DNA of 64,000 bases from Tepidiforma thermophila (lineage in GTDB: Bacteria; Chloroflexota; Dehalococcoidia; Tepidiformales; Tepidiformaceae), in contig NZ_PDJQ01000001.1 of assembly GCF_002563855.1 (NCBI RefSeq), positions 372,001 through 436,000 of the forward strand, in the 5' to 3' direction. The translations under genes and the position numbers were made by a program. Of this stretch, positions 1-64,000 are shown piece by piece (within the stretch, counting starts at the first letter, position 1; every line of letters begins with the position of its first letter). The notes under the pieces are model-generated. The model did not search any database. It worked only from the letters and a program-made list of their open reading frames with translations, and was not told the DNA's origin.

Positions 1-1
1 G

Positions 2-3000
2 CGGTTCCCGCGGTTCGCCGCGCCGCTGTGCGAGGCCACCGGGGCTGACCTCCTGCTGCTGGCGGTGACGGAGGGCGACGGAGCGACCGCGCGGGTGGCG
101 GGGTCGTGGCCGGTGGAGCATCCGCCGGCGCTCGTGGGGCGGGTCCTGCCGGCGGAGTCGCTCGGGCTGGAGCTGGGAGCGGCGCTGGCGCACGGGGAGG
201 TGCTCCGGACGGGGGCGGGGGAGCACCCGGCTGCTGAAGCGCTGGCCGGGCTGGGCTACGGCACGGGCTGGGTTTGCACACTCGTTGACCGGGGCGAGCC
301 GGTCGGCCTGGTGCTGGCGGCGTTCCGGGATGGCGCGCCGGATGAACGGGCGCGGGCGCTGCTGCGGGCGGCCGCAGACCTGCTGGCCGCTGCCGCGGCG
401 CGGGAGCGGGAGATGCGCCGGGCGATGACCGCTGCCGCCCGGGCGCGGGCTGCGGCGGAGCTGGCCGCGGGCCTGAGCCGGGGAGACAGCTTCGAGACGC
501 TGTTCACGGCGCTCGCCGGGCTGCTGCCGGAGGCGCTGCCGGTGGACTACCTGGGGCTGGTGCTGCGCGGGCCGGGCGGCTTCGCGCTGGTGGGTGAGAC
601 GCCGGCGGGCGTGCACCGGGGGCTGCCGCCGACGGCCGAGGGGAATGCGTTCATCGAGCAGCTGGCGGCACAGGGCGATGTGCTGCAGTTCCGGCCGGAG
701 GCGGGTGCGAGCCCGGACGACGGGCTGGCCCTGGCGGGCTACGGCCGGGCCGCAATCGGCGTCATTCGCGAAGGAGCCGCGACAGCCGGGCTGCTGATCG
801 TGGCGCGGCAGTCGCGGCGGCGGTTCGACGACGAGGAGCTGGCATTCCTCGGCCTGCTGCGGTCGCTGCTTTCGCAGGCGCTGACCGGGCAGCTGCAGCA
901 GCGCCGGGCCATGGAGGCGGCTTCGCGGGCGCGGGTGCTGAACGAGCTGGCGGTGCACCTCTCGGTTGGGACGCCGCTCGCTGTGGTGTTCCGGGAGCTG
1001 ACGCGGCTGCTGCCGGAGGCGCTGACCTTCGACTGGGTGGCGCTTGCCGCAGTTGACCCCGCAGGGGCGGCGCTGGAGGTCGTTGGGGCGGAACCCGAGG
1101 GCATGCTGCGGGCGGGGATGGCGTTCCCGCTGCAGATGGCGCCACCACCTCCTGTCGCATTCGGCGCAGACGGCATGTACGAGTATGACCCGGCGAAGGC
1201 CGTGACCGAGTTCGGGAAGGCCGTCGGCCGGGCCGGGTACCGGCGGGGGCTGGTGGCGCGGCTGTTCGACGAGGGCCGGCTGGTGGGGTCGCTCAATCTC
1301 GCGCGCCGGGAGGCGGCGCCGTTCAGCGCCGAGGAGCGGGAGTTCGTGGGGGCGCTGGCGCGGCTGCTGGCGGTTGCGGTCGGGAACCGGCGGCGGCTGT
1401 TCGAGGCGACGCGGCTGGCGGAGCGGACACGGATCCTGAACGAGCTGGCGCTCCTGCTGAACCAGGGCGAGGGGCCGGAGGCGTTCTTTGCTGCGCTTGC
1501 TCATCGGCTGCAGGCGGTGCTCGACTTCGACGGCCTGGGGCTCTGGGTGGCGAGCGGCCCGGAGCATTTCCGGGCGGTCGATAGCCTGCGGCGGAGGACC
1601 GTTCAGCCCGGGGACGTCGCACGCCGCGAGTCGTTCGGGACGCTCTTCGAACGGCTCACCGAGCGGACGGTGGTCGAAGCACCGATCGAGGACTTCGGCG
1701 GTCCCATTGCGGCACGGAGCCAGGCGGCTGGCGTGCAGCGGGTCGCCGCCGTGGCGCTGCGGCACGAGGGACGCGACGAAGGGCTGCTGCTGCTCTCGCG
1801 GATGAGCGAGCGGCCGTACGACGCGGAGGAGCTGGCCCACCTCGAGACGGTCGGAGCGCTGCTCGGGCAGGCACTGGCCAACCACCGCAAGGTGCAGGAG
1901 CGGCTGGGTGAAGCGGTGCGCCGGCAGGCGCTCTCCGAGATTACGGCGCTGCTGGAGGGCGGGAGCGACGTGCGGGAGCACTTCGACACGCTGGCGCAGA
2001 CGCTGCTGCAGGCGGTGGGGTTCGACCTGCTCTCGATCACCTACCGCGACCCGGCGACGGGGGCATACCTCCCGATCCGTTCGCACCGGCTGGACATCGA
2101 CGACGACCCGGAGTTCCGGGAGGAGAGCATCCCCGAGACGGCGGAGGCGGGCGGCATCATCCAGTACCGGACGGAGCGGAACCCGCGGCGGGTGCCGCAG
2201 GCGCTCCACCGGGCGGGCTACCGGCGGGCCGCCACAGCGGTGATGACCTCGGCGGAGGGGCCGGAAGGGCTGCTGACGATTGGCCGGCGGGAGGACGAGC
2301 AGTTCACGGACGAGGAGCTGGAGTTCATCCGGCTGGTCGCGGCGCTGCTGGGGCAGGCAGTGGCGAACCGGCGCGGGGCCGAAGCACGGCGGCGCGAGGA
2401 GGAGGAGCAGCGGGTCGTGGCAGCGGCTGCCGCGGCGGTGGCGAAAGAACGGGACCCACGGAAGCTGGCTGCGGCGCTGGTCGAGGCCGTCCGAGGGTTC
2501 ATCCCGGAGCCGGAGGTGCGGATCGCGTTCCTGCGCGGGGGCGAGCTGGAGGTCGTGCGCGAGCGGGGCGACGAGCTGCGGGTGCCGGTCGGGCCGAACG
2601 TCGGGCGGGCGATAGCAGAGGGCGTGCCGGCGGTCTTCGGGCCCGAGGACCCGGCGGTGTCCGAGGTCGCCCGGCGGGAGATGGCGGAGTCGGGGATCGT
2701 TTCGCGGATTGCTGCGCCGGCCCGCGCCGGCGGCGAGACGGTGGGGATGCTGCTGCTCTTCAGCAAGGCGCCGGCATTCCGGCCCGGCGCCCGGGAAGCG
2801 CGGCTGGCGCAGCTGATTGCGGACTTCCTGGGCCCGGCGATGGCGAACATGCTGGCGCTGGAGCGGGAGCGGCAGGAAGCGGAGGACCAGGCGATTGTCG
2901 CGGCCGCGGCTGCAGCAGTCGCCCGGGAGGATGACGCGCTGGCGATCACGCATGCGCTGACGGAAGCGGCCCGGCGGTTCGTGCCGGCGCCGTTCGTGAC

Positions 3001-6000
3001 CTTCGGCTTCCTCGAGGGAGAGACGGCGGTCTTCCTCAACCGGGCGGGGCCGCCGACAACGGTTCCGCTGGGGGCGAACTTCCGCGAAGCGCTCGACCAG
3101 GGCGTTGCGGTGGTGCCGGCGGCTGCGGGCCGGGCGTCGCAGGCGGGGGCGCTGCCAGAGCTCCAGGCACTCGGCATCCAGGCGCACATCATCGCGGCGG
3201 CGACCTCGGCCGGCACGCCGGTCGGGCTGCTGGTCGTGGGCTCGCGGGACCCGGCCTTTTCCCCGGGGGAGCGGGAGACGCGGCTCGTCCGGCTCATTGC
3301 GGATATCGCCGGCCCGGCGATGGCGAACGCGCGGGCGGCGGAGCGGGCCCGGCTGGAGGCGGAGGACCAGCGGCTGCTGGCCGAGATTGCGGCTGTCGCG
3401 GCGCGGGAGTCGACGCCTGATGCGATCACGGTGGCGCTGCAGCGGCCGCTGCGGTCGCTGGTCCCGCTGCCGATCATCGCCTTCGGGTTCCGGGAGGGCG
3501 AGCGGCTCGTCTTCCCGCTGGGCGACGGCACCGTCTTCGAGTCGGAGATTGACGCGTATGCGCAGCTGGCTGAGGCGGAGGGGCAGACGTATGCCAACAG
3601 CCTCCCGGACGACATCGACCCGCGCAGCCCGCTCTGGCGGATGGGCGCGAAGGCGGCCTCGACCACGGTGGCGCGGGCCGGCGGGCGGACGCTCGGCTTC
3701 CTGGTGGTGGCCTCGCGCGACCAGGAGTACCGGTTCGGGGAGCGGGAGCTCCGGCTGCTGCGGCTGATTGCCCAGATTGTGGGCCCGGCGATGGAGAACG
3801 CGCGGGCGGCGCAGCGGGCGCGGGAAGATGCGGAAGAGCAGCGGTTCCTGGCGGAGGCGGCGCGGATTGCGGCGGCCGCAGCCGACGAGCGGGAGCTGGT
3901 GCGCGGGCTCGGGCGGCACTTCCGGACGCTGGTGCCGGCGAGCCGGTTCGACCTCCTGGTGCGGCGGGAGGACGGCGACCTCGAGAGCGTGGCCGTGCCG
4001 GGGCTGCTCTTCCCGTTCGATGCGAATCTCGCGCGGACCTCCTCCGAGGGGCAGGTCGTGGCCTCGCCGGCGGACCCGCGGGAGAGCGAGGAATCACGCC
4101 GGCGGATGCAGGAGCTGGGGATTGTGACCTACGTCTCGACGCGGCTGGCGGCCGGGGGCCGGGAGATCGGGACGTTCTGGATTGGGAGCGGCGACCCGGA
4201 CTACCGGCCGACGGAGCGGCACCTGCGTATCTTCCGGATGGCGGCCGACCTGGCCGGTCCCGCGCTTGCGAGCCTGCTCGAGCTGCGGCGGAGGCAGGAG
4301 GAGGCCGAGGAGCAGCGGTTCCTCGCCGATGCGGCCGCTGCCGCCGCACGGGCGACGACAGATGTGCAGTTCCTTGCGGGGCTGGAGGAGCTGTTCGGGC
4401 GGGCGGTGCCGCAGGCGAGGATTGGGTTCTTCTACCTCGACGGCGAGGAGCTGGTGAACCCGGTCGACGGGTCCCGCTGGACCGCGGGGCCGGCACTTCG
4501 GCGGGCGATTAGCGCGGGGCAGTCGGTGGACACGGTCGATACCTCGGATGCGCTGCCGGAGAACCGGGCGCGGATCGCAGCGGCCGGGCTGCGCCGGTGG
4601 GTAACAACGGCCGCGGCCTCCGAGGGCGAGTTCATCGGCGTGCTGGTCGTCGGGACGGGGGACGCTGCATACCAGTTCAGCGAGCGGGACCTGCGCCGCT
4701 GCCGGCTGGTGGCGGATATCGCCGGGCCGGCGATGGCGAACTTCCGGGAGCGGCGGCGCCGGCTGGAAGAGGCGGAGGACGAGCGCGTGGTGGCGAGCGT
4801 GGCGGCTGCCGCAGCCGCGGCGCGGACGATCGCCGAGGTGGTGAACTGTCTGCCGGCCGCGCTGGGGGCGCGGGTGCCTGGCGCCTACGCGATGTACGGG
4901 TTCGTGGAGGGCGACAGCATCGCCTACCAGGTGACGGACCCGGAGGGGCTGCGGGTCATCGGGCAGGAGGAGCTGGTGATGCAGTTCTCGCCGGTGGGCC
5001 GGGCGGCGCTGGCGACCGGGCAGGGCGTGGGGGACCTTGCGCCGTACCGGGACCGCTTCTACGGCGAGCTGGGGCTGTGCGCCTACGCGCTGACGGCCTA
5101 TCACGCCGCGGGGGGCATCCCGGGGATGCTGATGGTGGCGAGCCGGGACCCGTCGTTCCGGTTCGGGCCGCGCGAGCTGGCGCTGCTGCGGCGTGTCACG
5201 GGCATCGTCGGGCCGGTGATCGAGACCGTGCGGGCGCAGGCGGAGCGGGACCGCCAGGCGGAAGAGGAGCGGATCCTCGCGGAGGCGAGCGCGGCAGCGG
5301 CGACCGCCCAGGGGCCGACCGCCATCCTGCGGGCGGTGCTCCCGGCGCTGGAGCGGTTCGTGCCGCAGCCGTTCGCGGCGTTCGGGCGGTTCGACGGCGA
5401 CGTGCTGGCCTGGCCCCACCTGCTCGGGGGCGAGCTGCGGCTGCCGGTGTTGCCCCACGAAGCGGAGGCGCGGCGGACCGGGCAGGCGGTCGTCCCGGGC
5501 GAGGCGCTGCCGGCTTCGCACTTCGGGCCGAACTTCGGGTTTTCGACGGTGAGCTACACGGCGAGCTACTCCGGCGGCGCGGCGACGGGGCTGCTGCTGG
5601 TGGCGAGCAGGCTGCCCGGGCACCGGTTTTCGGAGCGGGACCTCGCGCTCATCCGGCGGATCGCCCAGGTGGTCGGACCTGCCGTGGAGGCGTCGATCGC
5701 GACGCAGGAGCGGGAGCGGCAGGCGGCGATCTACGGGCTGATCCTGCGGTCGCTCTCGGAGGCGGTCATCCTGTCAGACGCCTCGGGGAGGACGGTGTTT
5801 GCGAATGCGCTCGGGCGGGAGATCGTCCGCGCGATCGACCCGGAGGGCCGTGCGACCACCCTGGAGGAAGCCGCCGCGATGCTGCCGGAGGACCTCCGCG
5901 AGGCGTTCCGGGCAGCGGTCGAAGAGGGGAAGGGCTCGCGCGGACGGACGTCGCTCACCATCGGCGGCGAGACGCGCTGGTTCGACTACGAGTACGTGCC

Positions 6001-7222
6001 GCTCGCTGATCCGCAGCTGCGGGTGCTGACGGTGGCCGCCGACGTGACGGAGGAGGTGCGGCGGGAGGAAGAGGAGGAGCGCAAGCGGGAGCGGATGGAG
6101 CAGGCCTCGCGGCTGGCGGCGCTGGGCGAGCTGATCGGCGGGGTGGCACACGAGCTGAACAACCCGCTGACGGCGATCCTCGGGTTTGCGGAGGTGCTGG
6201 CGCTTTCGGACACGACCGGGCAGATGGGCGAGGAGCTGGGAATCATCCAGAAGGAGGCGCTGCGGGCGCGGAACATCGTCCGGGACCTGCTGTTCATTGC
6301 GCGGCCGGGAACCGTCGAGCATGGGCCGGTCGGGCTTGCAGAGGTGGTCGGCCATGTACAGCGGCTGCGGGAGCGGGCGTGGCAGGCGGCCGGCATCGAC
6401 GTGCAGGTCGCGCTGGCAGAGGAGCTGACGGCCTGGGGGAACGAACACCAGCTCACGCAGGTGCTCATCAACCTGGTCACGAACGCCGAGCACGCGCTGG
6501 AGGGCAGGGCGACGCGGCGGATTGTCATCGAAGGCGGGCGGGACGAACGGGGGAACATCCGCATTGCGGTGAGCGACACCGGGGCGGGCATGGACGAAGC
6601 GACCCGGGCGCGGATCTTCGAACCGTTCTTCACGACGAAGCAGGGCTTCGGCACGGGTCTTGGACTGTCGCTGAGCTACTCCATCATCCAGTCGCACGGG
6701 GGGACGATCGACTGCATTTCGGCGCCGGGCGTGGGCACCACCTTCGTCATCACGCTGCCGGCGCCGCCGGGGGATGCCGGCCGGGGGGACGAAACGGGAG
6801 CGCCCGCCCCGGGACGGCAGGCGACGGTGCTCGTCATCGACGACGAGCCGAGCCTGCGGAAGGTGTGCCGGCGGCTGGTGGAGAGCCTCGGGCACCGCTG
6901 CCTCGAGGCGGAGAAAAGCGCGCGGGCGCTGGAGCTGGCGGCGCAGGCAGACCCCGATATCGTGCTGTGCGACTACCGGCTGGCGACGGAGACCGCGGAC
7001 GCGGTGTTCGCGGGGTTCGAGGCGCAGCTGCCGCACCTTATCCCGCGGACGATTCTCGCCACCGGGGCGACGACCGACGCCGGCGTCGCTGCCCTCATCG
7101 AGCGGTACGGGGTGGAGCTCCTGCCGAAACCGTACGGCATTGAGGATATTTCGCGAATCCTGCGGGAGCGGCTGGGCGAGGATGGGACGGAGGCGCCGAC
7201 TCAGGCGGGCAGTTCGGGCTGA
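2..7222 (+). CDS. Giant multi-GAF hybrid sensor histidine kinase, 5' end outside the window
   Basis: The frame is open from base 2 and already reads like the middle of a GAF domain before the first GTG (65), so the true start lies upstream. Numbered from that GTG, about twelve GAF-like units run to residue ~1890. A PAS domain follows (~1895-2000), then HisKA with the phospho-acceptor His in VAHELNNPLTA (~2040), HATPase_c with an N box (INLVTNAEHAL) and G boxes (DTGAGMD, GTGLGLS), and a C-terminal receiver (VLVIDDEP, phospho-Asp in VLCDYRL, Lys in LPKPY). No transmembrane helix is visible in the part seen. The last seven GAF units share a GPAMAN-type end followed by a charged linker, which points to internal duplication. 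It is presumably a cytoplasmic sensor of unknown ligand. It converges on mutM with a 22-nt overlap. Confidence 0.93.
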   Translation, partial: RFPRFAAPLCEATGADLLLLAVTEGDGATARVAGSWPVEHPPALVGRVLPAESLGLELGAALAHGEVLRTGAGEHPAAEALAGLGYGTGWVCTLVDRGEPVGLVLAAFRDGAPDERARALLRAAADLLAAAAAREREMRRAMTAAARARAAAELAAGLSRGDSFETLFTALAGLLPEALPVDYLGLVLRGPGGFALVGETPAGVHRGLPPTAEGNAFIEQLAAQGDVLQFRPEAGASPDDGLALAGYGRAAIGVIREGAATAGLLIVARQSRRRFDDEELAFLGLLRSLLSQALTGQLQQRRAMEAASRARVLNELAVHLSVGTPLAVVFRELTRLLPEALTFDWVALAAVDPAGAALEVVGAEPEGMLRAGMAFPLQMAPPPPVAFGADGMYEYDPAKAVTEFGKAVGRAGYRRGLVARLFDEGRLVGSLNLARREAAPFSAEEREFVGALARLLAVAVGNRRRLFEATRLAERTRILNELALLLNQGEGPEAFFAALAHRLQAVLDFDGLGLWVASGPEHFRAVDSLRRRTVQPGDVARRESFGTLFERLTERTVVEAPIEDFGGPIAARSQAAGVQRVAAVALRHEGRDEGLLLLSRMSERPYDAEELAHLETVGALLGQALANHRKVQERLGEAVRRQALSEITALLEGGSDVREHFDTLAQTLLQAVGFDLLSITYRDPATGAYLPIRSHRLDIDDDPEFREESIPETAEAGGIIQYRTERNPRRVPQALHRAGYRRAATAVMTSAEGPEGLLTIGRREDEQFTDEELEFIRLVAALLGQAVANRRGAEARRREEEEQRVVAAAAAAVAKERDPRKLAAALVEAVRGFIPEPEVRIAFLRGGELEVVRERGDELRVPVGPNVGRAIAEGVPAVFGPEDPAVSEVARREMAESGIVSRIAAPARAGGETVGMLLLFSKAPAFRPGAREARLAQLIADFLGPAMANMLALERERQEAEDQAIVAAAAAAVAREDDALAITHALTEAARRFVPAPFVTFGFLEGETAVFLNRAGPPTTVPLGANFREALDQGVAVVPAAAGRASQAGALPELQALGIQAHIIAAATSAGTPVGLLVVGSRDPAFSPGERETRLVRLIADIAGPAMANARAAERARLEAEDQRLLAEIAAVAARESTPDAITVALQRPLRSLVPLPIIAFGFREGERLVFPLGDGTVFESEIDAYAQLAEAEGQTYANSLPDDIDPRSPLWRMGAKAASTTVARAGGRTLGFLVVASRDQEYRFGERELRLLRLIAQIVGPAMENARAAQRAREDAEEQRFLAEAARIAAAAADERELVRGLGRHFRTLVPASRFDLLVRREDGDLESVAVPGLLFPFDANLARTSSEGQVVASPADPRESEESRRRMQELGIVTYVSTRLAAGGREIGTFWIGSGDPDYRPTERHLRIFRMAADLAGPALASLLELRRRQEEAEEQRFLADAAAAAARATTDVQFLAGLEELFGRAVPQARIGFFYLDGEELVNPVDGSRWTAGPALRRAISAGQSVDTVDTSDALPENRARIAAAGLRRWVTTAAASEGEFIGVLVVGTGDAAYQFSERDLRRCRLVADIAGPAMANFRERRRRLEEAEDERVVASVAAAAAAARTIAEVVNCLPAALGARVPGAYAMYGFVEGDSIAYQVTDPEGLRVIGQEELVMQFSPVGRAALATGQGVGDLAPYRDRFYGELGLCAYALTAYHAAGGIPGMLMVASRDPSFRFGPRELALLRRVTGIVGPVIETVRAQAERDRQAEEERILAEASAAAATAQGPTAILRAVLPALERFVPQPFAAFGRFDGDVLAWPHLLGGELRLPVLPHEAEARRTGQAVVPGEALPASHFGPNFGFSTVSYTASYSGGAATGLLLVASRLPGHRFSERDLALIRRIAQVVGPAVEASIATQERERQAAIYGLILRSLSEAVILSDASGRTVFANALGREIVRAIDPEGRATTLEEAAAMLPEDLREAFRAAVEEGKGSRGRTSLTIGGETRWFDYEYVPLADPQLRVLTVAADVTEEVRREEEEERKRERMEQASRLAALGELIGGVAHELNNPLTAILGFAEVLALSDTTGQMGEELGIIQKEALRARNIVRDLLFIARPGTVEHGPVGLAEVVGHVQRLRERAWQAAGIDVQVALAEELTAWGNEHQLTQVLINLVTNAEHALEGRATRRIVIEGGRDERGNIRIAVSDTGAGMDEATRARIFEPFFTTKQGFGTGLGLSLSYSIIQSHGGTIDCISAPGVGTTFVITLPAPPGDAGRGDETGAPAPGRQATVLVIDDEPSLRKVCRRLVESLGHRCLEAEKSARALELAAQADPDIVLCDYRLATETADAVFAGFEAQLPHLIPRTILATGATTDAGVAALIERYGVELLPKPYGIEDISRILRERLGEDGTEAPTQAGSSG

Positions 7223-8028
7223 CACTGCCGGCAGAAGCTGGTGATGCGCTGGTTCGCGGTGATTTCGGTGATGGGGGTGCCGCAGCGGGGGCAGGGCTGG
7301 CCGCCGCGCCGGTGGACGCGGAGGAAGTCGCGGCGCTCTTCGTAATCGAGGGTGCCGTCGCGGACCATGGCGGCGCGGGCGAGGGGCGTGGCCCAGGCCA
7401 TCACCTCGCGGGCGGCGCGGAACAGGCAGCGGAGCTCGTCCGGGGTAAGCTTCGTGCGCGCGGTGTAGGGATTGATGCGGGCTTCCCAGAGGATTTCGTC
7501 GGCGTAGGCGTTGCCGATGCCCTGGACGAACTCGGCGTTCACGAGGATGTTCTTGATGCCGCCGCGGTACTTCGCGATGCGGGCGAGCCAGGCGTCTTCG
7601 GTCAGGGCGGGGTCGAGGAGGTCGGGGCCGCCGGCGGCCCAGCCGGGGATGGCTTCGAGGCCGTCGGCCGGGAGGAGGTAGAGCTTGCCCATGAGGCGCT
7701 CGTCGGCGTAGCGGAGGGAGCGGCCGCCGTCGATCTCGAGGACGAGGCAGGTCTTTGCGGGGAGCTTCACGGCGGGGTCGACGTACTGGAAGCGGCCGGT
7801 GAGCATCGGATTGACGGCAAGGACGCGGCCGGAGGCAAGGGAAAGGAGGAGGAACTTGCCGCGGCGGCCGAAGGCGGTGAATGCATCGCCGGGGAGGGTT
7901 TCGCGGAACTCGCTGGCGGGCGTGCGGAAGACGACGGGGATGCGGACGGCGCCGGCGGCGATCCGGCGCCCGGTGAGCTGCTCGGCAAAGAAGCCGCGGA
8001 TGGCTTCGAGCTCGGGGATTTCGGGCAT
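7201..8028 (-). CDS. mutM: Formamidopyrimidine-DNA glycosylase (Fpg/MutM)
   Basis: 275 aa. Base-excision repair enzyme that removes oxidised purines such as 8-oxoG and cleaves the abasic site. The start MPEIPELE supplies the catalytic N-terminal Pro and Glu of the family. The conserved Lys is in GRRGKFLLL, and the helix-two-turn-helix region contains IGNAYADEILW. The C-terminal zinc finger is C-x2-C-x16-C-x2-C (CPRCG ... FCRQCQ). An in-frame extension to 8106 is rejected because MPEIPEL must be the N-terminus and because a TATACT box ends 6 nt before this ATG. The stop lies inside the 3' end of the convergent histidine-kinase gene. Nei-like specificity cannot be excluded from sequence alone. 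Confidence 0.95.
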   Translation of the reverse strand: MPEIPELEAIRGFFAEQLTGRRIAAGAVRIPVVFRTPASEFRETLPGDAFTAFGRRGKFLLLSLASGRVLAVNPMLTGRFQYVDPAVKLPAKTCLVLEIDGGRSLRYADERLMGKLYLLPADGLEAIPGWAAGGPDLLDPALTEDAWLARIAKYRGGIKNILVNAEFVQGIGNAYADEILWEARINPYTARTKLTPDELRCLFRAAREVMAWATPLARAAMVRDGTLDYEERRDFLRVHRRGGQPCPRCGTPITEITANQRITSFCRQCQPELPA

Positions 8029-8034
8029 GGGTGG

Positions 8035-8040
8035 AGTATA
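8035..8040 (-). promoter_or_regulatory. -10 box TATACT of mutM, leaderless configuration
   Basis: TATACT on the minus strand ends 6 nt before the mutM ATG, so transcription would begin at or next to the start codon. The same element with the same flank (GGAGTATAGGAGGGA on the plus strand) precedes the GATase gene at 17929. Confidence 0.6.
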
Positions 8041-8175
8041 GGAGGGAGGAGGGAGCCCCGCCCCGGCACCGGCCCCCCGCCGAGGGAGGGGGAGATTGGA
8101 GAGCATCTCATCCCTCCTCCCTGGGGGCGGGGAGGTCAGGGGGCGGGGCCTCCCTCCTCCCCTGGGGAGGGGAAG
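8041..8175. repeat. Interspersed GC-rich intergenic repeat, copy A
   Basis: Purine/pyrimidine-biased DNA beginning GGAGGGAGGAGGGAGCCCCG and containing CACCGGCCCC and CCGAGGGAGG. Those blocks recur at 14461 and 17941. Its distal part has CCTCCCTCCTCCCC followed by GG and GGGGAGG, matching the unit of the 18.1-18.5 kb array. It fills the mutM-thioesterase gap and holds no gene. Confidence 0.65.
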
Positions 8176-8188
8176 GGGGTGGCGGGGG

Positions 8189-8857
8189 TCAGCGGGTGAG
8201 GCGGCTGAAGTCGACGGAGATGAAGATGCCTTCGGCCTCGGCGCAGAGGGTTTCGCCGGCGTGGAGGGTGCCGGCGGCGAAGATTTTGCGGCCTTCGACG
8301 CGGTCGACGCGGGCCTCGAAGACGACTTCGGTGTGGAGGGGCGTCGGACGGCGGTAGCGGATGGTGAGGGTGCCGGTCATGCCCGGGCGGCCGGTCCGGG
8401 CCTGCGCCATGCCGAGCACTTCATCGAAGGCAGCGGCGATGATGCCGCCGTGGACGTGGCCGGGCGGGCCTTCGTACTGGGCGCCGAAGGTTGCGCGGCC
8501 GACGATCCGGTCGCCGTCGATCTCCATGCGGAGCGGCGGCGCGACCGGGTTGCCGAGCCCGATGACGGGGCTGCGGTCGAACATGGCGCGGGCGTCGCCG
8601 GCGGGTGCGGACTCGGCGAAGCCCCACGGGCGGTGGCCGGTGCGGGTGGCTTCGAGGCGGGCGCCGAACTGCTCCATCGCCTCGGCGGCGGCGAGGAGGT
8701 CGGCTTCGTCGGCCTGCATATCGGTGAGGGCCTCGGCGACGATGCGCATGGCGGCGGCGAGGCGGTGGAGGGCGGCGCGCTGGCCGGTGGGCGGCTCATC
8801 GGGCGGCACCCAGTTCGCGAGGGAGGCGATGGACTGGCCGAACGGGTCGTCGCTCAT
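8189..8857 (-). CDS. PaaI/YbgC-type hotdog thioesterase family protein
   Basis: 222 aa. The C-terminal ~130 residues form a hotdog fold with the signature GHVHGGIIAAAFDEVLG. That is the acyl-CoA thioesterase pattern HGG...D, in which Asp or Glu acts in hydrolysis. Strands TLTIRYRRPTPL and ISVDFSRL complete the domain. The N-terminal ~90 residues are helical and not assigned. A GTG at 8893 would add 12 residues, but a GATAAT box sits exactly 6 nt before the ATG at 8857, so 8857 is chosen. Its neighbours on the same strand include a CoA-transferase, so acyl-CoA metabolism is the likely context; the substrate is unknown. Confidence 0.85.
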   Translation of the reverse strand: MSDDPFGQSIASLANWVPPDEPPTGQRAALHRLAAAMRIVAEALTDMQADEADLLAAAEAMEQFGARLEATRTGHRPWGFAESAPAGDARAMFDRSPVIGLGNPVAPPLRMEIDGDRIVGRATFGAQYEGPPGHVHGGIIAAAFDEVLGMAQARTGRPGMTGTLTIRYRRPTPLHTEVVFEARVDRVEGRKIFAAGTLHAGETLCAEAEGIFISVDFSRLTR

Positions 8858-8863
8858 GCGTGA

Positions 8864-8869
8864 ATTATC
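8864..8869 (-). promoter_or_regulatory. -10 box GATAAT of the thioesterase gene
   Basis: GATAAT on the minus strand is 6 nt from the ATG at 8857, the leaderless arrangement seen repeatedly in this window. Confidence 0.5.
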
Positions 8870-8917
8870 GGCGCCGGGGGCGAGCCGGGCCACCGGGCGG
8901 GGCGCGGCCGGCGCGGG

Positions 8918-10123
8918 TCAGCCGAAGATGCCGCGCCCGGCGAGGTCGGCGATGTCGTCGTCGGTGTACCCGGCGGCGCGGAGGACGTCGAGGGTATCGG
9001 CGCCGGGTGCGGAGGCGGGGCCGCGGACGCGGACATCGGCGCCGCGGATGCGGAACGGGGCGGCGACGGTTTCGAAGGTGCCGGCGGGCGTTTCGAGCAG
9101 CTGGAAGGCGTCGCGCCCGCGGAGCTGGGGGTCGGCGACGACCTCGGGAAGTTCGACCATCGGCGCCCAGATGAGGCCTTCGCGGTCGAGCTTTTCGGCG
9201 AGGGAGGCGAGGGTCTCGGCGAGGAAAGCCTGTTCGATGCCGGCGGCGAGTTCGGCGCCGCGCTGGCGGCGGCCGGCCATGGTGGCGAGCTCAGGGTCGG
9301 CCGCCCAATCCTCGCGGCCGACGACGCGGCAGAGGCGGGGCCAGTAGGGGTCGGGGGTCATGTGGACGAGCATGACCCAGTGGCCATCGCCGGTGGGGTA
9401 GGTGTTGAAGAGCGGGTTTTCGGGGGCCGTGCGGTCGAAGCGGCGGGGCTGGCGGCCGTCGACGAGCGTCTTGGCGACGTCGGTGGCGATCGTGTAGAGG
9501 CCGGTCTGCTGGAGGGAGATATCGACGACCTGTCCGTTGCCGGTGAGGTCGCGGAGGCGGAGGGCGGCGAGGGCGGCGGCGACGGCGGCCATGCCGGTGG
9601 TATGGTCGCCCTGTGCGATGCGGCTGATGACGGGCGGGCCGCCGGGGTGCCCGATGAGCGACATGATGCCGCTGCGGGTCCAGAAGGCGGAGAAGTCGAA
9701 GCCGGGCCGGTCGGCGTCGGGACCGTCGAGGCCGTAGCCCGTGATGGCGACGAAGACGACGGCGGGATTGCGGGCGTGCACCTCCTCCGGGGTGAGGCCG
9801 AACCGCCGGAGCCGGCGGGGGAGGAGGTTGGTGAGGAAGATATCGGCGCCGGCGAGCAGGCGGTGGACGACCTCCGGGCCGCCGGGAGCGTCGAGGTCGA
9901 CGGTAACGGAGCGCTTGCCGCGGTTTTCAAGCTCGAAGAGGAAGTTGAAGGGGGCGGTGCCCGGGCCGGTGCCGGTGGGGACGACGCCGCGCATGACTTC
10001 GCCGCCGGGCGGCTCGATCTTGATGACCTCGGCGCCGAGGTCGCGCAGGAGGCCGCCGGCGCTGGGGGCGGCGACGTAGTTGGCGAGTTCGATGACGCGG
10101 ATGCCTTCGAGCGGTGCGGTCAT
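8918..10123 (-). CDS. CaiB/BaiF (class III) CoA-transferase
   Basis: 401 aa. Family III CoA-transferase, which moves CoA between carboxylic acids through an aspartyl-CoA intermediate, or an alpha-methylacyl-CoA racemase-type relative. It starts MTAPLEGIRVIELANYVAAP and continues with LGAEVIKIEPPGG, the CoA-binding Rossmann start. NRGKRSVTVDLD and the GYGLDGPDADRPGFDF stretch (probable catalytic Asp in PGFDF) are typical. The frame stays open 132 codons further upstream, but that stretch is Arg/Pro/Ser-rich shadow sequence. Gene order with the thioesterase suggests acyl-CoA or carnitine-type metabolism; the substrate is unresolved. Confidence 0.93.
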   Translation of the reverse strand: MTAPLEGIRVIELANYVAAPSAGGLLRDLGAEVIKIEPPGGEVMRGVVPTGTGPGTAPFNFLFELENRGKRSVTVDLDAPGGPEVVHRLLAGADIFLTNLLPRRLRRFGLTPEEVHARNPAVVFVAITGYGLDGPDADRPGFDFSAFWTRSGIMSLIGHPGGPPVISRIAQGDHTTGMAAVAAALAALRLRDLTGNGQVVDISLQQTGLYTIATDVAKTLVDGRQPRRFDRTAPENPLFNTYPTGDGHWVMLVHMTPDPYWPRLCRVVGREDWAADPELATMAGRRQRGAELAAGIEQAFLAETLASLAEKLDREGLIWAPMVELPEVVADPQLRGRDAFQLLETPAGTFETVAAPFRIRGADVRVRGPASAPGADTLDVLRAAGYTDDDIADLAGRGIFG

Positions 10124-10150
10124 GGCTGACGGAGGGACGTGAGGGAAGGG

Positions 10151-10156
10151 TAAACT
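10151..10156 (+). promoter_or_regulatory. -10 box TAAACT upstream of the PD-(D/E)XK gene
   Basis: TAAACT ends 8 nt before ATG 10165. It lies in the 41-bp divergent gap shared with the CoA-transferase gene. Confidence 0.5.
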
Positions 10157-10164
10157 GCGCGGCG

Positions 10165-10977
10165 ATGTCGGGCGAGCTGTTCCGGCTGACGCACAGCAAG
10201 ATCGAGACCTTCCGCCGGTGCCGGAAGCAGTACTGGTTTGCCTACGTCTCGGGGCTGCCGTGGCCGGAGCAGGAGCAAACGGCGGCGCTGATTGTGGGGA
10301 ACGCGGTGCACCGGGCGATGCAGAAGCTGTGTGACACCGGCCACCCTGATGACGGCTACGCGGAGCTGGACGCGTTCCTTCGCATGCCGAAGCACGCGGT
10401 GGCCGCGCCGGGGACGGAAGGGTACGCCCAGGCCCTCGCCTGCTACGAGGCGGGGATTGCGGCGCACGCATCGATCGTTTCGGAGGCGCGGTGGGGCGAG
10501 GTCGACAGCGAGGCGCCATGGGAGCGTGGAGGCATCGCCGTGCGGTCGCGGGCCGACCGGGTTGACCGGCTGGCGGCGGACCGGTGGCTGGTCATCGACT
10601 GGAAGACCGGGCGGTTCGAGGTCGAGGATGTGACGGACCGGCAGCTGGACCTGGCGCACGTGATCGTGCGGGCAGTGCGGCGGCTGCCGGCGGAGGCGAC
10701 GGTGCGGGCGGTAGCGTGGAACCTGCGGACGGGGCAGCAGCGGGTGCGGGAGCTGACGCGGCAGGACGCGGTGGCGACGCTGGCCTACGCGGCGCGGATG
10801 GCGGAGCGGATGCAGGCGGAGGCGGAGTTCCTCGCGAACCCGGGGCCGCACTGCGGGTTCTGCGCCTGGCGGGGGCGGTGCGAGGCGGCGGCGCAGCTGG
10901 AGGCGGAGGGGCTGGAGTGGCTGCTGGCGGATGGGGAGGACCTCCCGGAAGCGGAGCGGGATTTCGAACCGGGATAA
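10165..10977 (+). CDS. PD-(D/E)XK nuclease-superfamily protein with a probable 4Fe-4S cluster (Cas4/AddB-like)
   Basis: 270 aa. The N-terminus SKIETFRRCRKQYWF gives one Cys (19). The nuclease core is GNAVHRAMQ, then an acidic residue and WLVIDWKTGRFEV (D-x-K type motif). The C-terminus has C-x2-C-x5-C (CGFCAWRGRC). One N-terminal plus three C-terminal cysteines is the Fe-S layout of the RecB-like nucleases of AddB and Cas4. No helicase, Cas gene or CRISPR is nearby, so the biological role is open: stand-alone exonuclease or DNA-repair accessory. The start at 10165 is preferred over an upstream frame extension (10114) because of the TAAACT box. Confidence 0.85.
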   Translation: MSGELFRLTHSKIETFRRCRKQYWFAYVSGLPWPEQEQTAALIVGNAVHRAMQKLCDTGHPDDGYAELDAFLRMPKHAVAAPGTEGYAQALACYEAGIAAHASIVSEARWGEVDSEAPWERGGIAVRSRADRVDRLAADRWLVIDWKTGRFEVEDVTDRQLDLAHVIVRAVRRLPAEATVRAVAWNLRTGQQRVRELTRQDAVATLAYAARMAERMQAEAEFLANPGPHCGFCAWRGRCEAAAQLEAEGLEWLLADGEDLPEAERDFEPG

Positions 10978-11030
10978 GGCCGAAAGACCCCCGTTTGCCA
11001 AATGTTCACATTCCGGGGGCCATTCGGCCC

Positions 11031-11058
11031 TTCACAGGCGCGGATATCGATCTATGCT
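11031..11058 (+). promoter_or_regulatory. Sigma-70-type promoter (TTCACA - 16 nt - TATGCT)
   Basis: A -35-like TTCACA at 11031-11036 and a -10-like TATGCT at 11053-11058 lie ~46 nt upstream of the small gene at 11104, which also has a Shine-Dalgarno sequence. Confidence 0.45.
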
Positions 11059-11103
11059 ATGGGTCCATCCGCGGGGTGCGGGTCGGGCTTCGGGGAGGCC
11101 GCC

Positions 11104-11301
11104 ATGAACATCGAGGTCATCGAGTTCGAAATCGAGTGCCCCGAACATGGGGTGTACCGGGTGCAGGTGCCTGCGGAGCTGCCGCGGCCGCACGCGTGCG
11201 TGCACTGCTACCTGCCGGTGAAGCGGCGGGAGCTGCGGCGGTACGAGGCGCCGGCGCCGGTGCATGGCGCGGTGGCGCCGGCAGAGGCGTTTTTCGGCTA
11301 G
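11104..11301 (+). CDS. Small zinc-ribbon-like protein, function unknown
   Basis: 65 aa, starting MNIEVIEFEIECPEHG. CPEHG followed about 20 residues later by HACVHCY forms a plausible C-x2-H ... C-x2-C metal site. A strong Shine-Dalgarno (GGGGAGG) lies 6 nt upstream of the ATG. The frame extends upstream to 11002, but the promoter falls inside that extension. No family is recognised. Stand-alone zinc ribbons of this size often bind nucleic acid or a partner protein; that is inference only. Confidence 0.65.
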   Translation: MNIEVIEFEIECPEHGVYRVQVPAELPRPHACVHCYLPVKRRELRRYEAPAPVHGAVAPAEAFFG

Positions 11302-11329
11302 CAGGCGGACGCCGGGCGCCCCCGGCGCT

Positions 11330-11860
11330 TCACTGTGCGTCGGCTGAACCTTCGCGGGCCCAGCGGAAATGCATGCGGCCGTGGTCGGCGTTGGCCGCGA
11401 GGATGCCGCCGATGGTGCCGTCGGCCCAGGGTGCGCCGGGAATCTTCTCCTGGAGCTGTTCTTCGGTGAGCTCGGCGAGGAGGGCGAGGGTCTCGGCGCG
11501 GACGGCGAGGCCGATGCGGGCGAGTTCGGCGAACGGTTTGCCGCGGTGTTCGTCGGCCCAGGCTTCGGTCCAGGCGTGGATGCCGGCCATGACCTCTTCG
11601 CGCGATTGCGGGGTGCCGTCCTCGCGGAGACGGCGGGGGAGTGCCGCTTCGCCGCGGAGGTGGCGGCGGACCATGTCGTTCCAGTTCCGCTCGATGAGGG
11701 TGGTGTGGATGAAGTGGTCGGCGTACGACCACCACTTCGCGGGGTCGTGCTCGGAGCGGGTGCGCGGGGCGTAGAGCTCCGCGGGGGACATGGCGCCGAG
11801 GGTCTCGAGGAGCCAGGCGCGGTCGCGGCTCAGCTTGATTTCGATGTCGATGCGGTTCAT
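11330..11860 (-). CDS. DinB-like/DUF664-type four-helix protein
   Basis: 176 aa. A helical protein beginning MNRIDIEIKLSRDRAWLLETL, with a His in WWSYADHFIHTT and His residues in ANADHGRMHF. This is the three-His metal-site layout typical of the DinB/YfiT superfamily (thiol-dependent transferases or metal-dependent hydrolases). It is a single gene on the minus strand between two unrelated genes, preceded by a TACGAT box 8 nt from the ATG. The exact substrate, for example bacillithiol or mycothiol, cannot be assigned. Confidence 0.75.
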   Translation of the reverse strand: MNRIDIEIKLSRDRAWLLETLGAMSPAELYAPRTRSEHDPAKWWSYADHFIHTTLIERNWNDMVRRHLRGEAALPRRLREDGTPQSREEVMAGIHAWTEAWADEHRGKPFAELARIGLAVRAETLALLAELTEEQLQEKIPGAPWADGTIGGILAANADHGRMHFRWAREGSADAQ

Positions 11861-11868
11861 GGCGCGCA

Positions 11869-11874
11869 ATCGTA
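11869..11874 (-). promoter_or_regulatory. -10 box TACGAT of the DinB-like gene
   Basis: TACGAT on the minus strand, 8 nt from the ATG at 11860, with no Shine-Dalgarno between. Confidence 0.4.
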
Positions 11875-11883
11875 CGCGAGCCG

Positions 11884-13119
11884 TCAATTGTAGGCTGCGG
11901 GGCGTTCCGGGGCCTGGCCTGCGGCGGCACGGGCCGCAGCGACGGCGCGGGCGGCTGCTGCGACGTAGTCGTCGGCGAAGCGCTCGTGGATGGGCGTGGC
12001 CATGACGTGGATGCCGTCGGGCGAGGTGGTGCGGGCGGCGACCCAGCCCTCGCGGGCGAGGGCGGCGGCCACGCGGCCCATGCTGACACCTTCGGCGGCC
12101 CAGGCGAAGGCGAAGAGCTGCGGCTCGCCGTGGATGCGGACGCCATCGATGGTGCGGAGGCCGGATTCGATGGCGGCGCGGGCGCGCATGCTGGCAGCGG
12201 CAAGGTCGCGGTAGCCCTTGCGGCCGAGGAACTGGAAGGCGGCCCACGCGGCGGCGATCGCCCCGCCGGGGCGCGTCCCGGTGAAGGTGAGGCTGGAGTA
12301 GGTGCCGCCGGGCCAGTCGCTGAAGGTGAAGCGGGCGAATTCGCGGTGGGTTTCGGTGCGGAAGAGGACAGTGGAGGCGGGCTTGGCCGCGAAGCCGGAC
12401 TTGTGGAGGTCGGCCGAGACGGAGGTCACGCCTTCGACGTCGAAGCCGAAGGGCGGGACCGGGTAGCCGAGCTCGCGGACGAAGGGGCCGAGGATGCCGC
12501 CGACGCAGGCATCGACGTGGAGCCAGAGACCGCGGGCGGCAGCCAGTTGGCCGAGTTCGGCGATGGGGTCGACCATGCCGAGGGCGTAGGAGGGCGCGGA
12601 GGCGTAGAGGCCGATGGTGTCGGCATCGACGGCGGCGGAGATGGCGGCCGGGTCGGCGCGGAAGCCGGGGCCGACGGGCACGCGGCGGACTTCGAGCCCG
12701 AGGTAGTGGGCGGCCTTGTCGAGGGCCGGGTGGGCAGAGTGCGGCGCGACGACGGCGGGGCGGCGGAGGCCCGGGCGTTCGGCGCGGGCCCACTCCCGCA
12801 TGGCGGCGACGGCGAGGAAGATGCTCTCGGTGCCGCCGCTGGTGAAGATGCCGGGTGCGCCGGGGCCGCCGAGGAGGTCGGCGACGGCTTCGAGGACCTC
12901 GGCTTCCATGCGGGCGAGGCTGGGGAAGACGCGGATGCCGAGGCCGTTCTCGACGAGGAACATGCCGAAGGCCTCGCGGAGGACGTGTTCGAGCTCGTCG
13001 GAGGCGTACCAGACGTAGGCACCGTGGCGGCCGTGCCGCCAGTCGAGGTCGCCGGCGCGCATGGCCTCCATTTCGGCGGCGAGCTCGGGCCAGAGACGGC
13101 CGTGTTCGGGCATGGGCAT
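11884..13119 (-). CDS. PLP-dependent group II decarboxylase / sphingosine-phosphate-lyase-like protein
   Basis: 411 aa. Fold-type I PLP enzyme. GIFTSGGTESIFLAV is the cofactor phosphate loop. HSAHPALDKAAHYLG is the region stacking on the PLP ring, and LHVDACVGG holds the Asp that pairs with the pyridine nitrogen. SADLHKSGFAAKP carries the Schiff-base Lys. The combination is closest to the glutamate/tyrosine decarboxylase and S1P-lyase group. Tandem Met codons occur at 13119 and 13113; 13119 is used here. The physiological substrate is not evident, and neighbours (lysC upstream on the same strand) do not settle it. Confidence 0.88.
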   Translation of the reverse strand: MPMPEHGRLWPELAAEMEAMRAGDLDWRHGRHGAYVWYASDELEHVLREAFGMFLVENGLGIRVFPSLARMEAEVLEAVADLLGGPGAPGIFTSGGTESIFLAVAAMREWARAERPGLRRPAVVAPHSAHPALDKAAHYLGLEVRRVPVGPGFRADPAAISAAVDADTIGLYASAPSYALGMVDPIAELGQLAAARGLWLHVDACVGGILGPFVRELGYPVPPFGFDVEGVTSVSADLHKSGFAAKPASTVLFRTETHREFARFTFSDWPGGTYSSLTFTGTRPGGAIAAAWAAFQFLGRKGYRDLAAASMRARAAIESGLRTIDGVRIHGEPQLFAFAWAAEGVSMGRVAAALAREGWVAARTTSPDGIHVMATPIHERFADDYVAAAARAVAAARAAAGQAPERPAAYN

Positions 13120-13175
13120 AACAACACCCCGGGGCGAAGCAGGTGGAGGGAGTCTTGCGGGCGCGGGGCCGGCCG

Positions 13176-14402
<1,227 letters not shown>

Positions 14403-14409
14403 AGTGCGT

Positions 14410-14415
14410 AGGGTA
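14410..14415 (-). promoter_or_regulatory. -10 box TACCCT of lysC
   Basis: TACCCT on the minus strand ends 7 nt before the lysC GTG (14402), in the leaderless arrangement. Confidence 0.45.
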
Positions 14416-14460
14416 GGGCGAACGGGGGATAGGATGAAGGAGGGTGGAGGGAGAAGGGAG

Positions 14461-14512
14461 GAGGGAGGAGGGAGCCCCGCCCGTCCGCACCGGCCCCGCC
14501 GAGGGAGGAGCC
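14461..14512. repeat. Interspersed GC-rich intergenic repeat, copy B
   Basis: Shares GGGAGGAGGGAGCCCCGCCC, CGCACCGGCCCC and GCCGAGGGAGGAG with copies A (8041) and C (17941). It lies between lysC and the heptamer array. Confidence 0.65.
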
Positions 14513-14645
14513 GGGAGCTGGGAGCCGGGAGCTGGGAGCTGGGAGCTGGGAGCTGGGAGCTGGGAGCTGGGAGCTGGGAGCTGGGAGCTGGGAGCGGGGA
14601 GCGGGGAGCGGGGAGCGGGGAGCGGGGAGCGGGGAGCGGGGAGCG
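14513..14645. repeat. Heptamer tandem array, 19 units of GGGAGC(T/G/C)
   Basis: Exactly 133 bp made of 19 seven-base units. The first eleven are GGGAGCT, except that unit 2 is GGGAGCC. The last eight are GGGAGCG. The switch from T to G at one point indicates block-wise expansion by replication slippage. It translates only into low-complexity shadow peptides and sits in the gap between lysC and the GNAT gene. Beyond the array (14646-14768) I see only short AAGCT-rich motifs and no gene. Confidence 0.95.
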
Positions 14646-14768
14646 AGTGTGGCCGGCGGATTCGGCATGTCAAGCTCCAAGCTGGGGAGGGGCGGCCGGT
14701 GGGCTGGGTAAAGCTTCAAGCTCCAAGCTTCCAGTTTCGGGGACGGGTGCCCGGTGGGGGCGGGGGCC

Positions 14769-15215
14769 TCACCCCCGGGCGTGCCAGGCCATCTGGTAGT
14801 GGGTGTCGGTTTCGCCGACCTGGAGGAAGCCGAGCCGCTCGTACAGGGAGCGGGCGGGGTTCACCTTGAGGACCTGGAGCGTGACGGGGCGCCCGAGCTC
14901 GGCTGCGCGGGCCTGGACGGCGCGGATGATGGCGGAGCCGATGCCCTGTCGCTGCCAGCGCGGCGCGATTTCCAGCGTTGCGATATCGACGGAGGGCCCC
15001 TGTTCGTCGAGGTCGAGGAAGCCGGCGAGTTCGCCGTCGACTTCGATGGCGAGGCGGAGGTCGGGCCAGCTGCCGGCGAAGCGGTCCTGCTGCCAGGCAT
15101 CGTCCCAGGGGCCCCAGGTCTGGGTGACGTAGGCCTCCATGGCCGCGCGGTGGATGGCGTAGAGGTCGGCCTCTTCGGCGGGCATGGCCGGGCGGATGAC
15201 GAAACCGGAAGGCAT
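14769..15215 (-). CDS. GNAT-family N-acetyltransferase
   Basis: 148 aa, starting [17 protein letters not shown]. The acetyl-CoA-binding motif A is present as [14 protein letters not shown] (Q/R-x2-G-x-G/A). The C-terminal [12 protein letters not shown] is the usual last-strand motif of the RimI/PhnO type. A Shine-Dalgarno (AGGAG) lies just upstream of this ATG. The longer in-frame extension to 15362 would overlap the divergent P450 gene and is rejected. The acceptor substrate is unknown. Confidence 0.9.
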
Positions 15216-15317
15216 GGCGGGCTCCTGGGCCGGCGCGGGATGGGAGCGGGCGGCCTCCCGGCCATGGTAACGGCTTCCGCCGGAGCCGGCGTGCGTGAAA
15301 CCCCTGAGCAAACGGCG

Positions 15318-15323
15318 TAAGCT
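15318..15323 (+). promoter_or_regulatory. -10 box TAAGCT of the P450 gene
   Basis: TAAGCT ends 7 nt before ATG 15331 and no Shine-Dalgarno is present; this decides the start. Confidence 0.45.
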
Positions 15324-15330
15324 CCCGGAC

Positions 15331-16530
15331 ATGGAGCTGGACCTCGGCTGCGAGGCCTCCATCCGCGACCCGGCGGGCTACTTCGCCCGCGCCCGGGAGG
15401 GCGGCGATGTGCAGTGGAGCGACCGCCACCGCGCGTGGGTGCTCCTCTCGCACGCGGAGGTGGCGGCGGCGTTCCGGGACCACCAGCGCCTTTCGTCGGA
15501 CCGGATGGACACGTTCGAGCGGGCCGCGCGCGGACGTTCGGAGGCGTTCCACCGGGCGGTGGAGATGCTGCACGCGTGGCTGAACTTCCGCGACCCGCCG
15601 GCGCATACCCGGCTGCGGGAGCCGCTGGCTTCGGCGTTCACGCCGCGCGCCGTGAGCGGGCTGGAAGCACGCATCCGGGCGATCGTGGCCGGGCGGCTCG
15701 ATGCGCTGGCGGCGGCTCAGGGGCCGGTCGACCTCTCGGCGGAGTTCGCGCGGCCGCTGCCGGCGCTGGTCATCGCGGCGGTGCTGGGCGTCGAGGGCGA
15801 GGAGCGGGAGCGGTTCCAGGCGTGGTCGGACGATATTGCGAGCCTCGTGTTTTCGCTGCAGCCGGGCGCGGTGGAGGAGGAGCCGGTGGCGCGGGCGGCG
15901 CAGGAGTTCATCGCCTTCTTCGAGCGGCACATCGAGCGGGAGCAGCGGGAGCCGGGCGATTCGCTGCTGTCGTTCGTGGTGCAGGCCGAAGGGGACCGGC
16001 TCTCGGCGATCGAGCTGGTGGGGCTGTGCACGCTGCTGCTGTTCGGCGGGCATGAAACGACGACGACGCTGCTCATCAACACGCTGGCGACGCTGCTGGA
16101 GCGGCCCGACCTGCGGGCCTGGCTGCGGGAGCACCCGGGGGCGGACGAGACGGCGGTGGAGGAGTTCATGCGGGTGGGCGGACCGGCGCGGACGATGCCG
16201 CGGAAGGTGCGGGAGAAGCACGAGCGCGGCGGGCAGCTGCTGCGGCCGGGCCAGACGGTCTTCCTCTGTATTGCGGCGGCGAACCACGACCCCGCGGTCT
16301 TCGAGCGCCCGGGGGAGATTGACCTGCTGCGCGACCCGAACCCGCAGCTTGGGTTCGGGTGGGGGCTGCACTACTGTCTCGGCGCGAACCTCGCGCGGCT
16401 GGAGGCGCGGATTGCGCTGCGGATGCTGCTCGAGCGATTCCCGGCGATGCGGCCGGCCGGGGCGATCCCGGCCATCCGCGGCGGGGTGATGGGGTTCGGG
16501 CGGCGGCCCGTGCCGGCGCTCCTGCGCTAG
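15331..16530 (+). CDS. Cytochrome P450
   Basis: 399 aa soluble bacterial P450. The I-helix is LLLFGGHETTT (A/G-G-x-E-T-T, oxygen activation). The K-helix ExxR is in EEFMR (~287). The heme loop FGWGLHYCLGANLARLE matches FGxGxHxCxG, with the Cys thiolate as fifth iron ligand. No signal peptide or anchor is visible. No ferredoxin or reductase gene is adjacent, so redox partners must come from elsewhere. A GTG at 15295 would add 12 basic residues; the TAAGCT box favours 15331. The substrate is unknown. It converges with the trpF-like gene with a 4-nt overlap. Confidence 0.95.
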   Translation: MELDLGCEASIRDPAGYFARAREGGDVQWSDRHRAWVLLSHAEVAAAFRDHQRLSSDRMDTFERAARGRSEAFHRAVEMLHAWLNFRDPPAHTRLREPLASAFTPRAVSGLEARIRAIVAGRLDALAAAQGPVDLSAEFARPLPALVIAAVLGVEGEERERFQAWSDDIASLVFSLQPGAVEEEPVARAAQEFIAFFERHIEREQREPGDSLLSFVVQAEGDRLSAIELVGLCTLLLFGGHETTTTLLINTLATLLERPDLRAWLREHPGADETAVEEFMRVGGPARTMPRKVREKHERGGQLLRPGQTVFLCIAAANHDPAVFERPGEIDLLRDPNPQLGFGWGLHYCLGANLARLEARIALRMLLERFPAMRPAGAIPAIRGGVMGFGRRPVPALLR

Positions 16531-17207
16531 CCCCGGACGGGCACCTGCGCGGCGTGGGCGATGGCGGTGAACGCCCGGACGAGGCCGTGGTCGGTGGTGC
16601 CGTCGGGGCGCTCGACGCCGGTGTGAACATCGACGCCCCAGGGGCGGACGCGGCGGATGGCGGCAGCGACGTTCTGCGGGGTGAGGCCGCCGGCGAGGAT
16701 GACGGGCACGTCGACGGTTTCGACGATGCGGGCGCTGATGGCCCAGTCGTGCGTCCTGCCGGTGGCGCCGCGGCGGCCGGTTGCCGGGTCGACGGTGTCG
16801 AGGATGAGGGCGTCGGCGTGGCGGGCGCGTTCGCAGGCGAGGCCGATCGCCTCCGGGCCGGTGACGTGGACCGCGAGGATGACCTTGAGGCCGGGAACGG
16901 CCTCGCGCATGCGGGTAATCTCGGCGGGCTCGGCCGGGGCGTGGAGCTGGACCTGGCTGACGCCCATCTCCCGGCACATCGGGACCACCTCGGCGGCGGT
17001 GACGCGGTAGGTGATGAGCACCGGCGTGATGAACGGCGGCAGGGCGCGGATGATGGCGGCGGCGCCGGCTTCGTCGAGGCCGTTGTGGGGGCCGGTCGGG
17101 AGGCCGATGGTGAAGCCGATGGCATCGACGCCGGCTGCCTCGCAGGCCAGGGCATCGGCGAGGGTGGAGATGCCGGCGATCTGCACGCGCGGGCGGCGGA
17201 GGATCAT
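16527..17207 (-). CDS. Phosphoribosylanthranilate isomerase homologue lacking the catalytic Cys
   Basis: 226 aa TIM barrel of the TrpF type: QLH after beta4, LILDTVDPATG with the catalytic Asp, TGRTHDW, AGGLTPQNV and VDVHTGVE phosphate-binding loops. Canonical TrpF has KICGI at strand 1, whose Cys is the general base. Here the position reads VQIAGIS, so Cys is Ala. The second substrate loop (GFTIGLPTGPHNG) is also non-canonical. No other trp gene is nearby. It overlaps the GATase gene upstream by ATGA (17204-17207), so the two are co-translated. It may have a different isomerase or lyase activity; I would not call it trpF without a test. Confidence 0.8.
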   Translation of the reverse strand: MILRRPRVQIAGISTLADALACEAAGVDAIGFTIGLPTGPHNGLDEAGAAAIIRALPPFITPVLITYRVTAAEVVPMCREMGVSQVQLHAPAEPAEITRMREAVPGLKVILAVHVTGPEAIGLACERARHADALILDTVDPATGRRGATGRTHDWAISARIVETVDVPVILAGGLTPQNVAAAIRRVRPWGVDVHTGVERPDGTTDHGLVRAFTAIAHAAQVPVRG

Positions 17208-17929
17208 CGGGCGGCGAACTCCCGGGCTGCGGCGGCGAAGGCGTCGAAGAGCGCGCGGGCCTGGTCGCGCATCGGACCGGCGGGCCCGAGGGCCATATCT
17301 TCGGGGTGCCACTGGACGGCCAGGAGGAAGCGCGGGCCGGGGGCATCGGGTTCGAGCGCTTCGACGACGCCGTCACCGGCGCGGGCGGCGATGCGGAGGC
17401 CGCGGCCGATGCGGGCCGGGTCGGCCGCCTGGTGGTGGCGGGAGTTCACCTCGAACGGGCCGGAGCCGAGGAGGGCCCGGAGGGGGCCGTCGGTTTCAAC
17501 GGCGACGGTGTGGGCCGGGCGGTGCTTCTCGCCGGGCGGGGGCGCATCGGCGTGATTGCCGTGGCCGACGAGCTCGGGGAGGTGCTGGAGGAGCCCGCCC
17601 CCGCGGGCGACGTTGAGAAGCTGGAGGCCGCGGCAGATGGCGAAGAGCGGCATGCCGGCGGCGTCGGCGGCAGCGACGAGGTCGAGTTCCAGGGCATCGC
17701 GCGCCGGCTCCGGGGGGTAGGCAGCGGGGTGGGGCGGCTCGCGGTAGCGGGCGGGGTCGATGTCGGTGCCGCCGGCGAGGACGAGTCCCGCTGCGCGCTC
17801 GACTGGCGGGGGCGGCCCGCCGGGGCGGACGACTTCGACGGCGAGGCCGGCGGCTTCGAGGGCGCGGATGTAGGTTTCGTCGCTCTTGCGTTCGGCGGCG
17901 CCGAGGGGGAGGAGGACGGTGGGTGGCAT
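17204..17929 (-). CDS. Class I glutamine amidotransferase-like peptidase (gamma-Glu-GABA hydrolase type)
   Basis: 241 aa. PuuD-like peptidase C26. It has the nucleophile elbow FAICRGLQLLNV (catalytic Cys), GGTDIDPARY near the N-terminus, and the catalytic His/Glu pair in VQWHPEDM. The His-rich loop FEVNSRHHQA is also typical. Such enzymes cleave gamma-glutamyl amides, but substrates vary. The gene is first in a two-gene unit with the trpF-like gene (ATGA overlap). The ATG at 17929 is supported by a TATACT box 6 nt upstream; the frame above it is repeat DNA. Confidence 0.9.
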   Translation of the reverse strand: MPPTVLLPLGAAERKSDETYIRALEAAGLAVEVVRPGGPPPPVERAAGLVLAGGTDIDPARYREPPHPAAYPPEPARDALELDLVAAADAAGMPLFAICRGLQLLNVARGGGLLQHLPELVGHGNHADAPPPGEKHRPAHTVAVETDGPLRALLGSGPFEVNSRHHQAADPARIGRGLRIAARAGDGVVEALEPDAPGPRFLLAVQWHPEDMALGPAGPMRDQARALFDAFAAAAREFAAR

Positions 17930-17935
17930 GGCTGG

Positions 17936-17941
17936 AGTATA
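17936..17941 (-). promoter_or_regulatory. -10 box TATACT of the GATase gene
   Basis: TATACT lies 6 nt from the ATG. The surrounding 15 bases are identical to those at the mutM promoter, so the promoter appears to be part of the duplicated repeat. Confidence 0.6.
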
Positions 17942-17990
17942 GGAGGGAGAAGGGAGCCCCGCCCGGCCGCCCCGACCCCACCGAGGGAGG
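17941..17990. repeat. Interspersed GC-rich intergenic repeat, copy C
   Basis: AGGAGGGAGAAGGGAGCCCC, then GCCCGGCCGCCCCGACCCCA and CCGAGGGAGG; the same block order as copies A and B. The stretch 17991-18072 is further purine-rich spacer with no gene. Confidence 0.65.
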
Positions 17991-18072
17991 AGGGAGAAGG
18001 GAGAAGGGTGAAGAGAGGAGACAGAAGGCTTCAGTGTGGAGCCCGGTGGCGGTCGTCGTCCCTGACCCTCGT

Positions 18073-18490
18073 CGCTCCTCCCTCGGCGGGGAGGAAGGGA
18101 GAGGCGGGGATCCCTCCTCCCTCGGCGGGGAGGAAGGGAGAGGCGGGGATCCCTCCTCCCTCGGCGGGGAGGATGGGAGTGGCGAAGCCTCCCTCCTCCC
18201 CCGGCGGGGAGGATGGGAGAGGCTGGGATCCCTCCTCCCTCGGCGGGGAGGATGGGAGTGGCGGGGCCTCCCTCCTCCCTCGGCGGGGAGGATGGGGGCG
18301 GCGGGGCCTCCCTCCTCCCTCGGCGGGGAGGATGGGAGAGGCGGGGATCCCTCCTCCCTCGGCGGGGAGGATGGGGGCGGCGGGGCCTCCCTCCTCCCTC
18401 GGCGGGGAGGATGGGAGTGGCTGGGATCCCTCCTCCCTCGGCGGGGAGGATGGGAGTGGCGGGGCCTCCCTCCTCCCCCCGGGTGGGGCA
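18073..18490. repeat. Minisatellite: 11 tandem copies of a 39/40-bp GC-rich unit
   Basis: Units begin CCCTCCTCCCTCGGCGGGGA (first base at 18073, 18112, 18151, 18191, 18230, 18270, 18310, 18349, 18389, 18428, 18468). The 39-bp units end in GGGGAT or GGGAT, and most 40-bp units end in GGGGCCT. The two forms are interleaved, which suggests expansion of a two-unit block. Each unit carries several G-runs on one strand and an inverted CCTCC/GGAGG pair. All frames stay open but encode only periodic peptides. The array lies between the divergent GATase and J-domain genes. Confidence 0.95.
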
Positions 18491-18511
18491 GGCTCCCGCG
18501 GACGGGCGTGG

Positions 18512-18517
18512 GATACT
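18512..18517 (+). promoter_or_regulatory. -10 box GATACT of the J-domain gene
   Basis: GATACT ends 6 nt before ATG 18524, the leaderless arrangement. Confidence 0.5.
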
Positions 18518-18523
18518 TGGGGT

Positions 18524-19666
18524 ATGGGCCCGGGGAAGGACTACTACGCGGAGCTGGAGGTTTCGGCGACGGCGTCGTTCGAGGAGGTGCGGGCGGCGTA
18601 CCGGCGGCTGGCACGGGCGCATCACCCGGATGTAAACCCTTCGGCGGAGGCTGCGGAGCGGATGCGCCGGATCAACGAGGCGTGGGAGGTGTTGCGCGAC
18701 CCGGCGCGGCGGGCCGAATACGACCGGAGCCGCCCGGCGGGCGCTGCGCGGGCGTTTGCGGGGTCGCGGGCCGGCCGGGGCGGGGCGGCTCCGGGGCAGG
18801 GGCGCCCCCGGGCGCGTCCGACGGGGACAGCACGGCCGGCATCGCGGCCCCGCCCGGCTGAGCCGCCGCCGCAGGACCGGCCGCCGGGGCCGGGGACAGC
18901 GCCGCGGGTCGACGGCTCGGTCGACTGGTACGAGTTCCTCGGGGTGCCGCCGGGGGCCTCGCGGGAGGCGATCCGGAAGGCGATTGCGAGCCTGGCCGAC
19001 GAGCTGCTCGGCAGCGACATCTCAGGCGAGCGCCTGACCCGGCAGCGGCAGCGGCTGCGGGAGGCCTGGACGATTCTCAGCGACGAGCGGCTGCGGGCGG
19101 CCTACGACCGGGCTCGGGCGGAGCACCTGGCCGCGGAGGGCGCGAACGGCAGCGCCCCCGCGGCACGCGACGACGGGCGGAGGATGCCGGCAGGCTACCG
19201 CACCGGGCCGGTGACCGTTGGGGGGCTCGTCCTCGAGGCGGGAGCGCGGCTGGCCGGGGCAGATTTGCGGGGCGCCGACCTGCGGGGGCTCGACCTGGCC
19301 GGGGCAGACCTCTCGGGGGCGCAGCTCCAGGGGGCGAACCTGGAGGCGGCATCGCTGCGCCGGGCGAACCTCCGCGGTGCGCGGCTCGACGGGGCGAACC
19401 TTCGCTGGGCCGACCTTTCGCATGCGGCCTGCGAGGGGACAAGCTTCCGCCAGGCGGACCTGTGCGAGACCGCGCTGGCGGGGACGGTCTTCACGCGGGC
19501 AAATCTCACGGGGGCGGTGCTCGAAGGCGCCGTGGGGCCGGGTGTGAACGTCGAGTTTGCCGACCTTGCGCGGGCGGATTTTTCGGGCGCTCTGATCACG
19601 CCGGCGCTCATCGAACGGGGGAAGCTGGCGGGCACCGTGCTCCCGGACGGCAGCGTTCGGGGTTAG
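18524..19666 (+). CDS. J-domain protein fused to a pentapeptide-repeat domain
   Basis: 380 aa. Residues ~5-70 are a J domain with the HPD tripeptide (AHHPDVNP) needed to stimulate DnaK/Hsp70. A Pro/Arg-rich linker (~75-130) follows. Residues ~131-200 form a second J-like fold (WYEFLGVPPGASREAIRKA) without HPD. Residues ~235-360 are A(D/N)LxG-type pentapeptide repeats (GADLRGADLRGLDLAGADLS), predicted to fold as a right-handed quadrilateral beta-helix. There is no J-class zinc finger, so it is not DnaJ itself. I infer a co-chaperone with a beta-helical client or scaffold arm. The ORF is open far upstream only because the repeat array lacks stops. Confidence 0.88.
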   Translation: MGPGKDYYAELEVSATASFEEVRAAYRRLARAHHPDVNPSAEAAERMRRINEAWEVLRDPARRAEYDRSRPAGAARAFAGSRAGRGGAAPGQGRPRARPTGTARPASRPRPAEPPPQDRPPGPGTAPRVDGSVDWYEFLGVPPGASREAIRKAIASLADELLGSDISGERLTRQRQRLREAWTILSDERLRAAYDRARAEHLAAEGANGSAPAARDDGRRMPAGYRTGPVTVGGLVLEAGARLAGADLRGADLRGLDLAGADLSGAQLQGANLEAASLRRANLRGARLDGANLRWADLSHAACEGTSFRQADLCETALAGTVFTRANLTGAVLEGAVGPGVNVEFADLARADFSGALITPALIERGKLAGTVLPDGSVRG

Positions 19667-19688
19667 CGGCGGGGGCCCTGCCGCGTGG

Positions 19689-19694
19689 TAGGAT
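19689..19694 (+). promoter_or_regulatory. -10 box TAGGAT of the gene at 19702
   Basis: TAGGAT ends 7 nt before GTG 19702; it overlaps an alternative ATG (19693), arguing for the GTG. Confidence 0.45.
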
Positions 19695-19701
19695 GCGCGG
19701 C

Positions 19702-20151
19702 GTGGCAGAGGCGACGCATGCCGCCGCGGACCATGGGCCGTATCTCGAACATGCCGTGCTCTGCGAGCGTGTCCTCGAAGAGCGCGACGGCGTGCTCAGC
19801 CTGGTCCGCCTCGTAGACCGCCTGGAGGTGACCATCCCGGGTCCGGCGGGAGCGGCCGGCCCGGCAGCACTCGCCCCGGTGCAGCTCTTCGCGGTCGTCG
19901 GGTTCAAATCAGGACAGGCGCGGGGCAGGCATCAGCTGCGCCTCACCCTTGAGCGGCCGGACGGCCTGCGCAGGCTGCTGGCCGAGCTTCCGCTCCTGTT
20001 CGAGGGGGAGGACCGGGGCGCGCGCGCCATTGTGGGGGTCGGCTTCTCACTCGAACTCGAGGGACTGTACTGGGTCGACGTTCAGCTGGACGAGCGGTGG
20101 TTCACGCGGATGCCGCTGCGGGTCGTCTACCTTGCGTATCGGACAGGCTGA
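19702..20151 (+). CDS. DUF6941-like protein of unknown function
   Basis: 149 aa. Beta-rich single domain: LEHAVLCERVLEERDGVLSLVRLVDRLEV, then LTLERPDG, a hydrophobic strand LLFEGEDRGARAIVGVGFSLE, and LYWVDVQLDERWFTRMPLRV. This reads like the DUF6941 family, short proteins describing a ligand-binding-like beta domain. Start alternatives are ATG 19693 and GTG 19702; the TAGGAT box favours the GTG. Its last 50 bases overlap the 3' end of the convergent small gene 20102-20470. No role is known. Confidence 0.7.
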   Translation: MAEATHAAADHGPYLEHAVLCERVLEERDGVLSLVRLVDRLEVTIPGPAGAAGPAALAPVQLFAVVGFKSGQARGRHQLRLTLERPDGLRRLLAELPLLFEGEDRGARAIVGVGFSLELEGLYWVDVQLDERWFTRMPLRVVYLAYRTG

Positions 20152-20470
20152 CTACGGGTCCGCCGCGTGCGGCCGCCGGGGTGCCGGTCCCGGTGCGGGC
20201 AACGGGCGGCTCCGTTTCAACCACAACGGTACGCAACCGGGCTGCGGCCAGCCGGCGAAGCTCTGCTTCGGTGCGATGCCCCTGCGTCGCCTCAGCGAGC
20301 CAGAGGAGGACGTCACCGGCAAGTTCGGCCGCAGGCCCGGAGCCGTCCGCAGACTCCCATGCGAGAGGGAGCACCTGGTCCTCAAAGTGCTCGAGCGAGA
20401 GTTCTCCGAGCGCGAACGCGATCAGCAGCTCGAGCAGCTGGTTATGCCGGGCGGATGACATGGATGACAT
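20102..20470 (-). CDS. Small helical protein, unknown
   Basis: 122 aa. The N-terminal ~75 residues look genuine: HNQLLELLIAFALGELSL, FEDQVLPLAWE and LAGDVLLWLAEATQG form amphipathic helices with acidic residues. The tail is Thr/Ala/Pro-rich. Met codons occur at 20470 and 20461. The latter ATG shares a palindromic CATG with the ATG of the divergent frameshifted gene at 20460. The 3' end overlaps the preceding convergent gene by 50 nt. No family recognised; moderate confidence that it is expressed. Confidence 0.5.
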   Translation of the reverse strand: MSSMSSARHNQLLELLIAFALGELSLEHFEDQVLPLAWESADGSGPAAELAGDVLLWLAEATQGHRTEAELRRLAAARLRTVVVETEPPVARTGTGTPAAARGGPVVSLSDTQGRRPAAASA

Positions 20471-20788
20471 CCCTCGCCGCCGGGTCTCGGCGGATGAAAT
20501 GCGTGCACTCTATAACAACGGTGGTTTTGAGGAAGGGTTAAGGACAGGGAGGTACAAAGCGGGGGTTCGACGGAGCGGCCACCCGAGCCCACCGGCGGCC
20601 GGCGAGCCGTTCTGCACCCGCAGCCAAATCCTCGAACTTTACGAGCAACAGGCGCGCGCGTGGCTCTCGTCCATCGCTACCTGCGGCCGGACGGGACGCT
20701 CGGCGCATCCGGGCGGCCAGACCCCAAAGCGGTAGTGATCGACGGGGTGCTGTTCTACGCCGGGGTTAGCGGCGGGGGCGGAAGGTGA
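20460..20788 (+). pseudogene. Small conserved-looking gene broken by a frameshift in a GC run
   Basis: The first part (frame of ATG 20460) reads MDDIPRRRVSADEMRALYNN ... TRSQILELYEQQAR. After the run GCGCGCGCG at 20652-20660 the sense switches to another frame: VALVHRYLRPDGTLGASGR, then PDPKAVVIDGVLFYAG, ending at TGA 20786-20788. Removing two bases (one GC) would join them into one ~109-aa protein whose C-terminus resembles small proteins of the VHxYLRPDGTxGxSGxPDPK type. Base composition is lower in GC than the neighbours. It could be a sequencing slip, a real pseudogene or a slippage-switched gene. The function of the family is unknown to me. Confidence 0.6.
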
Positions 20789-22142
20789 TAGGGCCGGCGG
20801 GGGCAAGGCCGGCGGGGGCCGCGCTGCGCCGGGGGATGAGCTGGCGGCGGAGGCGGCGGAGGGCGGCGGCGTAGCGGCGGAGCAGCCTGCGGAGCGAGAA
20901 GCGGAGGCCGAAGCCGGCACCCCGGCCGGAAGCAGCGCCGGCATGTCCACGCGGCGCGCCGGGATGCTCGGCCATGCGTTCGTAGGCGCGGAGGAGGGCA
21001 TTGCGCCGCTCGAGGCGGTCGTCGGCGCGCCGGCCGGGGGCGAGCGCATCGGCGGCGGGCGGGCCGCGCCGGCCATCCTGCTGGAGGAGCCAGCGCTCCC
21101 GGGTCAGCCCGGGCATGACGAGCCGGGTGGTATCGATCTCGGTGAAGGTGGCGCTGGCCTCGCGGATCTGTTCGAAGCTGGGCGCGTAGCTCTTCGGCAT
21201 GGGGCCGCCGACGAGGTGGATGGTGTGCATGCGGATGCCGCGCGGGATGGTGGGGATGGCGTAGGACTCGCAGTCGGAGATGAGGAGGAGCTCGGTGGGC
21301 GAGGTTTCGAAGGCGGCGCGGCCGGGGCCCACGCCGTCGAGGTCGGAAATATCACCGACGACGGTCGCAAGGGCGGAGCGGATGTCGGTCGAACCGTCGG
21401 GCGTGACCTGGAGCACGCGGCGGGCGAGTGCCGGGAAATCGGCAGGAGCCAGGCAATCGGTCCGGGGGTGGATGCGGTTGGCGAAGGTGCGGAAGAAGAG
21501 CTGCGCGCGCTCCTCGCAGGCGGTGATGAGGTAGGCGAGGACGAGGGCCTTGGCGAACAGGAGCTTGTTGGCATCGCGCATGGAGTTCGAGACATCCATG
21601 AGGACGTAGACGCGCTGGCGGCGGCGCCCGGCCGGCGGCGAAACGAGGACGCGCTCTTCGCGGATGTCGTCGTACTCCTCTTCGGCCGGGCCCGGGTCGA
21701 CGTGGTAGAGGGCGTTGATATCGCCGGAGAGGAGGCGGAACTCGAAGATTGCGGGGTCCAGGTCCCGAAGGAGGAGGTCGGGCATGGTGACCTGGGGGAG
21801 GTCGTCGATGTGGCGCAGCGGCTGGATGCGGGTATCGGGCTGGACGGGGTAGACGATGCGGTGTTTCCGTTCGCGCCGCTCGATGACCTGGTACTCGGGC
21901 CGTGCGGGCTGGACGAGGCGGCGGGTCTGCTCGGGGAGGTCGACGCCGGGAAGGGGGAGCCCCTCGCGGAGGGTGCGGGCGATGTTGAGGATGCGGAGCC
22001 ACTCGGGGGGGAGGGTATCGACGGTTTCGCCGACGAGGTCGAGGATACCCCAGGAGCGGTAGAGGGCCTCGAGGTCGGCCTGGAGGGCTGCGGCCCGGGC
22101 AGCGGGGGAGGCGCCGGCGAGGTCGGGGATGGGGTCAGCCAC
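20766..22142 (-). CDS. VWA-domain (MIDAS) protein paired with a MoxR ATPase
   Basis: 458 aa. A VWA domain (~200-370) has the MIDAS motif in LMDVSNSM (DxSxS), TDIRSAL supplying the Thr, and ISDCES as the distal Asp. The N-terminal 200 residues are helical and unassigned. The C-terminal ~80 residues are basic, Arg/Ala-rich and probably disordered. The GTG start overlaps the MoxR stop as GTGGCTGA (8 nt), so the two are translationally coupled. MoxR/VWA pairs generally act in metal insertion or protein maturation; the target here is not adjacent. Confidence 0.85.
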   Translation of the reverse strand: MADPIPDLAGASPAARAAALQADLEALYRSWGILDLVGETVDTLPPEWLRILNIARTLREGLPLPGVDLPEQTRRLVQPARPEYQVIERRERKHRIVYPVQPDTRIQPLRHIDDLPQVTMPDLLLRDLDPAIFEFRLLSGDINALYHVDPGPAEEEYDDIREERVLVSPPAGRRRQRVYVLMDVSNSMRDANKLLFAKALVLAYLITACEERAQLFFRTFANRIHPRTDCLAPADFPALARRVLQVTPDGSTDIRSALATVVGDISDLDGVGPGRAAFETSPTELLLISDCESYAIPTIPRGIRMHTIHLVGGPMPKSYAPSFEQIREASATFTEIDTTRLVMPGLTRERWLLQQDGRRGPPAADALAPGRRADDRLERRNALLRAYERMAEHPGAPRGHAGAASGRGAGFGLRFSLRRLLRRYAAALRRLRRQLIPRRSAAPAGLAPAGPITFRPRR

Positions 22143-23451
22143 CGGCGTACTCCTGGACTTCTTCGAGGATCTCTTCGCGGAGGGCGTTGACGCGCGGGTT
22201 GGCGATGCTGCGGCCGCGGAGGGCTTCGAGGAAGGTTTCGGCGGTGACGTCGTGCCAGCTGCTCTTGCCGATGAGGGCGAGGACGAAGCGGATGAGGCCG
22301 CGGTGGGCGGGCTGGGCCTCGATCGGGATGCCGTGGAGGTAGAGGTGGAAGGACTGGGCGATAGCGGTGAGTTCGCGGACGGTTTCGAGGTCGGCCTCGG
22401 TGTAGCCCTGGAGGGTGGAATGGAGCGCCTCGGCGAAGATATCCTGGCCGGGGTCGTGGAGGGCGCGGTCGTTGCCGGGGATGATGGTGAGGACGAAGCG
22501 GAGGGCGGCCAGGTCGGATTTTTCGACGCGGTCGCGGTGGTGGAGGAGGGCGGAGGCGTTGAGGACGTCGCGGCAGGCGGCCTTGGTGCGGGGGGAGACG
22601 TAGCCATCGGTGGCCGGGCGGGCGCCGGGTCCGGCGGCCTGCTGGCGGGCCGCGTGGCGGGCAACGCAGGCGTCGATGATTTCGTTCTTGAGGAAGAGGA
22701 TGTCGTGGGAGGCCTCGATGCGGCGGTCGGGGTGGTCGCCGAGGACGATGGCGGTGAGTTCGCGGAGGGCGGCGAGCGGGATGCGGTGCTCGGGCGGCTG
22801 AGCGCGGCCATGGTGGCGGGCGTAGGCGAGGTCGATGAGGAGGTCGTTGAGGGTATCCCCGGCCGGGTCGATGGAGGCTTTGAACATGAAGCGGTCGAGG
22901 ATCGGCTCGGAGATGGCGGAGAACTTGAGGTGGTTGGTCATGGCGAGGGCGGTATGAAGGCGGGCCTCCTCCTGCTGCTCGCCCTGCTGGAAGCGGCGCT
23001 CGTTGAGGATGCCAAGGATCGCCTCGAGGACGACGTCGTTGGCGTTCATGAACTCGTCGAGGTAGGCGAAATCGGCGGTGACGAGGGAGTGGGCGGTGTT
23101 ATGCCAGAGGCGGCCTTCGTGGAACTGCTTGAGGTCGAGGCCGCCGAGGATGGTCTCGAGGCGGGTGCCCTGGCTGAACTGGGCCTTGAAGACGTCGCCC
23201 TCGAACTGGCTGAAGACGCTGTCGCCGTAGAGGGATTTGCCGGTGCCGGCGCGGGAGATGAGGAGCTGGTGGCGGCGGGTGAGGAGGGCGAGGGCGGTTT
23301 GCTGGAGGAGCTGGGTGCGGCCGGGGAGCGTTTCGGAGACATGGAGGAGGGCGCCCTTGAGGGCCTCGATGGCGCGGGGCACATCGAGCGGTTCGCCGCG
23401 GTAGACGTAGGGCCGCCCATCGGCGGGGGCGAGCAGGCTGACGTCGCGCAT
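22135..23451 (-). CDS. MoxR-type AAA+ ATPase
   Basis: 438 aa. Walker A is SRAGTGKS, Walker B is AYLDEFMNAND, and sensor 1 is in LAMTNHLKF. ILNERRFQQGEQ is the usual MoxR insert, and a C-terminal AAA lid follows. The start MRDVSLLAP (23451) is chosen; the frame extends to a GTG at 23499, but a TATCGT box lies within that extension. It is first in a two-gene unit with the VWA gene. It is predicted to be a hexameric ATPase chaperone of the RavA/MoxR group. Confidence 0.9.
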   Translation of the reverse strand: MRDVSLLAPADGRPYVYRGEPLDVPRAIEALKGALLHVSETLPGRTQLLQQTALALLTRRHQLLISRAGTGKSLYGDSVFSQFEGDVFKAQFSQGTRLETILGGLDLKQFHEGRLWHNTAHSLVTADFAYLDEFMNANDVVLEAILGILNERRFQQGEQQEEARLHTALAMTNHLKFSAISEPILDRFMFKASIDPAGDTLNDLLIDLAYARHHGRAQPPEHRIPLAALRELTAIVLGDHPDRRIEASHDILFLKNEIIDACVARHAARQQAAGPGARPATDGYVSPRTKAACRDVLNASALLHHRDRVEKSDLAALRFVLTIIPGNDRALHDPGQDIFAEALHSTLQGYTEADLETVRELTAIAQSFHLYLHGIPIEAQPAHRGLIRFVLALIGKSSWHDVTAETFLEALRGRSIANPRVNALREEILEEVQEYAGG

Positions 23452-23578
23452 CGAACGGTTCACCCCGGGGCGCTGCGCCCTGTGGTGCATACGATACACC
23501 AGATAGGAAGCGTCTATTGGGAGTTGGTTCCCCGATGTGTGGCGCTGACGGCACGGTTCGCTATGCTTCGGCTACTCT

Positions 23579-23593
23579 TTCGCTGAAAGCGAA
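23579..23593 (+). other. Small hairpin in the leader of the acyl-CoA dehydrogenase gene
   Basis: TTCGCT-GAA-AGCGAA forms a 6-bp stem with a 3-nt loop, 16 nt before ATG 23610. It may affect translation or message stability; it is too weak to assign a role. Confidence 0.3.
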
Positions 23594-23609
23594 GTATCCG
23601 GAGCAGCGC

Positions 23610-24851
23610 ATGGACGCGTGGGAGCTGGAGCTCATCGAGAAGGTCCGCGAACTGGCGCGGGGGCCGTGGCAGGAGCGGGCGGCGGTGTACGACCGGGAGG
23701 GCAGGTTCCCGCGGGAGAACATCGATGAGCTGCTGGCGCTGCGGGTGCCGTCGATGGCGCTGGCGCCGGAGCTTGGCGGGCTGGGCATCAGCGCCGAGGG
23801 GCAGATGCGGGTGATGGAGGAGGTGGCCTACGGCGACGGCTCGACGGCGGTTGCGCTGAACATGCACGTGCTGGTGGCGAGCTTCCTCGAGACGATGCCG
23901 CCGTTTGAGCGGCGGAACCGGGTGCTGGCGGACATCGGGAAGAACGGCGCGCTCATCTGCGGGCCGGGGTCGATCCCGACCGGGCAGCTCGACAACCGGC
24001 AGGCCGGCTTCCGCTTCCGCGACGAGGGCGACTGCGTGGTGATGAACGGCCGCGCCGGCTTCGCGAGCATGAGCGACGGGGCGAAGTACGCGCTGATGGG
24101 CGGCCAGATGGAGAAGCCCGACGGGCAGGAGCCGGACATTGTGATTGCGATCCCGGAGCTGGCGACGCCGGGCATCCGGGTGCTGGGCAACTGGGATGCC
24201 ATGGGCCTGCGGGGCACGGCAAGCCACGACATCGTGGCGGAGGAGGTGCGGCTGCCGAAGTCGGAGGTGCTGATCATCCCGGCGATGATGCTGCGGATGG
24301 TGCTCGAGGCGCAGGCAAAGGTAGTGAACGTGCAGACCCAGATGCGGGCGCGGGGCGCGCTTGGCATCCTCGCCATCTGGCTGGGGCTGGCGCAGGCGGC
24401 GTTCGACTTCACCGTGGCGTACGTGAAGGAGCGGCACGGCTACCTCGCCGGGCCGATGGCCGCGATCGGGGCGACGCAGCCGGGCTACCGGGCCGACCAG
24501 CCGTGGGCGCAGTTCGCCATCGGGAACATGGACTACTGGCTGGAGACGGGCCGGATTGTGCTGTACGAGGCGGTGCGGCGGCTGGAGACGCCGTTCGAAT
24601 CACAGCAGGCGTTCACGCGCTACCTCGTGCGGACCGTCTACCACCTGCGGCGGATGAGTGAGGAGGTTGCGGCGGGGGCGATGCGGGTGTGCGGGGCGCA
24701 TGCGTATGTCCGCGCCCGCCCGCTGGAGCGGATCTTCCGCGACATGGTGGGCGGGAACGTGATGGCCTGGAAGACCGACGAGCTGCAGCACTCGCTCGGG
24801 CTGGCTGCGCTCGGGCGGGAGATCACGTTTGTGGGGCCGGCCGGCACCTGA
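23610..24851 (+). CDS. Acyl-CoA dehydrogenase family flavoprotein
   Basis: 413 aa. N-terminal helical domain (FPRENIDELLALRVPSMALA) with ELGGLGIS, then the FAD/substrate beta-domain (VVMNGRAGFASMSDGAKYAL, LGNWDAMGLRGTASHDIV) and a C-terminal four-helix domain ending RIFRDMVGGNVMAWKTDELQ. It resembles the HsaA/desulfurisation-type and broad-specificity branch more than fatty-acid MCAD, because the usual RIYEGTNEI-like loop is missing. The start MDAWELEL is chosen because the upstream frame (from 23517) has shadow composition. The acyl substrate is unknown. Confidence 0.9.
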   Translation: MDAWELELIEKVRELARGPWQERAAVYDREGRFPRENIDELLALRVPSMALAPELGGLGISAEGQMRVMEEVAYGDGSTAVALNMHVLVASFLETMPPFERRNRVLADIGKNGALICGPGSIPTGQLDNRQAGFRFRDEGDCVVMNGRAGFASMSDGAKYALMGGQMEKPDGQEPDIVIAIPELATPGIRVLGNWDAMGLRGTASHDIVAEEVRLPKSEVLIIPAMMLRMVLEAQAKVVNVQTQMRARGALGILAIWLGLAQAAFDFTVAYVKERHGYLAGPMAAIGATQPGYRADQPWAQFAIGNMDYWLETGRIVLYEAVRRLETPFESQQAFTRYLVRTVYHLRRMSEEVAAGAMRVCGAHAYVRARPLERIFRDMVGGNVMAWKTDELQHSLGLAALGREITFVGPAGT

Positions 24852-25021
24852 ACGGGCCGTTACCTCCGTCCTCGCCCCGCGTTGCCGGCCGGCCCCTCGG
24901 TTGGGCAGCGCGGGGCGCTCTATCTTTGTGTTTGTGCGTGCCCGGGCAAGCGAGGCGGCACGCATCCCCGCTATACACTGATGCCGGCTGCCGGTCCGGC
25001 AGCCGCGAAGGAGGAAGACCA

Positions 25022-25792
25022 GTGGAAATCGCGCTTGAGACGACCATCCAGCAGGTGGCCGGCTGGCTGCGCGACAGCCGGTCGACCGTGGTGCTGACGG
25101 GGGCCGGCATCAGCACGGAATCGGGCATCCCGGATTTCCGGGGGCCGAACGGGCTCTGGACGAAGAACCCCGGCGCGGAGAAGGCGGCGACGCTCCAGAC
25201 CTACCTCGCGGACCGGGAGGTGCGGGTGCGTGCATGGCGGAGCCGGGTCGAGGGCGGCCTCTGGACCGAGGCGGAGCCGAACGCGGGACACCACGCGCTG
25301 GCGGAGCTGGAGCGGAAGGGGAAGCTCGACCTGCTGATTACGCAGAACATCGACAGCCTCCACCTGAAGGCGGGCAGCTCGATGGAGCGGATGGTGGAGA
25401 TCCACGGGAACCTGCGCGAGTACGTCTGTATGGGGTGCGGCGAGCGGGGGCCGATCGAGCGGGTGCTGGAGCGCGTCCGGGCGGGGGAGGAGGACCCGCC
25501 CTGCCGGCGGTGCGGCGGCATCCTGAAGTCGGCCACGATTTCGTTCGGGCAGAACCTCGTGGCGGAGGACTACGCGCGCTCGGAGCGGGCGGCGAGCCGG
25601 TGCGAGCTGTTCATGGCGATTGGCACGTCGCTGACGGTGTACCCGGTGGCCTACCTGCCCGAGGTGGCGCTCAGGAACGGCGCGCGGCTCGTGATTATCA
25701 ACGCGCAGGAGACGCCGTACGACGAGCTGGCGCACGCCGTCATCCGGGAGCCGATTGGGCAGGTGCTGCCGCGGATCGTGGCTGCGGTCTAA
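25022..25792 (+). CDS. Sir2-family NAD-dependent protein deacylase
   Basis: 256 aa. All sirtuin signatures are present: GAGISTESGIPDFRG, TQNIDSLH, catalytic His in VEIHGNL, zinc site CMGC ... CRRCGG, FGQNL, and GTSLTVYPVAYLP. It removes acyl groups from lysine using NAD+, making nicotinamide and O-acyl-ADP-ribose; CobB-like candidates include acetyl-CoA synthetase. The GTG start is decided by an excellent Shine-Dalgarno (GAAGGAGGA) about 6 nt upstream. A -10-like TATACA lies at 24972-24977. It sits next to acyl-CoA genes but is separately transcribed. Confidence 0.95.
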   Translation: MEIALETTIQQVAGWLRDSRSTVVLTGAGISTESGIPDFRGPNGLWTKNPGAEKAATLQTYLADREVRVRAWRSRVEGGLWTEAEPNAGHHALAELERKGKLDLLITQNIDSLHLKAGSSMERMVEIHGNLREYVCMGCGERGPIERVLERVRAGEEDPPCRRCGGILKSATISFGQNLVAEDYARSERAASRCELFMAIGTSLTVYPVAYLPEVALRNGARLVIINAQETPYDELAHAVIREPIGQVLPRIVAAV

Positions 25793-25813
25793 CCCCCGTC
25801 CGGCGCGGTCTGG

Positions 25814-25819
25814 TAGGCT
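25814..25819 (+). promoter_or_regulatory. -10-like TAGGCT upstream of the serine hydrolase gene
   Basis: TAGGCT, ~35 nt before ATG 25855, leaves a short leader that contains a CGGGGG Shine-Dalgarno-like stretch. Confidence 0.35.
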
Positions 25820-25854
25820 TCGGCGGAAACGCTCACCGTCCGGGGGTATCTGCC

Positions 25855-27081
25855 ATGGCCGTCCTCGAAACATCGTCGCCGACCGACCTGGGGCTGGACC
25901 CGGAACGGCTGGGCTACCTCGATGAGCACCTGCGCCGGTACGTCGATTCGGGGCGGCTGGCGGGCACGCTGGTGCTGGTGGCGCGCGGGGGCGAGGTTGG
26001 GCACCTCGCGGCCTACGGGCTCGCCGACCGCGAACGGAACGTGCCGATGCGGGAGGACACGCTCTTCCGCATTTACTCGATGACGAAGCCGCTCACCTCG
26101 GTGGCGCTGATGCAGCTGTACGAGCGGGGGCTGGTGCAGCTCGACGACCCGGTGGCGAAGTACATCCCGGAGTGGGCCGACCTGCGGGTGTACGTGATGG
26201 GCATGGGGCCGACGCTGGTGACGAAGCCGGCCAGCCGGCCGATGACCGTGCGCGACCTGCTGACCCACCAGAGCGGGCTGACCTACGGCTTCCTCGAGCG
26301 GACGAACGTGGATGCGATGTACCGGGAGCGGAAGATCGGGATGGCGGAGGTGAACGGCACGCTGCGGGGGATGGTGGAGCAGCTGGCTGAGCTGCCGCTG
26401 GAGTTTTCGCCGGGCGAGCACTGGAACTACTCGGTCTCGACCGATGTGTGCGGCTACCTCGTGGAGGTGATCAGCGGGGAGCGGTTCGACCGGTACCTGG
26501 AGCGGCACATCCTCGCGCCGCTGGGGATGCGCGACACGGCCTTCTGGGTGCCGCCGGAGAAGCGGGAGCGGTTCGCGGCCTGCTACGGCCTGGGGGCGAA
26601 GGGGATCCGGCTGATCGACGACCCGGCGGAGAGCGCGTACCTGCGGGAGCCCACCTTCTTCTCGGGCGGGGGCGGCCTGGTATCGACGGCCGGAGACTAC
26701 TTTCGCTTCTGCCAGGCCTTGCTGAACGACGGGGAGCTCGACGGCGTGCGCATCATCGGGCGGAAGACGCTGGAGCTGATGACGCAGAACCACCTGCCGG
26801 AGGGGAAGGACCTGGCGAGCCATGCGCTCGGGCGGTGGGCCGAGACGACGTTTGCCGGCATCGGGTTCGGGCTCGGCTTTTCGGTGACGCTCGATCCGGC
26901 TAAGGCGCAAATCTCGGGCACGCCGGGCGAATACTCGTGGGGCGGCGCGGCCAGCACGACGTTCTGGATCGACCCGCTGGAGGACCTGGTCGTCATCTTT
27001 ATGACGCAGCTGATGCCCTCGAACGCGTACAACATCCGGCGGGAGCTGCGGGCGATCGTCTACTCGGCGCTGACGGAGTAG
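25855..27081 (+). CDS. Serine hydrolase, class C beta-lactamase / penicillin-binding fold
   Basis: 408 aa. S-x-x-K nucleophile motif in IYSMTKPLTS, Tyr in HWNYSVSTD (Y-x-N/S position), and WGGAASTTF in place of the KTG/HxG triad. The order is that of EstB-type esterases, D-aminopeptidases and AmpC-like enzymes. No signal peptide is visible, which argues against periplasmic antibiotic resistance and for an intracellular esterase or peptidase. The substrate is unknown. Confidence 0.92.
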   Translation: MAVLETSSPTDLGLDPERLGYLDEHLRRYVDSGRLAGTLVLVARGGEVGHLAAYGLADRERNVPMREDTLFRIYSMTKPLTSVALMQLYERGLVQLDDPVAKYIPEWADLRVYVMGMGPTLVTKPASRPMTVRDLLTHQSGLTYGFLERTNVDAMYRERKIGMAEVNGTLRGMVEQLAELPLEFSPGEHWNYSVSTDVCGYLVEVISGERFDRYLERHILAPLGMRDTAFWVPPEKRERFAACYGLGAKGIRLIDDPAESAYLREPTFFSGGGGLVSTAGDYFRFCQALLNDGELDGVRIIGRKTLELMTQNHLPEGKDLASHALGRWAETTFAGIGFGLGFSVTLDPAKAQISGTPGEYSWGGAASTTFWIDPLEDLVVIFMTQLMPSNAYNIRRELRAIVYSALTE

Positions 27082-27084
27082 GGG

Positions 27085-30000
27085 TCAGGGGCGGAGCGCG
27101 GCGCGGTAGGCCTCGAGGATGCGGGCGAGCTCGGTATCGGGGTCGCGGAACCAGGCTGCGGCGAAAACACGGTGGATGTTCCACCCCATGCGGAGGAGGA
27201 CGGCGGTGTTGCCGAGCTCACGGTCGCGGCAGGCCGGCGCGCCCCAGGAGCCGGGGCCGTCGCAGAGCATGCCGAGGATGTAGCGCTCCGGGTCCTCCGG
27301 ATGGGCGATGGCGAGGTCGACCGTGTAGCCGCCGGCGCCGACGCACGGGACGACGCGGAGCCCCTCCGCTGCGAGCCGGGCGCCCAGGGCCTGTTCGAAC
27401 GGTTCCGGCTGGCGAGGCGCGAAGCGGCCGCTCACTTCGAGGGCGGGGAGGCCGCGCTCGGCGTAATCGAGGTAGTCGCGCAGGCGGAGGGTGCCGGTGG
27501 CGCTGGTGCGGGCGGGGTCGATGTCGGAGGCGCGCAGTGAGGAGACGACGATGGTCTTCCAGCGGGCGCGGGTGATGGCGACATTCAGCCGGCGCTCGCC
27601 CTTTTCCTTCCCGAGCGGGCCGAAGTTGAGGATGAGGCGGCCGGTTTCGTCGCGGCCGTAGCCGACGCTGAGGATCATAACGTCGGATTCATCGCCCTGG
27701 ACGGTTTCGAGGTTGCGGACGAGGCCGCCTTCGTCGAGCCAGCGGCGGATGAGGGGGTCGGCGAGCGCGGCCTCCTCGACCTGGCGGAGGATCTCCTGCT
27801 GCTGGGCGATCGACATGGAGGTGATGGAGACCTGGCGGGTGAAGTTCGCGGCCGCGAGCTCGCGGCGGAGGACGGCGATGCAGCGGGCTGCCTCGGCCGG
27901 GTTGGCTCGTGTGCCGCCGCGGCCGTAGGCGCCATCGGCGACGTACTCGAAGTGGACGCCGGACTCGGGCCGGACGCCCCAGGCGTCGGGGTAGGCGATG
28001 AGGCGGCCATCGTAGAAGTGGACATTGGAGAAGGCGATGAGGGTCTCATCGCGGCTGCGGTAGTGGGCGCGGAGCATGGTTGACGGGAGCACCGGCGCGG
28101 CCTCGTCGAGGATGCTTTCGAAGCCGACGTCGTCGTCCTCGCCGGGGCCGTTCTCGGCTTCGAGGTCGCGGGAGAAGAAGCTGGTCGGGGGCATCTGCTT
28201 CGAGTCGCCGACGATGATCGCCTGTGGCGCAAGGGAGAGGGCGACGGCCATATCGGCGGTGGGCACCATGGAGGCTTCATCGACGATGACGCAATCGAAG
28301 CGGTAGGTGTCCTCGTCGCGCTCGTGGCAGAGGTACTGGGCGACGGCGAGCGGGCTCATGAGGAGGCAGGGCTTGAGGGCCTGCACCGCCTGGCGGGTAC
28401 GGGCGAGCATGACGCGCAGGGCCGGGCGGCGCTTCGCGCGGTGGTACTTCGCGAGCTGGCGCATGGCGATGGAGGGCGTGCGGGTGAGCCGCCGCCGGGA
28501 GGTGCGGAGGCGCGCGAGGACGTCCTGGCGGGCGGCGGCGATCAGCTCCTGGTCGAGCCGGGCGAGGGCGTCGACGAGGCGCTGGTGCTCGCCGGGGGTG
28601 AGGATCGCGGGGGAGGCGAGCGCTTCCTGTGCCCAGGCGGCGAGGACGGAGGCGCGGACGATTGGCGCGAGGCGGCCGCGGGCGGACGGGTCGCGGAGGA
28701 GGGCGACCACGGGGCCGCGCATGCCGCGCGCTTCGAGGTCGGCGAGGGCGCGGGCGGCTTCATCGAGGGCGGCCCAGGCATCCAGGCCGGGGAGGAGGGC
28801 CTCGGCCCAGGCGGCGGCCTGCTCGAGCGGGCCGCCGAGGGGGTGTTCGCTGCCGAAGCAAAGAGCGAGGAGGGCGGCGTCCTCGGCGCAGCGGGCGGCC
28901 AGGGCCCGGAGGTCGGCGGCGCGGCGGGCGGCATCGCCGGGGTCGCGGTAGCCGGCCTCGCGTGCGCGGGCTGCGGCAGCGCGGGCGCGGTAAAAGCCGG
29001 GGGAGAGGAACCGGAGGGGCGATGCCGAGCGGCGGCGGAGCGTTTCGAAGGCCTCGAGGTGATCAGCCGCCGCAGCGAGGGCGGGCGGGGTCATCGCTCC
29101 GGGCGCCGGGTGCAGCGGCTCGGTTGCGCCGTCGAGCGCGGCGGCAGCGGCGGCCGGGGCAGCGGCCACCCGTTCGAGCGCTGCGCGGACGGCGGCCGGG
29201 AGGGCGCCGCCGGGGCCGCGGAAGGCAGACCAGGGGCCGGCGAGCGCTTCGAGGGCAGGAGCCGGGAGGGCATCGAGACGGGCGCAGGCCGCCGCGACGT
29301 CGTCGAGCCAGAAGCGGTCGCAGTCGACGAGCGGGGGGATGCCGGACAGGTCGCGGCGGTCGGCGCGGGTGTGCTCGGCGTTGCCGACGAGGTCGTAGGC
29401 GGTCGTCCAGCCGCCCTGCCCGAGGGGCGCGGACATCGCACGGGTGTGGGCGTTGAGCCGGTCGCGGAGTTCGCGAGCGCGCCCGGCGAGGTCGCCGGGC
29501 GGCAGCGGCGGCGGTGGGCCGGCATCGAGGGTGTCCATGATCTCTTTGATGACGGCGGCCTTGGTGTCGGCGCGGGCGCCGGCGCCGGCGTTGATGGCGA
29601 GGTGGAGGCAGGCCTCGGCGAGGCCGGTCTGCTGGAGGTTGTCGAGGACGACTTCGCGGGCGACCCGCTTTTCGGCGACGAAGAGGACGGTTTTCCCGGC
29701 GGCGACCAGCTCGGCGACGATGTTGGTGATGGTCTGGGACTTGCCGGTGCCGGGCGGGCCTTCGATGACGAAGCTCCGGCCGGCGGCGGCCATGGCGACG
29801 GCTTCGAGCTGGAAGGCGTCGGCATCGATGACGACGTGGAGGGCGCCGGGAGGGATGCGCTCGTCGATGGGCGGGCGGGGCGCGTCGGCGTCGTCGCCAT
29901 CGGTGGAGAGGCCCTCGGCCGGGAAGGATTCGCCGACCAGGCGGGCGACGACGGGGTTCGCGGCGAGGCGGGCAGCAGCGCGGTCGAGCTCTTCGACCAT

Positions 30001-30717
30001 GGCGAGCTTGGCGAAGGCGAAGACGTCGACGACGGGGCCGTCGGCCTCGACCGTCCAGCCATCCTGTGCGGCGACGGCGCGGCGGACAGCGGCGAGGTAG
30101 GCGTCGATGCCGTCGAAGCAGGGCTGGCCCTCCTCGTCTTCGAAGGCGGGCAGGCGGATGCCGTACTGGGCGCGGAGGACGTAGGCGAGCGAGGGGTTGA
30201 CCTCGGGGGCGTCGTCGGCGGCAGGGGAGAGGCGGATGACGCGGGCGGCCCGGTCGAGGGTGAGGTCGACCGGCACGAGGATGAGCGGGGACCGGAGGCG
30301 GTGGCGGTCACGGTCGACCCATTCGAGCCAGCCGAGGGCGAGGAAGAGGACGCGGATGCCCTGTTCGCGGTCGGCGGTGCGTGCGCGGTCGATCAGGCGG
30401 CGGGCGGCGTCGAAGGCGGCGCGGGCGCGGTCGTCGTCGGCCGGGAACGGGGCCTCGGGGGCGAAATCGCGGGCGGCGAACTCGTCGCTCGATTCGTCGA
30501 CGATGAAAGTCTGCCAGAGTTCGGCCGGGGAGCGGGGGAGGGCGAGGGTGGAGTGCGCCGTGCGAAAGTTGATGCCGCGGTTGCGGCGGGTGACATCGAG
30601 GAGCTGCTGCTTCCACCGCTCGATCCGCTGGCGGAGGCGGTCGCTGACGGGCGGGGGTTGCGCCTGGCGGGACCGGCCGTCGCGGAGGCCGAAGGTAACG
30701 ACCGGATCGCTGCCCAC
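27085..30717 (-). CDS. DUF4011-type superfamily 1 helicase with a C-terminal nuclease-like domain
   Basis: 1210 aa. The N-terminal DUF4011-like block (LLDVTRRNRGINFRT) is followed by SF1 motor motifs. Motif I is EGPPGTGKSQTIT (~318), Walker B is VIVDEASMVPTAD, motif III region is VGDSKQMPPTSFF, and VQGDESDVMILSVGYGRDE and NVAITRARW are motifs V and VI. The last ~130 residues (FEQALGARLAAEGLRVVP, YTVDLAIAHP) look like the MTES_1575/Vsr-type nuclease fold. The GTG start at 30717 is 6 nt from a perfect TATAAT. Similar stand-alone helicases are found both in house and in defence islands; no defence gene adjoins it here. Confidence 0.88.
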   Translation of the reverse strand: MGSDPVVTFGLRDGRSRQAQPPPVSDRLRQRIERWKQQLLDVTRRNRGINFRTAHSTLALPRSPAELWQTFIVDESSDEFAARDFAPEAPFPADDDRARAAFDAARRLIDRARTADREQGIRVLFLALGWLEWVDRDRHRLRSPLILVPVDLTLDRAARVIRLSPAADDAPEVNPSLAYVLRAQYGIRLPAFEDEEGQPCFDGIDAYLAAVRRAVAAQDGWTVEADGPVVDVFAFAKLAMVEELDRAAARLAANPVVARLVGESFPAEGLSTDGDDADAPRPPIDERIPPGALHVVIDADAFQLEAVAMAAAGRSFVIEGPPGTGKSQTITNIVAELVAAGKTVLFVAEKRVAREVVLDNLQQTGLAEACLHLAINAGAGARADTKAAVIKEIMDTLDAGPPPPLPPGDLAGRARELRDRLNAHTRAMSAPLGQGGWTTAYDLVGNAEHTRADRRDLSGIPPLVDCDRFWLDDVAAACARLDALPAPALEALAGPWSAFRGPGGALPAAVRAALERVAAAPAAAAAALDGATEPLHPAPGAMTPPALAAAADHLEAFETLRRRSASPLRFLSPGFYRARAAAARAREAGYRDPGDAARRAADLRALAARCAEDAALLALCFGSEHPLGGPLEQAAAWAEALLPGLDAWAALDEAARALADLEARGMRGPVVALLRDPSARGRLAPIVRASVLAAWAQEALASPAILTPGEHQRLVDALARLDQELIAAARQDVLARLRTSRRRLTRTPSIAMRQLAKYHRAKRRPALRVMLARTRQAVQALKPCLLMSPLAVAQYLCHERDEDTYRFDCVIVDEASMVPTADMAVALSLAPQAIIVGDSKQMPPTSFFSRDLEAENGPGEDDDVGFESILDEAAPVLPSTMLRAHYRSRDETLIAFSNVHFYDGRLIAYPDAWGVRPESGVHFEYVADGAYGRGGTRANPAEAARCIAVLRRELAAANFTRQVSITSMSIAQQQEILRQVEEAALADPLIRRWLDEGGLVRNLETVQGDESDVMILSVGYGRDETGRLILNFGPLGKEKGERRLNVAITRARWKTIVVSSLRASDIDPARTSATGTLRLRDYLDYAERGLPALEVSGRFAPRQPEPFEQALGARLAAEGLRVVPCVGAGGYTVDLAIAHPEDPERYILGMLCDGPGSWGAPACRDRELGNTAVLLRMGWNIHRVFAAAWFRDPDTELARILEAYRAALRP

Positions 30718-30723
30718 GGGGGC

Positions 30724-30729
30724 ATTATA
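30724..30729 (-). promoter_or_regulatory. -10 box TATAAT of the helicase gene
   Basis: A perfect TATAAT consensus 6 nt upstream of GTG 30717. It is the clearest leaderless promoter in the window. Confidence 0.65.
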
Positions 30730-30805
30730 GGCGGGGTTGCCGGGACGGCCGGGCGGACCCGGGATCGGGGGCCGCCAGGGAGGGACGGGCAGCGGCGGCG
30801 CCGTG

Positions 30806-30811
30806 TAGGCT
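30806..30811 (+). promoter_or_regulatory. -10-like TAGGCT upstream of the ferric-reductase-like gene
   Basis: TAGGCT, 29 nt before ATG 30841; the short leader ends in a GGGGAA Shine-Dalgarno. Confidence 0.35.
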
Positions 30812-30840
30812 GCAGCGGAAAACCGGCATAGGGGAAGCCA

Positions 30841-32160
30841 ATGACACGTTCCTGGTCGGCAGGGATGGCCTGGCTGGCGGCGTACGCGCTCTTCATCGGG
30901 GCGATGCCGTTCATCGCAGCGATCGACCACGACCGGCGCGGGCGGGAGTTCCTGCTCGAGTTCTCAGTGGCGCTGGGGTTCATCGGGCTGGCGATGATGT
31001 GGCTGCAGTTCGCCCTGACGGCGCGGTTCCGCTGGATTGCGCCGGGCTCGGGGCTGGACACGCTGATGCAGATCCACCGGCAGGCGGGGATTTCGGCGTT
31101 TGCGCTCGTGCTTGCGCACCCGGTGCTGGCGATCGCGGCGAACGACCGGTTCCTCCATTACCTCGACCCCGGCCACGGCGTCGCGCGGGCGGCGGCGCTC
31201 TGGGTGGTGCTCATTGCGCTCGTCGCGATCCTGGGGAGCAGCCTCTGGCGGAAGCGGCTGGGCCTCCGCTATGAATGGTGGCGGCTGTCGCACGCGGTGC
31301 TGGCGACGGTCATCGTGTTCATCGGGCTGGTGCACGTCCTGCGGGTCGGGTTCTACATCGATGACCCGTGGAAGCAGGCGCTCTGGAGCGGGCTGACGGC
31401 CGGGGCGATTGGGCTGCTCGGCTATACGCGGGTGGTTCGGCCGCTGCGGATGTGGCGGAAGCCGTACCGGGTGGCGGAGGTGCGGCGGGAGCCGGGCAGT
31501 TCGTGGACGGTGGTGCTGGAGCCCGTCGGCCACCCGGGGTTGCGGTTCGCGCCGGGCCAGTTCGCGTGGGTGACGATCGGCGCGAGCCCGTTTTCGCTGG
31601 AGCAGCACCCGTTCTCGTTCGCCTCGAGCGCGGAGGCGGCCGGGCGGCTGGAGTTCACGATCAAGGAGCTCGGCGACTGGACAGGGAGGATCGGGCAGGT
31701 GCCGGCCGGGACGACGGCGTACCTCGATGGGCCGTACGGGGCGTTCACCGTGCGCGACGATGCGGAGCGGATTGTGGGAATCGCCGGCGGCGTGGGGATT
31801 ACGCCGATCATGAGCATCCTGCGGACGTGGCGGGACCGCGGGGACCGGCGGCCTGCGGCGCTGCTCTCTGCCGCAGGGACTTTGGAGGGGATGGTGTACC
31901 GCGAGGAGCTGGAGGCGATGGCGCGGGAGCGGGGGCTGGAGCTGACGCTTCTGCCGCGGGAGGCGCCCCCGGGGTGGCCGGGACCTTCCGGGCTGCCGAA
32001 CGAAGCGCTTATCCGCGGGCTGGTCGAACGCCACGGCACGCGCGGCACGCAGTACCTCGTGTGTGGGCCGCCGCCGCTGATGGACCTGGCGGAGCGGACG
32101 CTGCTGGCGGCCGGGGTGCCGGCCAGTGCGATCCGGGCAGAACGGTTCGATATCGCGTAA
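30841..32160 (+). CDS. Ferric-reductase-like membrane flavoprotein (heme transmembrane + FNR domain)
   Basis: 439 aa. Residues 1-215 carry about six transmembrane helices. His residues in MQIHRQAG, LVLAHPVLA, RLSHAVLA and LVHVLRV are candidates for two b-type hemes. The C-terminal half is a ferredoxin-reductase module: FAD-binding HPFSFAS, GPYGAF, NAD(P)-binding GGVGITPIMSIL and CGPPPLMD. It would carry electrons from NAD(P)H through FAD and heme across the membrane, to metal ions or oxygen. The Shine-Dalgarno GGGGAAGCC precedes the ATG. It is a single gene, and the natural acceptor is unknown. Confidence 0.9.
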   Translation: MTRSWSAGMAWLAAYALFIGAMPFIAAIDHDRRGREFLLEFSVALGFIGLAMMWLQFALTARFRWIAPGSGLDTLMQIHRQAGISAFALVLAHPVLAIAANDRFLHYLDPGHGVARAAALWVVLIALVAILGSSLWRKRLGLRYEWWRLSHAVLATVIVFIGLVHVLRVGFYIDDPWKQALWSGLTAGAIGLLGYTRVVRPLRMWRKPYRVAEVRREPGSSWTVVLEPVGHPGLRFAPGQFAWVTIGASPFSLEQHPFSFASSAEAAGRLEFTIKELGDWTGRIGQVPAGTTAYLDGPYGAFTVRDDAERIVGIAGGVGITPIMSILRTWRDRGDRRPAALLSAAGTLEGMVYREELEAMARERGLELTLLPREAPPGWPGPSGLPNEALIRGLVERHGTRGTQYLVCGPPPLMDLAERTLLAAGVPASAIRAERFDIA

Positions 32161-32286
32161 GGGCAGCGGTGCCCGGGAGGGATGCAGATGCCGCACTACC
32201 TGCGGACACGGCGACTGGTCATCGTGCTGACGGTGCTGCTGACGGCTGCGGCAGCGGTCTTCGGCTGGTGGCGTTCGGAGGACGAC

Positions 32287-33855
32287 TCAGGACGGGGGCG
32301 CGGGCCGGGCCCGCGGGCGGGGTTCGAGCTCTCCGGCGAGGCCGCGGCGCTCCTGCCGCCAGAGGAGGGCAGCAATCGCAACGGCGCCGGCGGTATCGCT
32401 CACCAGGTCGTTGAAGGTATCCCAGCGGCCCTGGCTGCGGGTGGTTTGGAAGACCACATCGCCGAGGTACTCGTATACCTCCCAGCCGATACCGGCGGCG
32501 ACGCCGATGGCGACCGAGAGCAGGAAGCGGTCGCGCGGGAGCCGGCCTGAACCACTCCTGCGGGCGGCGGCGCGGAGGATTTCATAGGCTGCAGCGGTGA
32601 CGGCGGCTGTGCCCAGGAAATGGGTGAGCTTGTCGTACTCGTCGATGCGGGCGTAGAGGTCGCCGTCGGTGCCGAGGACGTCGGCCCAGGCGCAGACGAT
32701 GGCGATGCCGTGGGTGAGCCAGGAGAGGCCGCCCTCGCGGGAGAGGAACGCCTCGGCGGCGAGGAGGAGCACCAGCATGGCGCCGACCTGGAAGAAGAGG
32801 TAGCCCCAGAAGTCGGTGAAGCCGGGGTTGATGAGCTGCCCGGCGCCGAGGTAGACGAAGAGGCCGCCGAGGGCGAGGGTGCTGACCCGCCCGCGGGGGT
32901 TCGCGGCGGCGGCCGGGATGCGCGGCAGGGCCGAGGCGGCCTCGCGCAGGAAGCCGGCAACCGCGGCGCGGTGGAGGAGGACGACGGCGGGGCCGATGGT
33001 CACCGCAGCGCCGGCGACGCCATCGAGCCAGTAGTGGTTGCCGGTGACGATGACGACGAGGAGCATGCCGAGCCCGGGGCCGAACATGACCGCAGCGCGG
33101 GACCAGCCGCGGAGGGGAAGGGCGAGCACCCAGCCGACAAGGGCAGTCCAGCCCACGTGGAGGCTGGGCATGGCGGCGTACTCGTTGGCGAACTTGTGGA
33201 CATTGCCGGCGGTGACGACCGTGTCTTCGATGCCAAGGCCGGGCACGAGCCGCGGCGGGGCGACCGGGTACCACGCGATCAGGATGATGGCGAGGACCGT
33301 CGAGATGCCGAGCGCGTTCCGGAAGAGGCGGTACCGGGGCGGGTCGGCGACGACGAGCCAGAGGAGGGCACCGATGACGACGGCGAGGAAGGCGTGGGAA
33401 TAGAGGAAGTTCCAGGCGGCGGTGACGGGGCCCGGGCCGACGAGGAGCTGCTGGAGCTCGCGCTCGCGGAAGAGCCCGAAGGCGGCTTCGAGGTCGATGA
33501 TGCGCCGGGCGTTGCGGATGGCGGGTTCGGGGTCGGAGACGACCTGGAAGCGCGCGGCTTCATAGGCGAGGAAGCCGGCCATGACGATAGCGGTTTCGCG
33601 GGCGAAGGCACCGGGGGTGATGCGCCGGCCGGAGCGGGCATGGAGGAGGCCGACGGCGGCGATGGCGACGGGGATGGCCGGGTGGCCGACCTGGAAAAAG
33701 GCGCCCGCAGCGCCGGCCGTCGCAAGGGCCGCTACGGCGGGACCGCCGGCGCGGCGCCAGGCGGCAGCGCTGACCGCGAGGGCGCCGAGGGTGACCGCGC
33801 CCTCGAGGGGGTGGGAGGGCAGGTGGAAGGCAAGCGCATCGAGCAGTCCGCGCAT
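32287..33855 (-). CDS. PAP2/IPC-synthase-like phosphatase fused to a DUF2238-like membrane domain
   Basis: 522 aa, about 12 transmembrane segments. The first half has the lipid-phosphate phosphatase/transferase motifs of the PAP2_3 (AUR1-type) branch: EYAAMPSLHVGWTAL (SLH) and TGNHYWLDGVAG (H-x3-D). From ~320 onward a second membrane unit reads DEYDKLTHFLGTAAVTA, WEVYEYLGD and DTFNDLVSDTAGA, the pattern of small DUF2238/YjdF-like integral proteins. I infer a role in lipid headgroup transfer or lipid phosphate hydrolysis. A GGAGGGG Shine-Dalgarno precedes ATG 33855. Confidence 0.85.
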   Translation of the reverse strand: MRGLLDALAFHLPSHPLEGAVTLGALAVSAAAWRRAGGPAVAALATAGAAGAFFQVGHPAIPVAIAAVGLLHARSGRRITPGAFARETAIVMAGFLAYEAARFQVVSDPEPAIRNARRIIDLEAAFGLFRERELQQLLVGPGPVTAAWNFLYSHAFLAVVIGALLWLVVADPPRYRLFRNALGISTVLAIILIAWYPVAPPRLVPGLGIEDTVVTAGNVHKFANEYAAMPSLHVGWTALVGWVLALPLRGWSRAAVMFGPGLGMLLVVIVTGNHYWLDGVAGAAVTIGPAVVLLHRAAVAGFLREAASALPRIPAAAANPRGRVSTLALGGLFVYLGAGQLINPGFTDFWGYLFFQVGAMLVLLLAAEAFLSREGGLSWLTHGIAIVCAWADVLGTDGDLYARIDEYDKLTHFLGTAAVTAAAYEILRAAARRSGSGRLPRDRFLLSVAIGVAAGIGWEVYEYLGDVVFQTTRSQGRWDTFNDLVSDTAGAVAIAALLWRQERRGLAGELEPRPRARPAPPS

Positions 33856-33970
33856 GGCCCCTCCGCACCGGGCCCGCAGCGGGCGCGGGGCCCGGCTGCC
33901 TTTACCTTAACCGATTGTTCACACGCTGTGGTGGCCGGGATGGAAGAACGGCCGCGGCGGGATTCGCGCG

Positions 33971-34603
33971 TTAGCGATTGTAAGAAAGGCCGGCCCGGGC
34001 GAGGAATGCCGGCAGGTCCTCTTCGCGGAGTTCGCCGGCGCGCATGGCGAGGAGGGTGCCATCGGCGCCGATGAGGAAGGTGGTCGGCATGCCGGGGATG
34101 CGGTAATGGCTGGCGACGGAGCCGTCGGCATCGAGCAGGGCGGGGAAGTCGGCGCCGAGCTGCTGGAGGATGCCGACGGCCTTCTCCGGCGGCTCGAGAT
34201 AATCGATGCCGAGGACTTCGAGCTGGCCGCCGAGGGCCGCGCGGGCGGCGACGAAGGCGGGGATTTCGCGCTTGCAGGGATCGCACCAGCTGGCATACCA
34301 GTTCAGGAGGACCACGCGGCCGCGGAAATCGGAGAGGCGGCGGACGACGGTGGTATCGCGGGCGTCGACGAGGGCGAAGTCGGGCGCCGGCTTGCCGATT
34401 TCGGGCCGGTCGGGAACGAGCGGGCCGGTGTTCGGGTAGACGGAGGGGAGGACCGGACCGGCGGGCGTGCCGGCATCGCTGTCGTCGCCGGCGAGGACAA
34501 AGAAGTAGAGGCCCGCGCCGGCGGCGATGACAACGGCGAGGGCGAGGGCGGCGTAGCCGGCGAGCCGGCGGGCGGGCGAAGGTGCGGCGGTCGATTCTGC
34601 CAT
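33971..34603 (-). CDS. TlpA/ResA-type membrane-anchored thioredoxin-fold protein
   Basis: 210 aa. One N-terminal transmembrane helix (AALALAVVIAAGAGLYFFV) anchors an extracytoplasmic thioredoxin domain. GKPAPDFAL and VVLLNWYASWCDPCKREIPAF give the redox CxxC (CDPC), and cis-Pro is in GMPTTFLIG. It reduces or isomerises disulfides outside the membrane, for example in cytochrome c maturation. The start at 34603 is favoured by a TACACT box 9 nt upstream. It is divergent from the response-regulator gene. Confidence 0.92.
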   Translation of the reverse strand: MAESTAAPSPARRLAGYAALALAVVIAAGAGLYFFVLAGDDSDAGTPAGPVLPSVYPNTGPLVPDRPEIGKPAPDFALVDARDTTVVRRLSDFRGRVVLLNWYASWCDPCKREIPAFVAARAALGGQLEVLGIDYLEPPEKAVGILQQLGADFPALLDADGSVASHYRIPGMPTTFLIGADGTLLAMRAGELREEDLPAFLARAGLSYNR

Positions 34604-34612
34604 GGTGATCTG

Positions 34613-34618
34613 AGTGTA
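34613..34618 (-). promoter_or_regulatory. -10 box TACACT of the TlpA-like gene
   Basis: TACACT on the minus strand, 9 nt from the ATG at 34603; no Shine-Dalgarno is seen. Confidence 0.4.
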
Positions 34619-34679
34619 CCCCCCGGGAGTCCGAAGCCGCCGAGTCTTCTTCCGTTCCCTTTCCGTTAACACGACATCG

Positions 34680-34685
34680 TACGAT
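34680..34685 (+). promoter_or_regulatory. -10-like TACGAT upstream of the response regulator
   Basis: TACGAT ends 11 nt before ATG 34697, leaving at most a few leader bases. Confidence 0.4.
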
Positions 34686-34696
34686 GGAAGTACGCA

Positions 34697-35404
34697 ATGG
34701 TTGCTGCGAGCGAACGCCACCCGAAGGTGCTGATCGTCGAGGACGAGGAGTCGCTCCTGTTCACCCTCGCCCACAATTTGAAGCGCGAAGGGTACCAGGT
34801 GCTGACCGCGGCGCGCGGCGACGACGGCCTGCGGCTGGCGCGGGAGAAGCAGCCGGACCTGATTGTGCTGGACGTGATGCTGCCGGGGATCGACGGCATC
34901 CAGGTGTGCCGGATGCTGCGGCGCGATTCGGATGTGCCGATCATCATGCTGACGGCGCTGGGCGGCGAAGGCGACCGGGTCGCCGGGCTCGACACGGGCG
35001 CGGACGACTACATGGCGAAGCCGTTCGGGATGCGGGAGCTGATGGCGCGAGTGCGGGCGCTGCTCCGGCGCTCGGGGCCGCGGGCGCAGCCGGACCTGGG
35101 GCCGAGCGTCATCGTCTCGGGCGACCTTGCACTCGACCGCGAGCGGCGGGAGGTGACGCGCAACGGGCGCGTCCTGCGGATGAAACCGAAAGAGTTCGAA
35201 CTCCTGCTATTCTTCGCGCAACACCCGGGAAAGGTGTTCACCCGGGAGCAGATCCTCGATGAAGTATGGGGCTACGACTTCTACGGCGGGCCGCGGACGG
35301 TTGACGTCCATGTGCGCTGGCTGCGCCAGAAGATCGAGGATGACCCGGCGAACCCGGCCCGGCTGCGCACCATCCGGGGGAGCGGCTACCTGTTCGAAGG
35401 CTAG
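34697..35404 (+). CDS. OmpR/PhoB-family response regulator
   Basis: 235 aa. Receiver domain 10-125: acidic pair VEDEES, phospho-Asp in LIVLDVMLPG, Thr in MLTALGG and Lys in YMAKPFG. The C-terminal winged helix (~135-233) is of OmpR type: KPKEFELLLFFAQHPGKVF, GPRTVDVHVRWLRQKIE, RTIRGSGYLF. It is transcribed with the histidine kinase starting 3 nt after its stop. The PhoR-like partner suggests control of phosphate or envelope genes; the regulon is not visible here. Confidence 0.95.
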   Translation: MVAASERHPKVLIVEDEESLLFTLAHNLKREGYQVLTAARGDDGLRLAREKQPDLIVLDVMLPGIDGIQVCRMLRRDSDVPIIMLTALGGEGDRVAGLDTGADDYMAKPFGMRELMARVRALLRRSGPRAQPDLGPSVIVSGDLALDRERREVTRNGRVLRMKPKEFELLLFFAQHPGKVFTREQILDEVWGYDFYGGPRTVDVHVRWLRQKIEDDPANPARLRTIRGSGYLFEG

Positions 35405-35407
35405 GCC

Positions 35408-36766
35408 ATGAGCCGGGACCTTGCGGCCCGGGGCGCGGCGATTGCGCTCGTCGCGGCAGTGGTCGGCTTTCTGCTCGGGCTGATCAGCGATGGGCCGGGC
35501 TGGCGTGAGGTCGCGGTGTTCCTGCTGACAGCGGCGGCCGGGGGCGCCGTCGGGTATGTGGCCTTCTGGCGGCCGTCGCGGGCCGTACGGACGGTGGTCG
35601 AGGCGGCGGAGCGGATCGCGGAAGGCGAGCTGGCCCAGCGGGTGCCGGATGAGCCGGGGCCGGCGGGCGACCTGACCCGGGCCTTCAACGTGATGGCAGG
35701 GCGGGTGGCGACGCTGTTCGAGAGTGTGGCGTTCGAGCATGCGCGGCTGGAGGCTGTCTTCGATGCCTCCTCGGACCCGATGGCCGCGCTGAGCGCCGAC
35801 ACGACGGTGAGGTTCCTGAACCCGGCAGCGGCGCAGCTCTTCGGCACGTCGATGGCGGACGCCATCGGCCGGCGGCTGATTGAAGTGGCGCGGGACTACG
35901 AGCTGGAGGCGCTTGTCGAGCGGGCCGCGGCCGAGGGCCGGGGGCAGACGGCGATCACCCGGTTCGGGCCGCGGCGGGTGCCGCTCCGGGCGGCGGCCCT
36001 GCCGATCCGCGAAGGCGGCGACTGGGCGGTCCTGCTCATCCTTACTGACCTGACCGAAGTGCAGCGGCTGGACCAGGTGCGGCGGGACTTTGTGAGCAAC
36101 GTGTCGCACGAGCTGCGGACGCCGCTGGCCTCGATCCGGGCGCTGGTCGAGACGCTGGCCGATGGGGTGGAGCCCGGGGAGGCGCCGGAGTTCTACGGGC
36201 GGATCCTGCGGCAGGTGGACCGGCTGACGACGCTGGTGAACGAGCTGCTCGACCTGTCGCGGATCGAATCGGGCGCCATGCCGCTGAAGCCGGAGCCGGT
36301 CTCGGTGGGCGAGGTGCTGGCCGAGGCCGCGAGCCTGCTGCAGACCCGGGCCGAAGCGGGCGATGTGACGATCATCGTGGAGGGGACGGACCTCGAGGTG
36401 GAGGCCGACCGTGCGGCGCTCCTGCGGGTGGCGACCAACCTGCTCGATAACGCCGTGAAGTGGTCGCCGCCGGGCGGGCGGGTGTGGGCGCAGGCCGCCG
36501 ATGAAGGCGAACTCGTCGCGATTTCGGTGAAGGACGAGGGCCCGGGCATCCCGGAGCAGGACCTGCCGCGGGTGTTCGAGCGGTTCTTCAAGTCGGATGC
36601 CTCGCGGGCGAACGCGGGAGTGGGGCTGGGGCTGGCGATTGTGAAGCACCTGGTGCGGGCGCACGGCGGGACGGCGACGGTCGAGAGCACGCCGGGGCAC
36701 GGGGCGCTCTTTACGGTGCGGCTGCCGAAGCGGTTCATCGGGCGGCGGCGCGACGTGCCGGGCTGA
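35408..36766 (+). CDS. PhoR-like sensor histidine kinase
   Basis: 452 aa. Two N-terminal transmembrane helices (~7-27, ~36-54) with almost no extracellular loop, a HAMP segment (~58-110), a PAS domain (~115-220: LEAVFDASSDPMAALS), HisKA with FVSNVSHELRTPLAS, and HATPase_c with NLLDNAVKWS, DEGPGIPE and GVGLGLAIVKH. The short periplasmic part means the stimulus is probably sensed in the membrane, by PAS, or via a partner, as in PhoR. It is co-transcribed with the response regulator. Confidence 0.95.
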   Translation: MSRDLAARGAAIALVAAVVGFLLGLISDGPGWREVAVFLLTAAAGGAVGYVAFWRPSRAVRTVVEAAERIAEGELAQRVPDEPGPAGDLTRAFNVMAGRVATLFESVAFEHARLEAVFDASSDPMAALSADTTVRFLNPAAAQLFGTSMADAIGRRLIEVARDYELEALVERAAAEGRGQTAITRFGPRRVPLRAAALPIREGGDWAVLLILTDLTEVQRLDQVRRDFVSNVSHELRTPLASIRALVETLADGVEPGEAPEFYGRILRQVDRLTTLVNELLDLSRIESGAMPLKPEPVSVGEVLAEAASLLQTRAEAGDVTIIVEGTDLEVEADRAALLRVATNLLDNAVKWSPPGGRVWAQAADEGELVAISVKDEGPGIPEQDLPRVFERFFKSDASRANAGVGLGLAIVKHLVRAHGGTATVESTPGHGALFTVRLPKRFIGRRRDVPG

Positions 36767-36838
36767 CGAGGGGGAACAATCCGGCCGGCGGCGGCGTCCC
36801 TCCCTGCAGCAGGACATCCTGCGGCGGGGGTACCGACG

Positions 36839-38284
36839 ATGGGCCGCACGACGTTTCGCGGAAAGTTCCGGGCAGGGGTGCTCGCCGGGGCCGTCACGGC
36901 GGGGCTGGCCGCAGCAGCGCTGGCAGCCGGGACGCGGGCGGATGGCCCGGGAGCCGAGGCAACACCGACGCCGACGGTCACGGCGACCGTTACGGCGACG
37001 CCGACGCCTCCCGTCCCCGTTCCGACGCCGACCCCGTGGGGGCCGCCGCCGCGTCCGAATCCGCCGGGACCGCCGGCGGACGACTGGGTCGGGTTCGGAC
37101 CGGTCGATGCCGCGCCGGTCCGGGTGCGCACCGGCGACGGCGACTGCCTCAACCTGCGCTCCCTCCCCGGCACGGCGGGGCCGGGGCCGCGGCAGTGCGC
37201 CCCGGACGGGACGCTGCTCTGGCTGCGCGGTGCGGCGGTTGAGGCGGACGGCGAGACGTGGCGGTATGCGCTCGGGATGGGCTGGGTGGCCGTGCGCTAC
37301 ACGGTGCCCGCGCCCGATGCGCCCCGCGGGTTCGGACCGTTCAGGACGGCGACGGTGCTCGGCACCGACGACGGGAGCTGGACACAGGCCGCGGAGGTGA
37401 CGCCCGACGGCAGGGTGCAGGTGCGCGGGGGAGCCTGGCTCCCCTTCAACGCGGCATGGGCCGCGGTGCGGCCGTCGCCGCTGGCGCCCTCCGGGCGATA
37501 CATCGCCTTCCAGGACCACTTCGACGGGCCGGCGGGAGGGGAGGTGGTCGACCTCGCGACGGGCGAACGGGTCCCGCTCGGGAAGGCCATGCCGCTGCTC
37601 TGGGGGCCGGGAGACCGGCTGGCGGTGCGGCTGCCGGATGCCTGCGACGCCTGCCCGGGTGCGATCGGCTGGACAGCGCCGCCGTTCGACGAGGTGACGC
37701 CCGTTCCGGCGGCGGTTGCGTGGAACCTGGCGTGGCTGCCGGACGGCAGCGGATTCGTGACCTGGTCGGCGGAGCTGGGGCTGCGGGCGGTCGGGCTCGA
37801 TGGTTCGGAACGTTCGATCCCCCTCGCCCTGGGCAGCGACGAATGGCCGGGCGAACTGTCGGTTTCGCCCTCGGGGCGCAGGGTGCTGGCCGTGCCGTTC
37901 GCGGGCCCGGTCCGGGTCATCGACCTGCAGACGGGCGAGGTGCAGCGCATCGAGCGGCCGCAGCCGGCGATTGTCGGCGGCCGCTGCGGCGGGAGCCCGG
38001 GGCTGACGTCGGCATGGGCCGACGACGACACGGTCGCGTGGCACGAGGAGGGGCTGGACCGCCAGCGGAACGGCATTTGGGTGGTCAACCTGCGCACGGG
38101 CGAGCGGCAGGTGTACCCGTTCCAGGCGGTGCTGGAGCTGCGGCCGGCGGGGCGCGGGCTCCTGGCCTTTACCGCTGCAGACTACTCTCCAGCGGAGCGG
38201 GTGCCGCCGGTGAGCTGGCTGCTGGACCCCGGGAGCGGGCTGGCGTGGCCGGTGACGGCCGGGATGTTCGCGGCGTGGCGCTGA
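36839..38284 (+). CDS. Secreted SH3-like / beta-propeller protein
   Basis: 481 aa. N-terminal signal peptide (GVLAGAVTAGLAAAALAAG), then a Thr/Pro-rich spacer (~40-75). An SH3b-like block follows (VRVRTGDGDCLNLRSLPG ... WRYALGMGWVAVRY, ~95-160). The remainder is a WD40/TolB-like propeller with repeated blades (LAWLPDGSGFVTW, LSVSPSGRRVLAV, VWVVNLRTGER). It is probably cell-surface or secreted. It follows the two-component genes but has its own leader. No enzymatic motif is evident. Confidence 0.75.
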   Translation: MGRTTFRGKFRAGVLAGAVTAGLAAAALAAGTRADGPGAEATPTPTVTATVTATPTPPVPVPTPTPWGPPPRPNPPGPPADDWVGFGPVDAAPVRVRTGDGDCLNLRSLPGTAGPGPRQCAPDGTLLWLRGAAVEADGETWRYALGMGWVAVRYTVPAPDAPRGFGPFRTATVLGTDDGSWTQAAEVTPDGRVQVRGGAWLPFNAAWAAVRPSPLAPSGRYIAFQDHFDGPAGGEVVDLATGERVPLGKAMPLLWGPGDRLAVRLPDACDACPGAIGWTAPPFDEVTPVPAAVAWNLAWLPDGSGFVTWSAELGLRAVGLDGSERSIPLALGSDEWPGELSVSPSGRRVLAVPFAGPVRVIDLQTGEVQRIERPQPAIVGGRCGGSPGLTSAWADDDTVAWHEEGLDRQRNGIWVVNLRTGERQVYPFQAVLELRPAGRGLLAFTAADYSPAERVPPVSWLLDPGSGLAWPVTAGMFAAWR

Positions 38285-38454
38285 TCGGCGGGGCGTGCCG
38301 GCGCGTACCTGCTGATGCGGGGCCGGCAGCGGGCCGCCCGGCCGACCTCCAGCGCTGCCGGCCCCGCAATCGCCGTGCATCTTGACGGCGCCGGGCAGGG
38401 TAGCGAAGAATCCGCCATCCGGTGCGGGCACGTCCCGCGCCGGCGGGAGGCAAG

Positions 38455-38847
38455 ATGTCCGGCATCTTCAAAGAGTTCCGGGATTTCGTGCTGCGGGGCA
38501 ATGTGCTCGACCTCGCGGTAGCGGTCGTCATCGGGGCGGCGTTCACGACGGTCGTGAACTCGCTCGTGGCGAACGTGCTGACGCCGTTCATCGCTGCGAT
38601 TATTGGCCAGCCGAGCTTCGGGGAGATCAACTTCGACATCGGCGACGCCACGATCGAGATTGGGCTGTTCTTCGAGGCGGTGGTGAACTTCCTGATCGTG
38701 GCGGCGGTCATCTTCTTCTTCGTCATCAAACCGGTGAACCTGCTCCTCGAGCGAAGGAAGCGGGGCGAGGCGCCGGCCGACCTGCCGACGCCCGAGGATA
38801 TCCAGCTCCTGCGGGAGATCCGGGACCTGCTGAAGGAGCGGCCGTAG
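38455..38847 (+). CDS. mscL: Large-conductance mechanosensitive channel
   Basis: 130 aa, of normal MscL length. The N-terminal amphipathic helix MSGIFKEFRDFVLRGNVLDL is followed by TM1 (AVAVVIGAAFTTVVNSLVA), a periplasmic loop, TM2 (LIVAAVIFFFVIKPVN) and a cytoplasmic helix. It forms a pentameric emergency valve in osmotic downshock. The start is fixed by a Shine-Dalgarno (GGGAGG) 5 nt upstream of ATG 38455 and by the family N-terminus; an in-frame extension to 38422 is unlikely. Confidence 0.96.
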   Translation: MSGIFKEFRDFVLRGNVLDLAVAVVIGAAFTTVVNSLVANVLTPFIAAIIGQPSFGEINFDIGDATIEIGLFFEAVVNFLIVAAVIFFFVIKPVNLLLERRKRGEAPADLPTPEDIQLLREIRDLLKERP

Positions 38848-38876
38848 CGGTTCGCCACAGGGCCATGGGAATGGAG

Positions 38877-38882
38877 TAGACT
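38877..38882 (+). promoter_or_regulatory. -10-like TAGACT upstream of the alcohol dehydrogenase
   Basis: TAGACT lies 41 nt before ATG 38924. The leader holds a strong GAAGGAGG Shine-Dalgarno. Confidence 0.4.
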
Positions 38883-38923
38883 CCGCGCGCCGATTCGGCA
38901 GCAGGAGAAGGAGGACTCTGCCC

Positions 38924-40006
38924 ATGAAAGCCGCGGTGTTCCACGGGGCGCACCAGCCGCTCACCATCGAAGACGTCGAGATCGACCGGCCGCGGGGCCG
39001 GGAGGTGATCGTCCGGACGGTCGCGTCGGGCGTGTGCCACAGCGACCTGCATTTCGTCGACGGGCTCTACCCGCTGCAGGCGCCGGCCATCCTCGGCCAC
39101 GAGGCCGCGGGCATCGTGGAGGAAGTCGGCGACCAGGTGACCTACGTGAAGCCGGGCGACCACGTGATCTGCTGCCTGAGCGTGTTTTGCGGGCACTGCG
39201 AGATGTGCGTGAGCGGGCGTCCGAACCTGTGCCGGGCCCCAAGCCGGCAGCGGAGCGCGGACATGCCGCCGAAGCTGACCTGGCGGGGGACGCCGGTGGT
39301 GCAGTTTGCGAACCTGGGCGCCTACGCGGAGAAGATGCTCGTCCACGAGAACGCGATCGTGAAGATCCGGGAGGATATGCCGCTGGCCGCGGCCGCGCTG
39401 ATCGGCTGCGGGGTGACAACGGGCGTCGGGGCCGTGCTGAACACGGCGAAGATGGAGCCGGGGGCCTCGGTGGCGGTGTTCGGGTGCGGCGGCGTGGGGC
39501 TGGCGGCGATCCAGGGGGCGCGCATCGGCGGCGCCCGGATGATCATCGCGGTCGACACGGTGGAATCGAAGCTGGCGAAGGCGAAGGAGCTGGGCGCGAC
39601 CCACGTGGTCGATGCGTCGAGCCGCGACCCGGTGGAGGCGATCCGGGAGATCTCGGGCGGGGGCGTGGAGTACTCGTTCGAGGCGATCGGGCTGAAGCGG
39701 GCCGCGGAGCAGGCGTTCGAGTGCCTTGCCATCGGCGGGACGGCCACAATCATCGGGATGATCCCGGTGGGCCAGAAGGTGGAGCTGGATGGGCCGAGCT
39801 TCCTCCAGGAGAAGAAGATCCAGGGCTCGGCGATGGGTTCGAACCGGTTCCTGCGGGACATGCCGCGGTATGTGGAGTTCTACATGCAGGGGCGGCTGAA
39901 GCTGGACGAGATGATCACCCGCACGGGCCGGCTGGAGGACGTGAACGATGCGTTCCGGGCGATGAAAGCCGGCGAGGTGGCCCGGACGGTGCTGCTCTTC
40001 GACTGA
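38924..40006 (+). CDS. Zinc-dependent alcohol dehydrogenase (MDR family)
   Basis: 360 aa. Catalytic zinc ligands are in GVCHSDLH and GHEAAG; the structural zinc site is the four-Cys lobe CGHCEMCVSGRPNLC. The Rossmann motif is GCGGVGLAA, with an Asp in IIAVDTVESK that favours NAD over NADP. It is close to class III/long-chain MDR dehydrogenases. It is monocistronic between mscL and the convergent groEL, closed by a hairpin terminator. The natural alcohol is unknown. Confidence 0.95.
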   Translation: MKAAVFHGAHQPLTIEDVEIDRPRGREVIVRTVASGVCHSDLHFVDGLYPLQAPAILGHEAAGIVEEVGDQVTYVKPGDHVICCLSVFCGHCEMCVSGRPNLCRAPSRQRSADMPPKLTWRGTPVVQFANLGAYAEKMLVHENAIVKIREDMPLAAAALIGCGVTTGVGAVLNTAKMEPGASVAVFGCGGVGLAAIQGARIGGARMIIAVDTVESKLAKAKELGATHVVDASSRDPVEAIREISGGGVEYSFEAIGLKRAAEQAFECLAIGGTATIIGMIPVGQKVELDGPSFLQEKKIQGSAMGSNRFLRDMPRYVEFYMQGRLKLDEMITRTGRLEDVNDAFRAMKAGEVARTVLLFD

Positions 40007-40034
40007 GCGGCGGCGGCCGGCGGAGACGAACACG

Positions 40035-40062
40035 CCGGCCCCGGTCGTGCGACCGGGGCCGG
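40035..40062. terminator. Bidirectional hairpin between adh and groEL
   Basis: Perfect inverted repeat CCGGCCCCGGTCG-TG-CGACCGGGGCCGG, 13-bp arms, between the convergent stops at 40006 and 40092. No T-run follows, so it may be a strong-stem terminator or need Rho. Confidence 0.7.
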
Positions 40063-40091
40063 TTCGTGATGCCCCTCCGGGGGCGCTGGAG

Positions 40092-41747
<1,656 letters not shown>

Positions 41748-41797
41748 TCAGCGGCGGGCGAAGACCCGGGCTGCGCGCCCCCCGAGAGTGGCGGCCG

Positions 41798-42124
41798 TTA
41801 GTATTCGACCTTGCAGAGGATGTCCTTCTCGTTGAGGACGATGTAATCCTGGCCGTCGATCTTGACGTCGGTGCCGGTGTACTTGGCGTAGAGGATGCGG
41901 TCGCCGACGGCGATGTCCATGGGGACGCGCTTGCCGTTTTCATCGAGGCGGCCGGGGCCGACGGCAACGACTTCGCCCTGCTGCGGCTTCTCCTTGGCGG
42001 TATCGGGGATCACGAGGCCGCTGGCGGTGATTTCTTCCTGCTTGAGGGGGACGATGACGACGCGGTCAGCGAGGGGGATGAGCTTGGACTTGGTCTCCGT
42101 CTTGGTCGCGGTCTTGGCAGCCAT
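41798..42124 (-). CDS. groS: Co-chaperonin GroES
   Basis: 108 aa, ~10 longer than typical because of a Lys/Thr N-terminal tail ([14 protein letters not shown]). The core is [22 protein letters not shown], with the mobile loop, [11 protein letters not shown], and [13 protein letters not shown]. It caps the GroEL ring. A Shine-Dalgarno TAGGAGG lies upstream of ATG 42124; the frame to 42178 is rejected. The CIRCE operator is 56 nt upstream. Confidence 0.97.
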
Positions 42125-42179
42125 GGGGTATGCGTTTCCTCCTATGGGTTGCTGCTGGTGTGAGGGTAGCGTGCGCATA

Positions 42180-42206
42180 TTAGCACTCGCAACGGGAGAG
42201 TGCTAG
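42180..42206. promoter_or_regulatory. CIRCE operator (HrcA site) of groES-groEL
   Basis: TTAGCACTC - 9 nt - GAGTGCTAG, matching the CIRCE consensus with one mismatch at the final base. On the minus strand a TAATAT -10-like box overlaps its end. HrcA would bind here and repress groES-groEL except under heat stress. hrcA itself is not in the window. Confidence 0.93.
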
Positions 42207-42374
42207 AGGGGTGCGGTCGACGGGCCGCCCGGGAGCGGCGGCCCCGGTGGGGCTTTGCGGCTGGCCGGGTCAGGTCGGATATTGCAAACCGCGAGTACCT
42301 TTGATACGGTTCGAGCAGCCTGGAGCGGAAGCCATGCAGCGGAAGCTCCAGAGCCCTTCAAAGGACCTGGGGCG

Positions 42375-43016
42375 ATGCGAGTCTCAAGAACTGTTCTGCT
42401 ACGGAGCATCCTGGCGGCGGGCGGGGGCCTGGCGGCCCTGAGCGGGATTGCGGCGGTGCTCGGCATTGGTGGCCCCGGCACAGGCTCGGCTGCCTGCCCA
42501 CCTGCGCCAGCGGGGGTCACGGTGGCAGCCTCGGGCGCGGTGGAATCGCTCGGTCTCCTGCCGGAGCTGGCCGACGCGGCGGCTGCCGAACGCCCCGGGG
42601 CCATCGATGCGGCGGGCCTGCCGCTGCGGCTGGAGGGCCTGGAGCCGGTGCCGGGATTTTCGGTGCGGTCGGTGGAGGTGCGAACGGCGGCCGGGGCGAC
42701 GCACGTGCGTGCATTCCTCGAGGACCCGGTCCAGCGCCGGGGGCTGCGCATTGCCGCATGGACCCAGTGCGGCGGGGTGACGCTGGTCCGGCCGGCATCG
42801 AGCCCGGTGGTACGGGAGCTCGACCTCGATATCCACGGCTGGGCGTTCCGGGCATTCGTGCCATCGGAGCGCGTGGCGGGCGGGTTCGGCCCGCGGGAGG
42901 CGTGGGCCGCGTCCGGGCAATGGGTCGTGGCGGCGGAGGGGACGGGGTTCACGTCGGATGGCGCGTTCATCGCTGCACTGGAGGCGGTGGTCCGCGGCAC
43001 GGGGAGGGAGGGCTGA
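42375..43016 (+). CDS. Predicted exported protein, unknown
   Basis: 213 aa. A twin-segment N-terminus (MRVSRTVLLRSILAAGGGLAAL) is a signal peptide or anchor. The mature part contains GFSVRSVEVRTAAGATHVRAFL, AAWTQCGGVTLVRPASS and WAFRAFVPSE. Two Cys could form a disulfide. No family recognised. ATG 42375 is chosen over upstream frame starts because the signal peptide begins there. The stop is followed one base later by the next start, so it heads a unit with the gene at 43018. Confidence 0.65.
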   Translation: MRVSRTVLLRSILAAGGGLAALSGIAAVLGIGGPGTGSAACPPAPAGVTVAASGAVESLGLLPELADAAAAERPGAIDAAGLPLRLEGLEPVPGFSVRSVEVRTAAGATHVRAFLEDPVQRRGLRIAAWTQCGGVTLVRPASSPVVRELDLDIHGWAFRAFVPSERVAGGFGPREAWAASGQWVVAAEGTGFTSDGAFIAALEAVVRGTGREG

Positions 43017-43017
43017 T

Positions 43018-43623
43018 ATGGTTCCCGTAAGGAAACACCTGGCGCGGCGTGCTGGTTGGTTCGTCCAGTCCGGTTGTGCCAGATTTTCGACCGCGATTGC
43101 GGCCGTCGTGCTCGCCGCGCTGACCGCATCCACCGTCGCGGCCCATTACGGGTATGTACGGGCTCCGCTGGCAGCCAGCGCGACCGTCACCTCCGAGTGG
43201 AGTCACGGGAGCAGCTACGGCGAGCGGGCGCTCGACCTTTCCGCGAGCGGGGTGAGCGTCTATTCGAACCTGCAAAACCCAAGCTCTTCAGACTACCTCT
43301 ATTACGAGGTGTACAACTACCAGGGAACCAGCTCATGTCCGGGCAGCAAATTTCACCTGTATCGGCATACAGGAAACACGTACTACTACTACGGAACGGT
43401 GAATTACGTTCATCTCGGCGACCATTCCTTTCTCTGGGGACGGTCGGCCGACATTGCTCCCGGGCAGTCTGAAACGTGGTTGTACGTTGGTTACACCGTG
43501 GCGAGCTGCGGAAGTCCCGCGCATCTGCACTTCGGCCACCTCGCGAATGACGGGATCATCGAGTACATCAATCCGCCTCAAGGTTCTACGGTCTCGCCTT
43601 CGCAGCTGATCCTGTACTATTAG
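43018..43623 (+). CDS. Exported protein with a degenerate M23/LytM-like fold
   Basis: 201 aa. A signal peptide/TM is at ~20-45. ATSEW-type strands are followed by GERALDLSASG, where M23 enzymes have HxGxD, and SPAHLHFGH, which keeps the HxH of LytM. It is Tyr-rich (NTYYYYGTV). Coding GC is clearly lower than the neighbours, suggesting acquisition or fast evolution. A Shine-Dalgarno (GGGGAGGGAG) lies in the tail of the preceding gene. If it is a peptidase the first zinc ligand is altered; a peptidoglycan-binding role is equally possible. Confidence 0.65.
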   Translation: MVPVRKHLARRAGWFVQSGCARFSTAIAAVVLAALTASTVAAHYGYVRAPLAASATVTSEWSHGSSYGERALDLSASGVSVYSNLQNPSSSDYLYYEVYNYQGTSSCPGSKFHLYRHTGNTYYYYGTVNYVHLGDHSFLWGRSADIAPGQSETWLYVGYTVASCGSPAHLHFGHLANDGIIEYINPPQGSTVSPSQLILYY

Positions 43624-43704
43624 CGCTGGTCAGTACTGATGATTCCACGACTGGGCGGATTCAACGACGGGAGCACGCCAGGAATTTACGGAGGAACGGA
43701 GCGG

Positions 43705-44370
43705 ATGATGCGAATTCATCGGTGGATGCGGCGCGTGCCGCTGGTGCTGCTGGCGGCACTTGTCGCTGCCGGGGCCGCGGGCTGCTCGGACGATGACGAG
43801 GACGCAGCAAAGCCGGCAGCAACGCCAGCGGCGACGCCAACCGCAGGGGCGAGAGCGACAGCGACAGCGACGGCCGGGCCCGGGGGAAGCGCGACGGTGG
43901 AACCCTCGCTGCAGCCCGTGATCGACGCCCTCGTCTCCCGGGATTGGGCGCGGATTGCGCCGCTGCTGGCCCGGCGGGATGAGCCGTGCATCACCGAGGT
44001 GCGGATCGATACGGAGGCGCCGCCGTGCCCGGCGGGTGCGGCAGCGGGGACGCAAGTGCCGGTATTCCCCGCCGCGAGCTGCCACAACTTCGTGTACGAG
44101 CACGAGCTCGAAGGGCTGTTCGTGCGGCGCCCGGAAGGGTACCCGGCGCCGCAGGTGTACGGAATCTTCCGGCCGGGTGAGAAGCACCCGCGGGTCGAGC
44201 GGCTCCCGGTTGGGACACTCGGTGTCGTGTTCTCGGATGGTTCGCTCGCGTTCATGGTGATGGTGCGGGACGGGAAAGTGGTGAGCGCCGACTTCGGTTG
44301 CGGGGCGTCGGCGAGCGACATGGCGGCGCTGGTGCCGGTCGACGCGTGGCTGATGGCGCCCCCCCGTTGA
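43705..44370 (+). CDS. Predicted lipoprotein, unknown
   Basis: 221 aa. N-terminal basic residues, a hydrophobic stretch (LVLLAALVAAGAAGC) with a lipobox Cys, then an Asp-rich and Ala/Thr/Pro linker. A folded domain of ~150 residues follows (PVIDALVSRDWARIAPLLAR, CHNFVYEHELEG, LPVGTLGVVFSDGSLAFMVMV). Four Cys outside the lipobox could form disulfides. The Shine-Dalgarno GGAGG lies 9 nt before ATG 43705. Third exported product in a row, but separated by 80 nt. Confidence 0.7.
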   Translation: MMRIHRWMRRVPLVLLAALVAAGAAGCSDDDEDAAKPAATPAATPTAGARATATATAGPGGSATVEPSLQPVIDALVSRDWARIAPLLARRDEPCITEVRIDTEAPPCPAGAAAGTQVPVFPAASCHNFVYEHELEGLFVRRPEGYPAPQVYGIFRPGEKHPRVERLPVGTLGVVFSDGSLAFMVMVRDGKVVSADFGCGASASDMAALVPVDAWLMAPPR

Positions 44371-44401
44371 CGCGGACGGTTTCGCGAGCGCGCGCGTTCG
44401 C

Positions 44402-44444
44402 GCAGAATCGGCGTGGCCGGCCGGTCCCGGCGGGCCGATTCTGC
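44402..44444. terminator. Inverted repeat between the lipoprotein and crotonase genes
   Basis: GCAGAATCGGC pairs with GCCGATTCTGC: 11-bp perfect arms separated by 21 nt that contain a further GC-rich palindrome. It ends 21 nt before ATG 44466. It could terminate the upstream gene or form a leader structure of the crotonase gene; no T-run is present. Confidence 0.45.
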
Positions 44445-44465
44445 CTGTGAAAGGAAGCCCCTGCG

Positions 44466-45260
44466 ATGCCTGATTGCCTGGTCGAACGGGACGGTCCCGT
44501 GATGGTGCTTACGTTCAACCGCCCGGAACGGATGAACTCAATGGGGGGGACCCTGCTGGCCGACTTCCTCGCTGCCATCGACGAGGGGCGGCGCGACGAC
44601 CGGGTGAAAGCGTTCGTCGTGACCGGCGCCGGGCGGGCGTGGTGCGCCGGGGCCGACCTGCAGGCGATCGGCGCGGCGGGCGCGGACGAGCACGGGCGCC
44701 GGTTCGCGGCGGTCGACGACATCGGCGATGTGGGGCGGGTGGTGCTCGCGCTCCACCACTGCGACAAGCCGCTGATTGCGGCGGTGAACGGGGTGGCGGT
44801 GGGCGGGGGCTTCGGCCTCTGCTCGGCGTTCGATATCCGGATTGCGAGCGAAGAGGCGCGCTTCGCGACGGTGTTCATCAAGCGGGCGCTGGCGCCGGAC
44901 TGCGGGCTTTCGTACTTTTTGCCGCGGCTGGTGGGTCCGGAGCGGGCGGCCGAGCTGTTTTATTCGGGGCGGATGATCGATGCGCGGGAGGCGCTGGCCT
45001 TGGGGATTGTCTCGAAGGTGGTGCCGGCGGAGGAGCTGCTGCCGACGGCGCTGGCGGCGGCGCGGGAGTATGCGGCGATGCCGCCCTCGGCGATGACGTA
45101 CACGCGGCGGGCGATCCGGCGGTCGCTGGACGGCGTATCGCTGGCGGACCAGCTGGCGTTCGAGTGGGCGCAGCAGAAGGCCTGCCTTGGGAGCCCCGAG
45201 TTCCGGGAGGGGGTGCAGGCGTTCCTGGAGAAGCGGGAGCCGGACTACTCGAAGTTCTAG
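44466..45260 (+). CDS. Crotonase-superfamily enoyl-CoA hydratase/isomerase
   Basis: 264 aa. Crotonase fold: oxyanion hole GAGRAWCAGADL and NGVAVGGGFGLCSAFD. The two Glu of true hydratases are absent: GGGCELA is GGGFGLC here, and the PE of the second loop is replaced (FATVFIKRAL). An Asp in LAPDCGLSYFLPRLVG could serve as base, as in isomerase and Dci/MenB-like members. Thus isomerase, hydrolase or lyase activity is as likely as hydration. A Shine-Dalgarno AAGGAAG precedes the ATG. Confidence 0.88.
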   Translation: MPDCLVERDGPVMVLTFNRPERMNSMGGTLLADFLAAIDEGRRDDRVKAFVVTGAGRAWCAGADLQAIGAAGADEHGRRFAAVDDIGDVGRVVLALHHCDKPLIAAVNGVAVGGGFGLCSAFDIRIASEEARFATVFIKRALAPDCGLSYFLPRLVGPERAAELFYSGRMIDAREALALGIVSKVVPAEELLPTALAAAREYAAMPPSAMTYTRRAIRRSLDGVSLADQLAFEWAQQKACLGSPEFREGVQAFLEKREPDYSKF

Positions 45261-45585
45261 GGGCGGGCTCAGGCGGACCTACGGCCGCTACCATGCCGCC
45301 AGCATGAGCACGGCTCCCGGCCTCTGCACGGGCTCAGGCCCAGCGACGTCACCAGCTAGGGACGACGTACCTCAAACCCATGACCCAGCCGATCCGCCCC
45401 CCCACCGCCGATTTTGGGCCTCTTTACAAGTTGCGACACACGACCGCCGGATTCCAGGGTCGGAACGTATCCGGGAGCACCACAACAAGCTGGCACCCCC
45501 CACTATATGCCGCTAAGATTCAGTTAGGTCCTGGCGCCTCAACATACCTCAACCCGCGCGAAGGGCACTCGTGCCCGGACGACCA
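45261..45585. other. Gene-free left flank of the low-GC island
   Basis: 325 bp without a convincing gene; short open frames here have no family-like content. Composition falls from high GC near 45261 to AT-richer DNA after ~45415. It contains the left 13-bp direct repeat and a TAAGAT box near 45514 that could serve tcmP. Confidence 0.5.
45441..45453 (+). repeat. Left 13-bp direct repeat of the tcmP island
   Basis: CGACCGCCGGATT, repeated identically at 47381-47393; the pair brackets the low-GC DNA. Confidence 0.6.
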
Positions 45586-46470
45586 ATGACACCGGTACAG
45601 CAGTACATTCACCAAATCACGCTCCCAGACGATGATGGCATCGAGCCGAAACGCCGTGCCAAGCGCCACACCCGAAACAAGCTTGCCATTCTCGCGGCAT
45701 ATCTGCCCGCATTTACCAAAGCTTGCAACAAAGCTCCACAGAAATATTTCATCGATGCTCTTGCAGGGCCAGGCCTTTATCAGTTTGACGATCGCATCAC
45801 TATGGGGAGCACTCTCATTGCCCTTAAAACGGAACCGCCATTCAGCAAGGTTCTCGCGATGGAAAAGAACAAGAAATATGCCGACGCTCTTAAAACTAGA
45901 TGCAGTCGAATCGATCAAAACCGTGCCAGAGTTACGTCCGGCGATTGCAACGTCGCTCTCATCAACTTCATGGCAAATGAATTGAATCCCAGGGCACCGA
46001 TGCTTGTTTTTCTCGATCCGGAAGGATTCGAAGTATCTTGGCAAACTATTATCGCCTTGAGCAATTTCAAATCGGTCGGAACCAAACCTGAACTACTGAT
46101 CTATTTCAATGCGCCCGCTTTTAGGCGGTTCAATGTTACTACCAAACATTTATGGCGAATGAACGTCGATGCCGCCATGCCGAATGGTTCAGATTGGCGT
46201 AGTGCCTTGAAGAGATGTGAACAGGAGAACACTCCGATCGACCGCACCATGCTCGACATTTACGAAGAAGGCCTTAGACAGCTTGGCTACCTCAAGGTCA
46301 CTTCTCGGCCAATTGGTCCGCAACATCCAAACGCCAGTTCCAGGGTGTATTACTATCTAGTCCACGCAAGCGATTTCGATCCTGGCACCGACAAGGAGCC
46401 CCCGATGGAGTGGGTGTTCCGAAGACTCTGGGGTGCAGAATCCGATCAGGTAAGGTTGCCGAATTTTTGA
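45586..46470 (+). CDS. tcmP: Three-Cys-motif partner protein TcmP (methyltransferase-like fold)
   Basis: 294 aa, in clearly AT-richer DNA than the surroundings. The N-terminus has RRAKRHTRNKLAILAAYL, then a Rossmann methyltransferase-like series: FIDALAGPG (57-63, SAM loop), acidic AMEKN (91-95), SGDCN (118-122) and LVFLDPEGFEVSW (141-152, catalytic-loop position). The family is named from its regular pairing with a DUF5131 three-Cys protein, which stands convergent 2 nt away here. ATG 45586 is preferred to the GTG at 45571. The substrate is unknown; RNA, protein or nucleotide modification are all possible. Confidence 0.85.
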   Translation: MTPVQQYIHQITLPDDDGIEPKRRAKRHTRNKLAILAAYLPAFTKACNKAPQKYFIDALAGPGLYQFDDRITMGSTLIALKTEPPFSKVLAMEKNKKYADALKTRCSRIDQNRARVTSGDCNVALINFMANELNPRAPMLVFLDPEGFEVSWQTIIALSNFKSVGTKPELLIYFNAPAFRRFNVTTKHLWRMNVDAAMPNGSDWRSALKRCEQENTPIDRTMLDIYEEGLRQLGYLKVTSRPIGPQHPNASSRVYYYLVHASDFDPGTDKEPPMEWVFRRLWGAESDQVRLPNF

Positions 46471-46472
46471 AT

Positions 46473-47216
46473 TCAAACCAGTCTGGGCATTTCATCAAAA
46501 ATCTGACCATCAAGTATGCGTCCTGCTCGTTTTTTGCCGACGCGTCTACCATTCTCATCGAATGCACCCCACTGTTTGAAGAAGAATGGGACACCAGCAG
46601 CCACGCATTGATCGCGCAAGTCACGCACCCACGAAGGGTCCATGCGCCGAGCACGCGCGCCTGACTCGCCCCCACAGATCACCCAGTGGATGCCATGAAG
46701 ATTGAGCCTGAGTGGTCCAAGTAATGGCTCACAGGAGATGAAGCGTATTTTTGCAGGAATTTCACGTAGAGAATCAGCACGCTGAACCCATCGTTGATTT
46801 TCTATGGATGTACCCATCCAGACGTTATCCGGCCATGGATCTAGTTCTGCGAGTTTTCTTGTGAGGTCGCGGGCACGCTCGGTCCGTTTGGTCAGAACTT
46901 GAAATGTATGCCAGGAGGCCTCGCGCATCGTTTCGAAAACCTTCACGACAAAGGCATCAGGAACATTTTCGTGGAAAAGGTCACTCATACTGTTTACAAA
47001 AATCAGTTTAGGACGCTTCCAGAGTAACGGCAGCTTTAGTCGATTGGGGCGAAGTTGCAGGTCGAAGCCGTACTCGAAAGGATGCCCAGAAATGCCTCGC
47101 CACCTTTCAGCCATCGTCTCGGCGTAACAGTGCGCGCATCCGGGGCTGACCTTGGTGCAGCCTGTGATAGGGTTCCACGTAGCCTGCGTCCATTCGATTT
47201 TTGAGCTCTGAGCCAT
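46473..47216 (-). CDS. DUF5131 (phage Gp37/Gp68-like) three-Cys protein
   Basis: 247 aa. The N-terminus is conserved (SKIEWTQATWNPITGCTKVS), with Cys20, Cys27 and Cys30 in a C-x6-C-x2-C array. The array resembles but is not identical to the radical-SAM Cx3Cx2C loop. Further blocks are FVNSMSDLFHENVP, TFQVLTKRTERA, NVWMGTSIEN, FISCEPLLGPL, WVICGGESG and FFKQWG, all hallmarks of Gp37/Gp68. It probably binds an Fe-S cluster (inference). The start MAQSSKIEW has a TACAAT box upstream. It is convergent with tcmP and AT-richer than the flanks. Confidence 0.88.
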   Translation of the reverse strand: MAQSSKIEWTQATWNPITGCTKVSPGCAHCYAETMAERWRGISGHPFEYGFDLQLRPNRLKLPLLWKRPKLIFVNSMSDLFHENVPDAFVVKVFETMREASWHTFQVLTKRTERARDLTRKLAELDPWPDNVWMGTSIENQRWVQRADSLREIPAKIRFISCEPLLGPLRLNLHGIHWVICGGESGARARRMDPSWVRDLRDQCVAAGVPFFFKQWGAFDENGRRVGKKRAGRILDGQIFDEMPRLV

Positions 47217-47242
47217 GACCGGACCTCTGCCCCGCCGGCCGC

Positions 47243-47248
47243 ATTGTA
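47243..47248 (-). promoter_or_regulatory. -10-like TACAAT of the DUF5131 gene
   Basis: TACAAT on the minus strand, 26 nt before ATG 47216; the leader contains GCAGAGG. Confidence 0.4.
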
Positions 47249-47380
47249 ACGCACGTGGCAGGATGTGGGTTGACCGCTGCGTTCCTGTCCCTCGCCAAGT
47301 ACACGCTGGTCGGGTGGCTGAACAAGGGGGCACGCCTTTCAGATATACGCAACCCGGTAGGCGCCGGAGCGCCCCCCTCC

Positions 47381-47393
47381 CGACCGCCGGATT
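47381..47393 (+). repeat. Right 13-bp direct repeat of the tcmP island
   Basis: CGACCGCCGGATT, identical to 45441-45453, the same strand, 1940 bp apart. Confidence 0.6.
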
Positions 47394-47551
47394 GGCATAT
47401 TGCTACACGACCACAGGCCGCCCCGTCCGCTGCCGCCGTTTGCGCCGGCGGACGGTCATCTACCCCCATGCCCCGCACCGCGGCCATCACCGTCAGGAGC
47501 CTGCCGGAGAGGGCCAACCCAGTCAGGCCAGCGTGAACCGGTCGCCGCCGG

Positions 47552-47596
47552 CCCGCCGGCTCACCTGAGGGCCCAGCCGGCCCAGGCGAGGGCGGC
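47552..47596 (-). pseudogene. Remnant of the mgtC 3' end behind mgtA
   Basis: 45 bp identical at 44 positions to 55930-55974, the last codons and stop region of the MgtC/DUF4010 gene. On the minus strand it reads ALAWAGWALR-stop beside the true ALAWAGWALS-stop. It starts 13 nt behind the mgtA stop. No other part of mgtC is present here. Confidence 0.85.
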
Positions 47597-47609
47597 CGCT
47601 CCGGCGGGG

Positions 47610-50195
47610 TCAGGCGGCGGGGGTGGGAGCCGGGGGCGGCGGAACGGGCGCGGGCACGGGCGCGGGTGCCGCAGCCTGGGCGAAAACTTTGCGCTTCGCC
47701 AGTTCGACGAGCGCCAGGTAGGTGACAACCATTCCCCCGAGCGCGAGGAGGAACCTGCCCGGCAGCGGCTCGAAGTTCAGCGCGCCCGCTGCCGGCGAAT
47801 AGGGAATGAACGCCGCGACGGCGACGCAGCCCAGCGTCGTTGCGAGCAGCGGCAGCGAGGGCCGGCTGCGCCAGAACGGCACCCGGTGCGTCCGCAGCAC
47901 GAAGATCACCAGCGTCTGGGTGCACAGCGACTCCACGAACCAGCCGGACTGGAAGCGTGTTTCGCCGGCGTTGAAGACGCCGAGCATCAGGGCGAAGGTC
48001 AGGTAATCGAAGACGGAGCTGACCGGCCCGAATACGACCATGGCCCGGCTGATAGAGCGCAGGTCCCAGTGGGCGGGCCGGCGGGTGAGCTCCTCATCGA
48101 CGGCATCGGTCGGGATGGTCAGCTCGGAGACGTCGTAGAGGAAGTTGTTGAGGAGGATCTGGGTCGGGAGCATCGGGAGGAAGTCGAGGAAGAGGGAGGC
48201 ACCCGCCGCGCTGAACATGTTGCCGAAGTTCGAGCTCGTGGCCATGAGGATGTACTTCACGGTATTGGCGAAGGTGCGGCGGCCTTCGAGCACGCCGTCG
48301 GCGAGGACGCCGAGGTCTTTTTCGAGCAGGACGACATCGGCAGCGGCCTTGGCGACGTCGGTGGCGGTATCGACGGAGATGCCGATATCGGCCTGGCGGA
48401 TGGCCGGGGCGTCGTTGACGCCGTCGCCGAGGAAGCCGACGTCGCGCCCGCCGGCCTGCGCGGCCTGCACCAGCAGCTTCTTTTGCTCGGGGGTGACGCG
48501 GGCGAAGACGGTGGTCCGGGCGACGGCGTCGCGGAGTTCGCCCGGGCTGAGCCCTTCGAGGTCGGCCCCAGTGAGGACGCCGCGGACGGGGATGCCGACG
48601 CGGTCGCAGACATGGCGGGCGACGGCCGGGTGGTCGCCGGTGAGGATTTTGACTTCGATGCCGAGGTTGGCGAGCCGTTCGATCGCGGCCTTCGCCTCGG
48701 GACGCGGCGGGTCGCTGAAGCCGAGGAAGCCGACGAGGCGGAGTCCTTCGGCGGCCTGCGCGGCGAGTTCGCGGCCGTCGTCGGGCCGGATAGCGACGGC
48801 GATCACCCGGAGGCCGTCATCGGCCAGGCGGGCGAGGGCCGCGGCGGCCGGGGGATGCCACTCCTCGCCCCAGCCGTCAGCAGCTGTGCACCGCGCGAAG
48901 AGCTCCTCGGCGGCGCCTTTGACGACGACCCACCGTTCCCCCGCGGGGGATTCGACGGCCAGGGCGGCATAGCGGAGCTGGTAGGAGAAGGGGAGTTCGT
49001 CGCGGAGCGTCCAGCCGGCGCGCGCGGCCGCGGCCTGCTGGATGCGCTCATCGGCGGCGAGGACGGCATCGAGGGCGTTGCCGGACGTTTCGTGGATGCC
49101 GGCGAGCAGCCAGCTGGCCGTCCAGCCGAGGAGCGTGTCCTCGCTGCCGGGCGGACAGCCGAGGGCTTCGAGGACGATGGAGCCTTCGGTGAGGGTGCCG
49201 GTTTTATCGGAAAAGAGGACCTCGAGGTTGCCGAGGTCTTCGATGGCGACCAGCCGGCGGACGATGACCTTCCGCTCGGCGAGCCTGCGCCCGCCGGTGG
49301 CGAGGCTGACGGTGACGATCGCCGGGAGGAGCTGCGGGGTCAGCCCGACGGCGATGGCGAGCGCGAAGAGCAGCGATTCGAGGAGGCCGCGGCCGAGCCA
49401 GATGTTTGCTGCGAGGATAAAGGCGGTGAGGGTGGCCGTCACGCCGACCAGGAAGAGGGAGAAGTTGCGGAGGCCGCGCTCGAACTCGGTGGGCCGGCCA
49501 GCCTCGTGCAGGCCCGCGGCGATGGCGCCGACCATTGACGCCGGGCCGGTGGCGACGACGACGGCGCGCCCGCGTCCGCTGCGCACCACCGTGCCGGAGA
49601 GGAGCATGGTGGCGAGGCCCGGTTCGCCGCCGGCTGCCGCCCGTTTCTCCGCGGGGAGCGATTCGCCGGTGATGATCGATTCGTCGACCGTGAGGTCGTT
49701 CGCTTCGATGACGCGGGCGTCGGCCGCGACGATGTCGCCGACTTCGACGACGAGGATATCGCCGGGGACGAGCGTTTCGGCGTCGACGCGCTGGATTTCG
49801 CCGTCGCGGAAGACGCGGGCCGTGCGCGTGAGCCGTTCTTCGAGCATGCGGGCGGAGCGGTCGGCGCGGAATTCGTCGAAGAAGCCGAGGGTGACGGAGA
49901 GGAGGACAATGGCGACGATAATGGCGGCATCGAGGCGCTCGCCGACGATGAAGGAGACCGAGACCGCAGCAAGGAGGAGGCCGAGGAGCGGGTTCTTGAG
50001 CTGGCGGAGGAGGATGGTGAGCGCGGGGTGGCCGCCGCGGGGCAGGGAGTTGGGGCCGTGGACGGCGAGGCGGCGTGCGGCTTCGGCGCTGGAGAGGCCG
50101 CCGGGGCCGGACCCGAGACGTTCGAGCACGTCGGCGGCGTCGCGCGCGGCCCACTCGGCGAGCGCGGGCGCCGGGCGGCGGCGCGGCTGGTTCAT
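47610..50195 (-). CDS. mgtA: Mg2+-importing P-type ATPase
   Basis: 861 aa P-type ATPase of the Mg transport (P3B, MgtA/MgtB) group. Phosphorylation motif DKTGTLTEGS, actuator TGES in ITGESLPAEK, membrane LTPQLLPAIV (P-type M4), hinge GDGVNDAPAIRQADIGI, and about ten transmembrane helices. The C-terminus adds an unusual Pro/Ala tail (PVPAPVPPPPAPT). It imports Mg2+ at the cost of ATP. The MgtC- and CorA-type genes are on the same strand 6-8 kb upstream, which suggests a dispersed Mg homeostasis region. Confidence 0.94.
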   Translation of the reverse strand: MNQPRRRPAPALAEWAARDAADVLERLGSGPGGLSSAEAARRLAVHGPNSLPRGGHPALTILLRQLKNPLLGLLLAAVSVSFIVGERLDAAIIVAIVLLSVTLGFFDEFRADRSARMLEERLTRTARVFRDGEIQRVDAETLVPGDILVVEVGDIVAADARVIEANDLTVDESIITGESLPAEKRAAAGGEPGLATMLLSGTVVRSGRGRAVVVATGPASMVGAIAAGLHEAGRPTEFERGLRNFSLFLVGVTATLTAFILAANIWLGRGLLESLLFALAIAVGLTPQLLPAIVTVSLATGGRRLAERKVIVRRLVAIEDLGNLEVLFSDKTGTLTEGSIVLEALGCPPGSEDTLLGWTASWLLAGIHETSGNALDAVLAADERIQQAAAARAGWTLRDELPFSYQLRYAALAVESPAGERWVVVKGAAEELFARCTAADGWGEEWHPPAAAALARLADDGLRVIAVAIRPDDGRELAAQAAEGLRLVGFLGFSDPPRPEAKAAIERLANLGIEVKILTGDHPAVARHVCDRVGIPVRGVLTGADLEGLSPGELRDAVARTTVFARVTPEQKKLLVQAAQAGGRDVGFLGDGVNDAPAIRQADIGISVDTATDVAKAAADVVLLEKDLGVLADGVLEGRRTFANTVKYILMATSSNFGNMFSAAGASLFLDFLPMLPTQILLNNFLYDVSELTIPTDAVDEELTRRPAHWDLRSISRAMVVFGPVSSVFDYLTFALMLGVFNAGETRFQSGWFVESLCTQTLVIFVLRTHRVPFWRSRPSLPLLATTLGCVAVAAFIPYSPAAGALNFEPLPGRFLLALGGMVVTYLALVELAKRKVFAQAAAPAPVPAPVPPPPAPTPAA

Positions 50196-50386
50196 CGCGG
50201 GGCGGCCGGCGCGGGCCGGGTGCCGCGCCGGGCCGGGGGAGCGCTGGTCATGCTTTCCAAGGGTAGCGGGTTGCGGTAAACGGATGGGGCCGCGCGGGCC
50301 CGTCAGGGCCGGCCGCCCGGCCGCTGCGGGAGGGGTGTGGCAGGTGCGATCCTCGGAAGGACCTTCCAGGCGAGAGTAGTCATCCT

Positions 50387-51301
50387 ATGGAATGCCCTTC
50401 CTGTCATGCCGTGCAGCCCGACGACGCCCGGTTCTGCGACCAGTGCGGTGCAGCGCTGCAGCCAGGCGCCGCCGCCGGAACCGCGGGGCCGGAGGCTCCT
50501 GCCGCGGCCGGGGCGCCGGCTCCTGCGGAGCCGCCTGCTCCCCCGGCGCCGCCGCCAGCGCCGGCAGCGGCAGGCGCGAAAGGCGGCGGAGCCGGCCCGT
50601 GGATAGCGATAGGGGCGCTCGCCGCCGTGCTCGCCGCGGCCGGCGCGGCCGCTTGGTACCTGACCGGCGATGACGGCACGGAGGTCGTGCCGGTTTCGCC
50701 CGATCGGACGGCGACGGCAACCCGGCCCCCGGCGAGCCCGACCCGGGCGACCAGGACGGCGACGCAGCCGCCCGGGGCGGGCGCGACGGCAACGACGACT
50801 GCGACACAGGCCGCGACCGGCAGTCCCGCAGCGGGAAGCACGCAGCTCGCGACGGCCACCGCAAGCCCGGCCGGGGCAACCCCCACGCCGGTGCCCCCGA
50901 CGGCTACCCCGGTTCCCCCGACGCCAACGCCGCGGCCGCCGACGGCCACGCCGACGCCCCGACCGCCCACCGCCACCCCGGTGCCCCCGACAGCCACGCC
51001 GACGCCGCGTCCGACCCTTGCCCGGCTCACGGGCCGGGTGTACATCCGGTTTGCGGAGACCGGCGAGACCCGCATCTGCGATTACGGCTGCGTGATCGAG
51101 CTGCGGGGCAGCGCGGGCGTGTTCTACGCCGCGGCAGGGCCCGATGGCCGGTACTCGCTCGAGCTTCCGCCGGGCACCTACGAGGCGAACGACGTGACGT
51201 TCGACTTCTGCGCGGTTCCGCCGGCGGTGACGCCGCCGTTCGTGACCGTGACCGGCAACGCCAACCAGGACTTCGTGACCAGCGGGTGCATTCTGTTCTA
51301 G
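50387..51301 (+). CDS. Zinc-ribbon, single-TM protein with Thr/Pro stalk and beta domain
   Basis: 304 aa. N-terminal zinc ribbon CPSCHAVQPDDARFCDQCG (C-x2-C-x11-C-x2-C), a Pro/Ala linker, and one TM (WIAIGALAAVLAAAGAAAW, ~70). Then a ~120-residue TPTPRPPTATP-type stalk, and a ~95-residue beta-sandwich at the C-terminus (RVYIRFAETGETRICDYG, PDGRYSLELPPGTYE, TVTGNANQDF) of carboxypeptidase-regulatory-like style. The ribbon faces the cytoplasm and the stalk faces outward. Ligand unknown; related by ribbon to the next two genes. Confidence 0.8.
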   Translation: MECPSCHAVQPDDARFCDQCGAALQPGAAAGTAGPEAPAAAGAPAPAEPPAPPAPPPAPAAAGAKGGGAGPWIAIGALAAVLAAAGAAAWYLTGDDGTEVVPVSPDRTATATRPPASPTRATRTATQPPGAGATATTTATQAATGSPAAGSTQLATATASPAGATPTPVPPTATPVPPTPTPRPPTATPTPRPPTATPVPPTATPTPRPTLARLTGRVYIRFAETGETRICDYGCVIELRGSAGVFYAAAGPDGRYSLELPPGTYEANDVTFDFCAVPPAVTPPFVTVTGNANQDFVTSGCILF

Positions 51302-51454
51302 GGGCGGCGCGGGCACGCGGCCGTGCGAGGTGTCCGGGTGAGCGAATCTCTCTCCACGAGCACTGCTACGCACCTGTCCGGCTGGCGTCCGGGAACGACG
51401 GTAGTGCGGCTATGGTCCGGCAGGCGAGCGACGGGAGGCGCCTCTGGCGGGGTC

Positions 51455-54400
51455 TCACCGTTTCGGGGAGGCGGTGAACTGTACGGTCCAGGTGCCCTGC
51501 GCATACGGCTCGCCAAACGCCATTTCGTCCCAGGTCCAGCCAAACTGGCCGCTGAGTTGTCCGCCCGGGGCGAGAGCGGCATCGATAAACGAACGGTGCG
51601 AGCAGGCATTTTCGTCGGTTGCACCGGTGCAGAGGTACCCCTGGATTCGGTCTTTGGTAATCGTGAGCTTGCTCCCCAGGGGGTAATCAGGCTTGGGGAC
51701 GCTGGCCAAGTTCAGGCTGAAACAGCTCTCATCCCGGGGACAGCCTGGTTCGAAGACGCAGTGCAATCCGAATTCTTCGCCATCATCCCAAAATTTACGT
51801 TCGAGCCTGCACGCGGAGGGCGCGATGCGTTCGACAAATGAGAGGAGATACAGCGCGTACGGGTCTTTGAACGTCCCGTTGACCTCGAGCCGGACGTCCA
51901 CGAGCGTCCACTCTGTGGGCGGTTTGGCTGAGGCCGCAGCGTCGGTCTCGTGGACGCGCGGGGCGGCAACGACGTCCGCGTCGGTGCGGGGGCCGGGATT
52001 CGGCGGGAAGACGACCTCGACCGGCACCCAGTCCTCCTCCTGCTGCCCCGAGGCGTACAGGTAGGCGGTGTACCGCTGGCGGAGCGGGGTGACGCTCGAA
52101 CGCTCGACCGTCGTGGGGTTATCGTCGCTGCCGCGGAACCCGGGCTCGAGGTCGTCGCGGCCGGCGTCTTTCCGGGTCGCCAGGGCGGCGATGAGGTAGA
52201 CGTTCTCCCTGTCCGCCGTTGAGCGCTCGGTGTCGACGCCCGTGATGCGGAGGACCTGGTGGTCGCCGTCCGCGGTTTCGAGGCGCAGGAGGAGATTGTA
52301 GTCGGCGATCGGGTCGCCAAGCTTTGCGCGGCTCCAGCTCCGGTACTTCGCAAGGTCCGCCCTCGGGACGGCGATCCGGATCGCCTGCAGGTCGGGGGTG
52401 ATATCAATCGTGGCGTCGGGCCAGCTCTCCTTCACATAGGGCTCCCAGCCGAGGTTGCGGAGGAAGGCCGGGCCGGTGAGCGCTTCGCGGGAGCCGACCT
52501 GGAGCGACGCCTCGCGGGAGCCGCTGCGGAAGATTTCGTGGAGGTCGAGGCGGCCTGCGGCGATGGCGGCGGGGTTGTACTGGAGGTTCCAGGCGGCCAT
52601 GCGGACGCGGGTTGCCGGGTAGTAGTCGGCCGGGCGGGCTGCCGCCCCCCGGGCGACGCCGATGACCTGGACGGGCGGGATATTCTGGGCGTACAGCCAG
52701 TTGCACCGGCCGCCGGGGCAGTAGCCGCGGGTACCCTCGGTGATGGCACGGATATCTTTGAGCAGGTACCAGTCGCTCCCGGTCACGGCCCAGGAGACAG
52801 CGGCGGAATAGAGGAACTGGGCCCACCCGAGGGCCGTACCTACTGTCTGCCTGGTTTGCTCGGAGAGGTCCACGATCCTCAGTCCGAAGCTCGTGACCAG
52901 TGTGTCATCCGTAGCGTCGAACAGGAGCTGCCCCCCGGCGAGCGCCGTTGTCGCCCACTGGATGGTGCCGTAGATGGCGGGGCTGGAGGCCGTCTCGTAT
53001 TGGGCCTGCCACCAGTTCAGGACCTGGTCGGCTACGGTCGCGGCCAGGAGGCTCGGGCCGCCGCTGCTGATCCCCAATACCCAGAGCGCCACCGGCAGAT
53101 AGCGGAGGAACGCCTCCGTTCGCCAGTCCTTCAGGTAGTCGAGCAATGACCAGTTCTCGATTGCGGCCCGGGAGAAGAGCCGGAGCCGGAGGGTCATTTC
53201 AGGGGTCCCGGCCCAGCCGCCCTGCCCGGTGAGCTGCCGCTCGAGGTCGGGGAGCATGCCGGGCGGCAGGATGACATCGGCGAAGAGGGCTTCGCCGTAG
53301 ACAACGGCGAGGTCGATGTCGGCGATGGCGCGTGACCGCACGAGGGCAGCCGTCAGCTCGATGCCCCAGGGGGCGTAGCGGGCGAATGCGGTCTCCAGCG
53401 AATCCTGGAGGGCAACCCCGCTATCGAGGAGGACGGCCTGGTAGTTTCCCCGCTCGCCGAACATTTCCGACCAGGCATCCCGGTTCTGGAACCAGCGGTC
53501 GCGGAGCTTGAGGAGGGTGAGCACGCCGGCACGGTAGTGCTCGAACGCCACGGGCCCGCCCGCGCCGAGGGCGGGGACGACGCCCGCCCGGCCGGCCTCG
53601 AGGACTGCCCCGGCGCCGGCGAGACGGAGGAGCGTCTCGGCGTACTCCTTCTCCCATTTCGAGAACTCGATGGCGACGGGCGCCGCAGCTGCGGAGCGGC
53701 TGGCCAGGAGGGAGGCAGAGGGGCTGGCCGCCTGCTCAAGTTCCTCATCCGGCGGGACCGGGTGCGCCTCGAGCCAGGCGCGCGCTTCCTCCCGCCATGC
53801 TGCCCGGTCGGCGAACGCGAGGCGTTCGGCGTCGGCGAGCCCGGTCGGCTCGAGGTCCGCAGGGCGGGTGAACGGCTTCGGCGAGGCTACCGCAACGGTC
53901 CATGGCGCGGGGACACCGGCCAGCGCTGCCACGAGCCGGTCGCCGACACGCTCGGTCGGGAGGGGCTGCCAGGCGCCGCTCGGGGCGAGGGCGACGATGA
54001 CGGCGTCGGCGCCGGCCCCGGCGGCGGGCAGGCGAATTTCGATGGGGTCTTCGTGGACGACGCCGGTGACGGAGACAAAGGTGTAGGCCGGGCCGGCGAA
54101 CCTCCAGGCCGGCGATTCGGGCGGCGCCTCGAGCCGGCGGAGGTCGAGGTACTCGCTGTAGAGGATGTCGCCGGGCGGGACGGTCAGCTCGGCGCCGCCC
54201 GGGTGGACGAGCCGGACGGGGGCGTGGCGCTCGAGGCCGTTCGGGCCCGGGCCCGGGGCGGGACCGAGGCGTTCGATGCGCGACTCGCGTGGGATGGCGG
54301 TCGGCTCGCCGTCGCCGTCGCCGCGGAAGCGGAGCGCAAGCAGGGCGGCCCCGCCGACGAGGATGACGGCGGCGACGGCGAGGACCGCCGTCCGCGCGCG

Positions 54401-54835
54401 ACCGGTGCGGCGGTGGGACTGCTTCGCCGTTCCCCGGGGCTGCGCCGCGACCGGCGCGGGAGCCGGGGCCAGCGAAGCGCCGCAGGCTCTGCAAAACTTC
54501 GCCGCCGGGTTGACCTCGGCGCCGCAGGCGGGGCAGGCCGGTACAGCGACGGGAGCAGGTGGGACCGGCCCCTGCGCAGCGGAGCCGAGCGCGGTCCCGC
54601 ACACCCGGCAGAAGAGCGCCGTGGGGCTGGCCTCGGCGCCACAGGCCGGGCAGGTGCGGACGGGCCCAAGGGCACCCTCGTCCCCTGGCACCCCACAGGT
54701 GACCGGGAGACGGCGACCGCATGCACGGCAGAACCTCGCACCAGGGCCGTGCGGCGCCCCGCAGGCCGGGCAGGCGGAGCGGCCTTCGTCGGGCACGCCT
54801 GGCGTTCCGGTCTTGTTCTCGTCAGTCGCTTCCAT
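51455..54835 (-). CDS. Large membrane-anchored protein with three zinc ribbons
   Basis: 1126 aa. Three C-x2-C ... C-x2-C ribbons at ~23-42, ~62-82 and ~100-122 (for example CPACGAEVNPAAKFCRACG), then a TM (AVLAVAAVILVGGAALLAL, ~150-168). A very large extracytoplasmic part of ~950 residues follows. Visible elements are a ZU5/beta-like block (VRLVHPGGAELTVPPGD), a helical region around 380-640 and beta-rich ends (TWTVQFTASP). No enzymatic motif recognised. A GAGGAG Shine-Dalgarno supports ATG 54835 (GTG at 54838 is alternative). Neighbours carry the same ribbon-TM layout. Confidence 0.8.
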   Translation of the reverse strand: MEATDENKTGTPGVPDEGRSACPACGAPHGPGARFCRACGRRLPVTCGVPGDEGALGPVRTCPACGAEASPTALFCRVCGTALGSAAQGPVPPAPVAVPACPACGAEVNPAAKFCRACGASLAPAPAPVAAQPRGTAKQSHRRTGRARTAVLAVAAVILVGGAALLALRFRGDGDGEPTAIPRESRIERLGPAPGPGPNGLERHAPVRLVHPGGAELTVPPGDILYSEYLDLRRLEAPPESPAWRFAGPAYTFVSVTGVVHEDPIEIRLPAAGAGADAVIVALAPSGAWQPLPTERVGDRLVAALAGVPAPWTVAVASPKPFTRPADLEPTGLADAERLAFADRAAWREEARAWLEAHPVPPDEELEQAASPSASLLASRSAAAAPVAIEFSKWEKEYAETLLRLAGAGAVLEAGRAGVVPALGAGGPVAFEHYRAGVLTLLKLRDRWFQNRDAWSEMFGERGNYQAVLLDSGVALQDSLETAFARYAPWGIELTAALVRSRAIADIDLAVVYGEALFADVILPPGMLPDLERQLTGQGGWAGTPEMTLRLRLFSRAAIENWSLLDYLKDWRTEAFLRYLPVALWVLGISSGGPSLLAATVADQVLNWWQAQYETASSPAIYGTIQWATTALAGGQLLFDATDDTLVTSFGLRIVDLSEQTRQTVGTALGWAQFLYSAAVSWAVTGSDWYLLKDIRAITEGTRGYCPGGRCNWLYAQNIPPVQVIGVARGAAARPADYYPATRVRMAAWNLQYNPAAIAAGRLDLHEIFRSGSREASLQVGSREALTGPAFLRNLGWEPYVKESWPDATIDITPDLQAIRIAVPRADLAKYRSWSRAKLGDPIADYNLLLRLETADGDHQVLRITGVDTERSTADRENVYLIAALATRKDAGRDDLEPGFRGSDDNPTTVERSSVTPLRQRYTAYLYASGQQEEDWVPVEVVFPPNPGPRTDADVVAAPRVHETDAAASAKPPTEWTLVDVRLEVNGTFKDPYALYLLSFVERIAPSACRLERKFWDDGEEFGLHCVFEPGCPRDESCFSLNLASVPKPDYPLGSKLTITKDRIQGYLCTGATDENACSHRSFIDAALAPGGQLSGQFGWTWDEMAFGEPYAQGTWTVQFTASPKR

Positions 54836-54893
54836 CACCAGCTCTCCTCGCTCCCGGTTTCAGCCGGGCGACCGGCCTCGGTGCAGGGCCCCG

Positions 54894-55844
54894 TCAATCG
54901 AAGGGGTTGATGTCTTCGCACTCCTCTATCGACTCGGCGACCGCCGACAGGCGGGCCTCCACCTCGGGCGGGGGCTCCGGCGTATCGCCGAAGTCCCGGA
55001 GGGCCTGCAGGATCTCGCCGCGCTCGGCGGCGGCCAGCAGGGTGCGGAGCTGTCTGACCGCTGCCTCGTGGTAGTCGCGCGCGTCGGGCGGCGGCTTCGC
55101 CGCAGCCATGCGATTGACGTAGGTGCGGAGGGGGCCGGCGATCGCCTTGCTCAGCTTCTCCGAGTCCTGCACCAGCTCCGGGTCGCTGAAGTACCGCTCA
55201 GTCTCCTCCCCAAACGTTTTCGTTGCGACGCACACCGCCCGGACGTACGCCTCGTCGCTGCCGGTCCCGCCGTCATCGCGGGAGCGGAACACGATGAACG
55301 CACCGGCGACAGCAGCGGCGACCACCAGCACCACCGCCAGGGCGGCCCACGGACTGACGCCGCCCCGCCGCGCAGCCGGCGGCTGCGCGGGCGCTGGAGC
55401 CCGGGCAGGCGGCCGGGCCGGGCGCGGGGCAAACGGCTGCACCCGCGCACCGGCGGGCCGAGCCGCTGGGGTGGCCGGCGGAGCCGCCGGGGCGGGCGCG
55501 GGCGGGGCAGGGGCGCCGGCGAGCCGGGCGCCGCAGCTCCGGCAAAACTTTGCGTTCAGGGCGTTCTCGGCACCGCAGACCGGGCAAACCGGCGCGACCG
55601 GCGCCGCTGGCGGAGCCGCAGGGGCGGCGTCGAGCCGGGCCCCGCACTGCTCGCAGAAGTGCGACCCCGCCTCGTTCTCTGCGCCGCAGGCCGGACACCG
55701 CACCGCCGCCGGCGCGGGCGGGGCCGGCTGCACCAGCCGCGCACCGCATTCGTGGCAGAAATGCGCGCCCGGCCCGTTCTCGGCGCCGCAGGCGGGGCAG
55801 GTCAGCCGGGTCGACCCTCGACCGCTGAACTCCGGGGTGTCCAC
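54894..55844 (-). CDS. Zinc-ribbon membrane protein with a helical extracytoplasmic domain
   Basis: 316 aa from the GTG. Three ribbons (CPACGAENGPGAHFCHECG, CPACGAENEAGSHFCEQCG and CPVCGAENALNAKFCRSCG). A Pro/Ala/Arg linker, one TM (LAVVLVVAAAVAGAFIVF, ~195-213) and a ~105-residue helical domain with two Cys follow. The frame opens at 55898, but a TACGTT box ends 7 nt before GTG 55844, so the shorter start is used. It is the third member of the ribbon-TM set; function unknown. Confidence 0.75.
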   Translation of the reverse strand: MDTPEFSGRGSTRLTCPACGAENGPGAHFCHECGARLVQPAPPAPAAVRCPACGAENEAGSHFCEQCGARLDAAPAAPPAAPVAPVCPVCGAENALNAKFCRSCGARLAGAPAPPAPAPAAPPATPAARPAGARVQPFAPRPARPPARAPAPAQPPAARRGGVSPWAALAVVLVVAAAVAGAFIVFRSRDDGGTGSDEAYVRAVCVATKTFGEETERYFSDPELVQDSEKLSKAIAGPLRTYVNRMAAAKPPPDARDYHEAAVRQLRTLLAAAERGEILQALRDFGDTPEPPPEVEARLSAVAESIEECEDINPFD

Positions 55845-55851
55845 GGCCTCG

Positions 55852-55857
55852 AACGTA
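55852..55857 (-). promoter_or_regulatory. -10-like TACGTT before GTG 55844
   Basis: TACGTT on the minus strand, 7 nt from GTG 55844, matches the leaderless pattern of the window. Confidence 0.35.
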
Positions 55858-55938
55858 GGGCGCGGACGGGGCGTGCGGCGAGGGCCGACCGGGCACATCC
55901 GCAGCCGCCGTTGGGCCGCGCCCGCCCGCCCCGCCGGC

Positions 55939-57195
55939 TCAGCTGAGGGCCCAGCCGGCCCAGGCGAGGGCGGCGGTGACGATGACGCCGGGCCAGACTT
56001 CGGCGGCGAAGCGGCGGCCGCCGCTGGCCGCGGAGAGGACCATCTTCGTCACGGAATTCGTCGTGAAGGCGGCGAGGATCGGCACAACGGCATCGGCGGG
56101 GTCGACCCGCCCGCCGGCGGCGAGCCCGGCGACGGCGATCGCGGCGGCATGGGTATCGGCGAAGCCGGCAACCGCAGCCGAGAGCAGGACGCCGCGGTTG
56201 CCCAGCCAGTCGCCGAGGGCGGCGGAGACAAAGAGCACGGCCGTGACCGTGGACGCGAAGAGCACCGCCGTCTTCAGGTCGAAGGCGCGGCCGCCGGGTT
56301 CGTGCGCGTCGGCGGCGGCATCGCGCAGGGCGCGCAGGGCGAAGATGGCGCCGTAGCCGACGGCGGCAACGCCGGCGAAGGCCATCGCCGGCCAAAGCTG
56401 CTCGAGCGTGCGGCGGTCGGTGGCGCCGACAACGATGACCATCTGCACGACGGTCGCGACGGTTGAGAGCACGGCGGCGGCGACGGCGGGGGTGCGCAGG
56501 GCGGGGGTCTCGCGCGCGCGGGCGCCCATCGCGGCGATCGTGGCCGAGCTGGAGACGAAGCCGGCGGCCAGCCCGGAGAGCGGCAGGCCGACGCGGGCCC
56601 CGAGCAGCCGCACCGCGGCGTAGCCGGCGCCTCCGATCGCCATGACGATGACGACGAGCCGCCAGATGGCGAAGGGGTTGAACACGCCGTATGGCCCGAT
56701 CCGCTCGTTGGGCGCAAGGGGGAGGATGACGAGCGCGGCCCCGGCGAAGAGGAGGGCATCGTGCACCTCCTGTTCGGTGAGCGCGCGGGAGACGAGGCGG
56801 TGGAGCTGCTCGCGGGCGGCGAGGAGGATAGCGACGACGACGGCGATGCCCGCGGCAAGCTGCGGCTCCTGCTGGGCGAGAGCGCCGAGGAGGAAGGTGA
56901 CAATGACGGCCACTTCGGTGGTGAGGCCGGGGTCGGTGCGGTCGCCGAGGATGTAGGCGGCGAGGACGGCGAGGGCGACGAAGCCGAGCGCGACGGCGAG
57001 AACGACCCCGCCGCCGATGGCCATGGCGATGCCGCCGGCGAGGGCGACGAGGGCGAAGGTGCGGATGCCGGCCGCGCCGCGGGCAGGGCCTTCGCCTTTG
57101 CGGCGCTCGCGCTCGGCGCCGAGGAGGAGGCCGATGCCGAGGGCGACCGCGAGCCGCACGCCTTCTTCGTCGAAACGGACGCCTGCAACGTCCAT
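55939..57195 (-). CDS. MgtC/SapB-DUF4010 membrane protein
   Basis: 418 aa, ~12 transmembrane helices. The N-terminal MgtC-like domain has RLAVALGIGLLLGAERERR, GIRTFALVALAGG and LGDRTDPGLTTEVAVIVTFLLGA. A DUF4010 domain follows (GLAAGFVSSSATIAAM, FADTHAAAIAV, FTTNSVTKMVLS). MgtC proteins adjust Mg2+ use and F-ATPase or phosphate uptake under Mg starvation. It is followed by corA upstream on the same strand. The last 45 bp are duplicated behind mgtA. Confidence 0.9.
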   Translation of the reverse strand: MDVAGVRFDEEGVRLAVALGIGLLLGAERERRKGEGPARGAAGIRTFALVALAGGIAMAIGGGVVLAVALGFVALAVLAAYILGDRTDPGLTTEVAVIVTFLLGALAQQEPQLAAGIAVVVAILLAAREQLHRLVSRALTEQEVHDALLFAGAALVILPLAPNERIGPYGVFNPFAIWRLVVIVMAIGGAGYAAVRLLGARVGLPLSGLAAGFVSSSATIAAMGARARETPALRTPAVAAAVLSTVATVVQMVIVVGATDRRTLEQLWPAMAFAGVAAVGYGAIFALRALRDAAADAHEPGGRAFDLKTAVLFASTVTAVLFVSAALGDWLGNRGVLLSAAVAGFADTHAAAIAVAGLAAGGRVDPADAVVPILAAFTTNSVTKMVLSAASGGRRFAAEVWPGVIVTAALAWAGWALS

Positions 57196-57223
57196 CAGCG
57201 GTGCCCCAGCCCCATGCCGGGCA

Positions 57224-58177
57224 TCAGAACCACCCGCGCCGGCGGAAGAAGAGGGCCATCGAGGCGGCGATGCCGGCGATGGCGAGGAGCATCGCGCCGA
57301 AGCCGTAGTTGCTGCGCAGGCCGGGGATCTCCTCGAAGTTGGTGCCGAAGATGCCGGTGATCACGGTGGCCGGCAGCGCCAGCGCGGCGACGACGGCGAG
57401 GACTTTCATCACCTCGTTCATCTTGTTATTGAGGGTGCTGAGGTAGGTGTTGAGGGCAACTTCGGCATCGTCGCGCAGCTCCTCGAGGGCGAGGTCGACC
57501 CGCAGGAGGTGGTCGTAGATGTCGCGGAAGTAGATGACGTTCGACGGCTGGACGAGGGCGAATTCGCCGCGGCCGAAGCGGAGGACGACGCTGAGCAGGG
57601 GCGCCATGGTTCGGCGGATGGAGCCGGCGGTGCGCCGCATTTCGAGGACGCGCTGGCTGAGGCCGCCGTTGCGGTCGCCTTCGATGATGAGGTCGGCGAG
57701 GGCGTCGAGCTGCTCGCTCATGGAGGAGACGCGCGGGAGGAAGCTATCGACGACGCGGTCGAGCACTTCGTAGAAGAGGCCGTCGGTGCCCGGGCGGACC
57801 GCAAGGCCCTGCTCGAGGGCATGGACGACGCCGTCGACCTCGGGCGCGGTCGCGGGGTCGTCGCGGTAGGTAATGAGGAAGTCGGGCCCGAGGAAGATGT
57901 CGAGCTCTTCGAGGATCGGCTCGACGGTGCCGGGCTTCATCGCGAGGACGACGATGAAGAGGTAGCTGCCGAAGTCGTCGATCTTGGGGGTATGGAGGTA
58001 GGGGGAGAGGCAGTCTTCGATGGCGAGCGGATGGAGGTGGTAGCGGGAAGCGAGTTCGAGGAGGTCGTCGCGGTCGGCGCCGGAGAGGTCGTACCAGCGG
58101 GGCCCGCCGTCGAGTTCGCCGGGGCGCCAGCTGCCATCGATGCACGTCCAGGTGCGCACGTGCGCATCGTAGGGCAC
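57224..58177 (-). CDS. corA: CorA-family Mg2+/Co2+ transporter with a GTN selectivity motif
   Basis: 317 aa. Cytoplasmic domain with HPLAIEDCLSPYLHTPKIDDFG and FITYRDDP, a long stalk helix, then TM1 and TM2 at the C-terminus. The filter loop reads TGIFGTNFEEIPG, where CorA normally has GMN and ZntB GxN; here Met is Thr. The tail RRRGWF is short and basic. Mg2+ is the likely ion given the neighbouring mgt genes, but ion choice may be altered. The gene is 28 nt from the mgtC-like gene, so an operon is likely. Confidence 0.92.
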   Translation of the reverse strand: MPYDAHVRTWTCIDGSWRPGELDGGPRWYDLSGADRDDLLELASRYHLHPLAIEDCLSPYLHTPKIDDFGSYLFIVVLAMKPGTVEPILEELDIFLGPDFLITYRDDPATAPEVDGVVHALEQGLAVRPGTDGLFYEVLDRVVDSFLPRVSSMSEQLDALADLIIEGDRNGGLSQRVLEMRRTAGSIRRTMAPLLSVVLRFGRGEFALVQPSNVIYFRDIYDHLLRVDLALEELRDDAEVALNTYLSTLNNKMNEVMKVLAVVAALALPATVITGIFGTNFEEIPGLRSNYGFGAMLLAIAGIAASMALFFRRRGWF

Positions 58178-58192
58178 AGCGGGGCTCTACCG

Positions 58193-58405
58193 TCAGGGTT
58201 TCGGGGCGGGGGTGTCCTGCTCCTGCCGGCGGCGGCGTTCTTCTTCGGCCTGGCGTTCCCGTTCCTGGTACCAGTCATCGAGGGAGTCGTCCCGCCAGCG
58301 GGGGCCGCGGTCATCGTCCTGGCCGCGGGAGAGCCAGAGGGCGAGCGCGCCGGCAGCCATGAAGAGCGGCATGGCGATGGCGGAGACGAGGGCCGGGTTG
58401 ACCAT
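58193..58405 (-). CDS. Small one-TM protein upstream of corA
   Basis: 70 aa. The N-terminal TM (NPALVSAIAMPLFMAAGALALWL) is followed by a charged Arg/Glu/Gln-rich tail (YQERERQAEEERRRRQEQ) likely to be coiled or disordered. It begins 15 nt upstream of corA on the same strand and could be a corA regulator or just a small operon partner. Not in a recognised family. ATG 58405 has no strong Shine-Dalgarno. Confidence 0.6.
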   Translation of the reverse strand: MVNPALVSAIAMPLFMAAGALALWLSRGQDDDRGPRWRDDSLDDWYQERERQAEEERRRRQEQDTPAPKP

Positions 58406-58570
58406 GGGGCCAGTGTCGCGCGGGGGCGCCCTGGTGTCACGCGCGGCGGCAATGCGAAATTAACTTTCCCGGGGGCAGCAGCGTTATCTCTAGTGCACGG
58501 GCGAAACGCCTGAGTATGCTCGGAAGGAGGACGCTCGGTATTCCGAACCCGGCGCGGCCCAGGGGGCTGG

Positions 58571-59140
58571 ATGGCAGAGACGGCAACCGACGAACTGGCA
58601 CCCGACTTCGACGAACAGGCTGTGGTCGAAGCCGCCCAGGACGGGGACCGTGAGGCGCTCTCGCTCCTCTACGACCACTACTTTCCCCGCGTGTACCGGT
58701 ACGTCTCCGCCCGGCTCTCCAGCACCGAAGATGCCGAGGATGTGACGACGGAGATCTTTCTCCGGGTCATCGAAAACCTCCGCAGCTTCAGCTTCCGGGG
58801 CCTGCCGTTCGGGGCGTGGGTGTTCCGCATCGCACGGAACGAGGTGGTCAGCTTCGTCCGGCGGCGGAAGGTCCGCTCCCAGGTAGCGCCGCTCACGGAC
58901 ACGATCCCGGACCCTGCGCCCGACCACACGGAGGAGGTGCACACCGCACTGACGATGGAGGTGGTCCGCGCAGCCACCGCAAAGCTCCCGGAAGCGCAGC
59001 GGCAGGTGATCGAACTCCGGTTTGGTGCGGGGCTCTCGGTGGCAGAGACTGCGCGGGTGCTCGGGAAAACCGAGAATACGGTGAAAGTCCTCCAGCATAA
59101 GGCGATCGCCAAACTGCAAACGATGGTGCCGCTGCAATGA
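58571..59140 (+). CDS. ECF/sigma-70-family RNA polymerase sigma factor
   Basis: 189 aa. Region 2 is LYDHYFPRVYRYVSARL with EDAEDVTTEIFLRVIENL. Region 4 is LPEAQRQVIELRFGAGLS plus AETARVLGKTENTVKVLQHK, an HTH for -35 recognition. Length and layout are ECF. The next gene starts inside its stop (ATGA at 59137-59140), so the pair is translationally coupled; the downstream product is likely the anti-sigma partner. Confidence 0.95.
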   Translation: MAETATDELAPDFDEQAVVEAAQDGDREALSLLYDHYFPRVYRYVSARLSSTEDAEDVTTEIFLRVIENLRSFSFRGLPFGAWVFRIARNEVVSFVRRRKVRSQVAPLTDTIPDPAPDHTEEVHTALTMEVVRAATAKLPEAQRQVIELRFGAGLSVAETARVLGKTENTVKVLQHKAIAKLQTMVPLQ

Positions 59141-60144
59141 TCCGCCGGCTGTTCGACCGCAAGGCTGGCCACCGGGCCGACATCCTCGCCGAAGCGCAGG
59201 CCCTGATCGACGACGGGCTGGAGCCGGACTTCGTCCTTTCGCTCTTCCCCGAGGAGGCTGACTGGCTGGCCGGGATGCTGCGGGTGACGGCGGCGGTGAC
59301 GGATGCCTACGCGGCCGAGCCGGCGAGCTACTACTTCGAGGCCTCGCTGAAGGCGAAGGTGCTCGCCCGGGCGACAGAGCCGACGACGCCGGCAGAGCCG
59401 CTCTTCCTCCCCGTCCCCGGCTACTCGCCGGTGCGGACCGCGGTGGCGAGCATGGCCGTGCTCTCGGGAGCGGCAGCCGTCGGCGTGCTCGCGCTCGGGT
59501 TCGTTACTGCCGGCGACGCGGTCCCGGGCGACTGGAACTACGCGTTCAAGCTGGCGAACGAACGGCTGGAGTACACGCTCTCCCGCGGGGATGCCCGGAT
59601 CGATGTCCAGCTGCGGCAGGCCGAGGCGCGCGTCTATGAGCTGCAGCAGCTTGCGGCCCGGAACGACAACCTGGTCGCCTCGCTCGAAGGGCTGCAGCGG
59701 GAGCTCCGTGCGATTGCCGACCTCGCTGAGAAGCAGGGCGGGCTGACGGACGTCCAGAAGGCGCGGGTGAGGAGCCTTGCGGAGCAGAGCTCGACGGTGC
59801 TCTCGCAGGCGCGCAACCGGCCGGACGTCGACCCGGAGAAGGTAGCCGCCGCGGCGGCCGCCATCGATGACGCCGTTTCGGCGGCGCTCGGCGGGGTGAC
59901 GCCGCTGGCGACACCGGAGCCGACTGCGGCTGCAGCGCCTGAGCCGTCGCCCACGGGGACACCCGAGCCCGCCGCGACCGCCACGGGGGAGCCGGCCGAG
60001 ACCGCGACCCCGGAGCCGGCGGGCAGCGCGACTCCGGAGGCAACGCCCGCAACCCCGGCGACAGCCGAGGCGGCGCCTTCGGCGACGGTGGAGCCTGCGG
60101 AGGCCCGGGAAACGCCGGCGCCGCAGCCCTCATCCAACCCCTAA
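59137..60144 (+). CDS. DUF5667-like membrane partner of the ECF sigma factor
   Basis: 335 aa. An N-terminal ~90-residue helical cytoplasmic part, one TM (VASMAVLSGAAAVGVLALGF, ~108-128), then PGDWNYAFKLANERLEYTLS, the DUF5667 hallmark, a coiled-coil stretch (LQRELRAIADLAEKQGG) and a long TPEP/TATP-rich tail. It is encoded after an ATGA overlap with the sigma gene. DUF5667 proteins frequently sit beside ECF factors and probably hold them at the membrane; that role is inferred from gene order. Confidence 0.85.
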   Translation: MIRRLFDRKAGHRADILAEAQALIDDGLEPDFVLSLFPEEADWLAGMLRVTAAVTDAYAAEPASYYFEASLKAKVLARATEPTTPAEPLFLPVPGYSPVRTAVASMAVLSGAAAVGVLALGFVTAGDAVPGDWNYAFKLANERLEYTLSRGDARIDVQLRQAEARVYELQQLAARNDNLVASLEGLQRELRAIADLAEKQGGLTDVQKARVRSLAEQSSTVLSQARNRPDVDPEKVAAAAAAIDDAVSAALGGVTPLATPEPTAAAAPEPSPTGTPEPAATATGEPAETATPEPAGSATPEATPATPATAEAAPSATVEPAEARETPAPQPSSNP

Positions 60145-60226
60145 CCCCTGCTTGACCTCGCCGTTGCCGCTCGCCGGGGCGGTGCCTACCCTGCGATCAG
60201 CCTCCAGGACCCGATGGAGTTTGCCG

Positions 60227-60784
60227 ATGCTTCGACTGCGCCTCGCCGCAGCCCTTCTCCTCCTTGTCCCCGCCGCGGCCGCGGCCTGCGGGGACGACGA
60301 TGACGCGCCCGCCGGGGATGCCGGGGCGGCCCCGACCGTGAGCGAGGCCGATGCCCGCCGGACCGAGGTGGCGCAGGGGCTGGAGCAGCCGGTGCCGCCG
60401 GACCGGCCGCTGCCGACGCCGACGCCGCTGCCGGACGACCTCCCGGTTATCCAGGTGGTGACGCCGGGCGGCACTGCGTACACGCCGAACCGCGACGAAT
60501 TCAAGGCGCTGCCGACGACGACCCTGGAGATTGGCGGCAAGGAGTACACCGGCGTGACGCTCGCGGCCGTCGCCGCGAAGGCGGGCGCCCCGGCCGACAG
60601 CACCGCCACCATCCAGGGGACGCGGATCGATAACCTTCGCCTCGGCGCGATCCGCTACCCGCTGGCCGAGGTGGGCGAGACGACGCTGCTGGTGTTCAAC
60701 CAGGCCGGCTACCTCGACCTCGTGTCGTCGAGCATCCCGCAGGAGCAGTGGCTGCAGACGGTGACCGGGATCGCGTTCCAGTAG
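60227..60784 (+). CDS. Predicted lipoprotein with a sulfite-oxidase-fold-like domain
   Basis: 185 aa. Signal peptide MLRLRLAAALLLLVPAAAAA with a lipobox Cys (AAAAC), then an Asp-rich spacer and a TPTPLP linker. The C-terminal ~110 residues (PNRDEFKALPTTTLEIGGKEY, VTLAAVAAKAG, TTLLVFNQAGYLDLV) resemble the molybdopterin-oxidoreductase fold without a Moco Cys, seen in small secreted proteins. The frame from 60152 is rejected since the signal peptide begins at 60227. Function unknown. Confidence 0.7.
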   Translation: MLRLRLAAALLLLVPAAAAACGDDDDAPAGDAGAAPTVSEADARRTEVAQGLEQPVPPDRPLPTPTPLPDDLPVIQVVTPGGTAYTPNRDEFKALPTTTLEIGGKEYTGVTLAAVAAKAGAPADSTATIQGTRIDNLRLGAIRYPLAEVGETTLLVFNQAGYLDLVSSSIPQEQWLQTVTGIAFQ

Positions 60785-60791
60785 GAGCCGG

Positions 60792-62081
60792 TCAGCGGCC
60801 GCCGGCAACGGCCCGCGTTTCGCGGCGGACCTCGGCGGCGGCGACGGCCAGCCGGCGGTCTTCGGCGACCCGTTCGGAGCGGGACGCGAGCTGGAGGAGG
60901 GCCACGCTGACAATCACGACGGCGCCCATGAGCATGAGCGTCTCGCGGATGCCGATGTGGTCGGCGACGATGCCGATGGGGAGCGCGAAGAGGCCGAAGA
61001 GGCTCCAGCTGAGCATCGAGATCGACTGGACCCGGCCGTGGTACTCGTGGTCGGTGTTCGACATGGTGAGGGCGTTGTTCAGGCCCTGGAAGCCGCTGGC
61101 GAGCCCGCCGACGGCGACCATGACGGCGAGGCCGGCGAGGAGATTCGAGGTTGCGCCGAGGGCGATGAGCGAGCCGCCGAAGGCCATCGCCAGCACCGGC
61201 TGCCAGAACCAGGCGCGGCGGCTCTCGGCGAAGGTCGCGACGAGCACCGTGGCGGCCACTGCTCCGATAGCGGCGAAGGACTGGAGGAGGCCCAGGCCGC
61301 CCGAGCCGGCGCGGTAGACATCGACAGCGACCGACGGCAGGAACGACTGGTAGGGGAAGCCGACCATGATGACGGCGAAGCCGGTGAGGATGAGGAGGGC
61401 GAGCGAGGGGCGCCGGCGGACGTAGCGGAGGCCGTCGGCGAGGTCGCGCAGGGGCGAGACGGGATGCTCGCGCGGTTTGGGGTTGCCGGGCGGGAGGCGG
61501 AACATGGTTGCCATGGCGATGAAGAAGCCGAGGGTCGTCATGAGGTAGACGCCCCCGGTGCCGATGACCGCGATGGCGATGAAGGCGCCGGCGATGGACG
61601 GGCCGATGACGCGGGTGCTGTTCATGCTGAGCTGCTGGAGGACGACGGCGTTGCCGATGGCGTCGCGGCCGACGAGGTCGCCGATGAAGGCCTGGCGGGC
61701 CGGGCCGATGAAGGCGAACCCGGCGCCCTGGACGACGCCGGCCACGATGAGCATCCAGTACTCGATGTGGCCGGTCTTGATCATGACGGCCACCCAGAGC
61801 GAGTTGAGCGCGATGATGCCCTGGCAGATGACGAGCAGGTTCCGCTTGGGGAGCCGGTCGGCGAGGACGCCGCCCCAGAGGCCGAGGAGGAGCTGGGGGA
61901 CGCCGAAGGCGATCATGACGCCGCCGAGGGCGGTGTTTTTGCCGGTCAGGTCGTAGGCGAGGTAGCCCCGCGCCACGATCTGCATCTGCATGCCGAGGAA
62001 GGAGAAGAGCGTGCCGATCCACAGCAGCCGGAACTGCGTGTTCTCGAGCGCGTAGAACGTCCGGCGAAGCCACCCGGCCAG
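60792..62081 (-). CDS. MFS transporter (Bcr/EmrB-like), probable CTG start
   Basis: 429 aa, 12 TM helices. The first ATG in frame (61991) would cut the transporter inside TM1. Codons upstream of it read LAGWLRRTFYALEN, then TQFRLLWIGTLFSFLG, the typical MFS N-terminus. The open frame runs to a stop at 62112-62114, but no ATG, GTG or TTG occurs there. A CTG at 62081 has GAGGG 7 nt upstream, which fits as a Shine-Dalgarno site. MFS motif A is GVLADRLPKRN. Substrate unknown; drug or metabolite efflux is inferred from the family. Confidence 0.8.
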   Translation of the reverse strand: MAGWLRRTFYALENTQFRLLWIGTLFSFLGMQMQIVARGYLAYDLTGKNTALGGVMIAFGVPQLLLGLWGGVLADRLPKRNLLVICQGIIALNSLWVAVMIKTGHIEYWMLIVAGVVQGAGFAFIGPARQAFIGDLVGRDAIGNAVVLQQLSMNSTRVIGPSIAGAFIAIAVIGTGGVYLMTTLGFFIAMATMFRLPPGNPKPREHPVSPLRDLADGLRYVRRRPSLALLILTGFAVIMVGFPYQSFLPSVAVDVYRAGSGGLGLLQSFAAIGAVAATVLVATFAESRRAWFWQPVLAMAFGGSLIALGATSNLLAGLAVMVAVGGLASGFQGLNNALTMSNTDHEYHGRVQSISMLSWSLFGLFALPIGIVADHIGIRETLMLMGAVVIVSVALLQLASRSERVAEDRRLAVAAAEVRRETRAVAGGR

Positions 62082-62162
62082 CGCTTTACCCTCACGTGAA
62101 GGTTTGAGGGTTCAACCCTACCACATCATTGGCCGGGGGCGAAGCTTTGCGGCAGCGGGGGC

Positions 62163-62657
62163 TCACCCGGTGACCGTGAAGCTGGCGACCATCCCTTCTT
62201 TGTAGTGGGAGATGGTCCTCCCGCCGACCTCTTCGACGACGTTGCAGGAGAGTTCGTACTCGCCGGGCTGGAGCTCGAGCGTGAGCGCCTTCGCCTCGCC
62301 CATGCGGAGGCCCTGCGCCTGGCCGACGAGCTCCATGTCGCCCGAGGGGAGCTTCCGCATCACCTGGAGGTCGTGAATCTCGCCGCCCTCGTCGTGGCCG
62401 TGCATGTGGTCCATGTCGTGCACGGCCCAGAAGGTGACCCTGCCGGCGCGGGCGGACGTCACCTCGGGGACGACCTCCCAGTTGCGCAGGCCGACACGGA
62501 TGGAGCCCTCGGGCTGCTGCGCCATCATCCCCGCGCCGGCCATGTGGTCGGTGACCGCGGGGGCATCATTGCCGCCGCAGGCAGCGGCCGGCACCGCCAG
62601 CACCGCAGCAAGGACGGCGAGCATGAGCCCCGGTTTGATGGCGGGCACACTGAACAC
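62163..62657 (-). CDS. Cupredoxin-like (type I copper) lipoprotein
   Basis: 164 aa. Lipobox at LAVPAAACGG after a short signal. The domain has His-rich VHDMDHMHGHDEG and a C-terminal Cu loop ELSCNVVEEV ... ISHYKEGMVASF, which gives the Cys/His/Met ligands of type I copper proteins. It is likely an electron carrier or copper chaperone outside the membrane. A GTG start at 62657 follows CGGGAG. It is not co-transcribed with the MFS gene (about 80 nt gap). Confidence 0.85.
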   Translation of the reverse strand: MFSVPAIKPGLMLAVLAAVLAVPAAACGGNDAPAVTDHMAGAGMMAQQPEGSIRVGLRNWEVVPEVTSARAGRVTFWAVHDMDHMHGHDEGGEIHDLQVMRKLPSGDMELVGQAQGLRMGEAKALTLELQPGEYELSCNVVEEVGGRTISHYKEGMVASFTVTG

Positions 62658-62748
62658 GGCGGATCTCCCGGGCGACAGGCTGCTCCGAGTGTACCCTCCC
62701 GGCTCCTCCCGCTGGCTCTGCAGGGAAACCCGGCTTTCCCCCAGGACG

Positions 62749-62754
62749 TAGAAT
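62749..62754 (+). promoter_or_regulatory. -10-like TAGAAT upstream of the MBL-fold gene
   Basis: TAGAAT lies 32 nt before GTG 62787; the leader contains GCAGGAG. Confidence 0.4.
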
Positions 62755-62786
62755 GCCCGTTCGACACCGTCCGCAGGAGCCTTCCC

Positions 62787-64000
62787 GTGCCCGATATCCG
62801 CGACCTCGCCGAACGCCTCTGGAACGGCGAGCTTTCGACCGCCGAGCTGCACCCGGTGGCGTGGCGCCAGCCCGAGGGCCAGGAGATCGCCGACGGGGTG
62901 CTCTTCTATAAAGGAATTGCGAGCGCGAACACGATCGATACGGGCGACGGCCTGGTGATGCTCGATACGGGCGCCGTGAACGACACGCGGCCGCTGTATG
63001 AGGAGGTGCGGCGCTGGCGGCCGGAGGCGCCGCTCCGGGCGGCCGTCTTTTCGCACCACCATGTGGACCACATCTTCGGCGTCGGGCCGTTCGAGCAGGA
63101 GGCCGCCGAGCGCCGGTGGCCGCGGCCGGTGGTGTACGGCCACGAGCTCCTGGAATGGCACTTCGCGCGGTACCAGCGGACGCTGGGGTGGAACACGGCG
63201 ATCAACCGGCGGCAGTTCGCGATCGATGCGCCGCAGTTCCGCTGGCCGGAGCAGTACCGGCTGCCGGATGTGACCTACACGCGCCGGCTGACCTTCCGGG
63301 CCGGGGAGCTGACCTTCGAGCTGCACCACACGCGGGGCGAGACGGAGGACGCGACCTGGACGTGGGTGCCCGAGCGGAAGCTGCTGGCGCCGGGCGACCT
63401 CTTCATCTGGGCGGTGCCGAACGCGGGCAACCCGCAGAAGGTGCAGCGGTACTGTTCGGAGTGGGCGGCCGGCCTGCGGGAGATGGCGGCGCTGGGCGCC
63501 GAGCTGCTCCTGCCGGGCCACGGGCTGCCGATCTTCGGGGCGGAACGGATCCGGCAGGCGCTGCTGGATACGGCCGAGCTGCTGGAGAGCATCGAGGCGC
63601 AGGTGCTGGCGCTGATGAACACGGGCTGCACGCTCGACCGCATCCTGCACGAGGTGGAGGTGCCGGCCCACCTGCTGGAGAAGCCGTACCTGCGGCCGGT
63701 GTACGACGACCCCCAGTTCCTGGTCCGGAATGTGTGGCGGCTGTACGGGGGCTGGTACGACGGCGAACCGGACAATTTGCTGCCGGCGCCGCGGGCCGAG
63801 CAGGCGCGGGAGTGGGTGGCGCTGGCGGGGGGCATCGAGCGGGTGCTGGAGCGGGCGGCGGCGCTCCGCGCGGAGGGGAATCTGCGGCTGGCGTGCCACC
63901 TGGTCGAGTTCGCCGTGATTGCGGAGCCGGGTTCGCGCGCGGCGCACGACCTGCGGGCGGAGATCTACGCGGCGCGGGCGGCGCTCCAGCCGTCGTCGAT
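62787..64000 (+). CDS. Metallo-beta-lactamase-fold hydrolase, alkylsulfatase-like (3' end outside the window)
   Basis: Open from GTG 62787 to the window edge (404 codons so far). The MBL metal motif is FSHHHVDHIFG (HxHxDH), with further ligands GETEDATW and LPGHGLPI. The region after ~270 is helical (LRPVYDDPQFLVRNVWRLYG, GWYDGEPDNLLP), the alkyl-sulfatase dimerisation-domain signature of SdsA1/BDS1-type enzymes, so the protein is likely ~450 aa or longer. It may hydrolyse sulfate esters or related substrates. Leader with TAGAAT and GCAGGAG. Confidence 0.9.
   Translation, partial: MPDIRDLAERLWNGELSTAELHPVAWRQPEGQEIADGVLFYKGIASANTIDTGDGLVMLDTGAVNDTRPLYEEVRRWRPEAPLRAAVFSHHHVDHIFGVGPFEQEAAERRWPRPVVYGHELLEWHFARYQRTLGWNTAINRRQFAIDAPQFRWPEQYRLPDVTYTRRLTFRAGELTFELHHTRGETEDATWTWVPERKLLAPGDLFIWAVPNAGNPQKVQRYCSEWAAGLREMAALGAELLLPGHGLPIFGAERIRQALLDTAELLESIEAQVLALMNTGCTLDRILHEVEVPAHLLEKPYLRPVYDDPQFLVRNVWRLYGGWYDGEPDNLLPAPRAEQAREWVALAGGIERVLERAAALRAEGNLRLACHLVEFAVIAEPGSRAAHDLRAEIYAARAALQPSS

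Follow-up and report, generated by a model that had tools for sequence, protein, structure and literature searches.

A duplicated mgtC 3′ end beside a probably acquired mgtA gene in Tepidiforma thermophila

Behind the magnesium transporter gene mgtA of Tepidiforma thermophila is a short stretch that reads as the end of another gene, mgtC, which itself lies on the far side of a group of zinc-ribbon genes. How did this second end come to be there? The window analysed here is a stretch of 64,000 nucleotides; G000 denotes the T. thermophila genome from which it comes and G001–G004 denote genomes of the same genus. The features of the locus, in window coordinates, are as follows.

44466–45260, plus strand: crot, crotonase/enoyl-CoA hydratase gene, left flank of the locus (PF00378, E = 1.3e-54)
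45261–47551, unstranded: TcmP and DUF5131 cassette of low GC content (~50%) between crot and the mgtC relic (TIGR04474, PF07505)
47552–47596, minus strand: relic copy of the mgtC 3′ end, comprising the last 36 nt including the stop codon and 9 nt beyond; the junction with mgtA also occurs in G004
47610–50195, minus strand: mgtA, magnesium-translocating P-type ATPase (TIGR01524, 741 bits against a cut-off of 611)
50330, unstranded: end of the similarity between G000 and G004; in G004 a copy of the crot 3′ end starts here, inside the common word GCGGG
50387–51301, plus strand: zinc-ribbon protein, 304 aa (PF13240)
51455–54838, minus strand: zinc-ribbon protein, 1127 aa (PF12773, PF13240)
54894–55898, minus strand: zinc-ribbon protein, 334 aa (PF13240, PF12773)
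55930–55974, minus strand: native repeat copy, the mgtC 3′ end and 9 nt past its stop codon
55939–57195, minus strand: mgtC-like gene with MgtC and DUF4010 domains (PF02308 and PF13194, both above cut-off)
57224–58177, minus strand: corA-like gene, 28 nt upstream of mgtC (PF01544)

Two copies of the mgtC 3′ end

Direct comparison of positions 47552–47596 and 55930–55974 gives identity at 44 of 45 positions, with the similarity ending abruptly on both sides, and places the start of the left copy 13 nt past the mgtA stop codon (47610–47612, minus strand), both as stated in a preliminary description of the locus. That description also had the two copies encode the same last residues and a stop, which holds for the stop and the preceding residues but not for the last residue: owing to the single mismatch, the relic reads AALAWAGWALR-stop and mgtC reads AALAWAGWALS-stop. 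A chance origin is ruled out by the 44/45 identity and by the ~8e-17 matches with at most one mismatch that the base composition of the window would lead one to expect within it.

On the right lies the native 3′ end of the mgtC-like gene, on the left a relic. The encoded protein, a fusion of MgtC and DUF4010 for which the action of a classical MgtC is putative, scores 55 bits with PF02308 against a Pfam cut-off of 31.4 and also matches DUF4010; no NCBIfam model matched it. The neighbouring corA-like protein passes its Pfam cut-off and reaches 164.6 bits with TIGR00383, under that model’s cut-off of 200.75.

Searched at up to three mismatches, the 45-mer has two copies in the 2.74-Mb genome, the reversed pattern used as a control giving 0 matches. 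If the stretch were a terminator-like or REP-like repeat with no relation to mgtC, the GC-rich hairpin that could form in both copies would fit, but copies would be expected behind many unrelated genes, which is not what the genome contains, and the left copy matches mgtC coding sequence through and beyond the stop codon; this explanation is refuted, and the identification of the 45 bp as an mgtC relic stands. Additional parts of mgtC, for which the surroundings of 47.6 kb had been proposed as the place to look, are not apparent: a blastn search of the whole gene against 45268–55938 gives the relic stretch as the sole strong match (36 nt, E = 6.6e-12), and the five remaining rows, at E = 0.003 and GC-rich, cannot credibly be taken for additional mgtC parts. 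Separately, a contig scan of genomes returned one locus, in T. flava.

Distribution and gene order of mgtA

An mgtA orthologue is present in two of the six genus genomes (G000 counted), namely G000 and G004, at 92% identity. The relic–mgtA junction is found at the orthologous place in G004, where window positions 47565–50330 align at 89.9% identity and both flanks of the window are collinear; the complete structure of relic, mgtA and mgtC is carried by these two genomes only. G001, G002 and G003 have mgtC–corA, in another context that is common to all three, and lack an orthologous mgtA; the ORF lists of G001 and G004 show mgtC and corA still paired, and G002 and G003 have collinear DNA there. 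Across the phylum, mgtA is patchily distributed, since 50 of 301 genomes give a match at E ≤ 1e-150 and the best match outside the genus reaches 54%. The gene was probably acquired horizontally; no donor of the mgtA block was found, and positions 47400–47800 gave no blastn match to plasmids. Four-fold divergence between G000 and G004 is 0.19 for mgtA, near the values for mgtC (0.28), corA (0.22) and a sigma-factor gene (0.22), which fits the presence of mgtA in the common ancestor of the two genomes.

The simplest origin of the relic had seemed to be an ancestral mgtC lying next to mgtA and later moved or lost. Either such a gene or a tandem duplication of an mgtC–mgtA segment, deleted to the last 36 nt, would leave a relic in the orientation observed behind mgtA, and tandem duplication with two deletions would give an identical product. 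The relatives lend this no support: in all three with an mgtC gene but lacking an mgtA orthologue, mgtC lies elsewhere, and tblastn detected neither mgtC nor corA beside mgtA at the eight outside mgtA loci examined (12.6–18 kb read). As more events would be needed, and the region near 47.6 kb holds no more of mgtC, we consider this origin improbable.

A young crotonase copy in G004

About 20 bp stand in G004 at the place of the TcmP/DUF5131 cassette, and because of this absence the cassette is probably a later insertion in the sequence of G000. The zinc-ribbon region is found in G000 only; its 1127-aa gene has no orthologous DNA within the genus, and a search of 25 other genomes for its 334-aa protein gave a partial match of 37% at best.

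In place of the zinc-ribbon region, G004 has a second copy of the crot 3′ end beside mgtC. This copy shows four differences from the G004 crot gene in 152 bp, and the two have in common three G004-derived states relative to G000, G001, G002 and G003; the copy is consequently younger than the species split, or has been converted. It is joined through a 5-bp microhomology, GCGGG, and since the junction falls exactly where the G000 sequence continues into the zinc-ribbon region, the zinc-ribbon arrangement is the likelier older state.

The opposite order is doubtful. In it, the insertion of mgtA alone would have duplicated ~0.2 kb, made up of the crot 3′ end, a spacer and the mgtC 3′ end, exactly the layout seen in G004, and the zinc-ribbon genes would later have replaced the crot copy in G000. 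The three changes in 152 bp that are confined to the crot copy make it too young for this unless it was converted (P ~8e-5 or less, computed for 155 sites, if it predates the split at a divergence of at least 0.10 per site), and the zinc-ribbon breakpoint in G000 would have had to hit the junction of mgtA and the crot copy by accident within a 308-bp gap.

The two copies of the duplicated stretch look homogenised in each genome after the split of G000 and G004. For G000, the one difference in 45 bp corresponds to P values of 0.05 to 0.001 at assumed divergences of 0.10–0.18, modest evidence for such homogenisation. A short conversion tract, the other origin put forward in the preliminary description, survives in this modified form.

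Proposed history of the locus

The probable explanation, as judged from the sequences compared, is that a foreign block bearing mgtA entered between the convergent 3′ ends of crot and mgtC in the ancestor of G000 and G004. The insertion itself would have duplicated the mgtC 3′ end through illegitimate or homology-assisted recombination, one copy closing the working gene and the other coming to lie on the crot side, behind mgtA. No direct crot–mgtC junction, or empty site, was found, and as crot and mgtC are not adjacent in G001–G003, the junction before insertion is one that we infer.

We likewise infer the order of the subsequent events. The two mgtC ends, as direct repeats, would have recombined since the insertion. 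In the G004 lineage, the mgtC-end homology was most likely used to copy the crot 3′ end next to mgtC, an event that would have closed at the GCGGG microhomology and deleted the zinc-ribbon region; on the G000 side, the TcmP/DUF5131 cassette would later have parted the relic from crot. The zinc-ribbon genes probably belong to the mgtA block, and their arrival together with mgtA, suggested earlier, may well have taken place; alternatively, given its restriction to G000, the region may be an arrival later than the split. Joining of the NHEJ type through Ku is unlikely, with a Ku match in none of the six genus genomes (in the control search, one of 14 genomes matched, Bacillus subtilis).

Comparison with known systems

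Genomic islands at gene 3′ ends are bordered on both sides by att direct repeats of the gene’s 3′ end. The 45-bp repeats could thus be attL and attR of an 8.4-kb site-specific element at the mgtC 3′ end that lost its integrase or never carried one: near-identical direct repeats border the block at both ends, one of them is a gene 3′ end that completes the target gene, and the displaced mgtC tail stays on the crot side in G004. However, no integrase was identified in the block and no recombinase in a Pfam scan of the nine main genes from crot to corA; there is no tRNA in the window. Nor has use of the putative att site by further elements or by phages come to light in the genome, viral contigs and phages searched: the 32-bp repeat core is absent from the viral contigs, the repeat has no phage match, and it occupies two genomic places only. 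A literature search for islands at protein-gene ends found nothing. An island of this kind is unlikely, if the least so of the alternatives to insertion of a foreign mgtA block.

Insertion of the block has a likeness in Arabidopsis, where transposed genes are described as bordered by genic direct repeats homologous to the target site, with a circular recombination product as the inserted form in the model (Woodhouse et al. 2010, PMC2869330). The Tepidiforma locus similarly has an inserted gene between genic direct repeats homologous to its target; in that account, however, plant genes moved within a genome, whereas here the locus is bacterial and the gene is probably of external origin. Homology-facilitated illegitimate recombination, summarised as using homology at one end and illegitimate joining at the other (PMC3240628), would fit the junction of the G004 crot copy at GCGGG. 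That process is described there for incoming linear DNA, in contrast to the G004 event, which would have taken place within the chromosome.

The mgtC 3′ end might also be a recurrent landing site for separate cassettes (mgtA, zinc-ribbon and TcmP/DUF5131), with the repeats as recombination handles, a reading we hold to be a long shot. If it were true, the mgtA cassette could be lost, regained or reshuffled, and magnesium transporter genes could cluster without a dedicated integrase.

The locus is a fairly ordinary trace of bacterial gene gain, a new example and not a new kind of system. On the history favoured here, it would be a readable record of a foreign transporter gene placed beside the functionally related mgtC–corA pair, with border repeats that were afterwards involved in additional loss and copying. 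The process would be visible at different stages in two complete genomes that are close relatives, making the locus useful for the study of gene-cluster assembly in Chloroflexota.

Duplication of the mgtC 3′ end

The locus comprises, in order:

44466–45260, plus strand: crotonase gene, first in the locus
45261–47551: TcmP/DUF5131 pair, ~50% GC
47552–47596: relic of the mgtC end
47610–50195, minus strand: mgtA, which clears the NCBIfam cut-off for magnesium-translocating P-type ATPases
50387–55898: three zinc-ribbon genes
55939–57195, minus strand: mgtC (PF02308 + PF13194; MgtC+DUF4010 protein)
57224–58177, minus strand: corA, last in the locus

Pairwise comparison of the relic with the end of mgtC (55930–55974) gives identity at 44/45 positions, with likeness breaking off abruptly at both edges and a chance expectation of ~8e-17 per window from the window base composition, which upholds the match reported in the preliminary description. 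The right copy (minus strand) consists of the final 36 nt of the mgtC gene and 9 nt past its stop, and the relic starts 13 nt past the mgtA stop, the spacing originally given. The encoded ends, AALAWAGWALR-stop in the relic and AALAWAGWALS-stop in mgtC, were described as the same; AALAWAGWAL and the stop are indeed shared, and the sole mismatch alters the final residue (R vs S).

Whole-genome pattern search of G000, the genome holding the window (a single contig of 2.74 Mb), places the repeat at 2 positions and no more at ≤3 mismatches, with 0 matches for the reversed control pattern; the 45 bp is not found behind many unrelated genes. Its main rival role would be as the boundary of a site-specific island, with which the locus layout agrees, yet none of the 9 genes scanned was recognised as a recombinase, and the repeat is without further copies in G000, viral contigs or phages at the sensitivity used. 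Between 45268 and 55938, around the 47.6 kb where more of mgtC had been anticipated, only the relic is convincing, five weak rows (E = 0.003) being set aside. The repeat is real and meaningful, and the relic stems from mgtC, as first proposed.

mgtA and mgtC in relatives

Just two of six Tepidiforma genomes, G000 itself and G004, have an mgtA orthologue, their proteins being 92% identical; the top-scoring matches in G001, G002, G003 and G005 reach 34–40%. Across the phylum, 50 of 301 genomes have mgtA matches at E ≤ 1e-150, the best beyond the genus at 54% identity; near mgtA at 8 outside-genus loci (12.6–18 kb each), neither mgtC nor corA was found by tblastn with the window proteins, which very diverged forms would escape. 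mgtC is found in G000–G004 and was not detected in G005, a genome only 72% complete. In G001–G003, mgtC and corA share one common context, unlike that of G000/G004, without an mgtA orthologue and with no crotonase gene adjoining mgtC. Because this context differs, and the DNA following mgtC in G001 (T. flava) lies at another place in G000 and G004, the crotonase–mgtC neighbourhood arose by rearrangement, most simply before the G000/G004 split.

An ancestral mgtC beside mgtA, as initially proposed, is disfavoured by the 8 outside loci and by the different location of mgtC in G001–G003. Rather than the leftover of an older neighbour, the relic is most likely a by-product of insertion of the mgtA block beside an mgtC that stayed intact.

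The genes after mgtC in G001–G003 sit ~570 kb from mgtC in G000 (G000:C1:994001-1010000, locus L100), a displacement by a rearrangement that broke the DNA close to the 3′ end of mgtC. In G001, the DNA after mgtC holds a short repeat (locus L073, about 8687–8782) with many matching places in G000. Positions 42001–44000 are ~100% identical per kilobase to T. flava, the neighbours at 37–41 and 44 kb being 71–97% identical, which looks like recent between-species exchange.

The G004 locus

Collinear with the window on both flanks (83–97% identity per kilobase), G004 carries the crotonase gene, ~20 bp, the mgtC-end relic, mgtA, a second crotonase 3′ end, ~20–25 bp and mgtC; its relic–mgtA junction is shared with G000. 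Missing between these flanks are the TcmP/DUF5131 pair and the zinc-ribbon genes, and the other five genus genomes hold no DNA orthologous to the zinc-ribbon block, only short matches of ≤~200 bp. The low-GC TcmP/DUF5131 cassette has the hexamer GGCTCA near both ends, perhaps by chance. Within the G004 relic is a 27-nt palindrome with 13-bp arms around one base (locus L072, about 8887–8913; G004:C1:1166887-1166913), possibly a new convergent terminator, with no second occurrence in five genus genomes searched.

Age and order of events

At four-fold sites, G000 and G004 diverge by 0.13 in the crotonase gene, 0.19 in mgtA, 0.28 in mgtC, 0.22 in corA and 0.22 in the sigma-factor gene; the mgtA value lies near those of the last three, which fits its presence in the G000/G004 ancestor. 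The G004 crotonase copy differs from the G004 gene at 4/152 sites, both have the G004 state at 3 sites against G000–G003, and 3 changes are confined to the copy. On the branch of a pre-split copy at least ~0.10 changes per site are expected, giving P ~8e-5 for ≤3 changes in 155 sites, where, as for the P values below, sites are assumed independent and four-fold sites are a mere proxy for neutral change; the copy was thus made, or overwritten, within the G004 lineage. Both mgtC ends of G000 have a common stop codon type and other states missing in G004, with 1 difference in 45; like reasoning (P 0.05 to 0.001) gives a modest sign that they were homogenised.

The G000–G004 alignment on the mgtA side stops at 50330, just beyond the word GCGGG, which also occurs in the crotonase gene at the start point of the G004 copy. 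Had the zinc-ribbon genes come later than this copy, their breakpoint would need to match that junction exactly in a gap of 308 bp; had they come first, the copying of the crotonase end would simply have removed them from G004. We infer the latter as the better order, because the copy is young and the coincidence is otherwise needed. The original insert is then likely to have been mgtA with the zinc-ribbon genes (8,333 bp, 47597–55929) between mgtC-end repeats, in keeping with the initial suggestion that the zinc-ribbon genes may have entered then.

Mechanism and parallels

In the simplest account, illegitimate or homology-assisted recombination would have placed acquired DNA between the converging ends of the two genes and duplicated the mgtC end, and the direct repeats would have recombined with each other afterwards. 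Ku has a match in 0 of the 6 genus genomes. Homology-facilitated illegitimate recombination is described as homology at one end with illegitimate joining at the other (PMC3240628), and transformation is also able to generate duplications via alternative pairing of repeats (PMC3784515). Arabidopsis has gene insertions flanked by direct repeats that are genic and share homology with the target, with insertion of a circular product proposed (PMC2869330); the mgtA locus resembles these in that direct repeats from a target gene border the insert. The mgtA–mgtC locus belongs to an already known kind, insertion or joining with repeats or duplication.
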